From Kumtagia ephedrae (GTDB lineage: Bacteria; Pseudomonadota; Alphaproteobacteria; Rhizobiales; Rhizobiaceae): a stretch of DNA of 64,000 nucleotides. How positions within the stretch are numbered: position 1 is the stretch's first letter; each line of letters begins with the position of its first letter. The notes beneath the pieces are model-generated. The model was not told the origin of the DNA, ran no database searches, and saw nothing but the letters and a program-made list of their open reading frames with translations. The stretch lies in the NCBI RefSeq assembly GCF_003012745.1, contig NZ_PXYK01000011.1:62001-126000 (forward strand). Reading direction: 5' to 3'. Positions 1 through 64,000 of the stretch are shown here, piece after piece. Made by a program: the position numbers and the translations under genes.

Positions 1-1017
1 ATCTCGGCCAAGCCCGACCTTGCCATGCCGAACTACAACATCGACGACTTCCTGCCGGCGCTGGTCGACGGCATCGCAATGTACGAGGGCCGCATGGTCG
101 GCGTGCCCTACGACATCCCGATCTTCATCATGATCTACCGCAAGGACGTCTATGAGGAACTCGGCCTGAAGGCGCCGACCACCTTCGACGAGCTCTACAA
201 CAACTCCAAGGCGATCACCGACAAGAAGGGCCCGGACCTCTTCGGCTATGCCGGCCAGATGAAGTCGGGTCACTACGCGCTGGAATGCGAATGGACCTCG
301 ATGCTGTGGGGCCATGGCGGCTCGATCTTCCGCAGCGACGGCACCTTCTCCGGCAATGACGAGCAGGGCATCGCGGCGCTCGATTACTACACCAAGCTGC
401 GGGCGATCATGCCTCCGGGCGTCGACGGCTGGACCTGGGACGGCCAGGGCCAGGCGGTGGCGCAGGGCGTCGCGGCGTCGATGCTGTCCTGGGGCGAGTT
501 CTTCCCCTATTTCGACGACCCGACGCAGACTAAGGTGTCGGGCCTGTGCGAGGCGGTCATCCCGCCGCAACCGATCGCGCTGCGCACCGTCAAGGACACC
601 GGCTACGGGGAAATCCCCGGCGTCGGCCACCAGGGCGGCTCGTCGCTGGCGGTGTCGAAATACTCCAAGGCGCCGGACGCCGCCTGGCTGTTCATGCAGT
701 GGGCGACCTGCGCCGACACCCAGGCGCTGATCACCGTGCTCGGCGGCGGCACCGGCCCGACCCGCGCCAGCGTCTATGACGATCCGCGCGTCAAGGCCAA
801 TGCCCGCGTCGGCGCCGGCACCACGCGCCACCTGCCGGTGGTGCGCGAGACCATCGCCAAATACATGGGCTCGGAGCCGGACCTGCCGGAATGGGCGCAA
901 CTCTCCAGCGACACGATCCCGGTCGGCCTCGGCAAATATTTCGCCGGCGGCTACGGCTCGTCGAAGGAGGCGATGGACGACATCGCCGGCCAGGTGGCAG
1001 CGGTGCTCAAGGGCTGA
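1..1017 (+). CDS. ABC transporter solute-binding protein, sugar type (5' truncated by window edge)
   Basis: Periplasmic binding protein of the family 1 carbohydrate type that would deliver a sugar or polyol to a membrane importer. The frame is open from base 1 and the first Met is residue 9 of the visible part, so the signal peptide and about the first 100 residues of a usual 420-440 aa protein lie outside the window. The visible part has the typical hinge and C-lobe pattern: a helix rich in Asp/Glu/Tyr around 'FDELYNN', an aromatic 'WTWDGQGQAV' segment, 'GGSSLAVSKYSK' followed by 'AAWLFMQW', and a C-terminal 'DDIAGQVAAVL' helix. No permease lies between it and the ATPase at 2017, so permeases are expected upstream. 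The substrate is unknown; the neighbouring denD-otn genes suggest a four-carbon acid sugar or a precursor. Confidence 0.85.
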   Translation: MSAKPDLAMPNYNIDDFLPALVDGIAMYEGRMVGVPYDIPIFIMIYRKDVYEELGLKAPTTFDELYNNSKAITDKKGPDLFGYAGQMKSGHYALECEWTSMLWGHGGSIFRSDGTFSGNDEQGIAALDYYTKLRAIMPPGVDGWTWDGQGQAVAQGVAASMLSWGEFFPYFDDPTQTKVSGLCEAVIPPQPIALRTVKDTGYGEIPGVGHQGGSSLAVSKYSKAPDAAWLFMQWATCADTQALITVLGGGTGPTRASVYDDPRVKANARVGAGTTRHLPVVRETIAKYMGSEPDLPEWAQLSSDTIPVGLGKYFAGGYGSSKEAMDDIAGQVAAVLKG

Positions 1018-1090
1018 CATACGGGCAAGATGGGCGGCCGGCATTCCTGCCGGCCGCCCGTTCGCCCCACCCGCCTCGCTTCGCCCGGCA

Positions 1091-1155
1091 CCCTCCCCAT
1101 CGAGGGGAGGGAGTGGCGCCAAGCTCGCCGGCCTCCTCCCCCTCGATGGGGGAGG
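1091..1155. repeat. G/C-rich palindromic repeat pair
   Basis: Two adjacent hairpins in the 226-bp spacer. The first is CCCTCCCC-ATCGA-GGGGAGGG (1091-1111), the second CCTCCCCC-TCGAT-GGGGGAGG (1135-1155). They are flanked by 'CGCTTCGCC' and 'GGCCCGCAGGGCC' motifs that recur in other repeats of this window (for example near 35265). Probably REP-like elements; they may also act as a transcript end or mRNA stabiliser after the binding-protein gene. Confidence 0.7.
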
Positions 1156-1243
1156 TGGCCCGCAGGGCCGGAGGGGGTGAGACGGTCAACCACAACGGCC
1201 GCTGCTATAAGAAGAACAACTACGGAATGCCGAGGAGGAAGAT

Positions 1244-1969
1244 TTGGACAGGAAACCACTGATCGCGATCACCGGCGCCAGCTCCGGCATAGGCGAGGCG
1301 ACGGCGCGCGCCTTCTCGGCCGCGGGCCATCCGGTGCTGCTGATGGCGCGAAGGCTCGAGCGGCTGAACGCGCTGGGCCTGCCCGATGCCGTCATCCGCC
1401 AGGTCGACGTGCGCGACCGCGCCGCGCTCGCCGCAGCCGTGGCCGATGCGGAGGCGGAGCACGGGCCGGTCGACATGATGTTCGCCAATGCCGGCATCGC
1501 CCGGCTGGGCGACATCGGCCGCCAGCCGCCGGAAGACTGGGACGAGATGATCGACATCAACACCAAGGGCGTGATGAACACCGTGCACGCCGTGATGTCG
1601 GGCATGATGGCGCGCCGGCAGGGCACGCTGGTGATGATGAGCTCGATCGCCGGCCGAAAGGTCTATCCCGACCACACCGTCTATTGCGGCACGAAGTTCT
1701 TCGTGCACGCCGTGTCGGAAAGCCTGCGCGAATACCTCGCTCCGCACGACGTGCGCGTTATCGTGGTGTCGCCGGGCATCATCGACACGGAAGTGCTGGA
1801 CGGGGTGCGCGACGAGACGACGCTAGCCAACTACAAGGCCAACAAGCAGGCGATCGGCGGCGGCATCTCGGCCGATGTCGTCGCAAAACTGATCCTCGAC
1901 GCCTACGAACTGCCGCAGCGGACGATCGTCCAGGAAATCGTCATCACGCCGACCAGGCAGAAATATTGA
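1244..1969 (+). CDS. SDR family NAD(P)-dependent oxidoreductase
   Basis: Classical short-chain dehydrogenase of 241 aa, cytoplasmic, probably interconverting a hydroxyl and a keto group on a sugar or sugar acid. The N-terminal cofactor loop reads TGASSGIGEA, NAG is present in 'FANAGIA', the catalytic Ser lies in 'MMSSIAG' and the YxxxK pair in 'YCGTK'. The start is a TTG at 1244, chosen because GAGGAGGA (1232-1239) sits just upstream and translation from here gives a complete cofactor-binding strand. It stands between the binding protein and the importer ATPase, so it probably acts on the imported substrate. The family is too broad to name the substrate. Confidence 0.88.
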   Translation: MDRKPLIAITGASSGIGEATARAFSAAGHPVLLMARRLERLNALGLPDAVIRQVDVRDRAALAAAVADAEAEHGPVDMMFANAGIARLGDIGRQPPEDWDEMIDINTKGVMNTVHAVMSGMMARRQGTLVMMSSIAGRKVYPDHTVYCGTKFFVHAVSESLREYLAPHDVRVIVVSPGIIDTEVLDGVRDETTLANYKANKQAIGGGISADVVAKLILDAYELPQRTIVQEIVITPTRQKY

Positions 1970-2016
1970 TCCGTCGGCCGACAGGCCGGCGACAGACGAC
2001 GGGTGGAGCGCTTTTC

Positions 2017-3081
2017 ATGGCGACAGTGGAATACAAGGGCATCGGAAAATCCTTCGGTGCGGTCAACATCCTGCGCGACGTGTCGTTCCGCATCGAGGAC
2101 CGCCAGTTCGTCGTGCTGCTAGGCCCGTCGGGCTGCGGCAAGACCACGCTGCTGCGCATGACCGCCGGCCTGGAGAGCGTCAGCGAGGGCGACCTGTCGA
2201 TCAACGGCAAGCGGGTCAACGACGTCCACCCGCGCGACCGCGACATCGCCATGGTGTTCCAGAACTACGCGCTCTATCCGACCATGAAGGTCTACGAGAA
2301 CATCTCGTTCAGCCTGGAAGTGGCGAAGATGCCGGTGGCCGAGATCAAGCAGCGGGTCGAGCGCGCCGCCGAGATTCTCAATCTGACGCCGTATCTGCAG
2401 CGTTATCCGAAACAGCTTTCCGGTGGCCAGCGGCAGCGTGTGGCGATGGGGCGCGCCATGGTGCGCGAGCCCTCGGTGTTCCTGTTCGACGAGCCGCTCT
2501 CCAATCTCGACGCCAAGCTCCGGGCGCATATGCGCACCGAGATCAGGCAATTGCACAACCGGCTGAAGACCACGACCATCTACGTCACCCACGACCAGGT
2601 CGAGGCGATGACCATGGCCGACGTCATCGTCGTCATGCGCGCCGGCAAGATCGAGCAGATCGGCTCGCCGGACGACGTCTACGACCGGCCGGCCAGCAAA
2701 TATGTCGCCGACTTCATCGGTGCCTCGGCGATCAATTTTCTGCCCGGCACGGCCGCGAGCGGGGCGGGCGTGCCCGCCGTCGACACGGCGAGCGGTCGCA
2801 TCCTGCTGGAGGAAGGCTCCGGTGTAAAACCGGGGCAGCGCGTCGTGCTCGGCCTGCGGCCGACCGACGTTACCGTGGCGGCCGACGGGGCGATTGGCGC
2901 CCGCGCCGTGCTTTTGGAACGTCTCGGCCACGATGCGCAATTGTTCTGCGAGGGCCCGGACGGTCGCTTCGTCGCGGTCGTCGACAAGGGGCTGCGCTTC
3001 GAGGAAGGCAGCGAGGTCCGCTTCGCCATCCCGCCCTCCAAGGTGCATGTCTTCGACGCCGAGACGGAGGCGCGCATCTGA
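2017..3081 (+). CDS. ABC transporter ATPase, UgpC/MsmX/MalK type
   Basis: Energy-coupling subunit of a carbohydrate importer, 354 aa, inner face of the membrane. Walker A is GPSGCGKTT, the Q-loop follows at 'VFQNYALYP', the signature is LSGGQRQRVAMGRA, Walker B is 'VFLFDEPLSNLDAKLR' and the switch His is in 'YVTHDQVEAMT'. The C-terminal third is the TOBE/regulatory domain usual for MalK/UgpC-like proteins ('GLRPTDVTV'). The ATG at 2017 gives the normal family start; the longer open frame upstream has no homologous N-terminus. It most likely pairs with the binding protein ending at 1017 and with permeases outside the window, although such ATPases often serve several importers. Confidence 0.93.
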   Translation: MATVEYKGIGKSFGAVNILRDVSFRIEDRQFVVLLGPSGCGKTTLLRMTAGLESVSEGDLSINGKRVNDVHPRDRDIAMVFQNYALYPTMKVYENISFSLEVAKMPVAEIKQRVERAAEILNLTPYLQRYPKQLSGGQRQRVAMGRAMVREPSVFLFDEPLSNLDAKLRAHMRTEIRQLHNRLKTTTIYVTHDQVEAMTMADVIVVMRAGKIEQIGSPDDVYDRPASKYVADFIGASAINFLPGTAASGAGVPAVDTASGRILLEEGSGVKPGQRVVLGLRPTDVTVAADGAIGARAVLLERLGHDAQLFCEGPDGRFVAVVDKGLRFEEGSEVRFAIPPSKVHVFDAETEARI

Positions 3082-3124
3082 GGCCCGGCAGGAACCTCTT
3101 GGCGGCAAGGCAAGTGCATATGAA

Positions 3125-3269
3125 ATACCCCCACCCCTAACCCCTCCCCACAAGGGGGAGGGGGACTCTGCGGCCTTCCTGCCAAGTAAAATCGCCGACG
3201 GTTGGCGCCTAGCGGAGATGCAAGCCAGTCCCCCTCCCCCTTGCGGGGAGGGGTTAGGGGTGGGGGTAT
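3125..3269. repeat. Inverted-repeat element, family A copy 1
   Basis: About 145 bp with arms of roughly 40 bp: the left arm begins TACCCCCACCCCTAACCCC and the right arm is its reverse complement ending GGGGTTAGGGGTGGGGGTA. The centre contains CTCTGCGGCC and CGCCGACGGTT motifs. Two more copies are at 9541-9694 (same orientation) and 36924-37066 (inverted), and their centres can also be aligned, so this is a dispersed element and not just two G-rich tracts. It contains no reading frame of its own. Confidence 0.85.
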
Positions 3270-3330
3270 TTGAGGTTGTCGGTTACCCGAAGCCGCAGTC
3301 GCAAACATGAGAAAATCGTAGGAGCCGCCA

Positions 3331-4374
3331 ATGGCAACGATCCTGATCCTCGGCGCCGGCGTGATGGGCAGCGCGCTGGCCGTGCCCGGCGCCGACAACG
3401 GCAACGACGTGCTGCTTGCCGGCACGCCGCTCGATGCCGCGGCGGTGTCCCGCATGAAAACCGCCGGCGGCGTGCACCCGAAACTGGATCATCCGCTGCC
3501 CGGCCGGGTCACGCCGTTGGCCGAGGACGAACTCACCGGCGCCCATGTCGAGGCGGCCGACGTCATCGTGGTCGGGGTCAGCAGCCCCGGCATTCCCTGG
3601 GCGGTCGAAAAGCTCAACACGCTGATGACCCGCGAGCGGCCGGTCGCCTTCGTCACCAAGGGGCTCGACAGGGTAGGGCCGTCGCTGACGACGCTGGCCG
3701 AGTCCTTGCGGCCGCAACTGCCCAAGATGAAGACCTTCATCGGCATCGGCGGCCCGTGCATCGCCCGCGAGCTCGCCAACCGCAACCCGACGGCCAGCGT
3801 CTATGCCTCGGCCGACGGCCAGTCCGCGGCAAAGGCTTTTGCCGCGCTGATGGCGACGGAGTATTATCGCCTGTCCACCACCGACGACGTCACCGGCGTC
3901 GAAGCCTGCGCGGCGCTGAAGAACTTCTACGCCATCGGCGTCGCCGCCATGCAGACGCGCTATCCCGACGCGACCCGTCCCGACGGCCAGTCGAAGAACC
4001 CGACGGCGGCCGCCTTCACCCAGGCCGCGCTGGAGATGGCGCGATTGTGCGAGCGCTTCGGCGGCCGGCGCGACACCGCCTTCGATCTCGCCGGCATCGG
4101 CGACCTGCACGTCACTGTCGGCGGGGGGCGTAACAGCAGGCTCGGCCATGGCCTCGGCCTCGGACGCACGGTCTCCGACATGATGGCCGGGGAATTGGCG
4201 GGCGAGACGGTCGAAGGCATCGACACGGCCCGCATGCTGTCCGCCTGGCTGGAGCCGGCGCCCGGCCTCGCCGCGCTCGAGCGCGCGCGCTTCCCGCTGG
4301 CGCTGGCGATCATCGACGCCGTGTTGCGGGACGAGCCGTTCGCGTTCGATTTCGGGGGCCTCACGGTTTCCTGA
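3331..4374 (+). CDS. NAD(P)H-dependent glycerol-3-phosphate dehydrogenase-like protein (GpsA family)
   Basis: GpsA-type dehydrogenase of 347 aa, which in the family reduces dihydroxyacetone phosphate to sn-glycerol 3-phosphate in the cytoplasm. The N-terminal Rossmann loop is GAGVMGSAL; further markers are 'VTKGLDR', 'GIGGPCIARELA' (the GPSFA-like motif), the lysine-bearing 'ACAALKNFYAIG' and the C-terminal 'GIGDLHVTVGGGRNSRLG' corresponding to the family GDL-x-T-x-RN signature. The ATG at 3331 has TAGGAG about 7 bp upstream. It lies upstream of the regulator and of an acid-sugar pathway whose product is DHAP, so it could draw DHAP into glycerol phosphate. As a second copy inside a catabolic cluster it may instead act on a related four-carbon phosphate; the substrate is not shown by the sequence. 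Confidence 0.8.
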   Translation: MATILILGAGVMGSALAVPGADNGNDVLLAGTPLDAAAVSRMKTAGGVHPKLDHPLPGRVTPLAEDELTGAHVEAADVIVVGVSSPGIPWAVEKLNTLMTRERPVAFVTKGLDRVGPSLTTLAESLRPQLPKMKTFIGIGGPCIARELANRNPTASVYASADGQSAAKAFAALMATEYYRLSTTDDVTGVEACAALKNFYAIGVAAMQTRYPDATRPDGQSKNPTAAAFTQAALEMARLCERFGGRRDTAFDLAGIGDLHVTVGGGRNSRLGHGLGLGRTVSDMMAGELAGETVEGIDTARMLSAWLEPAPGLAALERARFPLALAIIDAVLRDEPFAFDFGGLTVS

Positions 4375-4500
4375 GGAGCGCAATCGCATATGGGATTGCC
4401 GGAAACCGGAGGACGCGGAAGGTGCCCGGCCCTCGGCGCCTCCCCAGGCCCCAAACACCCCCGGCAAAATAGCGCGTGACAGCGAAATCAAACTGCGCTA

Positions 4501-4523
4501 ACTGGACTACTTAACAGTCCAGT
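4501..4523. promoter_or_regulatory. Candidate operator of the GntR regulator
   Basis: Perfect 8-bp inverted repeat ACTGGACT-acttaac-AGTCCAGT, followed by TGAC, 14 bp before the ATG of the GntR/FCD gene. The same frame, ACTGG-N13-CCAGT-TGAC, recurs at 10188-10214 in front of a separate ABC importer operon. GntR/FadR-type proteins bind palindromes of this kind and commonly control their own gene, so autoregulation is inferred. Confidence 0.6.
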
Positions 4524-4537
4524 TGACCGGTGACTCG

Positions 4538-5326
4538 ATGGCGATACCGCTCTCTCCGCTGAACGAGGCGATCCACAAGCAGACGGCGAAGGAGATCATC
4601 CGCGACAAGATCGTGTCGCTGATCGCCTCGGGGATTCTTCAGGTCGGCGACGAGCTGCCGAGCGAGCGCGAGCTGGCGACCATGCTGGCGGTCAGCCGCG
4701 AGACGGTGCGCGGCGCGGTGCAGCGGCTGGCCGGCGAGGGCGTCGTCCAGGTGTCGCAGGGCGCGCGCACCCGCGTCGCCAACGTCAAGGTCGACGTCGG
4801 CAAGCAGCGCATCGGCGTCACCGACCCGTCCTCCATCAACGGCTACAGCCTGGAGGCCGTGCACGCCGCCCGCCTGCTGGTCGAGACGGCCGTGGTGGCC
4901 GACGCGGCCCGGCATCTGAGCGAGGAGGACATTAGGCGCCTCGACGATTCCATCGACGCGCAGGAGCAGGCCGCCAACGATCCCGTACGCTTCCTGATCT
5001 GCGACCGCGAATTCCACCTCACCATCTACTACGCCTGCCAGAACCGGCTGCTCGCCGACTTCGTCGTCGACCTCTACACCTACATGCTCGACCACCGGCG
5101 CATCGCCATGGGCAGGCCGGGCGCCATCGAGAAGAGCCTCGAGGACCATCGCTTCATCGTCAGGGCGCTGAAGATGCGCAATCCGGAGGCGGTGGCGGCG
5201 GCCTTCTCCGAGCACATCCTGCGCATCCACGACACCAGCCGGGACGTCAACGAAGGCGGGGCGGACATGATCCTGAAGGCCGCCGGCAAGGCCGAGGCCT
5301 CGGACGGCGAGAGGGAGCAGGCCTGA
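4538..5326 (+). CDS. GntR family transcriptional regulator, FadR/FCD subfamily
   Basis: DNA-binding regulator of 262 aa. Residues about 10-80 form the winged helix-turn-helix ('LPSERELATMLAVSRETVR', then 'GVVQVSQG'), and the rest is the all-helical FCD ligand domain with the usual metal-site pattern 'DREFHLTI' followed by 'EDHRFIV' and 'SEHILRIH'. I chose the ATG at 4538; a TTG five codons upstream (4523) would overlap the palindrome and has no better ribosome site. It ends one base before denD, so it is probably cotranscribed with the acid-sugar genes. FCD proteins usually sense small carboxylates, which fits an erythronate-type effector, as inference. Confidence 0.9.
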   Translation: MAIPLSPLNEAIHKQTAKEIIRDKIVSLIASGILQVGDELPSERELATMLAVSRETVRGAVQRLAGEGVVQVSQGARTRVANVKVDVGKQRIGVTDPSSINGYSLEAVHAARLLVETAVVADAARHLSEEDIRRLDDSIDAQEQAANDPVRFLICDREFHLTIYYACQNRLLADFVVDLYTYMLDHRRIAMGRPGAIEKSLEDHRFIVRALKMRNPEAVAAAFSEHILRIHDTSRDVNEGGADMILKAAGKAEASDGEREQA

Positions 5327-5327
5327 C

Positions 5328-6314
5328 ATGAACATCCTCGTCGTCGGTGCCGCCGGCATGCTCGGCCGCAAGCTCGTCGCCGCCCTGATCCAGCGCGCGG
5401 CCCTGCGCGGCCGGCGCATCGAGACCCTGACGCTGGCCGACATCGTGGAGCCGCAAAGGCCGGACTTCGGCGGCAGGGTCGAGACCGTCGCCGTCGATCT
5501 CGCCGCTCCCGAGACGGCGGCGCGGCTGGTTGCGTCGCGGCCCGACGTGATCTTCCATCTCGCCGCGGTGGTATCGGGCGAGGCCGAAGCCGATTTCGAC
5601 AAGGGATACCAGGTCAATCTCGACGGCACACGCTCGCTGTTCGAGGCGGTCCGCCGGGCTGGCGCCGCCGCGCCCTATTGTCCGCGCGTCGTCTTCACCT
5701 CCTCGATCGTGGTGTTCGGCGAGCCGCTGCCCGAGGTGATCGCGGATTCGCACTGCCTGACGCCGCTCACCAGCTACGGCACGCAGAAGGCGATCGGCGA
5801 GCTGCTGCTGGCCGACTATTCGCGCCGCGACTTTCTCGACGGCGTCGGCATCCGCCTGCCGACCATCTCGATCCGGCCGGGCAAGCCCAACAAGGCCGCT
5901 TCCGGCTTCTTTTCCAGCATCCTGCGCGAGCCGCTGATCGGCCGGGAGGCGGTGCTGCCGGTGGCCGAGACGGTGCGGCACTGGTTCGCCAGCCCGCGCG
6001 CCGCGGTCGACTTCATGCTGCACGCCGCCGAGCTCGACTCGGCGCCGCTCGGATCGCAGCGGACCATCACCATGCCCGGCCTGTCGGCCACGGTGGCCGA
6101 CCAGATCGAGGCGCTGCGCCGGGTGGCAGGCGAGGGCGCGGCACGGCTGATCCGGCGCGAGCCCAATCCGGTGATCGCCGGCATCATCGCCGGCTGGCCC
6201 CGCAGCTTCGATGCCCGCCGCGCCGAGGCGTTCGGCTTCCGCGCCGAAAAATCCTTCGACGACATCATCCGCGTCCATATCGAGGACGAGCTTTCCGGCG
6301 TCGAGCCGGCTTGA
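5328..6314 (+). CDS. denD: D-erythronate dehydrogenase
   Basis: Extended-SDR enzyme of 328 aa that oxidises D-erythronate at C2 to 2-oxo-tetronate with NAD+, the first step of the pathway encoded by the next genes. The cofactor loop is GAAGMLGRKL; the catalytic Ser/Tyr/Lys occur in 'FTSSIVVFG' and 'TSYGTQKAIGE'. Typical DenD blocks are present: 'LLADYSRRDFLDG', 'RLPTISIRPGKPNKAASG', 'FFSSILREPL' and 'VRHWFASPRAAVDF'. The ATG is one base after the regulator stop codon. The neighbours otnK, otnC and otnI form the published D-erythronate gene set, which makes the assignment strong. Confidence 0.9.
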   Translation: MNILVVGAAGMLGRKLVAALIQRAALRGRRIETLTLADIVEPQRPDFGGRVETVAVDLAAPETAARLVASRPDVIFHLAAVVSGEAEADFDKGYQVNLDGTRSLFEAVRRAGAAAPYCPRVVFTSSIVVFGEPLPEVIADSHCLTPLTSYGTQKAIGELLLADYSRRDFLDGVGIRLPTISIRPGKPNKAASGFFSSILREPLIGREAVLPVAETVRHWFASPRAAVDFMLHAAELDSAPLGSQRTITMPGLSATVADQIEALRRVAGEGAARLIRREPNPVIAGIIAGWPRSFDARRAEAFGFRAEKSFDDIIRVHIEDELSGVEPA

Positions 6315-6323
6315 GGCGCGGCC

Positions 6324-7580
6324 ATGCTGCTTGGAGCCGTGGCCGACGACTTCACCGGTGCCAGCGACCTGGCCAACACCCTGGCGCGCGGCGGCATGCG
6401 CACAGTGCAGTTCGTCGGCCCTTCGCAGGACAGCGCACCCGCCGACTGCGAGGCCGGCGTGGTGGCGCTGAAGACCCGGTCGATCGAGCCGGGTGAGGCG
6501 GTGCGACAGTCGCTTGCGGCGGCGCGCTGGCTGCTCGACCAGGGCTGCCGGCAGATCCTGTTCAAATACTGCTCGACCTTCGATTCGACGCCTGCCGGCA
6601 ATATCGGCCCCGTCGCCGAGGCGCTGCTCGACCTCACCGGGGCGGAGCTGGCGGTGGCGTGCCCCGCCTTCGCCAAGACCGGGCGGCGGCTGTTCATGGG
6701 CCATCTCTTCGTCGGCGACCGGCTCTTGAGCGAATCCGGCATGGAAAACCATCCGCTGACGCCGATGACCGACCCGGACATCCGCCGCTGGCTGCGCCGG
6801 CAGACGCAAGGCGAGGTCGGGCTGATCCCGCTCGACACGGTTCGTGACGGCCCGGAGGCGGTCGCCGCCGCCTTCGAGAGCGAGCGCCGCGCCGGCCGCC
6901 GGCTGGTGGTCGCCGATGCGACGTCGGACGACGATCTGCTTGCGCTGGGCAAGGCATTGGCTGGTCACCGGCTGATCACCGGCGGATCGGGCATCGCGCT
7001 CGGCCTGCCCGACAATTTCCGCGCGCAGGGGCTGCTGTCGGATCGGCCGGCCGAGCTGCCGGTGCCCAGGGGGCCAGGGGCCGTTCTCTGCGGCTCCTGC
7101 TCGGCCGCCTCGCGACGGCAGGTGGAAGCCTATCTCGAAACGGTGCCGGGGCTGGCGGTCGAGCCCGCCGACCTGCTGTCGGGCGGCATGTCGGCACTCC
7201 AGGCGGCCGACTGGGTGGAGAGCCGGGAGGGCGCAGCGCCGATCGTCTATTCGACCGCCGATCCGACTGTCGTGGCAGCCGCGCAGGCCAGCTTCGGCCG
7301 GGCCGAGACCGCGGCGGCGGTCGAACGTTTCTTCGGCGACCTCGCCCGGATGCTGGCCGACCGCGGCGTCCGCCGCATCGCCGTCGGCGGCGGCGAAACG
7401 TCCGGAGCGGTGGTCGAGGCGCTCGGCCTGAAAAGCCTCGCCATCGGCGCGGAAATCGATCCCGGCGTTCCGGCGCTGGTCGCCGAACGCGACGGCCCGC
7501 TCGGGCTGGCACTCAAGAGCGGCAATTTCGGCGGGCCGCATTTCTTCGCAAAAGCCCTCGACGCAATAGGTTCACCATGA
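6324..7580 (+). CDS. otnK: 3-oxo-tetronate 4-kinase (four-carbon acid sugar kinase, DUF1537 family)
   Basis: Kinase of 418 aa that phosphorylates 3-oxo-tetronate on the terminal hydroxyl with ATP. The N-terminal substrate domain begins 'LLGAVADDFTGASDLAN', the standard start of the family; the C-terminal nucleotide domain shows 'VLCGSCSAASRRQVEAY', the glycine-rich 'IAVGGGETSGAVVEAL' and the terminal 'LALKSGNFGGPHFF'. The length is normal for the family. Its start follows denD by 9 bp and its stop overlaps otnC by 4 bp (ATGA), so translation is probably coupled. Family members differ in stereospecificity; otnK is favoured over ltn-type alternatives by the presence of denD and otnI. Confidence 0.9.
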   Translation: MLLGAVADDFTGASDLANTLARGGMRTVQFVGPSQDSAPADCEAGVVALKTRSIEPGEAVRQSLAAARWLLDQGCRQILFKYCSTFDSTPAGNIGPVAEALLDLTGAELAVACPAFAKTGRRLFMGHLFVGDRLLSESGMENHPLTPMTDPDIRRWLRRQTQGEVGLIPLDTVRDGPEAVAAAFESERRAGRRLVVADATSDDDLLALGKALAGHRLITGGSGIALGLPDNFRAQGLLSDRPAELPVPRGPGAVLCGSCSAASRRQVEAYLETVPGLAVEPADLLSGGMSALQAADWVESREGAAPIVYSTADPTVVAAAQASFGRAETAAAVERFFGDLARMLADRGVRRIAVGGGETSGAVVEALGLKSLAIGAEIDPGVPALVAERDGPLGLALKSGNFGGPHFFAKALDAIGSP

Positions 7581-8212
7581 CCGACCCCAAGCTCCACGAC
7601 GCCATCGCCCGCTGGGGAAAATCGCTGTTCGAACGGGGCTTTACCGCCGGTTCCTCCGGCAACATCTCGGTGCGCACCGACGACGGTTATGTCGCCACGC
7701 CGACCAATTCCTGCCTGGGATTCCTTGACCCCGGCCGCTTGTCGATCCTCGACGGCGAGGGCCGCCATGTCGCAGGCGACGCGCCGACCAAGGAACTGCC
7801 GCTGCATTTCGCCTTCTACCGCAATCGTCCCGAGGCCCGGGCGGTGGTGCATCTGCATTCGACCTACGCGACCGCGCTCTCCTGCCTCGCCGACGTCGAT
7901 CCGGCCGACGCGGTGCCGCCGATCACGCCCTATGTCGTGATGCGCGTCGGCACCGTGCCGGTCGTCGCCTATACGCGGCCCGGCTCGCCCGAAGTGGCGC
8001 CGCTGATCGACGCGGTCGCGCCGCGCCACGCGGCGGTGCTGCTGGAGAATCACGGGCCGGTGGTGTCGGCGTCCTCGCTCGACGCGGCGGTCTATGCGAT
8101 CGAGGAACTGGAGGAGACGGCGAAGCTCGTCCTGCTGACGCGCGGCATGGCGGTTCGTCTGCTCGACGCTGAAAAAATCGCCGATCTAAAGCAGAATTTC
8201 GGGAAAAAGTGA
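7577..8212 (+). CDS. otnC: 3-oxo-tetronate 4-phosphate decarboxylase (class II aldolase family)
   Basis: Metal-dependent class II aldolase/adducin-fold enzyme of 211 aa, which decarboxylates 3-oxo-tetronate 4-phosphate to dihydroxyacetone phosphate and CO2. The phosphate loop is 'GSSGNISVR'; zinc ligands are expected in 'VVHLHSTYAT' and 'LLENHGPVV', and the acidic catalytic stretch lies in 'PTKELPLHFAFY'. The start overlaps the otnK stop by 4 bp. The size and the 'CLGFLDPGRLSI' motif fit OtnC better than fuculose- or ribulose-phosphate aldolases. The product DHAP enters lower glycolysis or can be used by the GpsA-like enzyme encoded upstream. Confidence 0.9.
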   Translation: MTDPKLHDAIARWGKSLFERGFTAGSSGNISVRTDDGYVATPTNSCLGFLDPGRLSILDGEGRHVAGDAPTKELPLHFAFYRNRPEARAVVHLHSTYATALSCLADVDPADAVPPITPYVVMRVGTVPVVAYTRPGSPEVAPLIDAVAPRHAAVLLENHGPVVSASSLDAAVYAIEELEETAKLVLLTRGMAVRLLDAEKIADLKQNFGKK

Positions 8213-8219
8213 TCGCTTT

Positions 8220-8993
8220 ATGCCGCGCTTCTCCGCAAATCTCGGCTTCCTTTGGCCCGATCGACCACTTTTTGAGCGCATCGACGCGGCCGCGGCCGTC
8301 GGATTCAGGGCGATCGAGCTGCATTGGCCCTACGACATTCCCGCCGAGCCCTTGCGCGAACGCTGCGAAAATCATGCGCTCACCGTGCTCGGCCTCAACA
8401 CGCTGATCGACCCCGGAAAGGGCGAATTCGGGCTGGGCGCGGTCGAGGGCCGGCAGGCGGATTTCCAGGCCGGATTCGCCCGGGCCGCCGCCTATGCGCG
8501 GGCGATCGGCGCGGGTTCCGTGCATGTGATGGCCGGCGACGTCGCGCCGGATCGCAAGGCCGCTGCGGCCGAACTGTTCGCCGACAATCTGCGCTGGGCG
8601 GCCGGGCAAGCGCCGGATCTCACGCTGCTGCTCGAGCCGCTCAATGCGCGCGACCGGCCGGGCTATTTCTATGCGACCGTCGGGGAGGCGGCAGGGGTGA
8701 TCGCCAAGGTCGGCGCGCCGAACATCAAAATCATGTTCGACGCCTATCATGTCGGTGTCACCGAGGGCGGCGTCGTCGAAAGACTGGAAAGATACCTGCC
8801 GCTGGTCGGCCACGTGCAGATCGCCGCGGTGCCGAGCCGCGCCGAGCCGGACGAGGGCGAGGTCGACTACGCCGCTTTCTTCAGGGCGCTGGACCGGCTG
8901 GGCTATGGCGGCTGGGTCGGCTGCGAATACCGGCCGCGCGCCGGCACGGACGAAGGGCTGGGCTGGCCGTCCACGCTCGGCGTCGCTTTGTAA
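8220..8993 (+). CDS. otnI: 2-oxo-tetronate isomerase (hydroxypyruvate isomerase-like)
   Basis: TIM-barrel isomerase of 257 aa in the xylose-isomerase-like family. It interconverts 2-oxo- and 3-oxo-tetronate, linking DenD to OtnK. Seen in the sequence: an N-terminal strand 'FSANLGFLWPD', 'IELHWPYDIP', the metal-site stretches 'LLLEPLNARD', 'IMFDAYHVGV' and 'VGHVQIAAVPSR', and the C-terminal 'WVGCEYRP' with a further acidic ligand. The ATG at 8220 is 7 bp after the otnC stop. Sequence alone would also allow hydroxypyruvate isomerase (Hyi); the operon context decides for OtnI. Confidence 0.88.
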   Translation: MPRFSANLGFLWPDRPLFERIDAAAAVGFRAIELHWPYDIPAEPLRERCENHALTVLGLNTLIDPGKGEFGLGAVEGRQADFQAGFARAAAYARAIGAGSVHVMAGDVAPDRKAAAAELFADNLRWAAGQAPDLTLLLEPLNARDRPGYFYATVGEAAGVIAKVGAPNIKIMFDAYHVGVTEGGVVERLERYLPLVGHVQIAAVPSRAEPDEGEVDYAAFFRALDRLGYGGWVGCEYRPRAGTDEGLGWPSTLGVAL

Positions 8994-9017
8994 AGTCGGA
9001 AATTCGGGGGAAGAAAA

Positions 9018-9428
9018 ATGCTCGCAACCAAGACGGCGTTAACCATCGAGGCGGCCAAGGCGATCGCTACGGCCTGTGAAAAGGCGGCGAAGGAACGGAA
9101 TTTGAAGCTGGTGATCGCCATCGTCGACGACGGCGGCCATCTGGTGCTGCTGCACCGCGACGACGGCGCGCAGGTCGGCAGCGTCGAGATCGCCACGCTC
9201 AAGGCGCGCACCGCCGTGCTGTTCAAGCGGCCGACAAAGGCGTTCCAGGACGTGGTCGAAGGGCAGGGGCGCTACGCGCTCTTGTGCATCCCCAACGGCA
9301 TCCCGCTCGACGGCGGCGTGCTGCTCGAGGCCGGCGGCGAGATCATCGGCGCGATCGGCGTCAGCGGCGAGAGCGACGAGGAAGACGGCGACATCGGCCG
9401 CATCGGCGCTGCCGTGCTGGAGGGGTGA
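9018..9428 (+). CDS. GlcG/HbpS family heme-binding-like protein
   Basis: Small single-domain protein of 136 aa of the GlcG/HbpS family (PF03928). Recognisable blocks are 'LVIAIVDDGGHLVLLHRDDGA', 'SVEIATLKARTAVLFKRPT' and 'GAIGVSGESDEEDGDIGRIG'. No signal peptide, so cytoplasmic. Members commonly sit at the end of operons for glycolate, propanediol or acid-sugar use, and their exact role is poorly defined; heme or corrin binding has been reported for some. Here it closes the erythronate operon, 24 bp after otnI with GGGGGAAG as ribosome site. A housekeeping or protective role for the pathway is only inference. Confidence 0.85.
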   Translation: MLATKTALTIEAAKAIATACEKAAKERNLKLVIAIVDDGGHLVLLHRDDGAQVGSVEIATLKARTAVLFKRPTKAFQDVVEGQGRYALLCIPNGIPLDGGVLLEAGGEIIGAIGVSGESDEEDGDIGRIGAAVLEG

Positions 9429-9540
9429 TCCCAAGGCGTCGAATTCTGGCCGTGCTCGTACCGAGCACACTCCTCTCCGTCTCTCCCTGCCCTGCATGGC
9501 GATCGCGCATGGAAATTCTGGAAGCGTCGGCCGGCGCGGC

Positions 9541-9694
9541 ACCCCCACCCCTAACCCCTCCCCTCAGGGGGGCCCTCAAGGGGGAGGGGGACTTTGCGGC
9601 CACTATGCAACGCATAACCGTCGACGATTAGTGCTCGGCGGGGACGCCAGCCGGTGCCCCTCCTCCTTGTGGGGAGGGGTTAGGGGTGGGGGTA
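9541..9694. repeat. Inverted-repeat element, family A copy 2
   Basis: Same arms as the copy at 3125: ACCCCCACCCCTAACCCCTCC on the left and the reverse complement ending GGGGTTAGGGGTGGGGGTA on the right. The centre contains CTTTGCGGC and TGCTCGGCGGGGA. The left arm carries an extra GGGGCCC insertion after CCCCTCAG, making it slightly longer than copy 1. Confidence 0.85.
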
Positions 9695-9961
9695 AACGCA
9701 TATGCGATATCCCTGCCAGCAATCGCCGTGGCAGCGCCGGCGCTTACCAGATTGGGTTCCTCGCCCTCGAGAGGTGGCGAACTCGAGGGGGAGACGGAGA
9801 GAGGGCGTTTATCGGTCAGGTCTACGCCGGCAGAGTTTTGTTCCGCAGCCGACATAGCGCTGTCCGGCAGAATGGGGAGCCAGGCAACGGAAACAGCCAG
9901 GCTCCCCCTCCAATCCCTGCGATAGCCCACCGCCCCGCCAGAGAATCCCGGTAGGCGTTGC

Positions 9962-10177
9962 GGCTGCCTAAGCCGATCGTCGCCGGCGAAGCGGTGCATG
10001 TCGACGGCTTCGACGCGGTGGTGGCGGTGATCGGCGCTCGCGCGAGGACCTTTCCATCAATGCCGCGCCCTGCCGGCGCTCGCCAAAAATCCCGGTCGAG
10101 CGGGTCGGCGACTGCGCTGCGCCGCGGCTGATCGAGAGCAACATCGCGCGGCCCACCAGCTCGGCCTCGACTTGTAG
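9962..10177 (+). pseudogene. Remnant of the C-terminus of an old-yellow-enzyme/TMADH-type NADH:flavin oxidoreductase
   Basis: Three short frames joined by indels read 'GFDAVVAVIGAR', then 'REDLSIN', then 'VERVGDCAAPRLIESNIA' and 'AHQLGLDL' before a TAG at 10175. The 'RVGDC-AP-LIE-AI-A' pattern is the C-terminal NADH-domain end of the trimethylamine dehydrogenase/demethylase-like flavin oxidoreductases. At least two frameshifts are needed, one near 10044 and one near 10150, and nothing recognisable remains of the rest of the gene. I judge it a deletion remnant; the match is by eye. Confidence 0.45.
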
Positions 10178-10187
10178 GAGAAAATCG

Positions 10188-10238
10188 ACTGGTACGGTGT
10201 CTCTACCAGTTGACAAGTTTTTTGGAGGCGACTAGCGT
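10188..10238 (+). promoter_or_regulatory. Candidate promoter with GntR-type operator for the 10392 operon
   Basis: Inverted repeat ACTGGTA-cggtgtctc-TACCAGT (10188-10210) followed by TGAC, matching in outer bases and spacing the palindrome at 4501-4523. Its last base starts a perfect TTGACA -35 box (10210-10215); a possible but weak -10, TAGCGT, lies at 10233-10238 after 17 bp. A repressor bound to the palindrome would overlap the -35 box. Confidence 0.5.
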
Positions 10239-10391
10239 GTCCGAACGTTGGGGAGCCAAGGGCGTCAGTTCCTTCCCCGTTGCCGGCCGCCCAAGGCCGG
10301 CGGAGGACGTGGGGGGAGGAATGCACGGACAATTGCCGCATGCATTGTCGACCGCCGGTTGCGCCGGGAAGGCGCGCCCGGAGGTTGCGCG

Positions 10392-11915
10392 ATGAGCGTC
10401 GCCGAGGTCCTGCGGCCGGATGAGCCCGCGGCCGCCGAATGCCGGCAGGTGCTGGTGGCGCAGGGCATCACGAAGTCATTCCCCGGCGTGCTCGCCCTCG
10501 ACAATGTCGACTTCGACGTGCGCTCCGGCGAGGTGACTGCGTTGCTTGGCGAGAACGGCGCCGGCAAGTCGACCCTGATCAAGATGATCGCCGGCTTCTA
10601 TTCGCCGGATCGCGGCGACATCTCCGTCGACGGCGTGCCGCTGCATGCAGACCCGGCCTCGGCGCACCGCATCGGTGTCGCCACCATCCACCAGGACGCG
10701 CATCTGGTGCCGGCCATGTCGGTGGCCGAGAACATCATGCTCGGCCGCTGGCCGACGCGCTACGGCTGGCTTTCGGTCGGCCGGCAGCGGCAGCGGGCGC
10801 TGGCCGCGCTTGCAAAAGTGGCGCCGCATCTCAACCCGTCGACGCCGGCCGGGCGGCTGTCGCCGGCCGACCAGCAGCTGGTCGAGATCGCCCGCGCCAT
10901 CTCCGAGGATTCCAAGGTGCTGGTGATGGACGAGCCGACGACATCGCTGTCGCCGCCGGAGATCGACCGCCTGTTTGGCGTCGTCGACGACCTCAAGGCC
11001 AAGGGCCTCGGCATCGTCTTCGTCTCGCACTGGCTGGAGGAGGTGTTCCGCATCGCCGACCGCGTGACGGTGCTGCGCGACGGGCGGCTCGTCGGCACGC
11101 GCCCGATCGCCGAGCTCGACCACGACAAGGTCATCCGCATGATGGTCGGGCGCGAGGTGCGCGACACGGTGGCCGACACCAGGCCGATCGGCGACGTCGT
11201 GCTGTCGGTGAGCAACCTCAGCCGCGCCAATGTGCTCAGCGACATCTCCTTCGAGGTGCGCGCCGGCGAGATCGTCGGCATGTCCGGCCTGGTCGGCGCC
11301 GGCCGCAGCGAGCTGGCGGCCTGCATCTTCGGCATCGATCCCTATGACGGTGGCAGCGTCACGATCGCCGGCGAGGCGATCGCTCCCAACGATCCCAAGG
11401 CGGCGATCGAGGCCGGCATCGGCCTGGTGCCGGAGGACCGCCGCAAGCAGGCGCTGGTCAGCCTGCTCAGCGTGCGCACCAATGTGACGCTGAGCCTGCT
11501 CGACCGCCTGACGAGTTGGGGCCTGCTGTCGACGACGCGCGAGGAGGAGATCGCCGAGCGCCAGATCCGGGCGCTCGCAATCAAGACGCCGTCGTCGAAG
11601 ACCCGCGTCTCGACGCTGTCCGGCGGCAACCAGCAGAAGGTAGTGCTGGCGCGCTGGCTGGCGCGGCGGCCGAAACTGCTCATCCTCGACGAGCCTACCA
11701 AGGGCATCGACGTCGGCGCGAAGTCGGAGATCAGCGAGCTGGTGATCCGGCTCGCCCGCGAGGGCATGGCGATCCTGCTGATCAGCTCGGAGCTGCCGGA
11801 GATTCTGGCGCTGAGCGACCGCGTGCTGGTGATGCGGTCGGGCCGTATCTCGGCGTCCCTGTCGCGCGAGCAGGCGACCAGCGAAACGATCATGAGCTAT
11901 GCGACGACCGGTTGA
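10392..11915 (+). CDS. Ribose-type sugar ABC transporter ATPase (tandem NBD)
   Basis: RbsA-like ATPase of 507 aa with two nucleotide-binding domains. In domain 1 Walker A is [10 protein letters not shown], Walker B 'VLVMDEPTTSLS', and the signature is the relaxed 'LSPADQQLVEIARA'. Domain 2 (from about residue 260) has the non-canonical Walker A 'GLVGAGRSELA' usual in RbsA proteins, signature [14 protein letters not shown] and 'LLILDEPTKGIDVGAK'. The ATG at 10392 is chosen because it gives a normal N-terminus; the open frame continues upstream to 10248 without homologous sequence. It overlaps or abuts the permease gene. A pentose, polyol or related compound is the likely substrate class. Confidence 0.92.
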   Translation: MSVAEVLRPDEPAAAECRQVLVAQGITKSFPGVLALDNVDFDVRSGEVTALLGENGAGKSTLIKMIAGFYSPDRGDISVDGVPLHADPASAHRIGVATIHQDAHLVPAMSVAENIMLGRWPTRYGWLSVGRQRQRALAALAKVAPHLNPSTPAGRLSPADQQLVEIARAISEDSKVLVMDEPTTSLSPPEIDRLFGVVDDLKAKGLGIVFVSHWLEEVFRIADRVTVLRDGRLVGTRPIAELDHDKVIRMMVGREVRDTVADTRPIGDVVLSVSNLSRANVLSDISFEVRAGEIVGMSGLVGAGRSELAACIFGIDPYDGGSVTIAGEAIAPNDPKAAIEAGIGLVPEDRRKQALVSLLSVRTNVTLSLLDRLTSWGLLSTTREEEIAERQIRALAIKTPSSKTRVSTLSGGNQQKVVLARWLARRPKLLILDEPTKGIDVGAKSEISELVIRLAREGMAILLISSELPEILALSDRVLVMRSGRISASLSREQATSETIMSYATTG

Positions 11916-11928
11916 GGAGACGAGCGAC

Positions 11929-12999
11929 GTGACCTTGGAAAATCCGACCATGACGCAGCGCGCGCCGACGCAACCGGGCGGCCTGGCCGCGCTACGCGGC
12001 AAGATCTCCTTCATCGACCTCATGCAGAGCGCGGGGCTGATGGCGGTCATCCTGCTCGGCTGTGCCGTGATGAGTTTCCTCAGCCCGGTCTTCGCCACGG
12101 TGCGCAACATCGAGAACGTGCTGCAGTCGGCGACCATCATCGCCGTGGTGGCGATCGGCCAGACCTTCGTCATCCTGGTCGCCGGCATCGACCTGTCGGT
12201 GGCGTCGGTGCTGGTGCTGTCCTCGGTGCTGTCGGTCGGGCTGGTGCAGTTCCAGGGCTGGCCGCCAGAGCTTGCCATCCTCGCGGCGCTCGTCGCCGGC
12301 CTCGTCATCGGCCTGGTCAACGGGCTCGCCGTCACCAAGCTGAAGATCCCGGCCCTGATCGCCACGCTGGCGACGATGACGATCGCACGCGGGCTCGCCT
12401 ACATCTATTCGGGCGGCACCAACATCGCCCCGGTGCCGCGCATCTTCGTCGACCTGCAGGCCAGCCGCATCTTCGGCGTGCCGGGCGTCATCGTGCTGAC
12501 GCTGGCGCTGGCGCTGATCGCCCAGATCGTGCTGTCGCGCACCCAGTTCGGCCGCTCGGTCTACGCCACCGGCGGCAATCCGCTGGCGGCGCGGCTGGCC
12601 GGCATCAAGACGGAGCGGGTGATCATCGCCACCTTCATGATCTCGGGCCTGATGGCGGCGATCGCCGGCCTCCTGATCACCGCGCGCTTCGAGGCGGGCG
12701 CGGCGACGGCGGCGCAGGGCATGGAGCTTGCCGTCATCGCGGCGGTGGTGATCGGCGGCGTCAGCCTGTTCGGCGGCGAGGGCAACATGGGCGGCATGCT
12801 GCTCGGCGTGCTCCTGCTCGGGCTGGTGCAGAACGCCGTCAACCTGCTCAACGTGCCGCCCAACTGGGACTCGGTGGTCAGCGGCCTGGTGATCGCGGCG
12901 GCCGCCGCGCTCGACGTCTACCGCCGCAACTATCTCGAGGCAGGCATGCGCAAGAAGGTCATAGCAGCAAAGGCGAGCAAACCGGCCAAGCAGCCCTGA
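11929..12999 (+). CDS. Ribose-type sugar ABC transporter permease
   Basis: RbsC/BPD_transp_2 family inner-membrane permease of 356 aa. Hydrophobic segments run from about 'GLMAVILLGCAVMSFL' to 'SGLVIAAAAALDV'; family signatures are 'TFVILVAGIDLSVASVL', 'GLVIGLVNGLAVTKLKIPALIATLATM' region, and 'AAVVIGGVSLFGGEG' near the C-terminus. I prefer the GTG at 11929, with GAGGAG (11914-11919) 9 bp upstream, to the ATG at 11899, which lacks a ribosome site and overlaps the ATPase gene by 17 bp. It partners the ATPase upstream and the binding protein at 13205. Confidence 0.9.
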   Translation: MTLENPTMTQRAPTQPGGLAALRGKISFIDLMQSAGLMAVILLGCAVMSFLSPVFATVRNIENVLQSATIIAVVAIGQTFVILVAGIDLSVASVLVLSSVLSVGLVQFQGWPPELAILAALVAGLVIGLVNGLAVTKLKIPALIATLATMTIARGLAYIYSGGTNIAPVPRIFVDLQASRIFGVPGVIVLTLALALIAQIVLSRTQFGRSVYATGGNPLAARLAGIKTERVIIATFMISGLMAAIAGLLITARFEAGAATAAQGMELAVIAAVVIGGVSLFGGEGNMGGMLLGVLLLGLVQNAVNLLNVPPNWDSVVSGLVIAAAAALDVYRRNYLEAGMRKKVIAAKASKPAKQP

Positions 13000-13204
13000 C
13001 GCAGCAAGCCGCGGCCGCAAGCCGGCCGCGCGGACGAACACGAGACGACCTGCCAAGCGAGCGCCTTCCGGCGAACGGGAGAATTTTTGCGCGCGCGCTC
13101 GCCGAGCACAGCGACGGCCGCGGCTCGCGCCGCGACGACTGCCGGGGCGGCCGCTGGCCGCGACGGAGCAATGCCCAACCACGGTCCAACAGGGAGGAGA
13201 CACC

Positions 13205-14200
13205 ATGGACATCCGCAACAGACTGAAAACGACACGCCGCAACCTGCTCGGCCTTGCCGCCGGGGCGGCGGCGCTCGCGATCGTGCCTTTCGCCGCGCAG
13301 GCCGAGGACGGCGTGCTGAAAGGCAAGAACCTCGCCTACATCGCCTTCGGCCTGCAATACGAATACCAGGTCACGCTGGTGAACCGGGTGAAGGAACTCG
13401 CCGCCGAGAAGGGGATGAGCATCTCCGTCTATGACGGCAAGGGCGACCCGAGCACGCAGACCACGCAGCTTCTCGACGTGGTCAGCAAGCAGCCCGACAT
13501 CATCCTGCTCAATCCGGTCGACGCAAAACTGCTGCAGGGCGGCGTGCGCAAGGCCAACGAATCCGGCATCCCGCTGTTCATGCTGGAGAACCTGCCGCCG
13601 GAAGGCGAGTGGGTCGCCTACAACACCTTCGACGACGTGGCGGGCGGTGCGGCCGGCGCCGACGCCATCGCCAAGCTGATCGGCGGCAAGGGTCTGGTGC
13701 TGGAGGTGCGCGGCGCCATCGGCTCCGGCCAGTCGGAAAAGCGCTACAAGGGTTTCCATGACCAGGTGGCGGCGAAATACCCCGACATCAAGGTGGAGAC
13801 GCTGAAGGCCGAGTGGACGGCCGACAACGCCCACACCCTGGTGCTCGACGCCTTCACCCGCGACCCCAACGTCGCCGGCATCTGGGCGCACAATGACGAG
13901 ATGATCCGCGGCGTCGTGTCGGCGCTGCGGCAGATCAACCGGCTGAAGCTCGCCGGCGAGGAAGGCCATGTGCCGACCGTCGGCTTCGACGGCACGCCGC
14001 TCGGGCTCGAGCGCATCCGCGAGGGCACACAGGACGCCGATGTCGGCCAGAACCCGTTCTCCATGGCCGAGTCGATCGTCGGCGAGATGGAGAACCATTT
14101 CGCCGGCAAGCCGGTCGCCAAGGAGACGCTGATCCAGCCGGTGATGATCTGGAAGGAGAACGTCGACAGCCCGGACAACTGGGGCAACCGCGTCAACTGA
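13205..14200 (+). CDS. Periplasmic sugar-binding protein, ribose/LacI-like type
   Basis: Type 1 periplasmic binding protein of 331 aa (Peripla_BP_4). The N-terminus carries a possible twin-arginine signal, 'TTRRNLLGLAAGAAALA', ending near 'FAAQA-ED'. Binding-fold motifs include 'STQTTQLLDVVSKQPDIILLNPVD', of which the core is 'PDIILLNPVD', then 'FDDVAGGAAGADAIAKL', 'GIWAHNDEMIRG' and 'VGFDGTPLG'. GGGAGGAG lies just upstream of the ATG. A 205-bp G/C-rich gap without clear terminator separates it from the permease. The ligand cannot be read from the sequence. Confidence 0.9.
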   Translation: MDIRNRLKTTRRNLLGLAAGAAALAIVPFAAQAEDGVLKGKNLAYIAFGLQYEYQVTLVNRVKELAAEKGMSISVYDGKGDPSTQTTQLLDVVSKQPDIILLNPVDAKLLQGGVRKANESGIPLFMLENLPPEGEWVAYNTFDDVAGGAAGADAIAKLIGGKGLVLEVRGAIGSGQSEKRYKGFHDQVAAKYPDIKVETLKAEWTADNAHTLVLDAFTRDPNVAGIWAHNDEMIRGVVSALRQINRLKLAGEEGHVPTVGFDGTPLGLERIREGTQDADVGQNPFSMAESIVGEMENHFAGKPVAKETLIQPVMIWKENVDSPDNWGNRVN

Positions 14201-14272
14201 GACACATCCTCCCGAGGGCGCGCCGCTTGCAGCGCGTCCCCAGCTGCGACCAACCGAAAGCGAGACCAGCAC

Positions 14273-15523
14273 GTGACCACCGACATCATGAAGCCAGACC
14301 ACGCGCGCAACATGCGCCTCATCGGCCATAGCGACCAGGGCGGCCTGAGGGACGGCATCCAGGTCATGGTCGAGAACGGCTTCGCCTATGTCGGCCATCT
14401 GTTCAGCCAGGGCTTTTCCATCGTCGACGTGCGCGATCCGAAAAACCCGAAGCCGGCCGGCTATGTCGCCGCACCGCCGAACACCTGGAACGTGCATCTG
14501 CAGGTCGCCGACAATCTCCTGCTGGTCATCCACGGTAAGGACGTCTTCGCCGATGCGGCGTTTGCCGACGAGGCGAGCTACTACAAGGCCTCCGCCGGCG
14601 CCGCGCTCGGCACGGCGATACCCACGGCGGAAAAGACCTGGGATGCCGGGCTTGCCGTCTACGATATCTCGAAGCCGGGCGAGCCGCGGCGTATCGGCTT
14701 CATGCCGGTCTCCGGCGGCATCCACCGCATCTGGTGGACCGGCGGGCGCTGGGCCTATGTCTCGGCGCTGCTCGACGGTTTTACCGATTTCATTTTCATG
14801 ACGGTCGACATGTCCGACCCGGCCAATCCGCGTGAGGCCGGGCGCTACTGGCTGCCCGGCATGAACCTCGCCGCCGGCGAAACGCCGAGCTGGCCGGCGA
14901 GCGCCAAATTCGGCCTGCACCACGCGATCGTGCATGGCGACATCGCCTGGGGCGCTTGGCGCGACGCCGGCCTCGTGGTGATGGACGTGACCGACCGCAG
15001 CGAGCCTAAGCTGATCGTCCACCGCAACTGGTCGCCGCCGTTCCAGGGCGGAACCCACAACTGCCTGCCGCTGCCCGACCGCGATCTCCTGGTGGTGCTC
15101 GACGAGGCGGTGCTCGACGATTTCGAGGACGGGCTGAAGAACATCTGGATCTTCGACGTGAAGGACCCGGCCAATCCGGTCCCCGTCGCCACCATGCCGA
15201 TTCCAGTCGATGCCGACTATGCGCGCAAGGGCGCGCATTACGGGCCGCACAACATCCACGAGAACCGGCCGGGCACGTTCCAGAGCTCGTCACTGATCTT
15301 CTCGACCTGGCAGAACGCCGGCGTGCGCGTCTTCGACATCTCCGACCAGTACCGGCCGAAGGAGGTCGGCGCGCTGGTGCCGCCGCCGCCCGCCGGCATG
15401 ATGGACAAGCGGCCCGGCAAGAAGCCGATCATCCAGTCCTGCGACATCTTCGTGGAGAAGAGCGGGCTGATCTACGTCACCGACTACAATGCCGGTCTCT
15501 ATGTGATGGAGTTCAACGGGTGA
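14273..15523 (+). CDS. LVIVD-repeat beta-propeller protein of unknown activity
   Basis: Protein of 416 aa without signal peptide or membrane segment, so cytoplasmic. It contains six LVIVD-type repeats: 'FSIVDVRDPKNP' (about 48), 'LAVYDISKPGEP' (127), 'FMTVDMSDPANP' (173), 'LVVMDVTDRSEP' (235), 'IWIFDVKDPANP' (288) and 'VRVFDISDQYRP' (346), plus a closing strand 'LYVMEFNG', consistent with a six- or seven-bladed propeller. Each blade has a histidine just before its inner strand: H75, H151, H216/H217, H262 and H326/H329. This looks like a central metal or substrate site, so it may be an enzyme (lactonase, isomerase or oxidase) acting with the FAD oxidoreductase next door. The GTG start at 14273 is not certain; ATG 14288 is in frame. 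Confidence 0.75.
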   Translation: MTTDIMKPDHARNMRLIGHSDQGGLRDGIQVMVENGFAYVGHLFSQGFSIVDVRDPKNPKPAGYVAAPPNTWNVHLQVADNLLLVIHGKDVFADAAFADEASYYKASAGAALGTAIPTAEKTWDAGLAVYDISKPGEPRRIGFMPVSGGIHRIWWTGGRWAYVSALLDGFTDFIFMTVDMSDPANPREAGRYWLPGMNLAAGETPSWPASAKFGLHHAIVHGDIAWGAWRDAGLVVMDVTDRSEPKLIVHRNWSPPFQGGTHNCLPLPDRDLLVVLDEAVLDDFEDGLKNIWIFDVKDPANPVPVATMPIPVDADYARKGAHYGPHNIHENRPGTFQSSSLIFSTWQNAGVRVFDISDQYRPKEVGALVPPPPAGMMDKRPGKKPIIQSCDIFVEKSGLIYVTDYNAGLYVMEFNG

Positions 15524-15548
15524 ATATCATGGGCCTCAACGGATGAAG

Positions 15549-15627
15549 CACCCCCTCACCGACCCTTCGGGCCACCTCTCCCCCCCGGGCAGGGGGAGAG
15601 GTGGCCCGAAGGGCCGGTGAGGGGGTG
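15549..15627. repeat. Long REP-like hairpin
   Basis: Near-perfect hairpin with arms of about 35 bp: CACCCCCTCACCGACCCTTC on the left, pairing with GGGCCGGTGAGGGGGTG on the right, closed by a short CCGGGCA loop between runs of C and G. It lies in the 170-bp spacer between the propeller gene and the FAD oxidoreductase and may attenuate or stabilise the transcript. There is no T-tract, so it is not a classical terminator. Confidence 0.8.
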
Positions 15628-15696
15628 ATTGACAACATTTCCAAAGGTCGGAGTTCAAGACCTTCGACTGACCTCGGCTGATTGAAAGGAAACACC

Positions 15697-17079
15697 ATGA
15701 ACCTGTTCGGTTCCTATGACGTCGTGGTCACCGGCGCGGGCTCGTCCGGCATCGTCGCCGCGATCCGCGCCGCGCGCGAGGGCGCCAAGACCCTGCTGCT
15801 CGAAGGCACCGGCTTTCTCGGCGGGCTGATCACCGGCGGGCGGCTGACCAAGCCGACCGGCCTCATCAACTCGGCGATCTTCCACGAGATGCTCGACCGC
15901 TGCGTCGGCTACCGCGGCGCCGACGGACGCGTGCGCGAGTCCTACTGGGGCAAATACACCGGCACGTTCGACGCCGAGGTGATGCAGCGCGTCATCATCG
16001 AGATGGTGGAGGAGGCCGGCGTCGAGGTGCTGCTGCGCGCCAGCGTCGTCGAGACCGTCATGAAGGACGGTGCGCTGCACGGGCTGATCATCCGCACGAA
16101 ATCCGGCGAGAGCCTGGTGCTGGCGAAGAGTTTCGTCGATGCATCGGGCGACGGCGACGTGGCGGCACTTGCCGGCGCGGAATTCATGCTCGGCCGCGAC
16201 GGCGATGGGCTGACGCAGCCGATCACCTCCTATTTCCGCGTGCTCAACGTCAACGTCCCGGCGCTGATCGCCGACTGCAACGCGCATCGCGACGACATGT
16301 GGGAGGTCGTCTATCCGAAGGAGGCCGGCGACCGCAACGAGGACTATGCGATGGCGGTGCTGCTGACCGGATTCCAGCAGCGCATCAAGGACAAGGTGGC
16401 CGAGGGGTTCGACTGGATCATCCCGAAGGACCACATCACCATGAAGACCGGGCTCATTCCGGGCGAAATTTCCGTCAACGTCACCCGTTTCCAGGGCAAC
16501 GGGCTCGACGACCGCGATCTTTCCCGCGCCGAGATCGAGATCAGGAAGCAGGCCTATTGCGCCTTCGACTTCCTGCAGCGCTATGTCAGGGGTTTCGAGG
16601 ACGCCATCTTCCTTGAAGTCGCGCCGAAGCTCGGCATCCGCGAAACCCGCCGCGTCACCGGGCAATATGTGCTGACGGAGCAGGACGTGCGCGGCAACCG
16701 GCGCTTCGACGACGCGATCGGGCTGTGCAACTCGCCGGTCGACGTGCATGAGCCCGGCGGCGGCCGCGCCATCATGGATCATGTCGGCATCGGCTACGGT
16801 ATTCCCTATCGCACGATGATCCCGCTTTCCGTCGACAACCTGATCATGGCCGGGCGCTGTATCTCGGTCGACGCGATCGCCTTCGGCTCGACCCGCAACG
16901 TGCCGGCCTGCACCATGACCGGCGAGGCGGCGGCGATCGCCGCGACGTTTGCGGCGCGGCGCGGGGTGGCCGTCTCGGCGGTTCCCGTCGGCGACGTGCA
17001 GGCGCGGCTGAAGGAACTCGGCGTCTGGCTGGGCACGCCCGGCGAAGAAGTGCCGGAGGTCTTGCGCAAGGCGGGCTGA
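15697..17079 (+). CDS. FAD-dependent oxidoreductase (FAD_oxidored family)
   Basis: Flavoprotein of 460 aa, cytoplasmic. The N-terminal FAD loop is 'DVVVTGAGSSGIVAAIRAAR', followed by 'LLLEGTGFLGGLITGG' and the second FAD contact 'FVDASGDGDVAALAG'. The C-terminal 'IMAGRCISVDAIAFGSTR' and 'TGEAAAIAATFA' fit the FAD-dependent dehydrogenase family PF12831, whose members are seldom characterised. The ATG at 15697 has AAAGGA six bases upstream. It is the last gene of the 10392 operon and probably oxidises the imported compound or a product of the propeller protein. The substrate is unknown. Confidence 0.85.
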   Translation: MNLFGSYDVVVTGAGSSGIVAAIRAAREGAKTLLLEGTGFLGGLITGGRLTKPTGLINSAIFHEMLDRCVGYRGADGRVRESYWGKYTGTFDAEVMQRVIIEMVEEAGVEVLLRASVVETVMKDGALHGLIIRTKSGESLVLAKSFVDASGDGDVAALAGAEFMLGRDGDGLTQPITSYFRVLNVNVPALIADCNAHRDDMWEVVYPKEAGDRNEDYAMAVLLTGFQQRIKDKVAEGFDWIIPKDHITMKTGLIPGEISVNVTRFQGNGLDDRDLSRAEIEIRKQAYCAFDFLQRYVRGFEDAIFLEVAPKLGIRETRRVTGQYVLTEQDVRGNRRFDDAIGLCNSPVDVHEPGGGRAIMDHVGIGYGIPYRTMIPLSVDNLIMAGRCISVDAIAFGSTRNVPACTMTGEAAAIAATFAARRGVAVSAVPVGDVQARLKELGVWLGTPGEEVPEVLRKAG

Positions 17080-17095
17080 GAGCAAAGCGCCAAGG

Positions 17096-17178
17096 GGACG
17101 GTTTATTTTCTTTCCGTAGAAAAGCGGTGCCGCCTCAAGGCTGGTGCTGGCGGAAAAAAGTAACTGTCCCCGGCACTT
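17096..17178. repeat. Imperfect inverted repeat of GGGGACAGTT type
   Basis: GGGGACGGTTTATTTTCTTTCC on the left (17096 onwards; cited as arms GGGGACGGTTTATTTTC) pairs imperfectly with GGAAAAAAGTAACTGTCCCC ending at 17178. The arms are about 20 bp around a 40-bp centre. Such GGGGACAGTTA-type palindromes are typical of REP elements mobilised by REP-associated transposases; no transposase gene is in this window. Confidence 0.65.
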
Positions 17179-17672
17179 ACCCGCTTTCGCCGCAATCCCG
17201 GCGGCGGGCGAGAGACGCGTTTCCGCCGATTTTCATCCCCGCCCTTCCCGCTTCCTCCATAATCCCGGCAGTTCCTCCCGCGGGAACACCGGTCGCGACG
17301 GTGGTTTGGTGGGGAGGGACCGGCGCCTCCGGTGCGGGAAGACGTAGCCCGCGCCCGGGGAGGCCCGTCCGAAGGTTCCTCCTCCGCAACTATGTGCGGG
17401 GCGCACTGGACGAGTGCTGCGGCATGGCCAGCCGAGGCGACGCAAGAAGCCGGAGCCGGAGCTATAGCGAAGCGGAACGGGACGGTGCCCGAAATCGCCG
17501 GCGGGGCGCGAAGACCGCGCCATGTTTTTACTAAAGAGGCTCGGCCCAGCGCCCCGCTTCCCGACTTCTCCCTCCGCGGCAGGGAGCGCTCTTTGAACAA
17601 CGGCCAGACTGCGAAGGCAGGGCGTGGCGAGGATGAGGCGCGGCTTCTCTTCTCTCGATGGGTGGCCGCGAA
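17179..17672. other. Gene-poor spacer
   Basis: Part of the 684-bp gap between the FAD oxidoreductase and the end of the leftward operon. Apart from small G/C palindromes (for example TCCCGCGGGA at 17276-17285) I see no supportable gene. The open frames across it have low-complexity Arg/Gly/Pro composition and no family motif. Confidence 0.5.
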
Positions 17673-17727
17673 GCGCGAGACGGTGGCGTCGACACGCCCG
17701 CGGCGCGACATCCTTGATGGTAGCCAT
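17673..17727 (-). pseudogene. Fragment of the 5' end of a LacI-family regulator gene
   Basis: On the minus strand an ATG at 17727 starts 'MATIKDVA', the invariant opening of LacI-family repressors. The following bases fit 'RR-GVS-ATVSR' only when two or more small deletions are allowed; 'ATVSR' is encoded at 17673-17690 in a shifted frame. The recognition helix is therefore broken and no downstream ligand domain is present. It directly follows the last gene of the leftward operon. Confidence 0.45.
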
Positions 17728-17763
17728 GATTCTCCGCGCCGGATTTCTTCCGGCCGCACTACG

Positions 17764-19569
17764 CTACGGCTGCTCGCGCGCCGCAAGCGCGTCGACCACC
17801 GCCCGGTCGGCCGCCAGGATTTCGGCGATGAGCACGCCGCGCTCGCGCGCTCCGACGAATTCGAGCCGGCGCAGCCCGAGCGGGTCGATGCGGCGGCGCA
17901 GGATCTCGATCGTCTCGCCATCGGGTGCTGCAATCTCGCCGCAGCGCTCGGCGAAGCGGACGGGGAAGCCGGTCGCCCGGCTGACGGTGTCGCGGCCGAC
18001 GCCGGGCATCAGCTCGGTGACCACCAGTTCGCCGCTCGCCGGGTCGAGCTCGAACACGCAGAGGTCGGTGAACAGTTTTGTCCCGCTGGTGCGGTAGCCG
18101 TGCCTCGCCCGCTCCTCGGCATCGAGCAAGCCGCGCGCCGAGCTGACGATGTCGACCTCGGCGACCAGCGACAGCGGCGAATGGCGGGTGACGTAGAGCA
18201 CGCAGTCGCGGTGCATGTTGGCGACGTCGGCCATGCCGCCCTGGCCGGGCAAGCGGATGAAGCCGCCCTTGGCGCGGCGGATGGCGATGTTGTTGACGCG
18301 GGCGAAGCGGTCGACCTGGGCGGCGGCGATGATCTCGTGGGTGACCGCGCCGGCCTGGTAGAGCGCCGAATAGGTGTCGTCCCCGCCGGCATGCGCGGCC
18401 GCGGTCTCCGCATCGAAAACCTCGATCAGCGACAGCAGCAGGGGCGACGGCGCGACGTCGATATGGCCGCAGCTCATGGTGGCAATGATCATGCCGGGGG
18501 CATGCGTCGCCTTGGCCAGCCGGTAGGCGACATTGGCGAGCGGCGACACCGCGCCGGCCGAGGCGAAGCTGTCGTTGTCGAGCTCGGCCGCGAGCCGCAC
18601 CGCCATGACCTCGTCGACCGTTGCCGGCGCGGGTGCGGCATGCACGGCCGGCAGCGGCATGTGGGCGGCGGCAGCGGCGCTGATCCCAGCGGCCTTGCGC
18701 AGGCGGATGGGGACACCGTCCTTCGGCAAGGCAAGCCCGTCTGCAAGGGAGGCTCCGCCGGCCAGGACGGAAGCCAGAGCTTCGTAGTCGGTCACATAGT
18801 GCGGCAGGCAGGAGGTCGGCCAGGCGCCGCCGGGCACCTTCGCGATGGCGCTGACCTGGTTGCGATAGATCACCGTCTGGCGCCCCATGCCCGCAAGTAT
18901 GCCCACCGGCACGATCTCGTCCACGGTGACCAAGACCTTGTGCGCCGCGCCGGCCATGGCGAGGTCGAGGGCGCGGGCGCCGACGATCTGCACATTGCCG
19001 CTCTCGTCGGCGCGCGGGGCGTGCAGCAGCAGCGTGTCGAGGACGAGCGGCGGGACGGCGCCGACCGGCTCGCCGGTGAGCGGGTCGGCGACGCTGCGCG
19101 CCGTCGGCATGCGCTCCATCATCGCCGAGCCCCGCGGCAGCTGGAAGGTGCGGCTGGGCAGGTTCTGCTGGGCGGCGCGCAGCGCCTCGATCATGGCGAG
19201 CGCCGTCCAGTCGCGCACCGGCAGGCGCTCGGCCTCCGCCGCCGCCCGGAAGCGCGGCGGCAGGCCGAAAATGTCGAGGCTGGAAAAGCAGATGTCGATC
19301 GAGGCGACGGCGTCGGCCTCCAGCAGGATCTCCAGCGGCAGCCCACCCGCCCAGGCGCAGTAGCGCAGGTCGCGCGCCTTGCCACCGGCAACGGCGCGCA
19401 GCAGCGCGATCGGCAGCCGGGCGAAATGATGGCCGCCGACGCCCAGCCGGTCGCCGTCCGCGACCATGGCCGCCAGCCCGGCGAGATCGGTGAAGACAGG
19501 ACGGTTGGGTTTGGTCAGATTTCCGGCCGTATCCCGGTGGGAAGCGCCAGGTTCGCCGGCGCCGGTCAC
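17764..19569 (-). CDS. Fused IpdA-IpdB/GctA-GctB type CoA-transferase-fold protein, probable CoA-ester hydrolase
   Basis: Protein of 601 aa joining two normally separate subunits. Residues 1-295 resemble the alpha subunit (IpdA/GctA: 'GDRLGVGGHHFARLP', 'SIDICFSSLDIFG'). An Ala/Pro-rich linker spans about 295-317. Residues 318-601 resemble the beta subunit ('HAPGMIIATMSCG', 'AAQVDRFARVNN', 'AEVDIVSSARGLL', 'RRRIDPLGLRRLEF'). In glutaconate CoA-transferase the catalytic glutamate lies in a VESG motif after 'APD-HII'; here the same place reads T364-M-S-C-G368, without Glu. IpdAB, which opens a steroid ring as a CoA ester, also lacks it. I infer a hydrolase acting at the end of this operon. GTG start overlaps the hydratase stop (GTGA). 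Confidence 0.78.
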   Translation of the reverse strand: MTGAGEPGASHRDTAGNLTKPNRPVFTDLAGLAAMVADGDRLGVGGHHFARLPIALLRAVAGGKARDLRYCAWAGGLPLEILLEADAVASIDICFSSLDIFGLPPRFRAAAEAERLPVRDWTALAMIEALRAAQQNLPSRTFQLPRGSAMMERMPTARSVADPLTGEPVGAVPPLVLDTLLLHAPRADESGNVQIVGARALDLAMAGAAHKVLVTVDEIVPVGILAGMGRQTVIYRNQVSAIAKVPGGAWPTSCLPHYVTDYEALASVLAGGASLADGLALPKDGVPIRLRKAAGISAAAAAHMPLPAVHAAPAPATVDEVMAVRLAAELDNDSFASAGAVSPLANVAYRLAKATHAPGMIIATMSCGHIDVAPSPLLLSLIEVFDAETAAAHAGGDDTYSALYQAGAVTHEIIAAAQVDRFARVNNIAIRRAKGGFIRLPGQGGMADVANMHRDCVLYVTRHSPLSLVAEVDIVSSARGLLDAEERARHGYRTSGTKLFTDLCVFELDPASGELVVTELMPGVGRDTVSRATGFPVRFAERCGEIAAPDGETIEILRRRIDPLGLRRLEFVGARERGVLIAEILAADRAVVDALAAREQP

Positions 19570-20366
19570 GGCCTGGCTCCCGCCGCCTTCTCGGCCGCCC
19601 GCGCCGCGCTCTTCGCGGCAAACTCCCGGACCCGGCGCTGGCCGGTCTCGCCGCGGTAGAGTGTTGCGAGCAGCGCGCGTTCTTGTTCCAAGCCGGCTGC
19701 GAGATCGCCGCCGGTGGCGATGGCCGTCAGCCGCTTCATGCCCTCGACCGCCTCGGCCGGCTCGCCGGCGATGGCCTCGGCGATTGCCACCGCCCGCGGC
19801 ATCAGCTCTTCGGGCGCCACGACGTCATTGACGAGGCCCGGAGCGACAAAATCGGCGGCCGGCACGATGGCACCTGTCATCAGCAGAAAATTGGCGCGGT
19901 TGCGGCCGAGCTTGACGACGCTGCGCTGCGTGCCGCCGCCGCCCGGCACGAGGCCGAGCTTGATCTCCGGCAGGCCCATTCTGGCCAGAGAAGAGGCGAC
20001 GACGATGTCGCAGCACAGCACCAGCTCGAAGCCGCCGCCCAGCGCGAAGCCGTTGACGGCGGCGATGACAGGCTTGCGGCAGCCTTCGATGGCCGCATAC
20101 ATCGCGGTGCCCGCGGCCTGGAAGGCGTCGAACTCCGCCCCGGTCTGCGCGGCATATTCCTTGATGTCGGCGCCGGCCATGAAGGCGCGGCCTTCGCCGG
20201 TGACGACGACGCAGCCGACATCGGCATCGCCGGACAGGGCGATGAAGGCGGCAGTGATCTCGGCCTGCATGGCCTTGTTCATGGCGTTGAGCTGGTCGCC
20301 GCGCCGGAACGTCACCACGGCGACGCGGCCGTCTTTTTCAACCGACAGCGTCCGGTAAGAGGTCAC
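19566..20366 (-). CDS. Enoyl-CoA hydratase/isomerase family protein
   Basis: Crotonase-fold enzyme of 266 aa acting on a CoA thioester. The oxyanion-hole segments are 'AFMAGADIKEY' and 'GFALGGGFELVLCCD', and both glutamates used by hydratases are present ('GGFEL' and 'GLPEIKLGLVPGGGGTQR'). Hydration of a 2-enoyl-CoA is therefore plausible, but crotonases also catalyse isomerisation or C-C cleavage. The GTG at 20366 is preceded by GGAGG on the minus strand; the longer open frame upstream is the shadow of the CoA-transferase gene. It lies between the CaiB-type CoA-transferase (2-bp gap) and the IpdAB-like gene (4-bp overlap), so it is a core pathway step. Confidence 0.9.
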   Translation of the reverse strand: MTSYRTLSVEKDGRVAVVTFRRGDQLNAMNKAMQAEITAAFIALSGDADVGCVVVTGEGRAFMAGADIKEYAAQTGAEFDAFQAAGTAMYAAIEGCRKPVIAAVNGFALGGGFELVLCCDIVVASSLARMGLPEIKLGLVPGGGGTQRSVVKLGRNRANFLLMTGAIVPAADFVAPGLVNDVVAPEELMPRAVAIAEAIAGEPAEAVEGMKRLTAIATGGDLAAGLEQERALLATLYRGETGQRRVREFAAKSAARAAEKAAGARP

Positions 20367-20368
20367 GG

Positions 20369-21571
20369 TCAGGCCTCCGCGACCGTCATGTCGCCGGCCG
20401 CCTCGAGCGCGGCGATCTCGTCGGCGGGCACGCCGAACTCGGCAAGGATCTCGCGGCCGTGCTGGCCGACCAGCGGCGCCGGGCGGTCGATGGTCGCCGG
20501 CGTCTCGCTCATCCTCACCGCGGGGCCGATGACCTTCACCGTGCCGGCCTTCGGATGCTCGTAGCTGGCGATCAGGCCGAGATGGGTGACCTGCGGATCC
20601 TCGGCGGCGGCGCGGATGTCGTGGACCGGAGCGCACCAGATGTCGGCGTCCAGCAACTTCTCCAGCAGCTCGCCGCGGCGATATTTGCGCGTCTCGGCAT
20701 TGACCTTCTCCCACACTTCGTCACGCTTGGCGAAGAGCGTCTCCAGGTCGTCGTAGACGGCGAGATGCGGCGCCTCCAGCACCTGGTAGAGCGTCTTGAA
20801 CGGGCTCATGGCGATGGTGACGTAGCCGTACCTCGTCTCGTAGACGCCGAACGGCGCCTGCATGCCGGGATGGCCGATGCCGGAATTCGGCCGCACGAAA
20901 TCCTCGCCGAGATTGAGCACGCCGACATATTCCTGGCCGAGATGGGCGAGCATGCCGGCGAGCAGGTTCACCTCGACCTTCTGGCCCTTGCCGGTCTTTT
21001 CGCGATAGTAGAGCGCGGACAGGATGCCGTAGACCATGTTCATGGCGCCGATCTGGTCGGCGAGCCCGGCGCCGGCCGGCACTGGCGCGGCGTCGCCGCG
21101 GCCGGTGTTGGCGATCAGCCCGGCCAGGCCCTGGATCAGCATGTCCTGCCCGGGCCGGTCGACATAAGGACCGTCCTCGCCATAACCGGAGCCGGAGCAA
21201 TAGATGATGCGCGGGTTGACGGCCTTGAAGTCCTCGTAGCCGTAGCCGAGTTTCGCGAGCACGCCGGGGCGGAAATTCTGGACGACGACGTCGGCCTGCT
21301 CGGCCATCCTCATCACCAGGGCATGCACCTTGCGGCTTTTCAGATTGAGCGCGATCGACCTTTTGTTTCGGTTCCAGGCGAGGAAGTTGGGGCTTTCCGA
21401 GCCACCCACCCATTTGGCGAAGAAGGTCATCGAGCGGAACATGTCGCCGGCGCCGGCGCGCTCGACCTTTATGACGTCGGCGCCCATGTCGGCGAGCAGC
21501 TGGGTGGCGAACGGCCCCTGTAGCAGGTGGCTGAAGTCGAGGATCTTTACGCCGGATAGGGCCTTGTCCAT
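20369..21571 (-). CDS. CaiB/BaiF (family III) CoA-transferase
   Basis: Family III CoA-transferase of 400 aa, which moves CoA between an acyl-CoA donor and a carboxylic acid by a ping-pong-like route through an aspartyl-CoA anhydride. Key features are the N-terminal 'KILDFSHLLQGPFATQLLADMGADVIKVE', here cited by its core 'ADMGADVIKVE', the 'VVQNFRPGVLAKLG' block and the catalytic Asp in 'RPGQDMLIQG'. C-terminal 'WCAPVHDIRAAAEDPQV' is normal for the family. It probably activates the imported carboxylate to its CoA ester, the entry step for the hydratase and IpdAB-like protein encoded downstream. Confidence 0.92.
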   Translation of the reverse strand: MDKALSGVKILDFSHLLQGPFATQLLADMGADVIKVERAGAGDMFRSMTFFAKWVGGSESPNFLAWNRNKRSIALNLKSRKVHALVMRMAEQADVVVQNFRPGVLAKLGYGYEDFKAVNPRIIYCSGSGYGEDGPYVDRPGQDMLIQGLAGLIANTGRGDAAPVPAGAGLADQIGAMNMVYGILSALYYREKTGKGQKVEVNLLAGMLAHLGQEYVGVLNLGEDFVRPNSGIGHPGMQAPFGVYETRYGYVTIAMSPFKTLYQVLEAPHLAVYDDLETLFAKRDEVWEKVNAETRKYRRGELLEKLLDADIWCAPVHDIRAAAEDPQVTHLGLIASYEHPKAGTVKVIGPAVRMSETPATIDRPAPLVGQHGREILAEFGVPADEIAALEAAGDMTVAEA

Positions 21572-21601
21572 GGTCTTTCTCGTGGTTGTCGGTGGCGCCG
21601 G

Positions 21602-22387
21602 TCAGACGAGATCCGGCACGAAGCGGGGCGCGGCGGTGAGGCCGCCGTCGACGCGCAGGTCGGTGCCGGTGGTGAAGCCGGCGGCGTCGCTCGCCAGGTA
21701 GACGGCGGCTTCGGCGATCTCGGACGGCCTGCCGATGCGGCCGAGCGGGTGCATCTTCACCCAGGCGCGGGCGATGTGCTCGCCGAGCTCGGCGATCACT
21801 TGGTCGTTCATCGGCGTGGCGATAGTGCCGGGCGAGATCGAGTTGACGCGCACATTGTGGGGGCCGAACTCGACCGCCATCTGGCGGGTCATCGAATGGA
21901 TCGCGCCCTTGGCGCCGGCATAGGCGGTCCAGCCGTCGAGGCCGATATGGCCCTGCGCCGAGGCGAGGTTGATGATCGAGCCGCTCTTCTGGCCGATCAT
22001 GTGGGGCAGGGCGAACTTGCAGCCGCGGAAGACGCTGGTGAGATTGACCGCGATCAGCCGGTGCCACTGCTCGTCGGTCATCTCGTAGACCGGCATGCCG
22101 CCGATCGAGATCGCCGCGTTGTTGACCAGCACGTCGAGCCGGCCGCCCTTCTTCACCGCGGTCTCGATCAGGTTGCGGATGTCGGCCTCGACGGCCACGT
22201 CGCAATGGACGTAGTCCGCCGCAAGCCCCTGGCTTCTCAGCCCGGCGGCGAAGGCCTCGCCCTTGGCGTCGGCGATGTCGCTGGCGAAGACATGAGCGCC
22301 TTCGCGGGCCATGGCTTCGGCTATGGCGTGGCCGATGCCGTCGGCAGCGCCCGTGACGACCGCGATCTTGCCGTTGAGACGTCCCAT
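21602..22387 (-). CDS. SDR family NAD(P)-dependent dehydrogenase
   Basis: Classical SDR of 261 aa, cytoplasmic. Cofactor loop TGAADGIGHA, 'CDVAVEADIR', 'NNAAISIGG', catalytic Ser in 'NLASAQGH', YxxxK as 'YAGAK', and C-terminal 'GRPSEIAEAAVYLASDAA'. The ATG at 22387 has GAGGAGGA immediately upstream on the minus strand. It sits 10 bp after the second permease and 30 bp before the CoA-transferase gene, so it may oxidise or reduce a hydroxyl of the imported compound before or after CoA activation. The substrate is not recognisable. Confidence 0.9.
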   Translation of the reverse strand: MGRLNGKIAVVTGAADGIGHAIAEAMAREGAHVFASDIADAKGEAFAAGLRSQGLAADYVHCDVAVEADIRNLIETAVKKGGRLDVLVNNAAISIGGMPVYEMTDEQWHRLIAVNLTSVFRGCKFALPHMIGQKSGSIINLASAQGHIGLDGWTAYAGAKGAIHSMTRQMAVEFGPHNVRVNSISPGTIATPMNDQVIAELGEHIARAWVKMHPLGRIGRPSEIAEAAVYLASDAAGFTTGTDLRVDGGLTAAPRFVPDLV

Positions 22388-22397
22388 GAAATCCTCC

Positions 22398-23399
22398 TCA
22401 GATGCGCCGGCGCTTGAATTCGTCGAAGGCGACGGCGGCGATGATGATGCCGCCGGTAACCACGAGCTGCCACTCGGTGGCAAGGGCCAGCATGCCGAGA
22501 CCGTTGGATAGAAAGGACAGGATCAGCACACCGAGCGCCATGCCGAACAGGCTGCCGATGCCGCCCGACAGGCTGACGCCGCCGAGCACCACGGCCGCCA
22601 CCACCTGGAACTCGAAGCCGAGGCCGGCGACATGCACGGCCGAGCCGAGGCGGGAGGCGAGCATGATGCCGGCGACCGTGGCGAGCAGGCCGCTGATGAT
22701 GAAGCAGGCGAATTTCACCCGCTTGACGCTGTAGCCGGCGAGCCGCGCCACCTCGGGATTGCCACCGACGGCATAGACCTGGCGGCCGAAGGGCCGGTGG
22801 CGCATCACATAGGCGAAGGCGAGCAGCAGCACGAAGGCGATCAGCGCGGGGTAGGGGAGCAGGCCCAAGAGCCGGCCGTTGCCTATCTGGAAGAAGCTTT
22901 CCAACATCGCTTCGTCGGGGATCGCCGTCTGGCCGGTGTAGAGATAGACGCCGCCGCGGAGGATGAAGAGCGTGCCCAGCGTGACGATCAGCGAGTTGAT
23001 GCCGAGATAGGCCGAGAGATAGCCGTTGACGGCGCCGACGACGAGGCCGAGCGCCAGGGCCGCGGCGATGCCGAGGAAGAGCGATTCCGTGGCGTTCATG
23101 ACGACGATCAGCGGGATCGCCACCGCCGCCACCAGCGAGCCCACCGACACGTCGACCTCGCCGGAGATGAAGACGATGGCGACGCCGATGCCGGCCGTCA
23201 TGGCGAGCGCCGACTGGCCGAGGACGTTGGCGATGTTGCGCGTCGTCAGGAAGGTGTCGGAAGCGATGGAGAAGAAGGCGATGACGACCAGCAGGGAGAT
23301 CAGCAGCGGGATCTCGCTGCGCCTGAACAGCGCCTTGAGCATGGCCGCCGCCGGAGCGGGCGGCGGGACGGGATGGGCGGCGTCAAGCGATTGCGGCAT
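22398..23399 (-). CDS. Ribose-type ABC transporter permease (second permease)
   Basis: RbsC-like inner-membrane permease of 333 aa. Family blocks: 'GIGVAIVFISGEVDVSVGSLV', 'GLVVGAVNGYLSAYLGINSLIVTLG' with core 'INSLIVTLGTLFI', 'YAVGGNPEVARLAGY' and 'AAVVLGGVSLSGGIG'. The first 17 bp overlap the end of the ATPase gene, a frequent coupling in these operons. The operon encodes two different permeases, so the channel is probably a heterodimer. The C-terminus ends with 'AVAFDEFKRRRI'. Confidence 0.92.
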   Translation of the reverse strand: MPQSLDAAHPVPPPAPAAAMLKALFRRSEIPLLISLLVVIAFFSIASDTFLTTRNIANVLGQSALAMTAGIGVAIVFISGEVDVSVGSLVAAVAIPLIVVMNATESLFLGIAAALALGLVVGAVNGYLSAYLGINSLIVTLGTLFILRGGVYLYTGQTAIPDEAMLESFFQIGNGRLLGLLPYPALIAFVLLLAFAYVMRHRPFGRQVYAVGGNPEVARLAGYSVKRVKFACFIISGLLATVAGIMLASRLGSAVHVAGLGFEFQVVAAVVLGGVSLSGGIGSLFGMALGVLILSFLSNGLGMLALATEWQLVVTGGIIIAAVAFDEFKRRRI

Positions 23400-24906
23400 T
23401 GAGGATATTCTCCTGGGTCGCCGCGTCGCGGTCGAAGACGGCGGTGATGCGGCCCTCAGCCATCACGGCGATGCGGTCGGACAGGCCGAGCAGTTCCGGC
23501 ATCTCGGACGTCATCATGACGACCGCCAAGCCTTCGTTGGCGAGCCGGTCGAGCAGCGCGAAAATCTCGGACTTGGCGCCGACATCGATGCCGCGCGTCG
23601 GCTCGTCGACGACGATCACCTTCAGCCCGCGCATCAGCCAGCGGGCGAGCAGCACCTTCTGCTGGTTGCCGCCGGACAGGTTCTTGATCAGCTGGTTGAG
23701 CGACGGCGTGCGGACGCGGAACCGGTCGACGAAGCCCTGCACGGCCGCCTTCTCGCGGGTTTCGTCGACGAAGCCGGCGCGGCTGAAGGCGCCGAGCGCG
23801 GCGAGGCTCATGTTCTGCTGGACCGAAAGCTCCAGCATCAGGCCCTCGCCCTTGCGGTCCTCGGTGAGCAGGCCGATGCCGAGGCCAGCGCCGGTGCGCG
23901 TGTCGTGCGGCTTTAGCGGCCGGCCTGCGACTTCGATCGTGCCGGCGCGGATCGGATCGAAGCCGACGATCGCCTTGGCCAACTCGGTGCGGCCGGCACC
24001 CATCAGGCCGAAGAAGCCGAGCACCTCGCCGGCACGCACCTCGAAGGAGACGTCGTCCAGCTTCGCGTCTGTCGACACGCCCTTCACCGACAGCGCGATG
24101 TCGCCCTTGGCGTGGCCGCGCGAGCGCGGAAACAGATTGTCGATGCGCCGGCCGATCATGTCTTGGATCAGCGTGTCGTGCGTGTGCTCGCCGATCGGCC
24201 TGGTCGAGATGTGGCGGCCGTCGCGCAGCACCGTGACCGTGTCGGCGATCTCGAACACCTCGTCGAGCTTGTGGGTGACGTAGAGCACGGCGATGCCGAG
24301 ATCGGTGAGGCGGCGGATCACCTTGAACAGCAGCGCCACCTCGTTGGGCGTCAGCGAGGAGGTCGGCTCGTCCATGACGACGATGCGCGCCTCGTGCGCC
24401 AGGGCCCGTGCGATCTCGACCATCTGCTGCTGGCTGACCGGCAGGTCGCCGGTGCGTGCCGCCGGGTCGACGTCGAAGCCGATGCGCTCGAACAGCGCCG
24501 CCGATTCCGCGCGGATCTTCTTCCAGTCGATCGAGCCGGCGCGCCCGACCGGATGGCGCTCCAGGAAGATGTTCTCCGCCACCGTGAATTCGGAGATCAG
24601 CGCGATCTCCTGGAAGACCACCTTGATGCCTTCCGCCAGCGCCTCGCGCGGGTTGCGCAACGCGACCTCGCGGCCGCCAATGTTGATCGAGCCGGCATCC
24701 CTGCCATAGACGCCGGCCATGATCTTGATCAGCGTCGACTTGCCGGCACCGTTCTCGCCCATCAGGGCGTGCACCTTGCCGCGGGCGAGCACGAGGTCGA
24801 CCTCTTCGAGAGCGATGACGCCTGGAAACCGCTTGCCGATGCCATGCATCTCGATGGCGGCACCCGTATGTGCGCCGCCGCGCTCCTGGACCAGTTCAGC
24901 GTGCAT
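23383..24906 (-). CDS. Ribose-type ABC transporter ATPase (tandem NBD)
   Basis: RbsA/MglA-like ATPase of 507 aa. First domain: Walker [11 protein letters not shown], 'VVFQEIALI' Q-loop, signature 'LPVSQQQMVEIARAL', Walker B 'IVVMDEPTSSLT', switch His in 'YVTHKLDEV'. Second domain: '[13 protein letters not shown]', signature [14 protein letters not shown] and 'VIVVDEPTRGIDVGAK'. It lies between the two permease genes, overlapping one by 17 bp and the other by 11 bp. Together with the binding protein at 25945 it forms a complete importer for the substrate of this CoA-linked operon. Confidence 0.93.
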   Translation of the reverse strand: MHAELVQERGGAHTGAAIEMHGIGKRFPGVIALEEVDLVLARGKVHALMGENGAGKSTLIKIMAGVYGRDAGSINIGGREVALRNPREALAEGIKVVFQEIALISEFTVAENIFLERHPVGRAGSIDWKKIRAESAALFERIGFDVDPAARTGDLPVSQQQMVEIARALAHEARIVVMDEPTSSLTPNEVALLFKVIRRLTDLGIAVLYVTHKLDEVFEIADTVTVLRDGRHISTRPIGEHTHDTLIQDMIGRRIDNLFPRSRGHAKGDIALSVKGVSTDAKLDDVSFEVRAGEVLGFFGLMGAGRTELAKAIVGFDPIRAGTIEVAGRPLKPHDTRTGAGLGIGLLTEDRKGEGLMLELSVQQNMSLAALGAFSRAGFVDETREKAAVQGFVDRFRVRTPSLNQLIKNLSGGNQQKVLLARWLMRGLKVIVVDEPTRGIDVGAKSEIFALLDRLANEGLAVVMMTSEMPELLGLSDRIAVMAEGRITAVFDRDAATQENILNAAIA

Positions 24907-25882
24907 CGGCGCGCCTCCTGACGATGTCCAGCCAGGTCGCCAGGATGATGACGATGCCGGGCACGACCATTTGCAGGTCCTGGTTCCAGCGCAGGATGAT
25001 GATGCCGTTGTCGATGACCTTGAGCACCAGCACGCCGAGCAGGGTACCGATCAGCGTGCCGCGGCCACCGGACAGGCTGGTGCCGCCGAGGATGACGGCG
25101 GCGATCACGGTGAGCTCGAAGCCGCGGCCGGCGGTCGGCTGGCCGGCATTCATCAGCGAGGCGAGGATCATCCCGGCGACGCCGACCAGCAGGCCGGTGA
25201 CGACGAAGGCGATCAGCTTCAGCCGCTCGGCGCGCAGGCCGGAGAGCCGCGCGGCGTTCTCGCTGGCGCCGACGGCGTAGAGATAGCGGCCGAAAGTGGT
25301 GTAGCGCAGCGCGACGAAGGCGACGACGAAGACGATCGCCGCGATGATGACGGGGATCGGCAGCGGGCCGATATAGCCGGCACCGAGACCGGTGAAGGAA
25401 GGCAGGTGGTGGTGGTTCTGCACCGCTTCGCGTGTGTAGAGGAACACGCCGCCCTGCAGCATCATCATGGTGGCGATGGTGCCGATCAGCGAGTTGACCC
25501 GCAGGCGGGTGGCGACGATGCCGTTGAACAGCCCGACGGTTCCGGCGAAGGCGAGCGCCGCCAGCACGCCGAGGGTCAGCGACCCCGTGCGGTTGATGAC
25601 GTCCATGCCGATGCAGCCGACGAATGCCAGCGAGGCGCCGACCGACAGGTCGACCTCGCCGCAGATCAAAAGCATGGTCATGCCGGCGGCGACGATCAGC
25701 ACCAGCGCGCACTGGCGCAGGATGGCGATGACGTTGGCCTCCGAATAGAACTGCGGCGCGGCGAGCGAGATGGCGATGCACAGCGCCGCCAGGATGCCGA
25801 TCAGCACGATCTGGCTCCTGTCGGCGAACAGGCCGAAGGCCGTGCCCGGTTTGCGCGTCGATGATAGGGATTCGCTGGTCAT
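24896..25882 (-). CDS. Ribose-type ABC transporter permease (first permease)
   Basis: RbsC-like permease of 328 aa with about eight to ten hydrophobic segments. Family blocks: 'MTMLLICGEVDLSVGASLAF', 'GLFNGIVATRLRVNSLIGTIATM' (core 'RVNSLIGTIATMMM'), 'YAVGASENAARLSGL' and 'AVILGGTSLSGGRG'. Encoded 62 bp after the binding protein and overlapping the ATPase gene by 11 bp. It differs clearly from the second permease at 22398, for example in its N-terminus 'KPGTAFGLFADRSQIVL', so the pair is not a recent duplication. Confidence 0.92.
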   Translation of the reverse strand: MTSESLSSTRKPGTAFGLFADRSQIVLIGILAALCIAISLAAPQFYSEANVIAILRQCALVLIVAAGMTMLLICGEVDLSVGASLAFVGCIGMDVINRTGSLTLGVLAALAFAGTVGLFNGIVATRLRVNSLIGTIATMMMLQGGVFLYTREAVQNHHHLPSFTGLGAGYIGPLPIPVIIAAIVFVVAFVALRYTTFGRYLYAVGASENAARLSGLRAERLKLIAFVVTGLLVGVAGMILASLMNAGQPTAGRGFELTVIAAVILGGTSLSGGRGTLIGTLLGVLVLKVIDNGIIILRWNQDLQMVVPGIVIILATWLDIVRRRADAR

Positions 25883-25944
25883 GTCGCGGTCCGCGCTTGG
25901 CCGGGGCGTCTGACGCCCCGGCGAGACGTTGTCGGCAGCCTACC

Positions 25945-26976
25945 TTACTGCTTCAGATCGGCGGCGGTCTTCATGCACTTGTCCGGCGCCTGGACGCCGT
26001 TGATGCCGTCCCAGTTGACGCTGCGCGTCGTGCCTTCGACGGAATAGAACTTCTTCCAGTCCTCGCCGAGCATCGGCGCGGTCGGGCTGACGATGTGCTC
26101 CGGCACTTCCTCGCCGTTGAACACCTTCACGGCCGCGTCGACGGCGGTGAAGCCGACCTTTTCCGGGAACATCGCCGCCTCGATCTTGTAGGACGGCTCG
26201 TTCTGCATGGCGTTTATGAAGGCAAGGCCCTCGCCGCCGGTGCCGACGACCAGCAGGCCGTCCTGCGACTTGCCGGCCGCCTTCCATGCCTGGAGGCCGC
26301 CGAGCGAGGAGTTGTCGTTGATGCCGTAGATGATGTTGATGTCGGCATTCTGTGCCAGCGCGGCCGACGACACTTCCAGCGCGCGGTCCGGATTGCCGCC
26401 GCCATCGAGGTCGTGCACCATGGTCGCGTCGGCGATCTCGGTCTTGATGCCGTCCATGAAGCCCTGCGAGCGCAGCACGGTGGCCGACAGCAGCGGCAGG
26501 CCGACATTCATCACCTTGGCGGTGCCGCCGAGATGCTCCTTGGCGTATTTGCCGGCCGCAACGCCGGCGTGGTAGCCGGTGTCGTAGTCGCAGATCGCCA
26601 CCATGGTGGTCATGCCCTTGACCGGATTGCCTTCCAGCACCAGCGGCATGTTGTCGGCCTTGGCGCGGCGGATCAGTGGCGCGACGCCCTCCTCGTTGAC
26701 CGGCGTAATGATCAGCACGTCGACACCCTGCGCCATGAAGTCCTCGGCGAACGAGACCTGCTTGGCGACGTCGAGATTGGCGTCCTTGACCTCGATCTCG
26801 ATACCGAGCTGCTGGCCGCGATCCCTCATGCCCTTGATGACGTTCTGGTACCACTCGTGCGTGGCGTAGTTGACGACGTAGCCGATCTTCTTCGGCGTAT
26901 TCTGCGCCAGCGCCGTACCGGCGAGCGCACCGAGCGCCACCGATGCCGCGAGCGTGGTCTTCAGCAATTTTCTCAT
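25945..26976 (-). CDS. Periplasmic sugar-binding protein, ribose type
   Basis: Type 1 periplasmic binding protein of 343 aa. It starts with a Sec signal 'MRKLLKTTLAASVALGALAG' and a likely cleavage after 'TALA'. Ligand-fold blocks are 'YATHEWYQNVIKGM', 'VDVLIITPVNEEGVAPLI', 'IYGINDNSSLGGLQAW' and 'VVGTGGEGLAFI'. Its ATG overlaps the IclR stop codon (ATGA), so it is translationally coupled to the regulator. Ligands of this family are normally sugars, polyols or cyclitols, yet the downstream enzymes are CoA-dependent; a hydroxylated carboxylic acid or a polyol that is first oxidised would reconcile both. Confidence 0.92.
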   Translation of the reverse strand: MRKLLKTTLAASVALGALAGTALAQNTPKKIGYVVNYATHEWYQNVIKGMRDRGQQLGIEIEVKDANLDVAKQVSFAEDFMAQGVDVLIITPVNEEGVAPLIRRAKADNMPLVLEGNPVKGMTTMVAICDYDTGYHAGVAAGKYAKEHLGGTAKVMNVGLPLLSATVLRSQGFMDGIKTEIADATMVHDLDGGGNPDRALEVSSAALAQNADINIIYGINDNSSLGGLQAWKAAGKSQDGLLVVGTGGEGLAFINAMQNEPSYKIEAAMFPEKVGFTAVDAAVKVFNGEEVPEHIVSPTAPMLGEDWKKFYSVEGTTRSVNWDGINGVQAPDKCMKTAADLKQ

Positions 26977-27839
26977 GTCTTCCTCCCTTTGTGACCCGGG
27001 CGTTCCGGGTCTTGGTCCGATGGTCTGTCGCCTGAAACTCTTGCCCGTCCCTCGGCGGCTCCCAGGCTGCGCGAGATCTCGATCGCCGCGATGGCGGCCT
27101 CCTCCAGCACGGCGAGGCGGTCGAGCCGCGCCTGCTTCTGCGGCAGGTAGGGGACGGTGAGCGCGGCGATGGTCGCGCCGGTATGGTCGCGGATCGGCAC
27201 GGCGATGTTGGTGCAGCCCTCGACGGCGAGCGAAGCGCGCATCTCGTACCCGTTGGCTAGGATATCGGCGATGCGCTGCTCGACCGCGTCGCGCGGCATC
27301 TCGGCCTCGCCGGCCGCCACCAGCCGGTCGACCAGCGCGGCGCGTTCCTGCGGCGGCGTGAAGGCGAGCAGTACGGCGCCCGAGCTGGTCTCCAGGATCG
27401 GAAAGTGCGAGCCGAGTGCCACCGAATAGCGCATCGGCAGCGGCGAATCGACCTGCAGCACGATCAGCACGCTGGAGCCGCGCAGCACGACGAGGTGGCA
27501 GCTCTGGTTGGCACGCGCGGCAAGGTCGCGCATCACCGGCAGCGCCACGTCGACCAGCCGGTTCACCGGCGGGTGCATATGCGCCAGCTCGAACAGCTTC
27601 AGCGACAGCCGGTAGCGATCGGATTTCGTGCGGATCAGATAGCCGCGCCCTTCGAGCAACTGGATGATGCGGTAGACCTCGTGGATCGACCGGCCGAGCG
27701 CGGCCGAGATCTCAGTCTGCGTCACGTCCTCGCGGCAGGCGGCCATGAACTCCAGGATGTCGAGCGCCTTCTCGGCGGCCGGCACCTTGTAGTCGCGGCG
27801 CGCGATCTCGACGTCGTCATTGGCGGGCTCGACGCTCAT
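26973..27839 (-). CDS. IclR family transcriptional regulator
   Basis: Regulator of 288 aa. Residues about 20-90 form the winged HTH ('AAEKALDILEFMA', 'TQTEISAALGRSIHEVYRII', 'GYLIRTKSDRYRLSLKLFEL'), and the C-terminal IclR effector domain follows ('SCHLVVLRGSSVLIV', 'ILETSSGAVLLAF', 'NIAVPIRDHTGATIAALTV'). I chose the ATG at 27839, which overlaps the stop of the upstream gene by 4 bp; an open frame continues to 28142 but has no HTH homology. As the second gene of a long operon it probably controls that operon; a palindrome at 29054-29069 in the promoter region is a candidate site. Confidence 0.92.
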   Translation of the reverse strand: MSVEPANDDVEIARRDYKVPAAEKALDILEFMAACREDVTQTEISAALGRSIHEVYRIIQLLEGRGYLIRTKSDRYRLSLKLFELAHMHPPVNRLVDVALPVMRDLAARANQSCHLVVLRGSSVLIVLQVDSPLPMRYSVALGSHFPILETSSGAVLLAFTPPQERAALVDRLVAAGEAEMPRDAVEQRIADILANGYEMRASLAVEGCTNIAVPIRDHTGATIAALTVPYLPQKQARLDRLAVLEEAAIAAIEISRSLGAAEGRARVSGDRPSDQDPERPGHKGRKT

Positions 27840-29005
27840 ACGGCTCTCCGGTCCGGCTGGGCGCCTGCCAGGGACAGCGCGTAGCGGCGATCCAGCCAGC
27901 CGGCGAGGGCGGCCGGCGCCATCTCGCCGTCGATGGCGGCAACGATTTTGTGCGTCGCCTCGCGAAAGAAGTCGACGAAACCGGGATGCGTCGGCCTGAG
28001 ATAGGAGCCGTCGAGGGTGGCGAGCGTATCGCGAAAGAAGCCACGGGTCTGCTCGTTCACGGCGTCGTCGAGCCACGCGGCGCGCGAGCCCGGCTGGCCG
28101 CCATGAGCGACGTAGTCGCCGCGCTGGTAGGTTTCGGAGCACAGGAACAGCGCGTATTCGGCCGCCGCATCCGGATGCTTCGAGAAGGCGCTGACGCCGA
28201 TGCCCGCGCCGCCGAGCAGGGCGCCGCGCGGCGGGCTGCTCGGGACGTCGCCGAAGGCAAGCGCCGGTCCTTCGTGGCGCGCCGCGTAGTTCACATAGCC
28301 GAAGGCGTAGGGGACGTAGACCGTGTCGTCATGCGTGACCATGTGGTCGAAGCAGCGGATCGGGTTCCATTCGCGAGAGCCCGGGTGGGCGAGGGCGGCG
28401 AGCTCCCGCAGCTCGCCGACAATGCGCTCGACGCTTGTCCGCGGCAGGAAGCCGCCGTTGGCGCCGATCGTCTCGCCGGCGCCGGCGGCGAGCGAGAGCA
28501 CCAGGCACATGGCGTCGGTCGGCACCAGCGGCAAGGCGATCCACTTGCCGTCACTGCGCAGGTTGCGGGCGAGGTCGAGCACATCGGCATAGCTCGCCGG
28601 AAAGCGCTCGGTATAAGCGGCAAGGAGATCGGGGCGGCAGGCGGCGACCTGCGCGGCGGCATCGATCGGCAGCGCCCATTGCCGGCCGAGCGCCTGGTAG
28701 GAGCGCCAGGAGGGGCCGACGCTGTCCATTTCGAAGCGCCGCCGCTCGGTTTCAGACAGACAGGCGTCGAAAGGCACCATCAGCCCGGCGGCGGCGATGT
28801 CGCCGATGAAGGGATGGTCGAAGATGACGAGATCGTAGCGGCGGACGACCTCCTCAATGCGGCCTTCGCCGAACTCGAACAGGCTGCGGCGATCCCAGGA
28901 AATCCGGATGTCGGGATGGCTGGCGCGATAGGGCGCGACACTCGCGTCGAGCGGTCCCCAGCAGCGCCTGTGATCCCAGGCCAGTCCGCGCAGTTCGATT
29001 GCCAT
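27836..29005 (-). CDS. Solute-binding-like protein without signal peptide
   Basis: Protein of 389 aa with the fold pattern of type 2 extracellular solute-binding proteins ('VVRRYDLVIFDHPFIGDIAAAG', core 'DLVIFDHPFIGD', then 'WALPIDAAAQVAA', 'GKWIALPLVPTD', 'GIGVSAFSKHPDAAAEYALFL'). It begins 'MAIELRGLAWDHRRCWGPL' directly at the first beta-strand; no Sec, Tat or lipoprotein signal is seen from this start or from the possible start at 29068. The ATG at 29005 follows GGAGG closely. It is the first gene of the CoA-linked operon, coupled to IclR by a 4-bp overlap. It may bind the pathway compound in the cytoplasm, as sensor or carrier; this is inference. Confidence 0.8.
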   Translation of the reverse strand: MAIELRGLAWDHRRCWGPLDASVAPYRASHPDIRISWDRRSLFEFGEGRIEEVVRRYDLVIFDHPFIGDIAAAGLMVPFDACLSETERRRFEMDSVGPSWRSYQALGRQWALPIDAAAQVAACRPDLLAAYTERFPASYADVLDLARNLRSDGKWIALPLVPTDAMCLVLSLAAGAGETIGANGGFLPRTSVERIVGELRELAALAHPGSREWNPIRCFDHMVTHDDTVYVPYAFGYVNYAARHEGPALAFGDVPSSPPRGALLGGAGIGVSAFSKHPDAAAEYALFLCSETYQRGDYVAHGGQPGSRAAWLDDAVNEQTRGFFRDTLATLDGSYLRPTHPGFVDFFREATHKIVAAIDGEMAPAALAGWLDRRYALSLAGAQPDRRAV

Positions 29006-29053
29006 TCCATCCTCCCGCCCGGCTTTCGCCAGGCAGTCGAACCCTATAGGCCT

Positions 29054-29069
29054 TTTGCAGATATGCAAA
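29054..29069. promoter_or_regulatory. Candidate operator of the IclR regulator
   Basis: Perfect inverted repeat TTTGCA-GATA-TGCAAA, located 49 bp upstream of the first gene of the leftward operon in an A/T-rich island (next to ATTTTTTTAT). It is the only perfect palindrome I noticed in this 190-bp divergent region. Assignment to the operon's IclR protein rests on position only. Confidence 0.45.
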
Positions 29070-29198
29070 TCATTTTTTTATGTGCTGAGCGCAAGCGGCA
29101 ACTTTCGGTGGCGAAGAGACGCTGTCATGCAGATGAACAGGCCGGCTGGGGAGGCAGGCAGACTAGTGGGCAGGCAGAACGGAGCGGAACCCTAACTG

Positions 29199-30149
29199 CT
29201 ACGCGCCCCAGACCACCGCCTGCTCGTGGCGCTTGATCAGGTGGCGCAGCGTCGCGAAGCTGTTGCCGACATGCGCGGCGAAGGCGTCGACCGCCGGCGC
29301 GCGCGGCGCGGCGGCCAGCCTGAGCAGCCCGAGCGCGCGTTCCGGCTGCGGGAAGTCGAAGGGCAGCGCGGTGATCGCCTTGTCCCTGCGCAGCGCAAAG
29401 ACGACGCTGTGCGGCAGCACGGTCAGCGCGTCCGTCGCCTTCATGTAGTTGACGACGCTGAGCGGCGAGCCGCCGGAATAGCGGACGCGGATTTCGCTGA
29501 CGCCCAGCCACAGCAGGATGCGGTGCAGATCGCTGAGCAGCGGGCTGCCCGACGGCGGCGCGATCCACGGATAGGCGACGAGGTCGGCGGCGGTGATCTT
29601 GCGCTTCAGGAGCAGCGGGTGGGTGATGCCGCAGGCGATCACATTGTGCGCCGGCAGGATCTCCTGGAAAGTGAGGCCGGAGCCTTCGTCGAGGATGTCG
29701 ATCGGGCACACTCCGATATCGATGCGGTCGGCGAGGATGGCGGCGCTGAGGTCGGGCAGGTAGCCGTAGCTCTGGTCGATGCGCACGCTCGGATGCGCAT
29801 GCTGGAACTCGGCGATCATGCCGGCGATCAGCGCGTCCATGAAAAACGGCACGCCACCGAGCCGCACCACGCCGCCCTGGCCGTGGCGGAAATCGTCGAC
29901 CAGTTCGGAAGCCTTGCGCGACGCCGCCAGCATGACCTGGCCGTGGTCGGCGAGGGCGCGGCCAAGCGCCGTCGGCTCGAGCGGCCGCCGCCCCTTGTGG
30001 AACAGCGGCTCGCCCAGCCGTTTCTCCAGCATGGCCAAGGTGCGCGACACCGCCGGCTGGGTCAGCCCGATCAGCGCCGCGCCTTCGGTGACGCTGCCGG
30101 TCTGCACCACGGCGGCCAATTGCACGAGATGGCGTTCGTCAAGCTTCAT
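29199..30149 (-). CDS. LysR family transcriptional regulator
   Basis: LysR-type regulator of 316 aa. The N-terminal HTH reads 'HLVQLAAVVQTGSVTEGAALIGLTQPAVSRTLAMLE' (core 'LTQPAVSRTLAMLEKRLG'), and the substrate domain contains 'VRLGGVPFFMDALIAGMI', 'DIGVCPIDI' and 'VLPHSVVFALR'. The gene is divergent from the hydroxyquinol dioxygenase operon with a 98-bp gap, the usual layout for a LysR activator of that operon. A TCATC-AAAC-GATGA palindrome lies in the gap. Effector likely an aromatic intermediate of the pathway, as inference. It ends about 190 bp from the divergent leftward operon start. Confidence 0.92.
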   Translation of the reverse strand: MKLDERHLVQLAAVVQTGSVTEGAALIGLTQPAVSRTLAMLEKRLGEPLFHKGRRPLEPTALGRALADHGQVMLAASRKASELVDDFRHGQGGVVRLGGVPFFMDALIAGMIAEFQHAHPSVRIDQSYGYLPDLSAAILADRIDIGVCPIDILDEGSGLTFQEILPAHNVIACGITHPLLLKRKITAADLVAYPWIAPPSGSPLLSDLHRILLWLGVSEIRVRYSGGSPLSVVNYMKATDALTVLPHSVVFALRRDKAITALPFDFPQPERALGLLRLAAAPRAPAVDAFAAHVGNSFATLRHLIKRHEQAVVWGA

Positions 30150-30179
30150 AGCGATTTGTTATATCGGCCATGCATCAAA

Positions 30180-30193
30180 TCATCAAACGATGA
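30180..30193. promoter_or_regulatory. Candidate LysR binding palindrome
   Basis: TCATC-AAAC-GATGA inside the 98-bp gap between lysR-type gene and the first dioxygenase gene, with a second half-like ATCAAATCATC just before it. Position fits a site for a divergently encoded LysR activator; the sequence is short, so it is tentative. Confidence 0.35.
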
Positions 30194-30247
30194 AATCTCC
30201 GGTGCTAGTCTTCCAGCCACAAGGTGAGAGGACCTTGGGGAGGAACC

Positions 30248-31129
30248 ATGCCGTCGCAGATCGCCACGCCGACTTTCGGCGAGGAGACGTCGTTCGACAT
30301 CGTCGCGCAGCGCCTGGCCAAGGCGGATGCGGGCCGGCTGTCGAAAACGCTGATCTCCGCGGTTGCGCATCTCCATCAGCTCGTGCGCGAGATGCGGCCG
30401 ACGCCGGCCGAGTGGCGCGGCATCGTCGCGTTCCTAACCGAGGTCGGCCATGCCAGCGACGACAAGCGACAGGAATGGGTGCTGCTGTCGGATCTGCTCG
30501 GCGTGTCGGCGCTGGTCGAGGAGATCAATGCGCGGCGGCCGCGCGGCGCGACGCCGAACACCGTGCGCGGCCCATTCTACCGGGCCGACGCCCCGCGCCT
30601 GCCCAATGGCGCCAATATTTCCCTGGACGCCGCCGGCGAGCGGCTCACCGTGCGTGGAAAGGTGCTCGACCTCGACGGAAAGCCGGTCGCCGGCGCCGTC
30701 GTCGAGACGTGGCAGGCAAATGACAAGGGTTTTTACGAGAACCAGCAGCCGGACCTGCAGCCGGAGTTCAACCTGCGCGGCGTCTTCACCACCGACGCCG
30801 GCGGCGCGTTCACCTACGCGGCCGTGAAGCCGGCCGGCTATACGGTGCCCGACGATGGACCGGTGGGACGGCTGCTGCGCCTGGTCGGCTGCCCGCTCAG
30901 GCGCCCGGCGCATCTTCATTTCGTCGTCAATGCCGAAGGCTTCGAGACGATCACCACGCATGTGTTCGACCGCACCGACGCCGAACTGCACGAGGACCCG
31001 CTGTTCGGGGTAAGGCCGGAACTGCTCGGCGACATAAGGCACGAGACCTGCAAGGGCGGGAAAATCGCCTGGGGACTGGATTTCACCTTCGTCATGGTGC
31101 GCGCCAGGCCAGGAAGGCGGACGGCATGA
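30248..31129 (+). CDS. Hydroxyquinol/catechol 1,2-dioxygenase-like intradiol dioxygenase (copy 1)
   Basis: Non-heme Fe(III) intradiol ring-cleavage enzyme of 293 aa. An N-terminal helical dimerisation domain ('FDIVAQRLAKADAGRLSKTL', 'EWRGIVAFLTEVGHASDDKRQEWVLLSD', core 'LTEVGHASDDKRQEW') precedes the catalytic beta-sandwich. The four iron ligands are visible as Tyr163 ('GFYENQ'), Tyr198 ('AGYTVPDDGPVG') and His222/His224 ('RPAHLHF'). Length and ligand spacing fit hydroxyquinol 1,2-dioxygenase, giving maleylacetate, and maleylacetate reductase is encoded three genes on. ATG 30248 has GGGGAGGA in front. A second gene of the same family is at 41201 at the end of the operon; they may prefer different hydroxyquinols. 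Confidence 0.9.
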   Translation: MPSQIATPTFGEETSFDIVAQRLAKADAGRLSKTLISAVAHLHQLVREMRPTPAEWRGIVAFLTEVGHASDDKRQEWVLLSDLLGVSALVEEINARRPRGATPNTVRGPFYRADAPRLPNGANISLDAAGERLTVRGKVLDLDGKPVAGAVVETWQANDKGFYENQQPDLQPEFNLRGVFTTDAGGAFTYAAVKPAGYTVPDDGPVGRLLRLVGCPLRRPAHLHFVVNAEGFETITTHVFDRTDAELHEDPLFGVRPELLGDIRHETCKGGKIAWGLDFTFVMVRARPGRRTA

Positions 31130-31198
31130 TCGCAACGAACTTTGCCGGCCGGCAATGGCCGCGCCATCGCTAAACGGTTCAAGCAAAGGGAGGAACCA

Positions 31199-32146
31199 AT
31201 GGCCCTGATCAACGGCTACCACCATCTCACCATGAGCGTCGACGGCGCCCAGGAGGACTTCGACTTCTTCACCAAGACGCTCGGCCTGAAATCGGTGAAG
31301 AAGACGGTGCTGTTCGACGGCACGACGCCGGTCTATCACCTCTATTACGGCAACGCCGCCGGCGATCCTTCCACCATCGTCACCACTTTCCCGTTCCGCA
31401 AGCCCGGCATCTTCGGCCGGCGGGGCACCAACCAGACCAAGGTCATCCAGCTCGCGGTACCGCCCAAAAGCCTGGATTTCTGGGAGGACCGCCTGAATAA
31501 GGCCGGCCGCAAGGCGAGCCGGATCGAACGCTTCGGCATCAGGCGCGTCGCGCTCGAGCATCCCTGCGGCATCCCGATCGAGTTGGTGGCGGCGGAGAAC
31601 GACACGCGCGAGCCGATCATCGCCGACGGCATCAGCGCTGAGAACGGCATCAAGGGCATCTACGGCGTCGGCATCGCGGTGTTCGACAAGACCTCGATGG
31701 ACGATTTCCTGACCATCGGCATGGGCATCGAGAAGCTCGGCGAGGAGGCTTCGGCGCTGAAGTTCAAGCTGCCGGGCTCCGGCCCGATGGCCTCCGTCGA
31801 AGTGCTGCATGAGCCGAACAAGCCGCAGGGAACCTGGACGCTGGCAGGCGGAACCATCCACCATCTCGCGCTCAACACCGGCAACGAGGAGAACCAGCTC
31901 AAGCTCAAGGCGCATCTGGAAGGGCTCGGCTTCACCGACGTATCCGACCAGAAGGACCGCAACTACTTCAAGTCCTGTTACGTGCGCTCGCCCGGCGGCG
32001 CCCTGTTCGAGATCGCCTGGTCGGTCGAGAAGGGCTGGGCCGTCGACGAGCCGGAGGGCAAGACCGGCCAGACGCTGGTGTTCCCGCCCTGGTTCGAGGA
32101 CCGCAAGGCCGAAATGGTCGCCGGCCTCGAAAAATTCGAGTGGTAG
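31199..32146 (+). CDS. VOC-fold ring-cleaving dioxygenase, hydroquinone type (PcpA/LinE/MhqO-like)
   Basis: Two-module vicinal-oxygen-chelate protein of 315 aa. The type I Fe(II) ligands are seen as His8/His9 ('NGYHHLTMSV'), a His in 'GTIHHLALNT' and a Glu in 'GALFEIAWSV'. Related enzymes (PcpA, LinE, MhqO/MhqE) cleave hydroquinones next to a hydroxyl to semialdehydes or acyl halides that lead towards maleylacetate. The ATG at 31199 has GGGAGGA just upstream. It lies between an intradiol dioxygenase and maleylacetate reductase, so it could feed the same intermediate from a para-diol. Whether hydroquinone itself is the substrate cannot be read from the sequence. Confidence 0.85.
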   Translation: MALINGYHHLTMSVDGAQEDFDFFTKTLGLKSVKKTVLFDGTTPVYHLYYGNAAGDPSTIVTTFPFRKPGIFGRRGTNQTKVIQLAVPPKSLDFWEDRLNKAGRKASRIERFGIRRVALEHPCGIPIELVAAENDTREPIIADGISAENGIKGIYGVGIAVFDKTSMDDFLTIGMGIEKLGEEASALKFKLPGSGPMASVEVLHEPNKPQGTWTLAGGTIHHLALNTGNEENQLKLKAHLEGLGFTDVSDQKDRNYFKSCYVRSPGGALFEIAWSVEKGWAVDEPEGKTGQTLVFPPWFEDRKAEMVAGLEKFEW

Positions 32147-32157
32147 GAGCGACCAGA

Positions 32158-32835
32158 ATGGCCGCCGTCGCGACACATGGCGCCGCGCTGAGGCTGGGGG
32201 CGATGCCCGCCCATGCCGATGCGCTGTGCGTCTTCGTGCACGGCCGCGGCCAGTCGCCGGAGGAGATGGGCGAGCATGTGATCGCCCGTCTGCGCAACGG
32301 AAGCACGCATGTCGTGCTGCCGCGCGCCGAAAACTCCGTCTGGTACGACGCGCGTGCCATCGATCCGCTGACGGAGCGGACGGTGGAACAATTGCAGGCG
32401 GGGCTGGACGCCATCGACGCGGCGATTGCGCTTGCCGTTGCCGACGGCGCGCCCGGCGACCGGGTGGTGCTCGCCGGCTTCTCGCAGGGGGCATGCCTGG
32501 CGCTCGAATACGCGATGCGACGACCCGGCCGGCTGCGCGGGCTGGTGGCCTTCACCGGCTGCCGCGTCGGCGGCCCGTCGCGCGTCGCAGCATCGCCGCT
32601 CGCCGGCCTGCCAGTTTACCTCTCCAACGGTGATGCCGATCCGTGGATCCCGCTGGGCGCCTTCCTCGAGGCGGCAGGGGACGTCGCCCAGGCGGGCGCG
32701 GCGCTGCGGCTGGAGGTTTTTCCCGGCCGCGTGCACGAGGTGCTCGATGCCGAGGTTTCCGCGCTCGACGCGATGCTGGAGACGGTAGCCGGCGGCCGCG
32801 CGGCCTCATGGCCGGCAAGAGGAGCTCCGGCATGA
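32158..32835 (+). CDS. Phospholipase/carboxylesterase-type alpha/beta hydrolase
   Basis: Serine hydrolase of 225 aa (Abhydrolase_2 family). The nucleophile elbow is 'LAGFSQGACLALEYA', the acid is in 'YLSNGDADPWIPL' and the histidine in 'FPGRVHEVLDAE'; the N-terminal 'LCVFVHGRGQSPEEM' forms the oxyanion region. No signal peptide. In B. subtilis-like mhq gene sets a hydrolase of this type accompanies VOC hydroquinone dioxygenases, which matches its position directly after the VOC gene. It may hydrolyse an acylated intermediate or an ester form of the substrate. ATG 32158 with TAGGAG; its stop overlaps the next ATG. Confidence 0.85.
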   Translation: MAAVATHGAALRLGAMPAHADALCVFVHGRGQSPEEMGEHVIARLRNGSTHVVLPRAENSVWYDARAIDPLTERTVEQLQAGLDAIDAAIALAVADGAPGDRVVLAGFSQGACLALEYAMRRPGRLRGLVAFTGCRVGGPSRVAASPLAGLPVYLSNGDADPWIPLGAFLEAAGDVAQAGAALRLEVFPGRVHEVLDAEVSALDAMLETVAGGRAASWPARGAPA

Positions 32836-33899
32836 CCGCGATAAAATCCTTCGTCTTTCCGGGGCTGCGCTCGCGTGTCGTCTTCGGCCACGGCACGATC
32901 GCCGAGACCGGCGCCGAGATCGAAAAGCTCGGTCGCGGCCGCTCGCTGGTGCTGTCGACGCCCAACCAGAAGGCGGACGCCGAGGCGCTGGCCGGCCAGA
33001 TCGGCGGCTTGTGCGCCGGCCTTTTCACCGACGCCACCATGCACACGCCGGTCGAGGTGACCGAACGGGCACTCGCGGCATTCAAGCAGAGCGGTGCCGA
33101 CTGCGTCGTGGCACTGGGCGGCGGCTCCACCATCGGACTCGGCAAGGCGATCGCGACGCGCACGGGCGCCGACCAGGTGGTCATCCCCACCACCTATGCC
33201 GGTTCGGAGATGACCGACATCCTGGGCGAGACTGCCGGCGGCGAGAAGACGACGCGGCGCGATCCGTCCATCCTGCCGGAAACGGTGATCTACGACGTCG
33301 ACCTGACGCTCACCCTGCCGCCGGCGCTCACCATCACCTCCGGCCTGAACGCCATGGCGCACGCGGCCGAGGCGCTTTATGCGCGCGACCGCAATCCGAT
33401 TATCACGCTGATGGCGGCAGACGCGCTCAAGGCGCTCGCCGGTGCGCTGCCGGCGCTGGCGAAGGACGCCGGCGACCGCAAGGCGAGGGCAGGGGCGCTG
33501 TACGGCGCCTGGCTGTGCGGCACGGCGCTCGGCGGCGCCTCGATGGCGCTGCACCACAAGCTCTGCCATACGCTCGGCGGCTCCTTCAACACACCGCATG
33601 CCGAGACTCATGCGATCCTGCTGCCGCACACGGTCGGCTTCAATTCGGTGGAGGTGCCGGACCTGCTCGCGCCGGTCTCCGACGCGCTCGGCGGCACGCC
33701 GGGCGCCGCCCTTTTCGACTTCGCCGGCTCGCTCGGCGCGCCGACGAAGCTCAGGGATTTCGGCCTGACTGAGAGCGATCTCGACCGCGCCGCGCAGATC
33801 GCGACCAAGAATCCCTACTGGAATCCACGGCCCTTCGACCGGGAAAGCATCCGCGCGCTGCTGCAGGATGCGTGGGAGGGCCGGCGCCCGCCGCAATGA
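32832..33899 (+). CDS. Maleylacetate reductase
   Basis: Iron-type alcohol-dehydrogenase-fold enzyme of 355 aa that reduces maleylacetate to 3-oxoadipate with NAD(P)H. Markers: 'FPGLRSRVVFGHGT', 'CVVALGGGSTIGLGKAI' (cofactor loop), 'VVIPTTYAGSEMTDILG', 'GLNAMAHAAEALYA' and the family-specific 'MALHHKLCHTLGGSFNTPHAE' (core 'LHHKLCHTLGG'). The ATG at 32832 overlaps the hydrolase stop codon; GAGGAG lies 9 bp upstream. It is the common step after hydroxyquinol cleavage. No 3-oxoadipate CoA-transferase or thiolase follows here, so the last steps must be encoded elsewhere. Confidence 0.95.
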   Translation: MTAIKSFVFPGLRSRVVFGHGTIAETGAEIEKLGRGRSLVLSTPNQKADAEALAGQIGGLCAGLFTDATMHTPVEVTERALAAFKQSGADCVVALGGGSTIGLGKAIATRTGADQVVIPTTYAGSEMTDILGETAGGEKTTRRDPSILPETVIYDVDLTLTLPPALTITSGLNAMAHAAEALYARDRNPIITLMAADALKALAGALPALAKDAGDRKARAGALYGAWLCGTALGGASMALHHKLCHTLGGSFNTPHAETHAILLPHTVGFNSVEVPDLLAPVSDALGGTPGAALFDFAGSLGAPTKLRDFGLTESDLDRAAQIATKNPYWNPRPFDRESIRALLQDAWEGRRPPQ

Positions 33900-33924
33900 A
33901 CGAAAAGCAGCTTGGGAGGAAGCA

Positions 33925-35226
33925 ATGACAAGACTCATTACACAGAGACTGAGCAGAAGGACGCTGCTGAAGAGCGCCGCCGCGACCAGCCTGATCGCCG
34001 GCGCATCGGGTTTGCCGATGCCGGCCATCGCCCAGGCGAAGGCGGTGAAGCTCGGTTATGTCAGCCCGCAGACAGGGCCGCTGGCTGCCTTCGCCGAGGC
34101 CGACGCCTTCGTGCTGGACGGCCTCAAATCGGTCACCCAGTCGCTCGGTCTCGACGTCCAGGTGATCGTCAAGGACAGCCAGTCCAACCCGAACCGCGCG
34201 GCGGAGGTGGCCAAGCAACTCATCGTCGACGACGAGATCAATATCATGCTGGTCGCCTCGACGCCGGAGACGACCAATCCCGTCGCCACCACCTGCGAGG
34301 CGGAGGGCATGCCCTGCATCTCCACCAAGGCGCCATGGCAGCCCTGGTTCATCGGCCAGCAGGGCAATCCCGCCGATCCCGGCAGCTGGAAGCCGTTCGA
34401 CTACGCCTACCACTTCTTCTGGGGGCTGGAGGACGTGATCGCCGTCTTCACTAACATGTGGGCGCAGGTCGAGACCAACAAGAAGGTGGGCGGGCTGTTC
34501 CCCAATGACGGCGACGGCAACGCCTGGGGCGACAAGCAGGTCGGCTTCCCGCCGGTGCTGACCGAAAAGGGCTACACGCTCACCGACCCCGGCCGCTATC
34601 AGAACCTCACCGACGATTTTTCGGCGCAGATCAACGCCTTCAAGTCGGGCGGCGTCGAGATCATCACCGGTGTGATGATCCCGCCGGACTTCACCACCTT
34701 CTGGAACCAGGCCAAGCAGCAGGGTTTCACGCCCAAGGTGGCGTCGATGGGCAAGGCGATCCTGTTCCCGCAGGCGGTCGAGGCGCTCGGCAACCAGGGC
34801 AACAACCTGTCGTCGGAGGTCTGGTGGTCGCCCAATCATCCGTTCAAGTCGTCGCTGACCGGCGCCTCGGCGAAGGAACTGGCGGACGGCTTCACCGCCT
34901 TCACCAAGCGGCCGTGGACGCAGCCGATCGGCTTCATCCACGCGCTGTTCGAGGTGGCGATCGACGTGGTCAAGCGCGTCGACGACCCGACCGACTCGGA
35001 AGCGGTCGTCGAGGCAATCGCCGCGACGAAGCTCGACACCATCGTCGGGCATGTCGAGTGGAACGGTGCCAACCTGCCGCCCTTCGCCGCCAAGAACATC
35101 TGCAAGACGCCGCTGGTCGGCGGGCAGTGGCGGCTGAAGGAGGGCGGCGGCTACGACCTCGTCATCACCGACAACCAGACCGCGCCGGAGATTCCGACGG
35201 GCGGTAAGATGGAGCCGATTGCGTAA
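33925..35226 (+). CDS. Liv-type ABC transporter substrate-binding protein, probably for an aromatic compound (copy 1)
   Basis: Type 1 periplasmic binding protein (Peripla_BP_6) of 433 aa. The N-terminus is a strong twin-arginine signal, 'RLSRRTLLKSAAATS', with cleavage expected near 'AIAQA'. Binding-fold blocks are 'LGYVSPQTGPLAAFAEAD', 'DSQSNPNRAAEVAKQLI', 'CISTKAPWQPWFIGQQG' and 'YAYHFFWGLEDVIAVFTNMW'. The many Trp/Tyr/Phe residues near the cleft fit an aromatic ligand, and the gene sits inside an aromatic ring-cleavage operon. The paralogue at 44985 has the same length. Ligand identity is inference. Confidence 0.9.
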   Translation: MTRLITQRLSRRTLLKSAAATSLIAGASGLPMPAIAQAKAVKLGYVSPQTGPLAAFAEADAFVLDGLKSVTQSLGLDVQVIVKDSQSNPNRAAEVAKQLIVDDEINIMLVASTPETTNPVATTCEAEGMPCISTKAPWQPWFIGQQGNPADPGSWKPFDYAYHFFWGLEDVIAVFTNMWAQVETNKKVGGLFPNDGDGNAWGDKQVGFPPVLTEKGYTLTDPGRYQNLTDDFSAQINAFKSGGVEIITGVMIPPDFTTFWNQAKQQGFTPKVASMGKAILFPQAVEALGNQGNNLSSEVWWSPNHPFKSSLTGASAKELADGFTAFTKRPWTQPIGFIHALFEVAIDVVKRVDDPTDSEAVVEAIAATKLDTIVGHVEWNGANLPPFAAKNICKTPLVGGQWRLKEGGGYDLVITDNQTAPEIPTGGKMEPIA

Positions 35227-35237
35227 GGCGCAGGCGC

Positions 35238-35393
35238 CTCCCTCCCCCTTGAGGGGAGGGTGCCGAGCGAAGCGAGGCGGGTGGGGTCCTCGCGGCCAAA
35301 CTCCACGCCGCTTTGCGCCGGAGCACTGCCGCACTGACCCCACCCCCGGCCGTCGGCCGGACCCTCCCCTCGAGGGGGAGGGAGACGCACACC
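35238..35393. repeat. Palindromic repeats of CCTCCCCCTTGAGGGGAGGG type
   Basis: Left part CTCCCTCCCCCTTGAGGGG followed by GAGCGAAGCGAGGCGGGTGG; right part ACCCCACCCCCGGCCGTCGG and a closing TCCCCTCGAGGGGGAGGGA. The outer stretches are reverse complements with a 60-bp centre. The element fills the gap between binding-protein and ATPase genes of the first Liv operon. Confidence 0.75.
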
Positions 35394-35405
35394 ATCAGGA
35401 GAACC

Positions 35406-36124
35406 ATGCCCATCCTCGCCCTCCAAGACGTCTCGAAATCCTTCGGTGCCCTGAAAGTCGCCGATGCGGTTTCGTTCGACCTTGCGGAAGGCGAGGCGCT
35501 GGGCATCATCGGCCCGAACGGCGCGGGGAAATCGACGCTGTTCAACCTGATCACCGGCAATATTTCCGCCGACGCCGGCAGCATCCGTTTCGCCGGCGCC
35601 GAGGTGACGCGCCAGCCGCCGATGGCGCGCTGCCTCGCCGGCATCGGCCGCACCTTCCAGATTCCGCAGCCATTCGAAAAACTGACGGTGTTCGAGAACC
35701 TACTGGTCGCCGCCGCCTTCGGCTCGCGCAAACGCGAGGCGGAGGTCACCGATCGCTGCGCCGACATTTTGGTGGAGACCGGCTTGGCCGAGCGCGCCAA
35801 CCAGACCGCCGGCAGCCTCGGCCTGCTGCAGCGCAAGCGGCTGGAGTTGGCCCGCGCGCTGGCGACCGACCCGAAGGTACTGCTGCTGGACGAGATCGCC
35901 GGCGGGCTGACTGAAGGCGAATGCGAGGCGCTGGTCGGGACGATCCGCGCCGTGCATGGGCGCGGCACCTCCATCGTCTGGATCGAGCATGTGCTGCATG
36001 CGCTGAACGCCGTGGTCGGACGGCTGCTGGTGCTCAATTTCGGCAAGGTGATCGGCGTCGGCAAGCCCGACGACATCATGGCCTCGCGCGCGGTGCGCGA
36101 GATCTATCTCGGGATCGAGGTCTG

Positions 36125-36125
<1 letters not shown>
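35406..36125 (+). CDS. Liv-type ABC transporter ATPase, LivG-like (copy 1)
   Basis: ATPase of 239 aa. Walker A is [16 protein letters not shown], the LivG-typical 'GIGRTFQIPQPFEKLTVFENLLVAA' block follows (core 'GRTFQIPQPFEKLTV'), Walker B 'VLLLDEIAGGLTE' and the switch His is in 'WIEHVLHAL'. Instead of the canonical LSGGQ signature it has 'GSLGLLQRKRLELARAL', a variant also found in the paralogue at 46305 and in other aromatic-type Liv systems. Start at ATG 35406 after AGGAGAA. It ends one base into the LivF-like gene (TGATG). Confidence 0.92.
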
Positions 36126-36832
<707 letters not shown>

Positions 36833-36853
36833 AGTTCGCACTCCTTCACACCG

Positions 36854-37161
36854 CCCTCTGTCCTGAGCCCGACGAATGGGCCGGACATCTCCTTCTTGAG
36901 GACAGGGCAATCGCATTTGAAGGTACCCCCACCCCTAACCCCTCCCCACAAGGGGGAGGGGGACCTGCTTGCATGCCCGCCGAGCAACAGTCATCGGCGG
37001 TTTCGCGGGGCAGGGCCGCCGCAAAGTCCCCCTCCCCCTTGTGGGGAGGGGTTAGGGGTGGGGGTAAGGCGGCGCCAAATTTCGCGCCATACGACATACA
37101 CGATTGCCCTACCCTTGAGGGGGAGATGTCCGGCCCATTCGACAAGCTCAGGACAGAGGGG
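36854..37161. repeat. Outer inverted repeat enclosing a family A element
   Basis: The left arm (36854-36892) begins CCCTCTGTCCTGAGC and ends GGGCCGGACATCTCC; the right arm (37122-37161) is its imperfect reverse complement, GGAGATGTCCGGCCC to CAGGACAGAGGGG. Between them lies the family A element (36924-37066). One repeat pair thus frames another. A single partial copy of the outer motif, CCCCCCTCTGTCCTGCCGG, occurs near 38091. Confidence 0.7.
36924..37066. repeat. Inverted-repeat element, family A copy 3 (reverse orientation)
   Basis: Arms identical in type to those at 3125 and 9541. Its centre, read on the minus strand, gives CTTTGCGGC and then TGCTCGGCGGGCATGCAAGC, which aligns with the centres of the other copies; it is therefore inserted in the opposite sense. 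It interrupts the first Liv operon between the LivF-like and LivH-like genes. Confidence 0.85.
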
Positions 37162-37199
37162 GGGCTGCAGCGCTCCAGCCTTGCTTGCGAGGCCGGCCC

Positions 37200-38063
37200 A
37201 TGAGCCTGCTCGACACCATCGTCCAGGGCGTCCTGCTCGGCGGGCTCTACGCCCTGTTCGCGGCGGGATTGTCGCTCGTCTTCGGCATCATGCGCCTGGT
37301 CAACCTCGCGCATGGCGACCTGATCGTGCTCGCTGCCTTTCTCATCCTGGTGCTGGTCACCGCGCTCGGGCTGAACCCGTTCGTGGCAGCACTCGTGGCC
37401 ATGCCGCTGATGTTCGCGGCCGGCTGGCTCTTGCAGTCGCAGCTTTTCAACCGCACGCTTGGCCCCGACATATTGCCGCCGCTGCTGGTCACCTTCGGCC
37501 TCTCCATCGTCATCCAGAACGCGCTGCTCGAAGGCTTTTCCGCCGACAGCCGCCGCATCTCGGCCGGCGCGCTGGAGACCGCGTCGCTCAAGCTCGGCAC
37601 GGTCAACGTCGGCGTCATGCCGCTGCTGACATTCCTGTCGGCGGTGCTGGTCATCGTCGGGCTCAACCAACTCTTCTACCGCACCGCGCTCGGCCGCGCC
37701 TTCCGCGCCACCTCCGACGACACGGTCACCGCCGGGCTGATGGGGATCAGGCCGCACCGCATCTTCGCCGCCGCCACCGGCATCGCCATGGTGGTCGTCA
37801 CCATCGCCGCGCTTTATCTCGGCACGCGCGCCAATTTCGACCCGACCATCGGCCCGGCGCGGCTGATCTACGCCTTCGAGGCGGTGATCATCGGAGGGCT
37901 TGGATCGCTGTGGGGCACGCTGGCCGGCGGCGTCATCATCGGCGTGGCGCAGACGGTGGGCGCGGCGATCAATCCGGAATGGCAGATTCTGGCGGGGCAC
38001 GTCGCTTTCCTGGTCGTGCTGCTGATCCGGCCGCGCGGGCTGTTTCCGCGGGCGGTGGATTGA
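37200..38063 (+). CDS. Liv-type ABC transporter permease, LivH-like (copy 1)
   Basis: Inner-membrane permease of 287 aa with about eight hydrophobic segments. Family blocks: 'IVQGVLLGGLYALFAAGLSLVFGIMRLVNLAHGD' (core 'FGIMRLVNLAHGDLIVL'), 'LLVTFGLSIVIQNALLEG', 'GRAFRATSDDTVTAGLMGI' and 'YAFEAVIIGGLGSLWGTLAGG'. ATG 37200 is chosen; a TTG at 37185 is in frame but less likely. The upstream 367 bp hold nested repeats, so expression may depend on read-through across strong mRNA hairpins. Partner of the LivM-like protein at 38359. Confidence 0.92.
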   Translation: MSLLDTIVQGVLLGGLYALFAAGLSLVFGIMRLVNLAHGDLIVLAAFLILVLVTALGLNPFVAALVAMPLMFAAGWLLQSQLFNRTLGPDILPPLLVTFGLSIVIQNALLEGFSADSRRISAGALETASLKLGTVNVGVMPLLTFLSAVLVIVGLNQLFYRTALGRAFRATSDDTVTAGLMGIRPHRIFAAATGIAMVVVTIAALYLGTRANFDPTIGPARLIYAFEAVIIGGLGSLWGTLAGGVIIGVAQTVGAAINPEWQILAGHVAFLVVLLIRPRGLFPRAVD

Positions 38064-38159
38064 GGATGGCGATGTTTGCACTTCGTCGCACCCCCCTCTG
38101 TCCTGCCGGAAGCGAGATGTTTGGCGACACGGTTGAAGGCCTCTGGCGCGGCTTTGACA

Positions 38160-38306
38160 CCCCCATCCCCCTTGAGGGGAGGGGTATGGGGTGGGAGTGC
38201 GGCGGATACAGTCGCTCAAAGAGAAATCTGAGCCTTTCGGTACCTCGGGAGGTTTCGCGCGCTCCCGACCCCCACCCCATACCCCTCCCCTCAAGGGGGA
38301 GGGGGG
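38160..38306. repeat. Inverted-repeat element of CCCCCTTGAGGGG-AGGGGTATGGGG type
   Basis: Arms of about 35 bp: the left begins CCCCCATCCCCCTTGAGGGG and continues AGGGGTATGGGGTGGG; the right, CCCACCCCATACCCCTCCCC followed by TCAAGGGGGAGGGGGG, is the reverse complement with one mismatch. The centre is about 75 bp and unlike family A. It fills the gap between the two permease genes. Confidence 0.8.
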
Positions 38307-38358
38307 CATCGGCGTTGGCGCCCTGCCTTGGTACGACACTTCGAAGCGGGGCGTGGTG

Positions 38359-39444
38359 ATGGACGCCTCGCACCGCCCCTGGAAAGTCGAGACCCGCACC
38401 AAGGCCTCCAGCGCCTTTGCGGTCGCTGCCGCCATCGTCGTCGTCGTCGCCATTCTCGCCCCGCTGTTCATCTCGCGCGGCCTGCTCCAGGACCTGTTCT
38501 TCATCCTCACCATGCTGACGCTGGCGCAGAGCTGGAACCTGCTCGCCGGCTATGCCGGCCTGGTCTCGGTCGGCCAGCAGGCCTTCGTCGGCTTCGGCGC
38601 CTATGCGATGTTCGCCTGCGTCATCCTGCTGGGGCTCGATCCTCTTTCCTCGATCTTGTTGGCCGGCTTTGCCGCCGCGCTGCTCGCCATCCCGACAGGC
38701 TTCTTCGCCTTCCGCCTGCAGGGCGCCTATTTCGCCATCGGCACCTGGGTCGTCGCGGAGGTGGTGCGGCTGCTGCTCGCGCAATGGAAGGCGCTGGGCG
38801 GCGGCACCGGCACCTCGCTGCCCTCCGGCACGACCCGCGACATGATCGGCGTCGGGCTGGTCGGCGACCTGTTCGGCATGCGCGCCGCGCACGCTTCCGA
38901 TGTCGTCTGCTACTGGCTGGCGCTGCTGCTTGCCGTCGCCACCATCGGCTTCGTCTACCGGCTGCTGCGCTCGCGCCAGGGGCTGGCGCTGGCCGCCGTG
39001 CGCGACAACCAGGAGGCGGCGCGCTCGGTCGGCGTCGATGCGCGCCGCGTCAAGACCTATGTCTATCTGGCCGCTGCCTTCATCACCGGGCTCGCCGGCG
39101 CGCTGATCTATGTGCAGAAGGCGCGCATCTCGCCGGACGCGGCCTTCTCCGTCATCGACTGGACGGCCTACGTCATCTTCATCGTCGTCATCGGCGGCAT
39201 CGGCACCATCGAGGGGCCGATCGTCGGTGTCATCGTCTTCCTGCTGCTGCAGAACATGCTCGCCGACTACGGCTCCTGGTACCTGCTGGTGCTCGGCCTG
39301 ATCGGCATCGCCATCATGCTGTTCGCGCCGCGCGGCTTGTGGGGCCTCATAGCCGATCGCACCGGACTCCAGTTTTTCCCTATCCGCCGCCGGCTCAGCG
39401 GCGGACCCATCAGCTTCACGACCAAGGGAGCGCCGCATGGCTGA
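38359..39444 (+). CDS. Liv-type ABC transporter permease, LivM-like (copy 1)
   Basis: Inner-membrane permease of 361 aa. Family blocks: 'LTLAQSWNLLAGYAGLVSVGQQAFVGFGAY' (core 'NLLAGYAGLVSVGQQAF'), 'GAYFAIGTWVVAEVVRLL', 'LAAVRDNQEAARSVGVDARR' and 'VIFIVVIGGIGTIEGPIVG'. ATG 38359 is preceded by two in-frame GTG codons (38353, 38356); the open frame further upstream runs through the repeat and is not coding. The 3' end overlaps the flavin monooxygenase gene by 8 bp, so transport and first oxidation are coupled in expression. Confidence 0.92.
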   Translation: MDASHRPWKVETRTKASSAFAVAAAIVVVVAILAPLFISRGLLQDLFFILTMLTLAQSWNLLAGYAGLVSVGQQAFVGFGAYAMFACVILLGLDPLSSILLAGFAAALLAIPTGFFAFRLQGAYFAIGTWVVAEVVRLLLAQWKALGGGTGTSLPSGTTRDMIGVGLVGDLFGMRAAHASDVVCYWLALLLAVATIGFVYRLLRSRQGLALAAVRDNQEAARSVGVDARRVKTYVYLAAAFITGLAGALIYVQKARISPDAAFSVIDWTAYVIFIVVIGGIGTIEGPIVGVIVFLLLQNMLADYGSWYLLVLGLIGIAIMLFAPRGLWGLIADRTGLQFFPIRRRLSGGPISFTTKGAPHG

Positions 39445-41191
39445 TATCGATACCGACGTCCTCATCATCGGCACCGGGCCGGCCGGCTCGGCTTGCGCGG
39501 CGCTGCTCGCCAGCTACGGCGTCGAGAACATGGTGATCAACCGCTACCGCTGGCTGGCCAACACGCCGCGCGCCCACATCACCAACCAGCGCACCATGGA
39601 AGTGCTGCGCGACCTTGGCCGCGAGGTCGAGGACGAGGCCTACATGTTCGCCACCGAACAGGACCTGATGGGCGAGAACATCTTCTGTACCTCGCTGGCG
39701 GGAGAAGAAATCGGCCGCATGCGGAGCTGGGGAAAACACCCGCTGTCGCGCGCCGAGCACCAGCTCTCCTCGCCCAGCCACATGAACGACCTGCCGCAGA
39801 CCTTCATGGAGCCGCTGCTGTTCAAGACCGCCTGCTCGCGCGGCACGCAGGCGCGCATGTCGACGGAGTACGTCTCGCACGAGCAGGATGCCACGGGGGT
39901 CACCACCACCTGCTACGACCGGCTGACCTGCAAGGAGTTCATGGTCCGCTCCAAATACCTGGTCGGCTGCGACGGCGGCAATTCCAAGGTCGCCGAGCAT
40001 GCCGGGCTCACCTTCGAGGGCAAGATGGGCGTCGGCGGGTCGATGAACATCCTGTTCAAGGCCGACCTGTCCCGTTACGTCGCCCATCGCCCGTCGGTGC
40101 TCTACTGGGTGGTGCAGCCCGGCGCCGATGTCGGCGGCATCGGCATGGGGCTGGTGCGCATGATCCGCCCGTGGAACGAGTGGCTGATCGTCTGGGGCTA
40201 CGACATCAACGGCCCGGAGCCGAAGGTCGACACCGCCTTCGCCACCAAGGTGGCGCGCGACCTGGTCGGCGATCCGGAGCTGGAGGTCGACATCCAGTCG
40301 GTCTCCACCTGGACCGTCAACAACATGTACGCGACGAAAATGTCGAACGGCCGCGTCTTCTGCATGGGTGACGCCACCCACCGCCATCCGCCGTCCAACG
40401 GGCTCGGCTCCAACACCTCGATCCAGGACGCCTTCAATCTCGCCTGGAAGCTGGCCTATGTCCTGAGAGGCACGGCCGGGCCAAAACTGCTGGACAGCTT
40501 CAACGTCGAGCGCGCCCCGATCGCAAAACAGATCGTGACGCGCGCCAACCAGTCGATCGAGGAGTTCGGGCCGATCTTCAAGGCGCTCGGCCTGCTCGAT
40601 TCCATCGACCCGGTGAAGATGCAGCAGAACATGGATGCGCGCTGCGACGACACGCCGGAGGCGGAGGAGCAGCGCAGGAAGATCCGCGAGACCATCGCCT
40701 TCAAGGTCTACGAGTTCGACGCGCATGGCGTCGAGATGAACCAGCGCTACAGGTCGGACGCGGTGGTCACCGACGGGCAGCAGGAACCGGCTTTCGAGAA
40801 GGACGCCGAGCTGCACTACCAGCCGACGACCTGGCCGGGCGCGCGGCTGCCGCATGTCTGGGTCTTCGACAATCACGGCGGCAAGGTCTCGACGCTCGAC
40901 CTCGCCGGCAAGGGGCGTTTTGCGCTGCTCACCGGCATCGGCGGCCAGGGCTGGATCGAGGCGGCAAAGATCGTGGGCAGGGAACTCGGCCTGGACGTCG
41001 CCGCCCATGTCATCGGCCCACGCCAGCACTGGCAGGACTTCACCGGAGATTGGGCCCGCGCCCGCGAGGTGCGCGACAGCGGCATCGTGCTGGTGCGGCC
41101 CGACCAGCATGTCTGCTGGCGGCGTGAGACGGCCACCGACGATCCCGTGGCTGAGTTGCGGCGAGTGTTCAAATCCATCCTGGCTGTGTGA
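39437..41191 (+). CDS. FAD-dependent aromatic hydroxylase, TfdB/phenol 2-monooxygenase type
   Basis: Single-component class A flavin monooxygenase of 584 aa that ortho-hydroxylates phenols with NAD(P)H and O2. FAD loop 'DVLIIGTGPAGSACAALLA'; the TfdB-like block 'NRYRWLANTPRAHITNQRTMEVLRDLG' (core 'PRAHITNQRTMEVLRDLG'); the second FAD motif 'VFCMGDATHRHPPSNGLGSN' and 'DAFNLAWKLAYVLRG'; then the thioredoxin-like C-terminal domain. In this operon it may convert a resorcinol- or hydroquinone-type compound to hydroxyquinol for the adjacent dioxygenase, 9 bp downstream. Chlorophenols are possible but unproven. Confidence 0.92.
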   Translation: MADIDTDVLIIGTGPAGSACAALLASYGVENMVINRYRWLANTPRAHITNQRTMEVLRDLGREVEDEAYMFATEQDLMGENIFCTSLAGEEIGRMRSWGKHPLSRAEHQLSSPSHMNDLPQTFMEPLLFKTACSRGTQARMSTEYVSHEQDATGVTTTCYDRLTCKEFMVRSKYLVGCDGGNSKVAEHAGLTFEGKMGVGGSMNILFKADLSRYVAHRPSVLYWVVQPGADVGGIGMGLVRMIRPWNEWLIVWGYDINGPEPKVDTAFATKVARDLVGDPELEVDIQSVSTWTVNNMYATKMSNGRVFCMGDATHRHPPSNGLGSNTSIQDAFNLAWKLAYVLRGTAGPKLLDSFNVERAPIAKQIVTRANQSIEEFGPIFKALGLLDSIDPVKMQQNMDARCDDTPEAEEQRRKIRETIAFKVYEFDAHGVEMNQRYRSDAVVTDGQQEPAFEKDAELHYQPTTWPGARLPHVWVFDNHGGKVSTLDLAGKGRFALLTGIGGQGWIEAAKIVGRELGLDVAAHVIGPRQHWQDFTGDWARAREVRDSGIVLVRPDQHVCWRRETATDDPVAELRRVFKSILAV

Positions 41192-41200
41192 GGAACGATC

Positions 41201-42094
41201 ATGGAAGCTCACGAAAAAGGGTTCTTCACCGAGGAAAACTCGGTGGACGTCGTCACCGGTCGCAACGTCAACGCCAAAAATGAGCGGCTGAAGCAGGTGA
41301 TGGAGGTCATCACCCGAAAACTGCACGAGGCGGTCAAGGAGATCGAGCCGACGCAGGACGAGTGGATGCAGGCGATCCTGTTCCTCACCCGCACCGGTCA
41401 TATGTGCAACGACTGGCGCCAGGAGTTCATCCTGCTGTCCGACGTGACCGGCGTCTCCATGCTGGTCGACGCCATCAACAACCGCAAACCGTCCGGTGCC
41501 TCCGAAAGCACCGTGCTAGGTCCGTTCCATGTCGCCGACGCGCCGCAACTGCCGATGGGCGCCAACATCTGCCTCGACCAGAAAGGCGAGGACATGGCGA
41601 TCTCCGGCCTCATCCTCGACACAGCAGGCAAGCCGATCGCCGGCGCCGTGCTCGACGTCTGGCAGGCCAATGACGAAGGTTTTTACGACGTGCAGCAGAA
41701 GGGCATCCAGCCCGACTTCAACCTGCGCGGCGTGTTCCGCACCGGCGCGGACGGCCGCTATTGGTTCCGCGCGGTCAAGCCGAAATTCTACCCGATCCCC
41801 GACGACGGCCCGGTCGGGCAACTGCTCGGGGCGCTCGGCCGCCATCCCTACCGGCCGGCGCATCTGCACTTCATCATCAAGGCCGACGGCTTCGACACGC
41901 TGGTCACCCACATCTTCGACCCCGACGATCCGTACATCAACTCGGATGCGGTGTTCGGCGTGAAGGAGAGCCTGCTCGCCGAGTTCAGACGGGTGGACGA
42001 TCCGGCGCGGTCGAAGGAACTCGGCTTCGACGGCTGGTTCTGGGACGTGGAGTACGACTTCGTGCTGAGCCGCGAGAAGGAGGCGGCCGCCTGA
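41201..42094 (+). CDS. Hydroxyquinol 1,2-dioxygenase-like intradiol dioxygenase (copy 2)
   Basis: Intradiol dioxygenase of 297 aa with Fe(III) ligands Tyr162 ('GFYDVQ'), Tyr197 ('KFYPIPDDGPVG') and His221/His223 ('RPAHLHF'), the spacing known for hydroxyquinol 1,2-dioxygenases. The N-terminal helical domain includes 'QAILFLTRTGHMCNDWRQEF' (core 'RTGHMCNDWRQEF'). It follows the flavin hydroxylase gene and is the last gene of operon A, ending 8 bp before the convergent regulator gene. It is related to, but clearly diverged from, the copy at 30248, suggesting different ring substituents as substrates. Confidence 0.92.
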   Translation: MEAHEKGFFTEENSVDVVTGRNVNAKNERLKQVMEVITRKLHEAVKEIEPTQDEWMQAILFLTRTGHMCNDWRQEFILLSDVTGVSMLVDAINNRKPSGASESTVLGPFHVADAPQLPMGANICLDQKGEDMAISGLILDTAGKPIAGAVLDVWQANDEGFYDVQQKGIQPDFNLRGVFRTGADGRYWFRAVKPKFYPIPDDGPVGQLLGALGRHPYRPAHLHFIIKADGFDTLVTHIFDPDDPYINSDAVFGVKESLLAEFRRVDDPARSKELGFDGWFWDVEYDFVLSREKEAAA

Positions 42095-42102
42095 TGCGGA
42101 GG

Positions 42103-43713
42103 CTACGCCCGATCATCCTGCGCGCCGAGCCGATAGGCGAGCTGCGGCCGGGTGAGGCCGAGCAGGCGCGCGGCGGCGGAGAGGTTGCCGCCCGCCCGGT
42201 CCACCGCGGCCGCGTAGGCCGATCGTTCGAAATCCTGAAGAGACATGCCGCCTTCGTCGAAAATCCGGTCGAGCAAGGCACGCACGTCGCTGCGGGGCGC
42301 GGAGGGCGGGGACATGTGATGGCGCGTACGAAGCAGCTCGGTCGCGATCTCGGCGGGCAAGACGGGCTCGTCGCCCCTGCCGGCGGCCAGCAGGGCGCCG
42401 AGCACGGCGCGCATCTGCGGCAGGTTGCCGGGCCAGTCCGCGCTGTCGATCGCCTCCGCCGCGCGCTGGTCGATGGGGCGTGGGGGAAGGCCCATTCTGG
42501 CTGCAAGTACAGGCATCACCGCCGCAGCGAGGGCACTCTTGTCTTTGCGTTCGGCGAGCGCTGGCATGCGGACGGTCAGGGCCGACAATGCGTACCAGAG
42601 ATCGGGCGGTATCGCCGACGCCTCGCCGTCGGCGGCAACGGGATCGAAGCCCGCGAGCGCCAGGATGCGCGGGCCGCCCGCAACAACCCCTTCCTCGACG
42701 GCGCGGACGAAATGCGCCTGGACCTCGGCCGGAATGTTCTCCGTTCCGTCGATCACGATCGTTTCGGCGCCGCCGCGTCGCCCACCCCTGTTGCGGCGCG
42801 CGATCTCGGCGCAGAGGTCATGGTCAACCTGGCCGCCGAAGACCTGCCGCAGGTCGCCGCGCCGGCCGCAAGCGTCATGCAGAAACCGTGCCGCGCGGCT
42901 TCGGCCGGTGCCCGGCAGGCCCATGATCAGGACGGGCAGCCGCATCGGCGCGAAGCTCTCGAGCCGGTCGACGACGGGCGCCAGAATGCGGCGGTCGAGA
43001 TCGGTCAGGCCCTGTGCGGGCGTGCGCGCCGTGGCTGCTCCGGCCTGTACGGGTTGAGCGCCGTCCTGCTGGACGATGACGCGTTCGCAGAACAGCGCGA
43101 CTTGCGGGTCGTCTGGGCCCCAGCCTTCCGCCGGCTTGCCGACCACGCGGCAACACGCGTGCCCCATAGCTGCGCATTCGACCTCCTTGTAGATGATCGG
43201 GGTGTCAAGGAACTCGCTCGCATAACCCGAGGCATAGCCGAGCTGGGTCCAACAGACGGGCTCGGCCGCCTTCAGGCCGAGCCGCACGAACTCGGCGGCC
43301 TCGACGCTGTCGTTCCAGATGAACTCGCCGGCAAAACGTTTCCGGCGGAAGTCGAAGTCGTTATAGACGGTCTCGACGCGAACCACGCCGCTGAAGGTGT
43401 GCAGGCGGGTGCCGGCGGTGAAGGCGTCGCCCGGATCGAGGCTCGGCCAGTTCCTGCGGACGAAGCGGGCGTCCGCCAGCCCCGAGAAATAGCCCAGCCG
43501 CATCAGGAAGACGCGCGTTTCCTGCGGGCCGAGCAGGCGGATCAGCTCGCGCCGGAGCTCCACGCCGACCGCCGCGCGCTGCATGACGATGCGGTCGCCG
43601 TTGAGGCGGATGGTGCCGTCCGTCGGATTGAATGCGAGGCCCGACAAGAGCTCGCGGACCGTCGGCTTGCCGCCGCGGTCGAGCACTTTCGACGGTTCGA
43701 ACAGCGTCTTCAT
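42103..43713 (-). CDS. XylR/DmpR-like regulator with degenerate sigma-54 AAA+ domain
   Basis: Regulator of 536 aa. Residues about 20-120 match the XylR_N activator domain and about 130-195 the V4R domain ('KEVECAAMGHACCRVVGKPAEGWG'; core 'CAAMGHACCRVVG'), which in XylR/DmpR bind aromatic effectors. The AAA+ part (about 240-450) is decayed: Walker A is GLPGTGRS (265-272, Arg for Lys), Walker B is 'VIDGTE' (Asp322 then Gly), GAFTGA is absent, and the usual 'R-x-DLYYRL' reads 'PPDLWYAL'. The C-terminus keeps a Fis-type HTH ('GNLSAAARLLGLTRPQLAYRL'; core 'AARLLGLTRPQLAYRL'). It should bind DNA and effector but not drive sigma-54. Start ATG 43713 with GAGGGA. Confidence 0.88.
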   Translation of the reverse strand: MKTLFEPSKVLDRGGKPTVRELLSGLAFNPTDGTIRLNGDRIVMQRAAVGVELRRELIRLLGPQETRVFLMRLGYFSGLADARFVRRNWPSLDPGDAFTAGTRLHTFSGVVRVETVYNDFDFRRKRFAGEFIWNDSVEAAEFVRLGLKAAEPVCWTQLGYASGYASEFLDTPIIYKEVECAAMGHACCRVVGKPAEGWGPDDPQVALFCERVIVQQDGAQPVQAGAATARTPAQGLTDLDRRILAPVVDRLESFAPMRLPVLIMGLPGTGRSRAARFLHDACGRRGDLRQVFGGQVDHDLCAEIARRNRGGRRGGAETIVIDGTENIPAEVQAHFVRAVEEGVVAGGPRILALAGFDPVAADGEASAIPPDLWYALSALTVRMPALAERKDKSALAAAVMPVLAARMGLPPRPIDQRAAEAIDSADWPGNLPQMRAVLGALLAAGRGDEPVLPAEIATELLRTRHHMSPPSAPRSDVRALLDRIFDEGGMSLQDFERSAYAAAVDRAGGNLSAAARLLGLTRPQLAYRLGAQDDRA

Positions 43714-44094
43714 ATTTCCCTCGGACGGCCTCTCACGGACCGTCATTGCACGGGCGCAGGATTTCATCAAATAGTAAAACGGGTTTATTCATTTCATGAA
43801 GGCTGCGCCTCCCTCGCCTCGCTTGAGCGTTTTGCCGCGAAGCAGTTAATTCAGCAAATTCAACTCGTTGTTATTAATCCAACGTCGTGTCGAAATTTTC
43901 GCGACCGCCGATTTGACAGGCGGCCGACACGTCCCCCAAATCCGCAGAACGCGCTGCGCCCCTTGCTGGAGGAGGGGCGACGGCCAGTCTGCACATCGAC
44001 GATCCGACCACGTCGCGCCGCCAGGCGCGGCGAGGGCGGCGGTTTGCCGACTGCGAGCCACAGCCGGGACAACCGTCGGAGCCAGGGAGGAACA
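43714..44094. other. Divergent promoter region of the regulator and operon B
   Basis: 381 bp without gene. The part 43760-43890 is A/T-rich for this genome and contains the 8-bp palindrome TTCATGAA (43793-43800), with further TTTCAT half-sites at 43762 and 43790. A TTGACA (43913-43918) could be the -35 of operon B but no good -10 follows. I found no GG-N10-GC sigma-54 promoter. Confidence 0.45.
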
Positions 44095-44913
44095 ATGGCG
44101 ACGCTGCAACAGATGTTCGACGTTCACGGGAAATCGGTCATCGTGACCGGAGGCGCGAGCGGTATCGGGAGGGCCTATGCCGAGGTCATGGCGGAGCACG
44201 GCGCGCGCGTCTGCATCCTCGACCTCGACGCCCAAAACCTCGACAAGGTGGTGGCCGAGATGGCGGCCGACGGCGCCGACGTCTGGGGCCAGGCGATCGA
44301 CGTCTCCGACCGCCCGAAAATGGCCGAAGCCTTCGACAAGGTCGCCGAGCGGCACGGCAGGATCGACGTGGTGTTCGCCAACGCCGGCATCGATGCCGGG
44401 CCGGGTTTTCTGTCGACCGAAGGGGAGCGCATTGCGGACGGCGCCATAGACGTGCTCGACGACCATCACTGGGACCGCGTCATCGAGGTCAATCTGAGTT
44501 CGGTCTACACCACTGTGAAGCACGCCGCCCGCCACATGAAGCGTAGCGGCGGCGGCCGCATCATCGTCACCTCGTCGATCGCCGCGCAGATCAACGAGGC
44601 GATCGTCGGCACGCCCTACATGCCGGCCAAGGCGGGGGTGGACCATTTCGTGCGCCAGATGGCGATGGAACTCGGCGCCTTCGGCATTTTGGTCAACTGC
44701 ATCTCGCCCGGCCCGTTCATGACCAACATCGCCGGCGGGCGGCTGAAGATTCCGGCCGACCGCAGGGCGTTCGAGGCACAGTCGCTGATCGGCAGGATCG
44801 GCGACACCGAGGACATCAAGGGCCTGGCGCTCTACCTGGCATCGCCCTGCTCGTCCTACGTGACGGGCAGCCAGATCGTCATCGACGGCGGGTCGATGCA
44901 CCGTATCAAATAA
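44095..44913 (+). CDS. SDR family oxidoreductase
   Basis: Short-chain dehydrogenase of 272 aa, first gene of operon B. Cofactor loop TGGASGIGRAYAEVM, 'FANAGIDAG', catalytic Ser in 'VTSSIAAQ', YxxxK as 'YMPAK', C-terminal 'LYLASPCSSYVTGSQIVIDGG'. ATG 44095 follows AGGGAGGA. A 20-residue insertion-like segment 'LSTEGERIADGAIDVLDDHH' lies before the active-site strand. The open frame upstream of it is only the antisense shadow of the regulator gene. A side-chain alcohol or ketone of the aromatic substrate is a reasonable target. Confidence 0.9.
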   Translation: MATLQQMFDVHGKSVIVTGGASGIGRAYAEVMAEHGARVCILDLDAQNLDKVVAEMAADGADVWGQAIDVSDRPKMAEAFDKVAERHGRIDVVFANAGIDAGPGFLSTEGERIADGAIDVLDDHHWDRVIEVNLSSVYTTVKHAARHMKRSGGGRIIVTSSIAAQINEAIVGTPYMPAKAGVDHFVRQMAMELGAFGILVNCISPGPFMTNIAGGRLKIPADRRAFEAQSLIGRIGDTEDIKGLALYLASPCSSYVTGSQIVIDGGSMHRIK

Positions 44914-44984
44914 CCGAAACCCGGCGCCGCCACGGAGGAAAGGGCGGCGCCTGTCGAGTGGGACATGCACCAAGGGAGGAGAAC

Positions 44985-46286
44985 ATGGTGGAACTGAAGA
45001 GCAGTCTCGTGCGGCCGTCGCGGCGTACCGTATTGAAGGGTTTCGGCGCCGGGCTGGCGGCCTCGACGCTGGGCATGCCGATGGTGGCGCGCGCGCAGTC
45101 GAAGGGCACCATCAAGGTGGGCTTCATCACGCCCTCGACCGGCCCGCTGGCGCCGTTCGGCGAGACCGACGGCTGGGCCGTCGGCAAGGTCAAGGAAGTG
45201 CTGGCGAAGGGGCTCGAGACTGCATCCGGGCACTACGACGTCGAGATTCTCGTGCGCGACGGGCAGTCCGATCCCAATCGCGCGGCGGAAGTCACCGGCG
45301 ACCTGATCCTCAACGATGAAGTGCATCTCATCGTGCCGGCCTCCACGACCGACACGGTGAGCCCGGCGGCCGACCAGGCCGAACTCTATGAATGCCCGTG
45401 CCTGTCGACGGGCGCGCCCTGGCAGGCCGTCATCTTCCCGCGCGGCGGCGCCGACAAGCCGTTCAACTGGACCTACCATTTCTTCTGGGGGCTGGACGAG
45501 GCGTTGAACACCTTCGTCGGCCTGTGGAACACGCTCGACACCAACCGCAAGGTCGGCATGCTGTTCCCGCAGAACGCCGATGGCGAGACCTGGGGCAACA
45601 AGGAGTACGGCCTTCCCGTACCCACCCAGAAGGCCGGTTTCGAGATCGTCGTGCCGGGCTACTTCCAGCCGCGCACCAACGACTACACTGCCCAGATCAA
45701 CGCCTTCAAGCAGGCTGGCTGCGACATCGTCGGCGGCATCACCTATGTCGACGACTTCAAGACCTTCGTGAACCAGTGCGCCCAGCAGGGTTACAAGCCG
45801 AAGGCGATGACGGTGGCGGCGGCGCTGCTGTTCCCGTCCGGCGTTCAGGCGCTGGGGCCTCTCGGCGACGGCATGTCGTCGGAGGTCTGGTGGACGCCGG
45901 CCTTCCCGTTCAAGTCGACGCTGACCGGCCAGGTGAGCCGCGACATCGCCGACCAGTGGGAAAGCGAGACCAAGAAGCAGTGGACGCAGCCGCTCGGCTA
46001 TAGCCATGCCATCTGGGAGGTGGCTATCGACGTGCTGAAGCGCTCGGCCAACCCGCTCGACCGGGCCGCCAACCGCGACGCCATTGTCGCCACCAACATC
46101 GACACGCTGATCGGCAACGTCAACTTCGCCAAGGGCCCGCACGCCAACGTCTCCACCACTCCGATCTTCGGCGGGCAGTGGGTGAAGGGCGAGAAGTGGC
46201 CCTACGACCTGAAGATCGTCGACAACACGGTCAACAAGCTGTTCGAGCCGGAAGCGAAGATGAAGCCGCTGCCCTGGTCGGCCTAA
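44985..46286 (+). CDS. Liv-type ABC transporter substrate-binding protein, probably for an aromatic compound (copy 2)
   Basis: Peripla_BP_6 protein of 433 aa, paralogue of the one at 33925. It begins with a twin-arginine signal 'RPSRRTVLKGFGAGLAAS' and cleavage expected after 'MVARA'. Shared blocks: 'VGFITPSTGPLAPFGETDGW', 'DGQSDPNRAAEVTGDLI', 'CLSTGAPWQAVIFPRGG', 'TYHFFWGLDEALNTFVGLW' and 'SSEVWWTPAFPFKSTLTG'. GGGAGGAG precedes ATG 44985. Located between an SDR and the rest of the importer, in an operon with a two-component monooxygenase, so an aromatic ligand is likely. Confidence 0.9.
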   Translation: MVELKSSLVRPSRRTVLKGFGAGLAASTLGMPMVARAQSKGTIKVGFITPSTGPLAPFGETDGWAVGKVKEVLAKGLETASGHYDVEILVRDGQSDPNRAAEVTGDLILNDEVHLIVPASTTDTVSPAADQAELYECPCLSTGAPWQAVIFPRGGADKPFNWTYHFFWGLDEALNTFVGLWNTLDTNRKVGMLFPQNADGETWGNKEYGLPVPTQKAGFEIVVPGYFQPRTNDYTAQINAFKQAGCDIVGGITYVDDFKTFVNQCAQQGYKPKAMTVAAALLFPSGVQALGPLGDGMSSEVWWTPAFPFKSTLTGQVSRDIADQWESETKKQWTQPLGYSHAIWEVAIDVLKRSANPLDRAANRDAIVATNIDTLIGNVNFAKGPHANVSTTPIFGGQWVKGEKWPYDLKIVDNTVNKLFEPEAKMKPLPWSA

Positions 46287-46304
46287 GTCGGAGGGCGGCT
46301 GCGC

Positions 46305-47033
46305 ATGGGAAACGACGTGCTGCTGCAGGCGCGCGGACTGAGCAAGTCCTTCGGGGCGGTCCGCGTCCTGCACGAGGTCAGCCTGGATGTCCGGCCGGGC
46401 GAGGTGCTGGGCATCCTCGGGCCGAACGGCGCCGGCAAGACGACGCTGTTCAACCTGATCAGCGGCGACCTCAAGGTCGACGGAGGAGAGCTCGTCTTCT
46501 CCGGACGGCCGCTCAGGGGCGAGCCGCCCTACCGCCGGTGCCAGATGGGCATCGGCCGCACCTACCAAATCCCGCGTCCCTATGGCGGGCTGACCACCTT
46601 CGAGAACCTGCTCGTCGCCGCGTCCTTCGGCGGCGGGCGCTCCGAAAGCGCCAGCTATGCGCTGTGCGCGCGGATCCTCGGTGACTGCGAGTTGTCGGGC
46701 AAGGCCAACCGGTCCGCCGGCTCGCTGACGCTGCTCGACCGCAAGCGGCTGGAACTGGCTCGCGCGCTTGCCTCCGACCCGAAGCTGCTGCTGCTCGACG
46801 AAATCGCCGGCGGCCTGACCGATGAGGAGGGCAAGGAGCTGGTGGCGCTGATCCGGCGCATCCGCGACCGCGGCGTCACCATCGTGTGGATCGAGCACGT
46901 GCTGCATGCGCTGCTGGCGGTGGCCGACCGGATCATGGTGCTCAACTTCGGCGAGAAGATCGCCGAGGGCGCGGCGCAGGACGTGATCAAGGACCCCGAG
47001 GTTCGCCGTGTCTATATGGGGATCGAGGTATGA
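46305..47033 (+). CDS. Liv-type ABC transporter ATPase, LivG-like (copy 2)
   Basis: ATPase of 242 aa. Walker A GPNGAGKTTLFNLISG, 'GIGRTYQIPRPYGGLTTFENL', signature variant 'GSLTLLDRKRLELARAL', Walker B 'LLLLDEIAGGLTD', switch region 'WIEHVLHALLAVADRI'. It starts 18 bp after the binding-protein gene without any repeat between, unlike copy 1, and overlaps the LivF-like gene by ATGA. Close relative of the protein at 35406. Confidence 0.92.
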   Translation: MGNDVLLQARGLSKSFGAVRVLHEVSLDVRPGEVLGILGPNGAGKTTLFNLISGDLKVDGGELVFSGRPLRGEPPYRRCQMGIGRTYQIPRPYGGLTTFENLLVAASFGGGRSESASYALCARILGDCELSGKANRSAGSLTLLDRKRLELARALASDPKLLLLDEIAGGLTDEEGKELVALIRRIRDRGVTIVWIEHVLHALLAVADRIMVLNFGEKIAEGAAQDVIKDPEVRRVYMGIEV

Positions 47034-47758
47034 GCGCGCCGCTGCTTTCCACGCACGGCCTGGTCGCCCGCTACGGCGATTTCCAGGCGCTGTACGGGGT
47101 GGATATCGAGGTCGCCGCCGGCGAGATCGTGGCGCTGATCGGCGCCAACGGCGCCGGCAAGTCGACGCTGCTCAAGTCGGTGATGGGGCTGCTGCCGGTC
47201 GCGCCCGACATGGTGCGCCTCGACGGCAGGCCGGTCGGCGGCTCGCAGCCTTACCGCATGGTTTCCGCCGGCGTCGCCATCGTGCCGGAGGGCCGCCGCC
47301 TGTTCGCCGGCATGTCGGTGGAGGACAATCTGCGCGTCGCCGTGGACCACGCCGCCCGCGCCGAAGGCGGGGGCTGGACGCTGGACAAGGTGTTCGGCCT
47401 GTTCCCGATGTTGAGGGAGAAGCGCTCCACGCCGGTGCAGTCGCTGTCGGGCGGGCAGCAGCAGATGGTGGCGATCGGCCGCGCCCTGCTCAACCAGCCG
47501 CGCCTGCTGCTCTGTGATGAAATCAGCCTCGGGCTGGCACCCAAGGTGGTGCGCGAGATTTATCAATCGATCCCGTCGATCTCGCAGGCCGGCACTGCCA
47601 TCATCCTGGTGGAGCAGGACGTCGGCCTGGCGCAGTCCGCCTCGGACCGGCTCTACTGCATGCTGGAAGGCCGCGTCACCCTGACGGGCCGGTCGTCGGA
47701 GACCAGCCGCGACGCCATCGGCGCAGCCTATTTCGGGGCCTCCCATGCAGTGGCTTGA
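47030..47758 (+). CDS. Liv-type ABC transporter ATPase, LivF-like (copy 2)
   Basis: ATPase of 242 aa. Walker [17 protein letters not shown], 'VAIVPEGRRLFAGMSVEDNL', signature LSGGQQQMVAIGRAL, Walker B 'LLLCDEISLGLAPKVV', and 'ILVEQDVGLAQSASDRLY'. The start ATG overlaps the LivG-like stop by 4 bp and the end overlaps the LivH-like gene by 14 bp. Forms the ATPase heterodimer with the preceding protein. Confidence 0.92.
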   Translation: MSAPLLSTHGLVARYGDFQALYGVDIEVAAGEIVALIGANGAGKSTLLKSVMGLLPVAPDMVRLDGRPVGGSQPYRMVSAGVAIVPEGRRLFAGMSVEDNLRVAVDHAARAEGGGWTLDKVFGLFPMLREKRSTPVQSLSGGQQQMVAIGRALLNQPRLLLCDEISLGLAPKVVREIYQSIPSISQAGTAIILVEQDVGLAQSASDRLYCMLEGRVTLTGRSSETSRDAIGAAYFGASHAVA

Positions 47759-48602
47759 CGGGCTGATCCAAGGCATCCTGCTGGGCGGGCTCTACGCTCA
47801 ATACGCGCTCGGCATGGCGCTGATGTTCGGCGTCATGCGCATCGTCAACATCACCCATGGCGACCTCATGGTGCTGCTGGCGCTGATAGGCATCAGCGCC
47901 GCGGCCTCGTTCACGCTCGGACCGTGGACGACGCTCGCCATTCTGGTTCTGATCGGCGCTTTCATCGGCTACGCGCTGCAGCGAGTCATCCTCAACCGCG
48001 TGGTCGGTGCCGACCCGCTGCCGTCGCTGATCGCCACCTTCGGCCTGTCGATCGCGCTGCAGAACGCCATGCTGCAGATCTGGTCGGCCGACACGCGCTC
48101 GCTGCCCGGCGGCGAGATCACCCAGGCGTCGTTCCAGATCGGGGCGATGTTCGTCGGCGTGCTGCCGGTGATCGTGCTGGTCACGGCGACCGTGCTGACC
48201 GGCGGGCTGGATGCCGCGCTGCGGTTCACGCGCTTCGGGCGGGCGCTGCGGGCGGCGGCGGCGGATGTGGAGGCGGCGGCGCTGACCGGGGTTAATCCCA
48301 AGACCGTCTATGCCGCCTCGACCGCCATCGCCGTGGCGATACTCGGCTTCGCGGCGGTGTTCCAGTCGATGCGGGCGACGGTTGCTCCCGCTGATGGCCC
48401 GTTCCAGCTCATCTACGCCTTCGAGGCCGTCATCATCGGCGGCATGGGCTCGATCTGGGGGGCCTTCCTCGGCGCCATGGTGCTGGGCATCAGCCAGTCC
48501 ATCGGTTTCCGCATCGACCCGGGCTTCGGCATCCTCGCCGGGCATCTGGTCTTCCTGATCGTTCTCGCCGTCCGCCCGCAGGGCATCTTGGGAAAGGGTT
48601 GA
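47745..48602 (+). CDS. Liv-type ABC transporter permease, LivH-like (copy 2)
   Basis: Permease of 285 aa with about eight hydrophobic segments. Blocks: 'IQGILLGGLYAQYALGMALMFGVMRIVNITHGD' (core 'FGVMRIVNITHGDLMVL'), 'LIATFGLSIALQNAMLQIWS', 'GRALRAAAADVEAAALTGV' and 'YAFEAVIIGGMGSIWGAFLGA'. Its 5' end lies within the last 14 bp of the LivF-like gene. Closest relative in this window is the permease at 37200. Confidence 0.92.
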   Translation: MQWLDGLIQGILLGGLYAQYALGMALMFGVMRIVNITHGDLMVLLALIGISAAASFTLGPWTTLAILVLIGAFIGYALQRVILNRVVGADPLPSLIATFGLSIALQNAMLQIWSADTRSLPGGEITQASFQIGAMFVGVLPVIVLVTATVLTGGLDAALRFTRFGRALRAAAADVEAAALTGVNPKTVYAASTAIAVAILGFAAVFQSMRATVAPADGPFQLIYAFEAVIIGGMGSIWGAFLGAMVLGISQSIGFRIDPGFGILAGHLVFLIVLAVRPQGILGKG

Positions 48603-48606
48603 GGCC

Positions 48607-49644
48607 ATGAGCGAAGCTGTCGCAACCGGCCATGGCGCCACCGTCCCGACTCCTGCCGTGCGCGTGCAGCGGCAGACGGTTTCCGGCATCATCGCCATGG
48701 CGATCGGCATTGGTGTGCTGATCACCATCGCCTCGATGCCGTGGTGGGCGAGCCAGGGCCTGATCCGGAACGTCGTCGAGCTGTGCTGCTACATCGCCGT
48801 GGCGCAGATGTGGAACCTGCTCGCCGGCTATGCCGGACTGGTCTCGGTGGGGCAGCAGGCCTTCATCGGCGTTGCCGCCTACATGATGTTCGTGCTCGCC
48901 CAGCTCTGGGGCATCAACCCCTTCCTGGCGGTGCTGCTGTCGCTGATCGCGCCTGCCATCCTGGCGGTGCCGACCTACGGGCTGCTGCACCGGCTCGACG
49001 GACCCTATTTCGCCATCGGCACGTGGGTGGTGGCCGAGGTGATGCGGCTTGCCACGTCGACCTTCACCTATGTCAACGCCGGCGCCGGCATGAGCCTGCG
49101 CGTCATGACCGGCTATTCCGCCGACGAGCGCGCGGTCGGCGTGTCGCTGCTGTCGGCGCTGCTGCTGCTGGTCACCATCGGCGGCAGCTACTGGCTGCTG
49201 CGCTCACGTTACGGCCTGGCGCTGACGGCGGTGCGCGACAACCCGGTGGCGGCGGCGAGCCAGGGGGTCAATGTGGGGCGCCTGCGCTTCCTCGTCTGGA
49301 TCGCCGCGGCTGTCGGCACCGGGCTGGCCGGCTCGATCTACTTCCTGGCGCAACTGCGCATCACGCCGCCCTCCGCCTACGACCCGAACTGGGCCAATAT
49401 CGCGATCTTCATCGTCATGGTGGGCGGGCTGGGCTCGCTGGAAGGGGTGCTTATCGGCGCGCTCATCTACTTCTTCGCTGACCGCTGGTTCGGTGAATAC
49501 GGCGCAACCTACCTCGTCGTGCTGGGCCTGCTCACCCTGTTCATGGCGCTGTTCGCCAGGGGCGGCATCTGGGGCCTGATCTGCAAGGTGGTCGACGCCC
49601 CCTGGTTCCCGACACGGCGCATCCTGCTGGAGGACAAGCGATGA
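48607..49644 (+). CDS. Liv-type ABC transporter permease, LivM-like (copy 2)
   Basis: Permease of 345 aa. Blocks: 'AQMWNLLAGYAGLVSVGQQAF', 'GPYFAIGTWVVAEVMRLATS', 'LTAVRDNPVAAASQGVNVGR' and 'IFIVMVGGLGSLEGVLIGAL'. Starts 4 bp after the LivH-like gene and overlaps the alcohol dehydrogenase gene by ATGA, so the whole importer and the following enzymes are expected on one transcript. Confidence 0.92.
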   Translation: MSEAVATGHGATVPTPAVRVQRQTVSGIIAMAIGIGVLITIASMPWWASQGLIRNVVELCCYIAVAQMWNLLAGYAGLVSVGQQAFIGVAAYMMFVLAQLWGINPFLAVLLSLIAPAILAVPTYGLLHRLDGPYFAIGTWVVAEVMRLATSTFTYVNAGAGMSLRVMTGYSADERAVGVSLLSALLLLVTIGGSYWLLRSRYGLALTAVRDNPVAAASQGVNVGRLRFLVWIAAAVGTGLAGSIYFLAQLRITPPSAYDPNWANIAIFIVMVGGLGSLEGVLIGALIYFFADRWFGEYGATYLVVLGLLTLFMALFARGGIWGLICKVVDAPWFPTRRILLEDKR

Positions 49645-50654
49645 AGGCCGCGATCTTCGACGGCGTCGGCAAGCCGCTGCGCATCGCCGATCTCGACCGG
49701 CCCGAGCCGGCCAACGACGAGGTGCTGCTGCGGCTCGCGGCCTGCGGCATCTGCGGGTCGGACCTGCACATGACGGAGGACCCCGCGACCTTCGGCATCG
49801 GCGAAGGTTTCGTGCTCGGCCACGAGTTCGCCGGCGAGATTTTGCGTTGCGGCGGCGGCGTTACCGGGCTGAAGCCGGGCGACCGCGTGGCCGTCGCGCC
49901 GATGTACGGCTGCGGCCGCTGCGACAGCTGCCGTCGCGGCGAGCCGGCCTGGTGCGCCGAGATGCGGCTGATCGGCGGCGGCTATGCCGAGTTCGCGACC
50001 GTGGCGGCGCGGCAGTGCCGCGTGCTGCCCGACGATCTGCCGACGGCCGAAGGCGCGCTGGCCGAGCCCATGGCGGTCGGGCTCCATGCCGTCATGCGGT
50101 CGCCACTGAAGCCAGGCGACCATGTGCTCGTGCTCGGCGCCGGGCCGATCGGGCTGCTGGTCGCCTTCTGGGCGCGGCGGCTCGGCGCCCGCCACGTCGT
50201 CGTCGCGGACGTCAACCGCCACCAGGAGGAGCGGGCGCTGGCGATAGGCGCCACGGGCTTCGTACTGTCCGGCCCCGGTCTCGCCGCCGAGGTCAGGGAG
50301 CGCATGGGCGGGCTGCCCGACATCGTTTTCGAATGCGTCGGCAAGCGCGGGCTGATCGACTTCGCCTGCAGCCTGGTGCGGGTGCACGGCACCGTCGTCG
50401 GGGTCGGCCTGTGCGTCGGCGGCGACACATGGGACCCGTTCGCGGCGCTCTCCAAGGAAATCCAGGTGGTTTTCGCCGCCTTCTTCTCGATGGCCGAGTT
50501 CGAGGCGGCGCTCTACGCCCTCGGCCCCGGACAATTCCGTCCGCAGGCGCTGGTCACGGAACGGATCGACTTCGGCAGGATACCGGAGACCTTCGAGGCG
50601 CTCAGGCGCCGCACGACGCAATGCAAGGTGCTGATTTCGGCCGACGCCGGCTGA
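49641..50654 (+). CDS. Zinc-dependent medium-chain alcohol dehydrogenase
   Basis: MDR-family dehydrogenase of 337 aa. Catalytic zinc ligands are in 'CGICGSDLHM' and 'VLGHEFAGE', the structural zinc site is the four-cysteine 'YGCGRCDSCRRGEPAWC', and the NAD(P) loop is 'VLVLGAGPIGLLVAFWA'. Later 'VFECVGKRGLIDFA' and 'VVGVGLCVGGD' fit threonine-dehydrogenase/sorbitol-dehydrogenase-like members. It may oxidise an alcohol side chain to an aldehyde for the aldehyde dehydrogenase at the end of operon B. The substrate is not evident. Confidence 0.9.
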   Translation: MKAAIFDGVGKPLRIADLDRPEPANDEVLLRLAACGICGSDLHMTEDPATFGIGEGFVLGHEFAGEILRCGGGVTGLKPGDRVAVAPMYGCGRCDSCRRGEPAWCAEMRLIGGGYAEFATVAARQCRVLPDDLPTAEGALAEPMAVGLHAVMRSPLKPGDHVLVLGAGPIGLLVAFWARRLGARHVVVADVNRHQEERALAIGATGFVLSGPGLAAEVRERMGGLPDIVFECVGKRGLIDFACSLVRVHGTVVGVGLCVGGDTWDPFAALSKEIQVVFAAFFSMAEFEAALYALGPGQFRPQALVTERIDFGRIPETFEALRRRTTQCKVLISADAG

Positions 50655-50675
50655 CCGGCAATTTGGGAGGACACG

Positions 50676-51455
50676 ATGGATTTCGAGACGATTACCCTGG
50701 ACATCGACGGCGTTCGCACGGTCGTGAAGGCGAGCGGCAAGGGGCCTGCGGTGCTGGCGCTGCACGGCGCGGCCACCCTGGAGGGCTATGACTGGGCGCG
50801 CGAGCTGGCGGAGCGTTTCCGAGTCTACCTGCCATTCCATCCGGGATTCGGCGAGAGCGATCCGGCGCCGCATCTCAACGGCATGCAGGACCTGATCGTC
50901 CACAATCTCCGGCTGGTCGCGGCCCTCGGCATCGACCGCCCGCATCTGGTCGGACATTCGATGGGCGGCTGGATGGCGGCCGAGATGGCGGCCGTCGCCG
51001 GTGAGCGGTTCGGAAGGCTGGTGCTCAACGCGCCGGCCGGCCTGAACCATCCGGATCACCCCGGCGCCGACCTGGCCACCATCGGTCCGGAAGCACTGCC
51101 CGGCTACCTCGCGCATAACGTGGACGTGGCGCTGCGCTATTTCCCGGGCGGCTCGCACTGCCCGCCGCTGGAGGAATTCCTCGCCGCCCGCGGCAAGGAA
51201 GGCGAGGCCCTGCAATCGATCCTCAAGGTCCACGGCATGGGCCACCCCAATCTCGGCCGCTGGCTGTCCCGCATCCCCAACGAGACGCTGGTCGTCTGGG
51301 GCGAGGAGGACCGCATGCTGCCGGCCTCGCAGGCGCCGCTCTGGGTGGAGCGCATCCCCAATGCGCGCCTGCTGATCATTCGGGGTGTCGGCCACTTCGC
51401 CATGCAGGAAGCGCCCGCCACCGTCACCGCCATCGGCGACTTTCTTGCAGCCTAG
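50676..51455 (+). CDS. Alpha/beta hydrolase, possible C-C or ester hydrolase
   Basis: Hydrolase of 259 aa. Oxyanion segment 'VLALHGAATLEGYDWA', nucleophile elbow 'LVGHSMGGWMAAEMA', acid in 'VVWGEEDRMLPAS' and histidine in 'IIRGVGHFAMQEAP'. The fold and catalytic triad match the meta-cleavage hydrolase/haloperoxidase group, but no extradiol dioxygenase is in operon B, so an ester, lactone or thioester substrate is equally possible. Starts after TTGGGAGG, 21 bp from the dehydrogenase gene. Confidence 0.88.
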   Translation: MDFETITLDIDGVRTVVKASGKGPAVLALHGAATLEGYDWARELAERFRVYLPFHPGFGESDPAPHLNGMQDLIVHNLRLVAALGIDRPHLVGHSMGGWMAAEMAAVAGERFGRLVLNAPAGLNHPDHPGADLATIGPEALPGYLAHNVDVALRYFPGGSHCPPLEEFLAARGKEGEALQSILKVHGMGHPNLGRWLSRIPNETLVVWGEEDRMLPASQAPLWVERIPNARLLIIRGVGHFAMQEAPATVTAIGDFLAA

Positions 51456-51498
51456 GCGCTGCTGAGTTCCAGGAACCATTTTCAAGGAGGAGAAGACG

Positions 51499-52725
51499 AT
51501 GAATATTTCAGTGCGGCACGGGCAGGGATACTGGGGCACGAAGACCGACTTCGCGGCCCTGCTGGAGCATGTGCGCAAGATCGGCCCGGTGCTGGAGGAG
51601 AACGCCGAGGAGAACGACCGGCTCGGCCGGCTGAACGATGCCACCTTCGCCGCGCTGAAGCCGCTGCGCATGTCGCACATCTTCGCCGAGGAAAAGATCG
51701 GCGGCGCGCAGCTCTCGCCGACGCAGGGGCTCGAACTGATCGAGGCCATCACCTACCACAGCGGCGGCGCCGGCTGGGTGTCGATGGTGCATGCCTGCAT
51801 CGGCGCGATGTCGGCGGCCTTCCTGCCCGACAGCGCCATCGGCCGGCTCTACGGGCCGGACACGGAGAACCGCTTCTCCGGGCAGGGCACGCCGACCGGC
51901 ATGCTGAAGAAGGTCGACGGCGGCTATCTTCTGAACGGCAAGTGGTCCTATGCCAGCGGCATCCATCACGCCACCTTCACCCATACCGCCGCCCTTCTCG
52001 ACGACGGTGACGGGCATCCGGCCAAGGACGAGAACGGCGACGTGATCGTGCTCTGCGCCCACGCCCCGGTCGAACAGTTCGACCTTTTGGGCAACTGGGA
52101 CGTGCTAGGTCTCAATGCCACGGGCAGCATCGACTACGGAGCCAAGGACGTCTTCATCGCCGAAGACATGGTGTTCCCCATCCTGACGGCGGAGCCGCAG
52201 CGGCTGAAGGAGTTTTTCAGCCTCGGCGTCGTGGGGCTTGCGGCAATCGGCCATTCCGGCTGGGCGATCGGCGCGTCGCGCCGCATCCTCGACGATGTCG
52301 CCAAATTCGCCCGCGCCAAGACCGGGCGCGCCGGCCTGCTCGGCGAAAGCGAGAAATTCTGGTACGATTTCGGCCGCAACGAGGGGCGCGTGAGGGCGGC
52401 GCGCGCCTTCCTGTTCGAGGTGTGGCGCGACGTCGAGAAATCGATCGAGGCAGGCGATCGCGTGTCGACGCGGCAGATCAGCCTCGTCCACCTCGCCAAG
52501 TCGGAAGTGCACGAGGCCGGTGTCGACGCTTGCCAGTTCGTCTACCGCGCGGCCGGTGGCGCTTCCCTGCGCAGAGGCGTAATGCAGCGCATCTATCGCG
52601 AGATGCTGACGGCGGCCAACCACTTCACCATCAACGCGAACATCGTGACCGCCGCGGGTCGTGAGATCGGCGGCATCTGGAGCGATCGCAAATGGCAGTT
52701 CTACGACCTGATCGAGAAGAAGTGA
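51499..52725 (+). CDS. Two-component flavin monooxygenase, oxygenase subunit (acyl-CoA dehydrogenase fold, HsaA/HpaH-like)
   Basis: Group D flavin-dependent monooxygenase of 408 aa that uses reduced flavin from a partner reductase to hydroxylate an aromatic ring. The acyl-CoA-dehydrogenase-like fold shows 'HIFAEEKIGGAQLSPTQGLELIEAI' (core 'EEKIGGAQLSPTQ'), 'GGYLLNGKWSYASGIHHATF', 'GSIDYGAKDVFIAEDMV' and the C-terminal 'RAAGGASLRRGVMQRIYREMLTAANHF' (core 'YREMLTAANHF'). The flavin-reductase gene follows with TGATG overlap. Resorcinol hydroxylases of rhizobia belong here too, which would link this operon to the hydroxyquinol route of operon A. Confidence 0.9.
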   Translation: MNISVRHGQGYWGTKTDFAALLEHVRKIGPVLEENAEENDRLGRLNDATFAALKPLRMSHIFAEEKIGGAQLSPTQGLELIEAITYHSGGAGWVSMVHACIGAMSAAFLPDSAIGRLYGPDTENRFSGQGTPTGMLKKVDGGYLLNGKWSYASGIHHATFTHTAALLDDGDGHPAKDENGDVIVLCAHAPVEQFDLLGNWDVLGLNATGSIDYGAKDVFIAEDMVFPILTAEPQRLKEFFSLGVVGLAAIGHSGWAIGASRRILDDVAKFARAKTGRAGLLGESEKFWYDFGRNEGRVRAARAFLFEVWRDVEKSIEAGDRVSTRQISLVHLAKSEVHEAGVDACQFVYRAAGGASLRRGVMQRIYREMLTAANHFTINANIVTAAGREIGGIWSDRKWQFYDLIEKK

Positions 52726-53333
52726 TGGCTGGACCGACGAGGCCCGCCCCCGCGGCGGGCCGCGGAGGCGACGCGGCGGATGAGGCGGCATCGGTGGCGA
52801 AAGCCTTTCTCGCCGCCTTCCGCCACCATCCGGCCGGTGTCGCCATCATCACCGGCGATGCCGGCGACGGACCGGCGGCGCTGACGATCAGTTCGCTGAT
52901 CTCCGTCGGCGTCGAGCCGCCGACGGTCGCCTTCTCGCTGTCGGAGGCCTCCTCCAGCGCGCGGGTGCTGGCGCGCTGCGAGACCGTGGTCGTACATTTC
53001 GTGCGACGCACGAACATGCAGCTGGCGCGGCTCTGCGCCACCAGCGGCTCCGGCCGCTTCGGCCCCGGCGTGGACTGGAGCCGGCTCGCCACCGGCGAGC
53101 CCTATTATCCGCAGGTGGAGACGTGGTTCCGCGCCGCGATCCGCGGGCGGCTGGCCGCGCCGGGCGCGCTGCTGGTGAGCGCCGAACTCGTCCTGGCTTC
53201 GACCGTGCCGCAGCCGGCCGCGAGCGACGACGCGCTGGTCTATGCCGACCGGGCCTGGCACGGGCTGCGCCCGGTGGCCGACGCGGCCAGGGCACCGCTG
53301 CTGCTGTGGCCGGACGATTCGGCGACGTTCTGA
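52725..53333 (+). CDS. Flavin reductase component of the two-component monooxygenase
   Basis: Flavin reductase (HpaC/HsaB-like, FMN-binding split barrel) of 202 aa that supplies reduced FMN or FAD to the oxygenase. Core blocks: 'FRHHPAGVAIITGDAGDG', 'ALTISSLISVGVEPPTVAFSL', 'VVVHFVRRTNMQLARLCA' and 'LVYADRAWHGLRP'. A 40-residue Ala/Arg-rich N-terminal extension precedes the domain. ATG 52725 shares its A with the oxygenase stop codon. The pairing is clear from position. Confidence 0.9.
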   Translation: MAGPTRPAPAAGRGGDAADEAASVAKAFLAAFRHHPAGVAIITGDAGDGPAALTISSLISVGVEPPTVAFSLSEASSSARVLARCETVVVHFVRRTNMQLARLCATSGSGRFGPGVDWSRLATGEPYYPQVETWFRAAIRGRLAAPGALLVSAELVLASTVPQPAASDDALVYADRAWHGLRPVADAARAPLLLWPDDSATF

Positions 53334-53469
53334 CGGATGCCCGACTGCCGGGCGGCCGGTTTCCTATGATCGAGTCACACACGCGCGGCATCTTGTGTTA
53401 ACACCTGCCCGTCGTCGCGATCCCGGATCGTTACGACAAACCAATGTTGGAATTCGACTGGAGGCGCCC

Positions 53470-54924
53470 GTGTCCGCACAATCAGCAGAGAAGCTTCACA
53501 AGAACTATGTGAACGGCGAATGGATCGGTGGCGACGGCGTGGAGAACATCAACCCGTCGAACACCGCGGACGTGGTCGGCCTTTACGCACGCGCCACCGT
53601 CGAGGAGGCGAATCAGGCGATCGCGGCGGCCAAGGCGGCGTTTCCGCGATGGTCGCGCTCCGGCATCCTCGAGCGGCACGCGGTGCTGCGCAAGGCTGCC
53701 GACGAGATTCTCGCGCGCAAGCAGGAACTGGGCGAGCTGCTGAGCCGCGAGGAGGGCAAGACCCTTCCGGAGGCGATCGGCGAAGTCACCCGTGCCGGCC
53801 AGATCTTCGACTTCTTCGCCGGCGAGGTGCTGCGGCTGTCCGGTGAGGTGCTGCCCAGCGTTCGCCCCGGCGTCGGCGTCGAGGTCACGCGCGAGCCCGT
53901 CGGCGTGATCGGCATCATCACGCCATGGAATTTTCCGATCGCCATCCCTGCCTGGAAGATCGCACCGGCGCTGGCCTACGGCAACACGGTGGTCGTCAAG
54001 CCGGCCGACCTGGTGCCGGGATCGGCCTGGGCGATCGTCGACATCCTCGACCGGGCGGGGCTGCCGAAAGGCGTGCTCAACCTGGTGATGGGCAAGGGTT
54101 CGGTCGTCGGCCAGGCGCTGCTCGACAGCAAGGACGTCAACGCCGTCACCTTCACCGGTTCGGTCGGCACAGGCAAGCGCGTGGCGCTCGCCTCGATCGA
54201 GCACGGCCGCAAGTTCCAGCTGGAGATGGGCGGCAAGAACCCGACGATCGTGCTCGATGACGCCGATCTCGCCGTCGCGGTCGAGACGGTGGCGCAGTCG
54301 GCATTCTTCTCGACCGGCCAGCGCTGCACCGCCTCCTCGCGCGTCATCGTCACGGAGGGCATCCACGACCGCTTCGTCACCGCGCTGGCCGAGCGCACGC
54401 GAGCGCTGCGGGTCGGTGATGCGCTCGACAAGAACACCGAGATCGGGCCGGTGGTCGACGCCGGGCAACTGAAGCAGGACGTCGACTACATCGAGATCGG
54501 CAAGTCGGAAGGTGCGCGGCTCGTGACCGGCGGTGACCGGCTGAAGCGCGACACCGAAGGTTTTTATCTCCAGCCCGCTCTGTTCGTCGACGCCACCAAC
54601 CAGATGCGCATCAGCCGCGAGGAGATTTTCGGACCGGTGGCCTCGGTCATCCGGGTCAAGGATTATGAGGAGGCGCTGGCCACCGCCAACGATACCGATT
54701 TCGGCCTGTCGGCAGGCATCGTCACCACCTCCCTCAAATACGCCACGCATTTCAAGCGCAACGCGGAAGCAGGCATGGTGATGGTCAACGTGCCAACCGC
54801 CGGCGTCGACTTCCACGTGCCGTTCGGCGGCCGCAAGGGCTCGAGCTTCGGCCCGCGCGAGCAGGGACGGTACGCCGCCGAATTCTTTACCACGGTCAAG
54901 ACCGCCTATACGGCGGCGGGCTAG
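53470..54924 (+). CDS. NAD(P)-dependent aldehyde dehydrogenase
   Basis: ALDH-superfamily enzyme of 484 aa oxidising an aldehyde to a carboxylate. Motifs: 'GIITPWNFPIAIPAWKIAPAL', cofactor lysine in 'NTVVVKPADLVP', 'FTGSVGTGKRV', catalytic Glu in 'LEMGGKNPTIV' and Cys in 'FFSTGQRCTASSR', then 'EEIFGPVASVI'. The pattern is closest to succinate-semialdehyde and 2,5-dioxovalerate (alpha-ketoglutaric semialdehyde) dehydrogenases. GTG 53470 is chosen, with TGGAGG upstream. A 136-bp gap separates it from the reductase gene; last gene of operon B, followed by a hairpin. Confidence 0.9.
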   Translation: MSAQSAEKLHKNYVNGEWIGGDGVENINPSNTADVVGLYARATVEEANQAIAAAKAAFPRWSRSGILERHAVLRKAADEILARKQELGELLSREEGKTLPEAIGEVTRAGQIFDFFAGEVLRLSGEVLPSVRPGVGVEVTREPVGVIGIITPWNFPIAIPAWKIAPALAYGNTVVVKPADLVPGSAWAIVDILDRAGLPKGVLNLVMGKGSVVGQALLDSKDVNAVTFTGSVGTGKRVALASIEHGRKFQLEMGGKNPTIVLDDADLAVAVETVAQSAFFSTGQRCTASSRVIVTEGIHDRFVTALAERTRALRVGDALDKNTEIGPVVDAGQLKQDVDYIEIGKSEGARLVTGGDRLKRDTEGFYLQPALFVDATNQMRISREEIFGPVASVIRVKDYEEALATANDTDFGLSAGIVTTSLKYATHFKRNAEAGMVMVNVPTAGVDFHVPFGGRKGSSFGPREQGRYAAEFFTTVKTAYTAAG

Positions 54925-54953
54925 GACGTTGTCGGGAAGGCCGGCGAACGCTC

Positions 54954-54979
54954 TCACCGGAATGAAGGCATTCCGGTGA
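54954..54979. terminator. Hairpin after operon B
   Basis: Perfect 11-bp stem TCACCGGAATG-AAGG-CATTCCGGTGA starting 30 bp after the aldehyde dehydrogenase stop. No T-run follows, so it is a probable transcript end or 3' stabiliser and not a textbook intrinsic terminator. Confidence 0.55.
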
Positions 54980-55636
54980 CGCCGTTCGGACTGGACGGCT
55001 GCATCGAACCCAAAAGCTGAACCGATCGTCGACAGGACGATCGGCGCCGGCGTGCGTCCGCTGATCTCCAACGGCCGGCGCGGGCTATGGCCTTGTGAGG
55101 AGGCGAATGCTTGGAGCGGTCTAGCCTGGTCAACGGGTGCCATCCGCCGCCTGCCAGCTCGGTCGAGCAGGCAAGGGGCGCGCTGAACGCGCGGTCGACC
55201 CGACGCCTTCGGCGGAGCGCGGCGGATGCCTTCCAGCCCGCCCCTTTGAGTTGCTTGCTTATCCGGCCCTGAAGCGGAACCGCCTCCGTTGCCAACGGCC
55301 GTCCGCCCCATCGACCAAGGGCAAGGCCCCAAAGTTTACGAACCTGCATCCGGAGTCTGCGGGAGGTGATGTGGCCGAGGAAATCCGCTTGCCTCGCCAC
55401 TGTGAGCATTGGCGCAGTCCGTCGGGATCTCCAGAATCGGGCGTGACTTCCTGTAACCGGTCTACCGGCCGCCGGTGAACGCGGCTCGAACTCGGCATCG
55501 TCAGCGCCCCGGCTCAGCGAACGCTGCCTACTTGCGCCCAACTCCTGTCCCAGCCGGCTGTGCGGACCACGACACCGCACGGACGACGGCCAACAGCCGC
55601 GCCACACCGTACGTCCGTCAAAAACTTCGCCCGCCA
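54980..55636. other. Spacer without recognisable gene
   Basis: About 660 bp between the hairpin and the next promoter. Open frames on both strands are Arg/Ser/Pro-rich and show no family motif or ribosome site. The base composition is like coding DNA, so it could be decayed sequence, but I cannot identify a parent gene. Confidence 0.5.
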
Positions 55637-55665
55637 TTGACAGGCCTCTGCGGGTTCAATATGCA
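55637..55665 (+). promoter_or_regulatory. Candidate promoter of the third ribose-type operon
   Basis: Perfect -35 TTGACA (55637-55642), 17-bp spacer, and TATGCA (55660-55665) as a weak -10. It lies 91 bp upstream of the binding-protein start and immediately before the tandem palindromes at 55671-55703, in the most A/T-rich part of the region. Confidence 0.55.
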
Positions 55666-55670
55666 GTGCA

Positions 55671-55703
55671 TGAAATAGATGTCATAGAGTGAAATTTATT
55701 TCA
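55671..55703. promoter_or_regulatory. Tandem candidate operators of the SorC-family regulator
   Basis: Two 14-bp sites: TGAAATAGATGTCA (55671-55684) and TGAAATTTATTTCA (55690-55703), the second a near-perfect palindrome (TGAAAT..ATTTCA). They start 19 bp apart, about two helical turns, and cover the expected transcription start, a typical repressor position. The regulator gene at 59471 lies in the operon behind them. Confidence 0.55.
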
Positions 55704-55755
55704 AACTTGATCAGCGGCCGCGGAGAAACAGGGCGGCGCGAACCGGGAGGTGGAC

Positions 55756-56775
55756 ATGCGCATGAAGAAATGGGCGATGACGTTGGCGATCGGCACGTCG
55801 CTGCTGGCGACGACGGCCCAGGCCGAAAGCAAGTTCCAGTGCGAGGAAGGCGAGACCTATGTGATGAACGTGATGGTCTCAGGCGTGGAATACTGGTTCC
55901 CCGTCTACGAGGCGTTCAAGCAGGCCGCGCAGGCGATGGGCTGCAAGACGGCCTACACCGGCACGCCGGAATATGACGTCAACAAGCAGATCGCCAGCTT
56001 CGACCAGGCGCTGGCCAAGCAGCCGGCGGGTATCCTGGTGCATCCGATGAACTCCGATCCGTTCATCGAGCCGATCAACCGCGCGGTCGATTCCGGCGTG
56101 GCGGTGGTGACCTTCGCGGCGGACTCGCCGAACAGCAAGCGCACTTCCTACGTGACGTCCGACAACGATCGCGAGGGCGCCTATGCAGCGGACGTCATCG
56201 CCGAGGCGCTGGGCGGCAAGGGCGAATACGGCATCCTCGAGAATCCGGGCCAGGACAACCACGACAAGCGCGTGGCCGCCTTCGTCGCCCGGATGACGGA
56301 AAAGTACCCCGACATCAAGCTGGCCGGCCGCGCCGCCACCAACCAGGACGCCAACAAGGCCTATCAGGCGGTACTGTCAATGGCGCAGGCCAACCCGAAC
56401 CTCGGCGCCCTGTTCATGCCGGAGGCGAACTCGGCGCTCGGCGCGGCGCAGGCGGCCAAGGAGCTCGGTGGCACCATCAAGATCATGAATGCCGACGTTA
56501 ACGGCAAGATCCTCGACATGATCAAGGCCGGCGAGGTGTTCGGCGCGGTCAATCCGAACCAGGGCATCCAGGGCTATATGGGCTTCATGCTGCTGTTCAT
56601 GGCCAAGCATCCGGATCTCATCGACCCGATGAACGACTGGAAGCGGGCGGCCTATAATCCGATGAGCGTTCCCTTCGTCGACAACGGTTTTGCCGTGGTC
56701 ACAAAGGACAACGCCGACGATTTCTACTGGGATGCCTATCTGAAGCGTCGCGGCACCAAGGGCATCGAGGAATAG
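55756..56775 (+). CDS. Periplasmic sugar-binding protein, ribose type
   Basis: Type 1 periplasmic binding protein of 339 aa. Sec signal '[20 protein letters not shown]' with cleavage near 'AQA-ES'. Fold blocks: '[19 protein letters not shown]', '[16 protein letters not shown]', '[14 protein letters not shown]', '[17 protein letters not shown]' and '[17 protein letters not shown]'. ATG 55756 has GGGAGG five bases upstream; a GTG at 55750 and ATG at 55762 are also possible. First gene of an importer-plus-pathway operon, so a sugar or polyol ligand is likely. Confidence 0.92.
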
Positions 56776-56917
56776 CCTGTCGAAGCGCGTGGGCGGGCCT
56801 CCTTCGAGGCTCGTCCACCCAAGGTTTCGTTATTCTTTGCAGCCTGTTGCGGGTCGGCACCTCGGGATGAGGACCGGCGTGCCCGCACCATCATCATCGA
56901 ACAAAAAGGCGAGGGTC

Positions 56918-58450
56918 ATGTCGGAGCCGCTGGCGCTCGAAGTGCGGGGTGTGAGCAAGGCCTATGGCGCGATCCAGGCGCTGAAGGACGTCGACTTCAA
57001 CCTGCGCAAGGGCGAGATACATGCGCTGGCCGGCGAGAACGGCGCCGGCAAGTCGACGCTGATGAACGTCGTCGACGGCATCGTCAGCCCCGACAGCGGC
57101 GAGATACGCATCCGCGGCGAGGGGGTCGCCATCACCTCGCCGGAGCGGGCGCAGGCGCTCGGCATCGGCTTCGTGCACCAGGAGATCGCGCTGTGCGGCG
57201 ACGTCTCGGTGGCCGAGAATATTTTTATGGCGGCGACCAACCAGCGCCGCGCCTTCTTCATGAACTACCGCCAACTGCGCGAGAAGGCGCGCGGCGTGCT
57301 GAAGAGCTTGGGCGGCATCGAGCCGGACAGGCTGGTGGGCGACCTGACGATCTCGGAGCAGCAGGTCGTCGAGATCGCCAAGGCGCTGACGCTGGACTGC
57401 TCGATCCTGATCCTCGACGAGCCGACGGCGGCGCTGACCGAGCACGAGTCGCGCAAGCTCTTTGCCATCATGGCGCGGCTCAAGGAACGCGGCATCTCGA
57501 TCATCTACATCAGCCACCGCATGGCCGAGATCTTCGACAATTGCGATCGCGTCACCGTGCTGCGCGACGGCCGTCATGTCTCCACCGACGACATAGCCGC
57601 CATGACGCCCGACACGGTCGTGCGCAAGATGGTCGGCAGGGAACTGGGCAACCTCTATCCGCAAAAGAACCCGCAAGCGGCCGATGCGCCGGTGCTGCTC
57701 GAAGTGGAAGGACTGGATGATGGCGCCCGCTTCCGCGACGTCGGCTTCGCGCTGAGGCGGGGGGAGATATTGGGCGTCGCCGGGCTCATGGGCGCGGGCC
57801 GCACCGAGATCGCGCTCGGCATCTGCGGGCTGGCGCCGCGCGCCGCCGGCCGGGTGAGGCTCGATGGCCGCGACGTGACGCCGGCAAGCTATGCGCAGAG
57901 CATCGCCAACGGCATCGTCTACCTGTCGGAGGATCGCAAGGGCTCCGGCGTGTTCCTCGACATGCCGATCGCCGCCAATGTCTCGGCCCTTGACCTCGAC
58001 CGGGTGTCGACGCCCTACGGCTTCGTCGACCGCTCGGCCGAGGAGGCGCAGGCGGCGCGTCTGGCGGATTCGCTGAGGCTCAGGCGCGGTTCGCTGGCCG
58101 CCGCCGTCTCGACGCTGTCCGGCGGCAACCAGCAGAAGGTGGCGATCGCCAAGATGCTGTCGATTGGGCCGAAGGTGATCATCCTCGACGAGCCGACGCG
58201 CGGTGTCGACGTCGGCGCCAAGGTCGAGATCCACCGCATCCTGCGCGATCTCGCCAACAACGGGACGGGCATCATCGTCATCTCGTCCGAGCTGCCGGAA
58301 CTGATCGGCTTATGCGACCGCGCGATCGTCATCCACGAAGGCCGGATCGCCGGCGAGGTCAGCGGCGACGGCATGACGGAGGACAATCTGATCCGTCTCG
58401 CGTCGGGACTGGGAACAGCGCCGGGAGGAAGGCATGTCGGTCATGGGTGA
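56918..58450 (+). CDS. Ribose-type sugar ABC transporter ATPase (tandem NBD)
   Basis: RbsA/MglA-like ATPase of 510 aa. Domain 1: Walker [13 protein letters not shown], '[20 protein letters not shown]', signature '[15 protein letters not shown]', Walker B '[16 protein letters not shown]', switch His in '[10 protein letters not shown]'. Domain 2: '[14 protein letters not shown]', signature [15 protein letters not shown] and '[16 protein letters not shown]'. Start at ATG 56918, after GAGGGTC; 142 bp after the binding-protein gene. The 3' end overlaps the permease gene by 17 bp. Confidence 0.93.
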
Positions 58451-59459
58451 GCTTGCGGCAGGAAGCGGCGAAGGCGAGGGACGGCGCGGCGGCTGGCTGC
58501 GCGGCCTCGGCAATATGCGCGAAGTCGGCCTCCTCATCATCATCCTGGTGCTGTGCGTGGCGATGAGCTTCGCCTCGCCCTACTTCCTCACCTGGACCAA
58601 TTTCCGGGCGATGCTGCTGTCCTTTTCCATCGAGGGCATCGTCGTCGTCGGCATGACCGTGCTTCTGATCGTCGGCGCCATCGACCTGTCGGTCGGGTCG
58701 GTCGTCTGCTTCGCCATGGTGATCGGCGGCTATCTGTTCCTGGCCGGCTTCGATCCATGGACGGCGAGCCTCATCGCCATCCTGGCCTCGTCGGGCATCG
58801 GCGTGCTGATGGCGCTCGCCGTCACCCGCATCGGGCTGCATTCCTTCATCGTGTCGCTGGCCTTCATGGTCATCGTCCGCGGGCTCTGCCTGGCGATCAC
58901 CGGCGGCACGCCGCTGTCGCTGTTCGCGCTGCCGCCGAGCTTCAAGTTCATCGGCCAGGGCTCGATCCACGGCGTGCCCGTCGTCATCCTGATCTTCCTC
59001 GCTGTCGTGCTCGTCTTCGATATTCTGCTGCGCCGGGCGACCTTGTTCCGGCGCGTCTTCTACACCGGCTCGAACGAGCGGGCGGCGGCCTATTCGGGCA
59101 TCCGCACCGACCGGGTGAAGTTCTTCTGCATCGTGCTGTGCTCGACGCTGGCCGGCCTCGCGGGGGTCATCTACATGTCGCGCTTCGGCGCGGCGACGCC
59201 GACCTTCGGCATGGGCATGGAACTCAACATCATCGCCGCGGCGGTGATCGGCGGTGCCAGCCTCAATGGCGGGTCGGGCACGATCCTTGGGGCGATCCTG
59301 GGCATGGCGTTGCTCTCGGTGGTGTCGAGCTCGCTGATCCTGCTCGACGTGTCGCCCTACTGGCAGGACACTATCCGCGGCCTTATCCTGTTCGCCGCGG
59401 TGGCCTTCGACCACCTGCTCCACAAGCACCGGCAGGCAACGGGCCGCAAGACCTCCTGA
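58434..59459 (+). CDS. Ribose-type sugar ABC transporter permease
   Basis: RbsC-like permease of 341 aa. Blocks: '[21 protein letters not shown]', '[23 protein letters not shown]' (core '[16 protein letters not shown]'), '[20 protein letters not shown]' and '[19 protein letters not shown]'. GGGAGGA stands just before ATG 58434. A basic C-terminal tail '[12 protein letters not shown]' follows the last membrane segment. It ends 11 bp before the regulator gene. Confidence 0.92.
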
Positions 59460-59470
59460 GGACCTTTCCA

Positions 59471-60442
59471 ATGGCCGTATCCCCAGAGACTGGCGATCAC
59501 GAGCGGCTGCGCAGGCTGCACCGTGTGCTGGTCATGCACTATGCCGAAGGGCTTTCGCAGGCCGAGGTCGCCAAGCGCACCGGCCTGTCGCACCCGACCG
59601 TCAACCGGCTGGTCAAGGAAGGCCACGAGCGCGGCTACGTGCAGATCACCATCCGGTCGCCGCACCAGTCGCTGTTCGAGATCGAGAAGGGGCTGTGCGA
59701 CGCCGCCGGCCTGCGCGAGGCCATCGTCGTGCCGACCTCTTCCGACAACGACGAAGTCAACCTCCAGATCGCCGGCCGCTCAGTTGCCGAGTTCATGCTG
59801 GCCAATCTCAAGGATGGCGACACCATCTGCGTCTCCGGCGGGCTGGGCGTGAGCGCGGTCGTCAAGGCGATGGCGCCGAGTCGCGCCTACGACGTGACGG
59901 TGGTGCCGGCGACCGGCGGCGTCCAGGGCAAGCACTTCATCGACGTCAACCATGTCGCCGCGCAGCTCGCCGCCAAGCTCAAGGGCAGGGCCTATCAGAT
60001 CCATGCGCCGATCTTCGCGGCATCGCCATCCGAGCGCGACGTGCTGATGTCGCTGCAGTCGGTTGAGGACGTGCTTGCCAAGGCGCGCAAGGCACGGATC
60101 GCGCTGGTCGGCGTCGGCTCGGTGCTGTCCGACCGGTCGACCTACTACAGCCTCCAGTCGAACGGTTCCGGAGAGCTTCCGCCGCTCGACCGGAGCGGCG
60201 CGGTGGGCGAGCTGGTCGCCCATCTCATCGGGCGCGACGGGTCGCTGTGCGACTATCCCCTGAACGAGCGGGTCGTCGCGCTCACCCCGGACGAGATCCG
60301 CGCCATACCGCTGACGATCGGCATCGCCGCGGGCGCCCGCAAGGTCGCGCCGATGGCCGGCGTGCTGCGCGGCAGATACCTCGACGTGCTGGCAACGGAC
60401 GAGAGCACCGGAACCGGTGTTCTGGCGGAATTGAGAGAGTAG
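59471..60442 (+). CDS. SorC/DeoR-type sugar-binding transcriptional regulator
   Basis: SorC-family regulator of 323 aa. N-terminal HTH 'LSQAEVAKRTGLSHPTVNRLVKEGHERGYVQI' (core 'AEVAKRTGLSHPTVNRL'), then the phosphosugar-binding domain with 'DTICVSGGLGVSAVVKAM', 'VVPATGGVQGKHFIDVNHVA', 'ALVGVGSVLSDRSTYYS' and 'GVLRGRYLDVLATDES'. Members usually release DNA on binding a sugar phosphate made by the pathway. It sits inside the operon, so feedback control through the tandem palindromes at 55671-55703 is likely. ATG 59471 follows the permease by 11 bp. Confidence 0.92.
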   Translation: MAVSPETGDHERLRRLHRVLVMHYAEGLSQAEVAKRTGLSHPTVNRLVKEGHERGYVQITIRSPHQSLFEIEKGLCDAAGLREAIVVPTSSDNDEVNLQIAGRSVAEFMLANLKDGDTICVSGGLGVSAVVKAMAPSRAYDVTVVPATGGVQGKHFIDVNHVAAQLAAKLKGRAYQIHAPIFAASPSERDVLMSLQSVEDVLAKARKARIALVGVGSVLSDRSTYYSLQSNGSGELPPLDRSGAVGELVAHLIGRDGSLCDYPLNERVVALTPDEIRAIPLTIGIAAGARKVAPMAGVLRGRYLDVLATDESTGTGVLAELRE

Positions 60443-60446
60443 ACCG

Positions 60447-61436
60447 ATGAGTGTTTCGGCAAGAAAAATAGGCAGCTCCGACGTGGCGGCCGGCCCGATC
60501 GGCCTCGGCACCTGGGCCATGGGCGGCTGGATGTGGGGCGGCCAGGACGATGCCCGCTCGCTCGAGGCGATCAGTGCTTCGCTGGACGGCGGCGCCACGC
60601 TGATCGACACCGCGCCGGCCTATGGGCTCGGCCGCGCCGAGGAGATCGTCGGGCAGGCCGTCAAGGGCCGGCGCGGCGAGGTGCTGATCGCCACCAAATG
60701 CGGCCTCAACTGGCACCACGGCAAGGGCAACCACTTCTTCGACGAACTCGGCCGCAAGGTGCACCGCTATCTCGGGCGCGACGGCATCCTGCATGAGATC
60801 GACGAGAGCCTGCGGCGCCTGCAGACCGACTACATCGACCTCTACATCACCCACTGGCAGGATCCGACCACGCCTGTCGCCGAGACGATGGAAACCCTGC
60901 TCGACCTGAAGAAGGCCGGCAAGATCCGCGCGATCGGCGTCAGCAACGTCACGCCTGAGGACCTCAACGCCTATCTGACCGTCGGGCCGGTCGACGCCAT
61001 CCAGGAGCGCTACAGCATGCTCGACCGCGAAATCGAGCGGACGCTGCTGCCGATCTGCCGGGCGAACAACGTCTCGACGCTCAGCTATTCCTCTCTCGCG
61101 CTCGGCCTGCTGACCGGCCGGATCGGTCCGGAACGTGTGTTCGAGGGCGACGACCTGCGCAAGGACAATCCGCGCTTCTCCGTCGCCAACCGCGCGCGCG
61201 TGGCCGGTTTTGCCGCGGCGGTGGAGCCGATCGCGCGAAAGCACGGCGCCAGCGTTGCGCAACTGGTGATCGCCTGGACGATCGCGCAGCCCGGCATCAC
61301 CTACGCACTTTGCGGCGCGCGCGATGCGAGGCAGGCGCGGGAGAACGCGGCCGCCGGAACCCTGCCGCTCTCCGCGTCCGAGCTGACGGAGATCGACCGG
61401 GCCGTCGCGACGCATCTCGCGTCGGTCGACGCGTGA
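60447..61436 (+). CDS. Aldo/keto reductase
   Basis: TIM-barrel AKR of 329 aa, NAD(P)-dependent. The catalytic tetrad is visible: Asp in 'LIDTAPAYGLGRAEE', Tyr in the same motif, Lys in 'VLIATKCGLN' and His in 'LYITHWQDP'. Cofactor contacts 'IGVSNVTPEDL' and C-terminal 'ALCGARDARQARENA' fit the YajO/YghZ-like group. It begins 4 bp after the regulator. Likely interconverts a polyol or aldose of the pathway; which direction cannot be told. Confidence 0.9.
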   Translation: MSVSARKIGSSDVAAGPIGLGTWAMGGWMWGGQDDARSLEAISASLDGGATLIDTAPAYGLGRAEEIVGQAVKGRRGEVLIATKCGLNWHHGKGNHFFDELGRKVHRYLGRDGILHEIDESLRRLQTDYIDLYITHWQDPTTPVAETMETLLDLKKAGKIRAIGVSNVTPEDLNAYLTVGPVDAIQERYSMLDREIERTLLPICRANNVSTLSYSSLALGLLTGRIGPERVFEGDDLRKDNPRFSVANRARVAGFAAAVEPIARKHGASVAQLVIAWTIAQPGITYALCGARDARQARENAAAGTLPLSASELTEIDRAVATHLASVDA

Positions 61437-61452
61437 TCCTCCGCCGCGCCAG

Positions 61453-63228
61453 ATGACCTGCGAGACCCGACAGAAGCGGCTTGACGCCCTCCGTGCCAGG
61501 CAGCGCGTCGCCGTGCTGGTGGTCGGCGGCGGCATCAATGGCATCAGCACGTTCCGCGAGCTGGCGTTGCAGGGCATCGACGTCGTCCTGGCGGAGCGGG
61601 GCGACTTCATGTCGGGCGCCAGCTCGGCGCCCTCGCGCATGATCCATGGCGGCCTGCGCTATATGGAAAACGGCGAGTTCGCGCTGGTCCGTGAATCGCT
61701 CAACGAGCGTAACCTGCTGCTGCGCAACGCGCCGCATTATGTGCGGCCGCTGCCCACGGCCATTCCCATCACCGACCGCCTCTCCGGGCTCTTCGCCGCG
61801 GCTCGTCGCATCCTCGGCGGCAACCCGCCGCCGGGCAATCGCGGCGCGCTGGTCGTCAAGATCGGGCTCACCCTTTACGACTGGTATGCTGGCCGGAGAA
61901 GCCCCCTGCCGCGGCATCGCTTCTTCGGGCGCCGCGAGACCGGGCGGCGCTGGCCGGACCTGGCTGCACCGTTCCGCTTCGTCGCGCTCTATCACGACGC
62001 GGCGATAAGCTATCCCGAGCGCCTCGGCGTCGAGATGGTGATCGATGCGGAAGCGGCCAGCAGTTCCGCGCTCGCGATCAACCATGTCCGCTTCGATGGC
62101 GTTGAGGATGGCAAGGCCGTCCTGACGGACACGGTCACCGGCGAGCGATTTGCGCTCGAGCCGGACGTCATCGTCAATGCGACGGGCGCATGGGTGGATC
62201 TGACGAACCGGCTGGTCGATGCCGGCGCCCCGTCACTGATCGGCGGCACCAAGGGGTCGCATATCGTCCTCGACAGTCCGCAACTGGCGCGGGCGTTGGG
62301 CGACACCATGATCTATTTCGCCAATCGCGATGGGCGCGTATGCATCGCCTTCGTCCATTTCGGCATGGTGCTGGCCGGCTCGACCGATATTCCTGTGGTC
62401 GATCCGGACGCCATCCGCTGCGAACCGGAGGAGGTGGACTATATCCTTGGGTCGATCCGCGAGATATTTCCGCGGATCAATGTGGAGGAAAAGGACATCG
62501 TCTACCGCTTCAGCGGCGTGCGGCCGCTGCCGCGCAGCGCGGCGGACGTCACCGCGCGCATTTCGCGCGATCACAGCGTGGAATGGATGCCTGGGACCGT
62601 GCCGGTGCTCAACCTGGTCGGCGGCAAGTGGACCACCTTCCGTGCCTTCGGCGCCGAAGCGGCGGATGCGGTGCTGGCGCGACTCGGCAGGACGAGGAAC
62701 CGTTCGACCGAGACGCTGGCGATCGGCGGCGGCAAAGACTTCCCGTCCGGCGAGGCGGCGCGCGCCGAGTGGCTGGAAGCGCTGGCGCCTTCGCTGCAGG
62801 CGACGCCGGCCGTGGTGAATGCGCTGGCAACCCGCTACGGCAGCCGCGCAGCCGATCTCGCGCCCGTCCTGCCGAGCCCGCCGCTTGTCGCCCTGCCGGA
62901 CTACAGCTGCGCCGAGATCGCATGGATGGCGACCAACGAGCACGTTGTGACGCTCGAGGATCTCGTGCTGCGGCGCATGTCGCTGCCCTTCAGCGGCACG
63001 CTTTCGATGGCCGGCATCGAGGAGATCGCAGCGATCGCGGCGCCGGTGCTAGGTTGGACAGCCGCCGAAACCCGCCGGCAGATCGACCGGCTCGCCGAGC
63101 ATCTCGCCACCTGTCATGGTCTCGACGCCCAGTCGCTGACCGACCGCAATACAATCCGGAGCGACCAGCATGTACCAGTCCAAGAAAGTCCGCATGAACC
63201 GCCTGTTCGGCAACGGCAAATGTCTTGA
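61453..63228 (+). CDS. FAD-dependent glycerol-3-phosphate dehydrogenase family protein (GlpD/EryB-like)
   Basis: Flavoprotein of 591 aa, membrane-associated in known members, oxidising a polyol phosphate to a keto phosphate with electrons to quinone. FAD loop 'VAVLVVGGGINGISTFREL'; GlpD-type blocks 'SSAPSRMIHGGLRYMENGEFALVRE' (core 'MIHGGLRYMENGEF'), 'VIVNATGAWVDLTNRL', 'GGTKGSHIVLDSPQL' and 'RFSGVRPLPRS'. It may be GlpD proper or an EryB-like enzyme for a four-carbon polyol phosphate; no kinase is seen in the window. The last 59 bp overlap the aldolase gene, and its C-terminal tail there looks non-homologous. Confidence 0.88.
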   Translation: MTCETRQKRLDALRARQRVAVLVVGGGINGISTFRELALQGIDVVLAERGDFMSGASSAPSRMIHGGLRYMENGEFALVRESLNERNLLLRNAPHYVRPLPTAIPITDRLSGLFAAARRILGGNPPPGNRGALVVKIGLTLYDWYAGRRSPLPRHRFFGRRETGRRWPDLAAPFRFVALYHDAAISYPERLGVEMVIDAEAASSSALAINHVRFDGVEDGKAVLTDTVTGERFALEPDVIVNATGAWVDLTNRLVDAGAPSLIGGTKGSHIVLDSPQLARALGDTMIYFANRDGRVCIAFVHFGMVLAGSTDIPVVDPDAIRCEPEEVDYILGSIREIFPRINVEEKDIVYRFSGVRPLPRSAADVTARISRDHSVEWMPGTVPVLNLVGGKWTTFRAFGAEAADAVLARLGRTRNRSTETLAIGGGKDFPSGEAARAEWLEALAPSLQATPAVVNALATRYGSRAADLAPVLPSPPLVALPDYSCAEIAWMATNEHVVTLEDLVLRRMSLPFSGTLSMAGIEEIAAIAAPVLGWTAAETRRQIDRLAEHLATCHGLDAQSLTDRNTIRSDQHVPVQESPHEPPVRQRQMS

Positions 63229-64000
63229 CGTCGCCATCGACCACGGGGTCTGCAACGAACCATCCTTCCTCGCCGGACTGGAGGACCTGGGCAAGATCCT
63301 CCGCCTGCTGGCGGACGCCGGGCCGGACGCCATCCAGATGAATTTTGGCCAGGCCGGCCTGCTTCAGGAGCTTCCCGGCAAGGCCAAGCCCGCGCTGGTG
63401 ATGCGCATCGACATGGGCAATCCCTACAACAGGACTCGCCATCGCGAGATGTGGGCGGTGCTGCAGAACGCGCACGATCCGATCGCGCCGGCATTGCGGA
63501 TGGACGCGGCCTGCGTGGTCGTCAACCTGTTCATGCTGCCGGACGAGCCGGGATTGTTCCGGCAATGCGTCGAGAATATTTCGCGCGTCGCCCAGGACTG
63601 CGAGCGCTACGGCATGCCGCTGATGATCGAGCCGCTGGTGATGCAGCCGAACAGCGAGCGCGGCGGCTATCTGGTCGACGGCGACGCGGAGAAGATCGTC
63701 ACGCTGGTGCGGCTGGCCCGCGAAATGGGTGCCGACATCGTCAAGGCCGATCCGACCGACGACCCCACCGACTTCCACCGGGTGGTCGAGGCGGCGCGCT
63801 GCCCGGTGCTGGTGCGCGGCGGCGGCAAGGCGGACCTGCGCCAGGTCTTCGCCAACTCGTATGCGCTGATGAAGCAGGGCGCGCAGGGCATGGTTTATGG
63901 CCGCAACATCTACCAGCACGACAATCCGGGGCGCGTCGTCCGGGCGCTGATGGCGATGATCCACGACGGCGTCGACGATGCGGAGGCCTGGCGCATCTAC
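63170..64000 (+). CDS. Class I aldolase, DhnA/LsrF-like (3' end outside window)
   Basis: At least 277 residues of a DeoC/LacD-superfamily TIM-barrel aldolase; the frame is open to the window end. Blocks: 'RMNRLFGNGKCLDVAIDHGV' (core 'CLDVAIDHGV'), 'GPDAIQMNFGQAGLL', 'MPLMIEPLVMQPNSERGGY', Schiff-base lysine Lys192 in 'GADIVKADPTDD', and the phosphate loop 'VLVRGGGKADLRQVF' with 'GAQGMVYGRNIYQH'. ATG 63170 gives the family's normal start; ATG 63194 is possible. It probably cleaves the keto sugar phosphate made upstream into triose-type products. Confidence 0.88.
   Translation, partial: MYQSKKVRMNRLFGNGKCLDVAIDHGVCNEPSFLAGLEDLGKILRLLADAGPDAIQMNFGQAGLLQELPGKAKPALVMRIDMGNPYNRTRHREMWAVLQNAHDPIAPALRMDAACVVVNLFMLPDEPGLFRQCVENISRVAQDCERYGMPLMIEPLVMQPNSERGGYLVDGDAEKIVTLVRLAREMGADIVKADPTDDPTDFHRVVEAARCPVLVRGGGKADLRQVFANSYALMKQGAQGMVYGRNIYQHDNPGRVVRALMAMIHDGVDDAEAWRIY

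Follow-up and report, generated by a model that had tools for sequence, protein, structure and literature searches.

A fused protein of the class I CoA-transferase superfamily lacking the catalytic glutamate, encoded in a sugar-type operon of Kumtagia ephedrae

The window analysed here, a whole stretch of 64,000 nucleotides from Kumtagia ephedrae, encodes a protein of 601 aa (GCTfus) that is a new, fused and Glu-less branch of a known superfamily. GCTfus belongs to the class I CoA-transferase superfamily as a single chain without the covalent Glu, and we give a probability of about 0.5 to the reading that it is a C-C bond-cleaving enzyme acting on a CoA ester, by decarboxylation as in AibA/AibB or by hydrolysis as in IpdAB. 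What we infer is the use of CoA by GCTfus, its substrate, the order of the steps and the C-C cleavage. The features of the gene are as follows.

17764..19569, minus strand: GCTfus, fused GCT-fold protein, 601 aa, GTG start (open reading frame, Pfam, PDB chain matches, orthologs, model)
18700..19569, minus strand: alpha-type half of GCTfus, residues 1-290, nearest to AibA (sequence and structure matches)
18619..18687, minus strand: variable linker of GCTfus rich in Ala and Pro, residues about 295-317 (sequence, family alignment, model)
17767..18618, minus strand: beta-type half of GCTfus, residues 318-601, nearest to AibB (sequence and structure matches)
18472..18474, minus strand: codon of Ser366 of GCTfus, the position that holds the catalytic Glu in GctB and Cys56 in AibB (alignments, family tally)

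Membership of GCTfus in the class I CoA-transferase superfamily is indicated by its two-domain fold and by a match to Pfam CoA_trans (3.6e-18) with a score of 66.2 bits, above the curated cut-off of 23; the NCBIfam match to 3-oxoacid CoA-transferase is weak (21.6 bits against a cut-off of 128.5). Residues about 16-270 match the PDB chains AibA, GctA and IpdA, and residues about 317-570 match AibB, GctB and IpdB. As the N-terminal and C-terminal parts match opposite subunit types, the single GCTfus chain combines an alpha-type with a beta-type half. Searched against the sequences of solved structures, the segment 31-270 finds AibA at 8.7e-23, with IpdA and GctA near 1e-11, and the segment 317-568 finds AibB near 1e-13, GctB at 2.2e-8 and IpdB at 2.2e-5. 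The linker, residues about 295-317, is variable in the family alignment and mostly a loop modelled with lower confidence. A scan of species genomes, using an alignment of 13 fused proteins as query and demanding an exact CFSSLDIF or NVAYRLAK peptide, found 74 loci, and in 64 of them both halves lie in one open frame; the other 10 have a contig edge, a stop or a split match. For the L095 locus, the list of open reading frames has a single GCTfus frame of 576 aa. The fusion is real and no artefact. The original prediction of a two-subunit enzyme joined through an Ala/Pro linker is thus borne out by reading frame, PDB matches, alignment and model alike, and residues 364-368 do read T-M-S-C-G in the 601-aa translation, as it had stated.

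Because the scan demanded one of the two exact peptides, the spread of the family described here is a lower bound. Fused loci were found in Alphaproteobacteria (Mesorhizobium, Bauldia, Kaistia, Bosea, Devosia, Prosthecomicrobium and Rhodobacteraceae), in Vibrio penaeicida, in Acidobacteria and Actinobacteria, and in one Anaerolineae MAG (Chloroflexota). They also occur in a SAR11-like group composed of one Pelagibacteraceae MAG (L092) and similar uncultured Alphaproteobacteria; only L092 carries the label Pelagibacteraceae, and L094-L097 and L118 are grouped with it by likeness. At an E value of 1e-60, GCTfus is carried by two of the 61 relatives, Kumtagia ephedrae itself and G051, and by none of three congeneric genomes, whereas at 1e-3 some match appears in 24 of the 61, mostly to separate halves; in G034 and G042 the matches span both halves with an internal stop, at 27-30% identity. 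At the stricter threshold it is found in 13 genomes out of 397 in the order (Kumtagia ephedrae included), in one out of 385 in the class (Kumtagia ephedrae itself) and in four out of 398 in the phylum, these four all belonging to the taxonomic family of Kumtagia ephedrae. A viral origin was set aside, a single scan of viral contigs with GCTfus alone having given no relative, and the 233 plasmid records with matches held only distant ones, all below 60% identity. A FastTree phylogeny of the alpha half (64 sequences over 248 columns, rooted at the midpoint) unites the 37 fused proteins in a single clade with a support of 0.90, to the exclusion of AibA, GctA, IpdA and the two-gene relatives. A single fusion event is the simplest reading of this clade.

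Structure prediction places GCTfus confidently in the GCT fold. The AlphaFold2 model, built with 37 family sequences, has a mean pLDDT of 90.4 and a pTM of 0.91. Over the whole chain its best fold match is SCOT (3k6m_C; Z 27.6, 3.0 A, 430 residues, 20% identity), along with YdiF (Z 27.4, 3.0 A, 448 residues). Taken separately, the alpha half is best matched by AibA (Z 25.5, 2.0 A, 252 residues, 31% identity) and the beta half by AibB (Z 25.5, 2.6 A, 242 residues, 28% identity), with lesser matches to IpdA (Z 23.4, 2.9 A, 264 residues) and GctA (Z 22.2, 2.8 A, 281 residues). The modelling suggested with the original prediction thus agrees with the sequence matches in placing AibA and AibB nearest to the respective halves. 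These are global fold matches; residue 366, E383 and E412 are placed by sequence alignment. SCOT and YdiF are single-chain class I CoA-transferases in which alpha and beta parts are fused as in GCTfus, so fusion of the GCT fold is not new by itself. They differ from GCTfus in their low identity to it, in retaining the catalytic Glu and in their roles in ketone-body or short-acyl metabolism.

GctAB, the glutaconate CoA-transferase, shares with GCTfus the fold, the Gly-rich loop and a sequence match to both halves; it differs in having Glu54 of the beta subunit, which forms an anhydride in the course of CoA transfer, as described in excerpts of PMC5380842. That Glu, with its ESG motif, is missing at the corresponding position of GCTfus: residue 366 is Ser in 32 of the 47 distinct fused proteins, Asn in 8, Thr in 6 and Ala in 1, and it is never Glu (47/47). 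As far as the alignments go, the usual Glu is absent from GCTfus, as the original prediction held. In the hmmalign alignment, 15 of the 23 distinct two-gene relatives place a Glu in the column of residue 366, 12 with the exact ESG motif; the 15 include L002, a two-gene paralog in the Kumtagia ephedrae genome itself. Of the remaining eight, L120 has a Glu two columns away, L012 has Ala, L016 and L017 align poorly, and four are empty. Judged from these rows, Glu is the rule among two-gene relatives, yet it is not universal, and since L012 and perhaps others do without it, loss of the Glu is not limited to the fused family.

The nearest solved relative of each half, in sequence and in structure, is AibA/AibB, the 3-methylglutaconyl-CoA decarboxylase of Myxococcus xanthus. 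Like GCTfus it has the GCT fold without the Glu, and its substrate is a CoA ester (PMC7756340, in part). It differs in being made of two chains, in an identity of about 30%, in serving isovaleryl-CoA biosynthesis whereas GCTfus lies in a sugar-type operon, and in carrying Cys56 where the fused family has Ser, Asn, Thr or Ala. By phmmer, this column of AibB, which is varied in the C56 structures, aligns with S366 of GCTfus, and residue 366 is never Cys in the 47 fused proteins. Excerpts of PMC7756340 report that the Cys at the GCT Glu position is dispensable in AibB and that Ser and Asn are tolerated there, with a warning of misfolding for one variant. The tolerated Ser and Asn are also natural residues at this position in the GCTfus family. 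The neighbouring Cys367 was considered as a substitute nucleophile resembling AibB Cys56 and was rejected: it misses the aligned column by one residue, and its position varies (C 24, G 17, Y 3, S 2 and A 1 among the 47), so that it is not essential. Positions invariant in 47/47, among those tallied, are E80, D99, A123, G368, D371, E383, E412, Q443 and H453, the invariance of D99 being partly by construction as it lies inside a search peptide; the same holds for conservation in C94 to F101 and N346 to K353. H48 is kept in 44 of 47. Glu72 of AibB, its proton donor, falls on Ile382, adjoining the invariant E383, in both phmmer and hmmalign, where a slip of one residue is possible. AibB-like acid catalysis is therefore at most a possibility for GCTfus.

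The operon in which GCTfus lies is encoded on the minus strand, and its other members are listed here from GCTfus upstream.

19566..20366, minus strand: crotonase/enoyl-CoA hydratase (ECH), GTG start by eye (Pfam); stop codon overlapping the GCTfus start
20369..21571, minus strand: CaiB-type class III CoA-transferase, Asp172 conserved (Pfam, PDB match)
21602..22387, minus strand: SDR dehydrogenase, Ser-Tyr-Lys conserved, start by eye (Pfam, PDB match)
22398..23399, minus strand: CUT2-type sugar ABC permease B (Pfam, NCBIfam)
23383..24906, minus strand: CUT2-type sugar ABC ATPase, RbsA-like (Pfam, NCBIfam)
24896..25882, minus strand: CUT2-type sugar ABC permease A (Pfam, NCBIfam)
25945..26976, minus strand: periplasmic sugar-binding protein, RbsB-like (sequence matches)
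26973..27839, minus strand: IclR-type regulator, start by eye (sequence match)
27836..29005, minus strand: SBP_bac_1-type solute-binding protein, no leader by eye; near SDR, CaiB and GCTfus in other phyla too

The order along the strand is therefore SBP_bac_1, IclR, binding protein, permease, ATPase, permease, SDR, CaiB, crotonase and GCTfus, and CaiB and the crotonase do lie in the same operon, as first proposed. The overlap of the GTG start of GCTfus with the stop codon of the crotonase fits one operon. From binding protein to GCTfus the order is kept in 12 of 12 orthologous loci, with no crotonase found in L045 and, in some loci, the binding protein truncated where the stretch ends. Across the 74 loci, some of whose genomes also occur in the set of 12, partners were counted on the same strand within 12 kb, short contigs lowering the counts: SDR in 72, CaiB in 71, the SBP_bac_1 protein in 55, an SMP-30 protein in 53, crotonase in 44, a mutarotase-like protein in 42 and an RraA-like protein in 9. 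Nine of the loci are acidobacterial; GCTfus (9), SDR (8), CaiB (8) and the SBP protein (5) are found there, and crotonase in none. The core is SDR, CaiB and GCTfus, and crotonase is optional; as an essential partner it was discarded on its presence in 44/74 loci and 0/9 acidobacterial ones.

Judging by conserved residues, the partner enzymes look active. Asp172 of CaiB, which we take to be the catalytic Asp of a class III CoA-transferase, is Asp in 70 of 70 rows (the window being one of them) and aligns with an Asp of 9br6; the nearest PDB chain is succinate-hydroxymethylglutarate CoA-transferase (6.3e-66). The Ser-Tyr-Lys of the SDR is present in 71/71 best matches at >=35% identity, and dihydroanticapsin dehydrogenase and cyclohexanol dehydrogenase are among its four best PDB matches. 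The Glu pair of the crotonase, presumably both of the catalytic type on the grounds of the motif, occurs in 41/41 matches at >=50% identity.

These partners bear on the question of whether GCTfus itself may still be a CoA-transferase, with E80, E383, E412 or a ternary complex replacing the Glu and CoA exchanged between a sugar-derived acid and a second acid. The fold and the Gly-rich loop of the GCT fold are kept, and the three Glu are invariant in 47/47; one of them may reach the active site, the condition that the original prediction had itself named against its reading, and act as the nucleophile of a true transferase. E412 takes the position of a Gly in ESG relatives and of a Val in AibB. 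Against this, the family Glu, on which the anhydride forms during transfer in GctAB (PMC5380842, in part), is gone in every fused protein examined, and a second transferase would seem superfluous beside the CaiB with its conserved Asp that accompanies GCTfus in 71 of 74 loci. We consider transfer quite unlikely. The C-C cleavage preferred here becomes thinkable because the two Glu-less relatives, AibAB and IpdAB, both cleave CoA esters at a C-C bond.

The neighbourhood of GCTfus points to sugars. The best NCBIfam matches of the transporter are arabinose/ribose systems (AraH/RbsA-type), below cut-offs, and those of the binding protein at 25945-26976 are ribose-binding proteins. In many loci a protein lies between the crotonase and GCTfus that gave no sequence match in Pfam, NCBIfam or the PDB; its model (pLDDT 94.8) matches aldose 1-epimerases/mutarotases (3nre_A, E 8.9e-15, TM 0.64, 15% identity). 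An SMP-30/gluconolactonase-type protein likewise adjoins GCTfus in many loci. The Kumtagia ephedrae genome has distant matches only to the mutarotase-like protein (35%, E 2.3e-11) and the SMP-30 protein (31%, E 2.6e-6), so neither is strictly required. Elsewhere, GH38 enzymes are near in L101 and L094, and L109 has an SMP-30 protein and an RhaT permease just upstream. UxuA-type proteins occur in the Pelagibacteraceae locus L092 (on the opposite strand, after a PfkB kinase and a KDPG aldolase), in L100 (directly after the SBP protein) and in L105 (directly after GCTfus). Substrate candidates were weighed from the GH38 (L094, L101), RhaT (L109) and UxuA-type (L092, L100, L105) neighbours; mannose, rhamnose, mannosylglycerate, cyclitols and aceric acid were considered and none was fixed, nor did the SBP_bac_1 and RraA-like proteins narrow the choice. 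Some of these nearby sugar genes may serve neighbouring pathways.

The presence of UxuA-type proteins near the module in three distant loci is also compatible with GCTfus enolising a CoA ester without C-C cleavage, as an epimerase, isomerase or dehydratase, since an epimerised aldonate could be the product, and decarboxylation and retro-aldol cleavage would share the same kind of enolate. A plain CoA-ester hydrolase belongs to the same alternative, a structure of CtfAB E46D being titled 'active site mutant hydrolase'; in contrast to that variant, residue 366 is never Asp in the 47 fused proteins. Both characterised Glu-less relatives, as far as portions of PMC7756340 and PMC5380842 describe them, cleave C-C bonds, which speaks against enolisation alone. 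We regard this alternative as unlikely and retain C-C cleavage.

The original prediction had likened GCTfus to IpdAB and proposed a CoA-dependent ring-opening or C-C hydrolase. IpdAB, the COCHEA-CoA hydrolase of steroid degradation, does share with GCTfus the GCT fold and the missing Glu (Gly57 in RHA1). In PMC5380842 it showed no detected CoA transfer among short acyl groups and is assigned a retro-aldol type hydrolysis that cleaves a C-C bond of the CoA ester, and SDR and EchA-type enzymes belong to its pathway. It differs in being encoded by two genes in a steroid cluster, GCTfus being a single gene with sugar-type neighbours, and in its Glu105 of the alpha subunit, which GCTfus lacks: the aligned position, A123, is Ala in 47/47. 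The E105A variant is known here from the PDB title of 6coj (IpdAB E105A) and from the printed sequences of 6coj and 6co6, which differ by Glu to Ala at this position. With both halves nearer to AibA/AibB in sequence and structure, and with IpdA outside the fused clade in the alpha-half phylogeny that had been proposed as a check, the IpdAB label was dropped, and IpdAB as nearest relative is ruled out by sequence, structure and the E105 column. Ring cleavage of a carbocyclic CoA ester by an IpdAB-type hydrolase would accord with the IpdA fold match (Z 23.4), the missing Glu, the CoA activation genes, the crotonase and the SDR matches to dihydroanticapsin and cyclohexanol dehydrogenases; a sugar-like cyclitol would offer a ring. 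We nevertheless judge it very unlikely, as the Glu of IpdA aligns with an invariant Ala, AibAB is nearer, the tree separates IpdA from the fused clade, the mutarotase and lactonase neighbours suit sugars better, and the crotonase is optional. Of the earlier proposal, C-C cleavage survives as the leading guess and the new substrate stands; ring opening found no positive support, the recurring neighbours being sugar-type genes.

Under the C-C cleavage reading, the transporter, the mutarotase-fold protein and the SMP-30-type lactonase would deliver a sugar-derived (poly)hydroxy or dicarboxylic acid, onto which CaiB would load CoA. The SDR would turn a hydroxyl into a ketone, in the simplest case giving a 3-keto acyl-CoA, and GCTfus would cut the activated C-C bond, freeing CO2 or a shorter acid; it would cleave rather than move CoA between acids, with no covalent glutamyl step. 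In Rhizobiales and some Actinobacteria the crotonase may add a dehydration or hydration of the ester, and in some lineages a mannonate dehydratase, PfkB kinase, KDPG aldolase or RraA-like aldolase may process the products further. As a more tentative proposal, to which we would give rather less than even odds, the whole would be a CoA-thioester breakdown of a sugar or sugar acid, with lactone opening, CaiB, SDR oxidation to a 3-keto sugar-acyl-CoA and a chain cut by GCTfus: a beta-oxidation-like route which, with the same reserve, would be common to rhizobia, SAR11, Vibrio, Acidobacteria, Actinobacteria and Chloroflexota.

A search of the open-licence literature found no description of the operon or of a CoA-linked sugar pathway, nor of two CoA-transferase folds together with sugar-handling genes. 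The precedent of AibAB and IpdAB makes C-C cleavage by GCTfus less surprising; a CoA-linked sugar pathway would add surprise. To our knowledge, CoA esters are not usually met in sugar catabolism. As the fused genes are likely called CoA-transferases, the reading given here would correct their annotation. The three-gene core recurs in cultured bacteria, for instance Mesorhizobium, Kaistia and Bauldia. If the reading is true, the class I CoA-transferase fold would gain a third Glu-less lineage, fused, with its own chemistry and present in several phyla, and CoA esters would enter sugar catabolism.

Where many relatives carry the SMP-30 (gluconolactonase-type) gene next to GCTfus, the fused GCT-fold protein without the catalytic Glu, the K. 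ephedrae window has a stretch with no recognised gene. Directly after GCTfus, at about 17640-17730 (-), this DNA shows by eye a motif that we take to resemble the opening codons of a LacI-type regulator, and the resemblance, again by eye, fades further along. Elsewhere in the window lie:

10248-14200 (+), second set of CUT2-type sugar transporter genes, for ATPase, permease and binding protein
30224-32146 (+), intradiol ring-cleavage dioxygenase, then glyoxalase-family protein

Two genes, likewise (+), follow the transporter set, one coding for an LVIVD-repeat protein and the other for an FAD oxidoreductase, and a LysR gene adjoins the dioxygenase/glyoxalase-family pair.

Neighbouring genes in other genomes include:

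L101:6769-9057 and L103:6791-9049, each coding for a protein some 755 aa long and situated upstream of SDR-GCTfus in Acidobacteria
L049:8961-9971 and aligned orthologs, mutarotase-fold protein of about 340 aa

The acidobacterial proteins look TAT-like by eye and matched no Pfam family over threshold. The mutarotase-fold family is associated with the GCTfus operon, and none of the Pfam and NCBIfam families matches it. Downstream of the Vibrio penaeicida GCTfus copy, at L089:14956-16981, are genes that, judging by sequence, appear to encode pseudouridine kinase and pseudouridine-5'-phosphate glycosidase. The contig of L119, labelled as a Bifidobacterium breve MAG, bears a module that includes SDR and CaiB as well as the beginning of GCTfus; because its layout is similar to that of actinobacterial L115 and L116, the label may be a binning error.

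Near the module, family matching identified a protein of SBP_bac_1/8 (solute-binding) fold:

window 27836-29005 (-)
L100:11749-12924
L109:12920-14083
L115:13458-14651 (-)

As no leader is visible, the protein is probably located in the cytosol. Several phyla retain it close to SDR (dehydrogenase), CaiB (class III CoA-transferase) and GCTfus, and it may be a sensor, a chaperone of a sugar intermediate or an enzyme not yet recognised.
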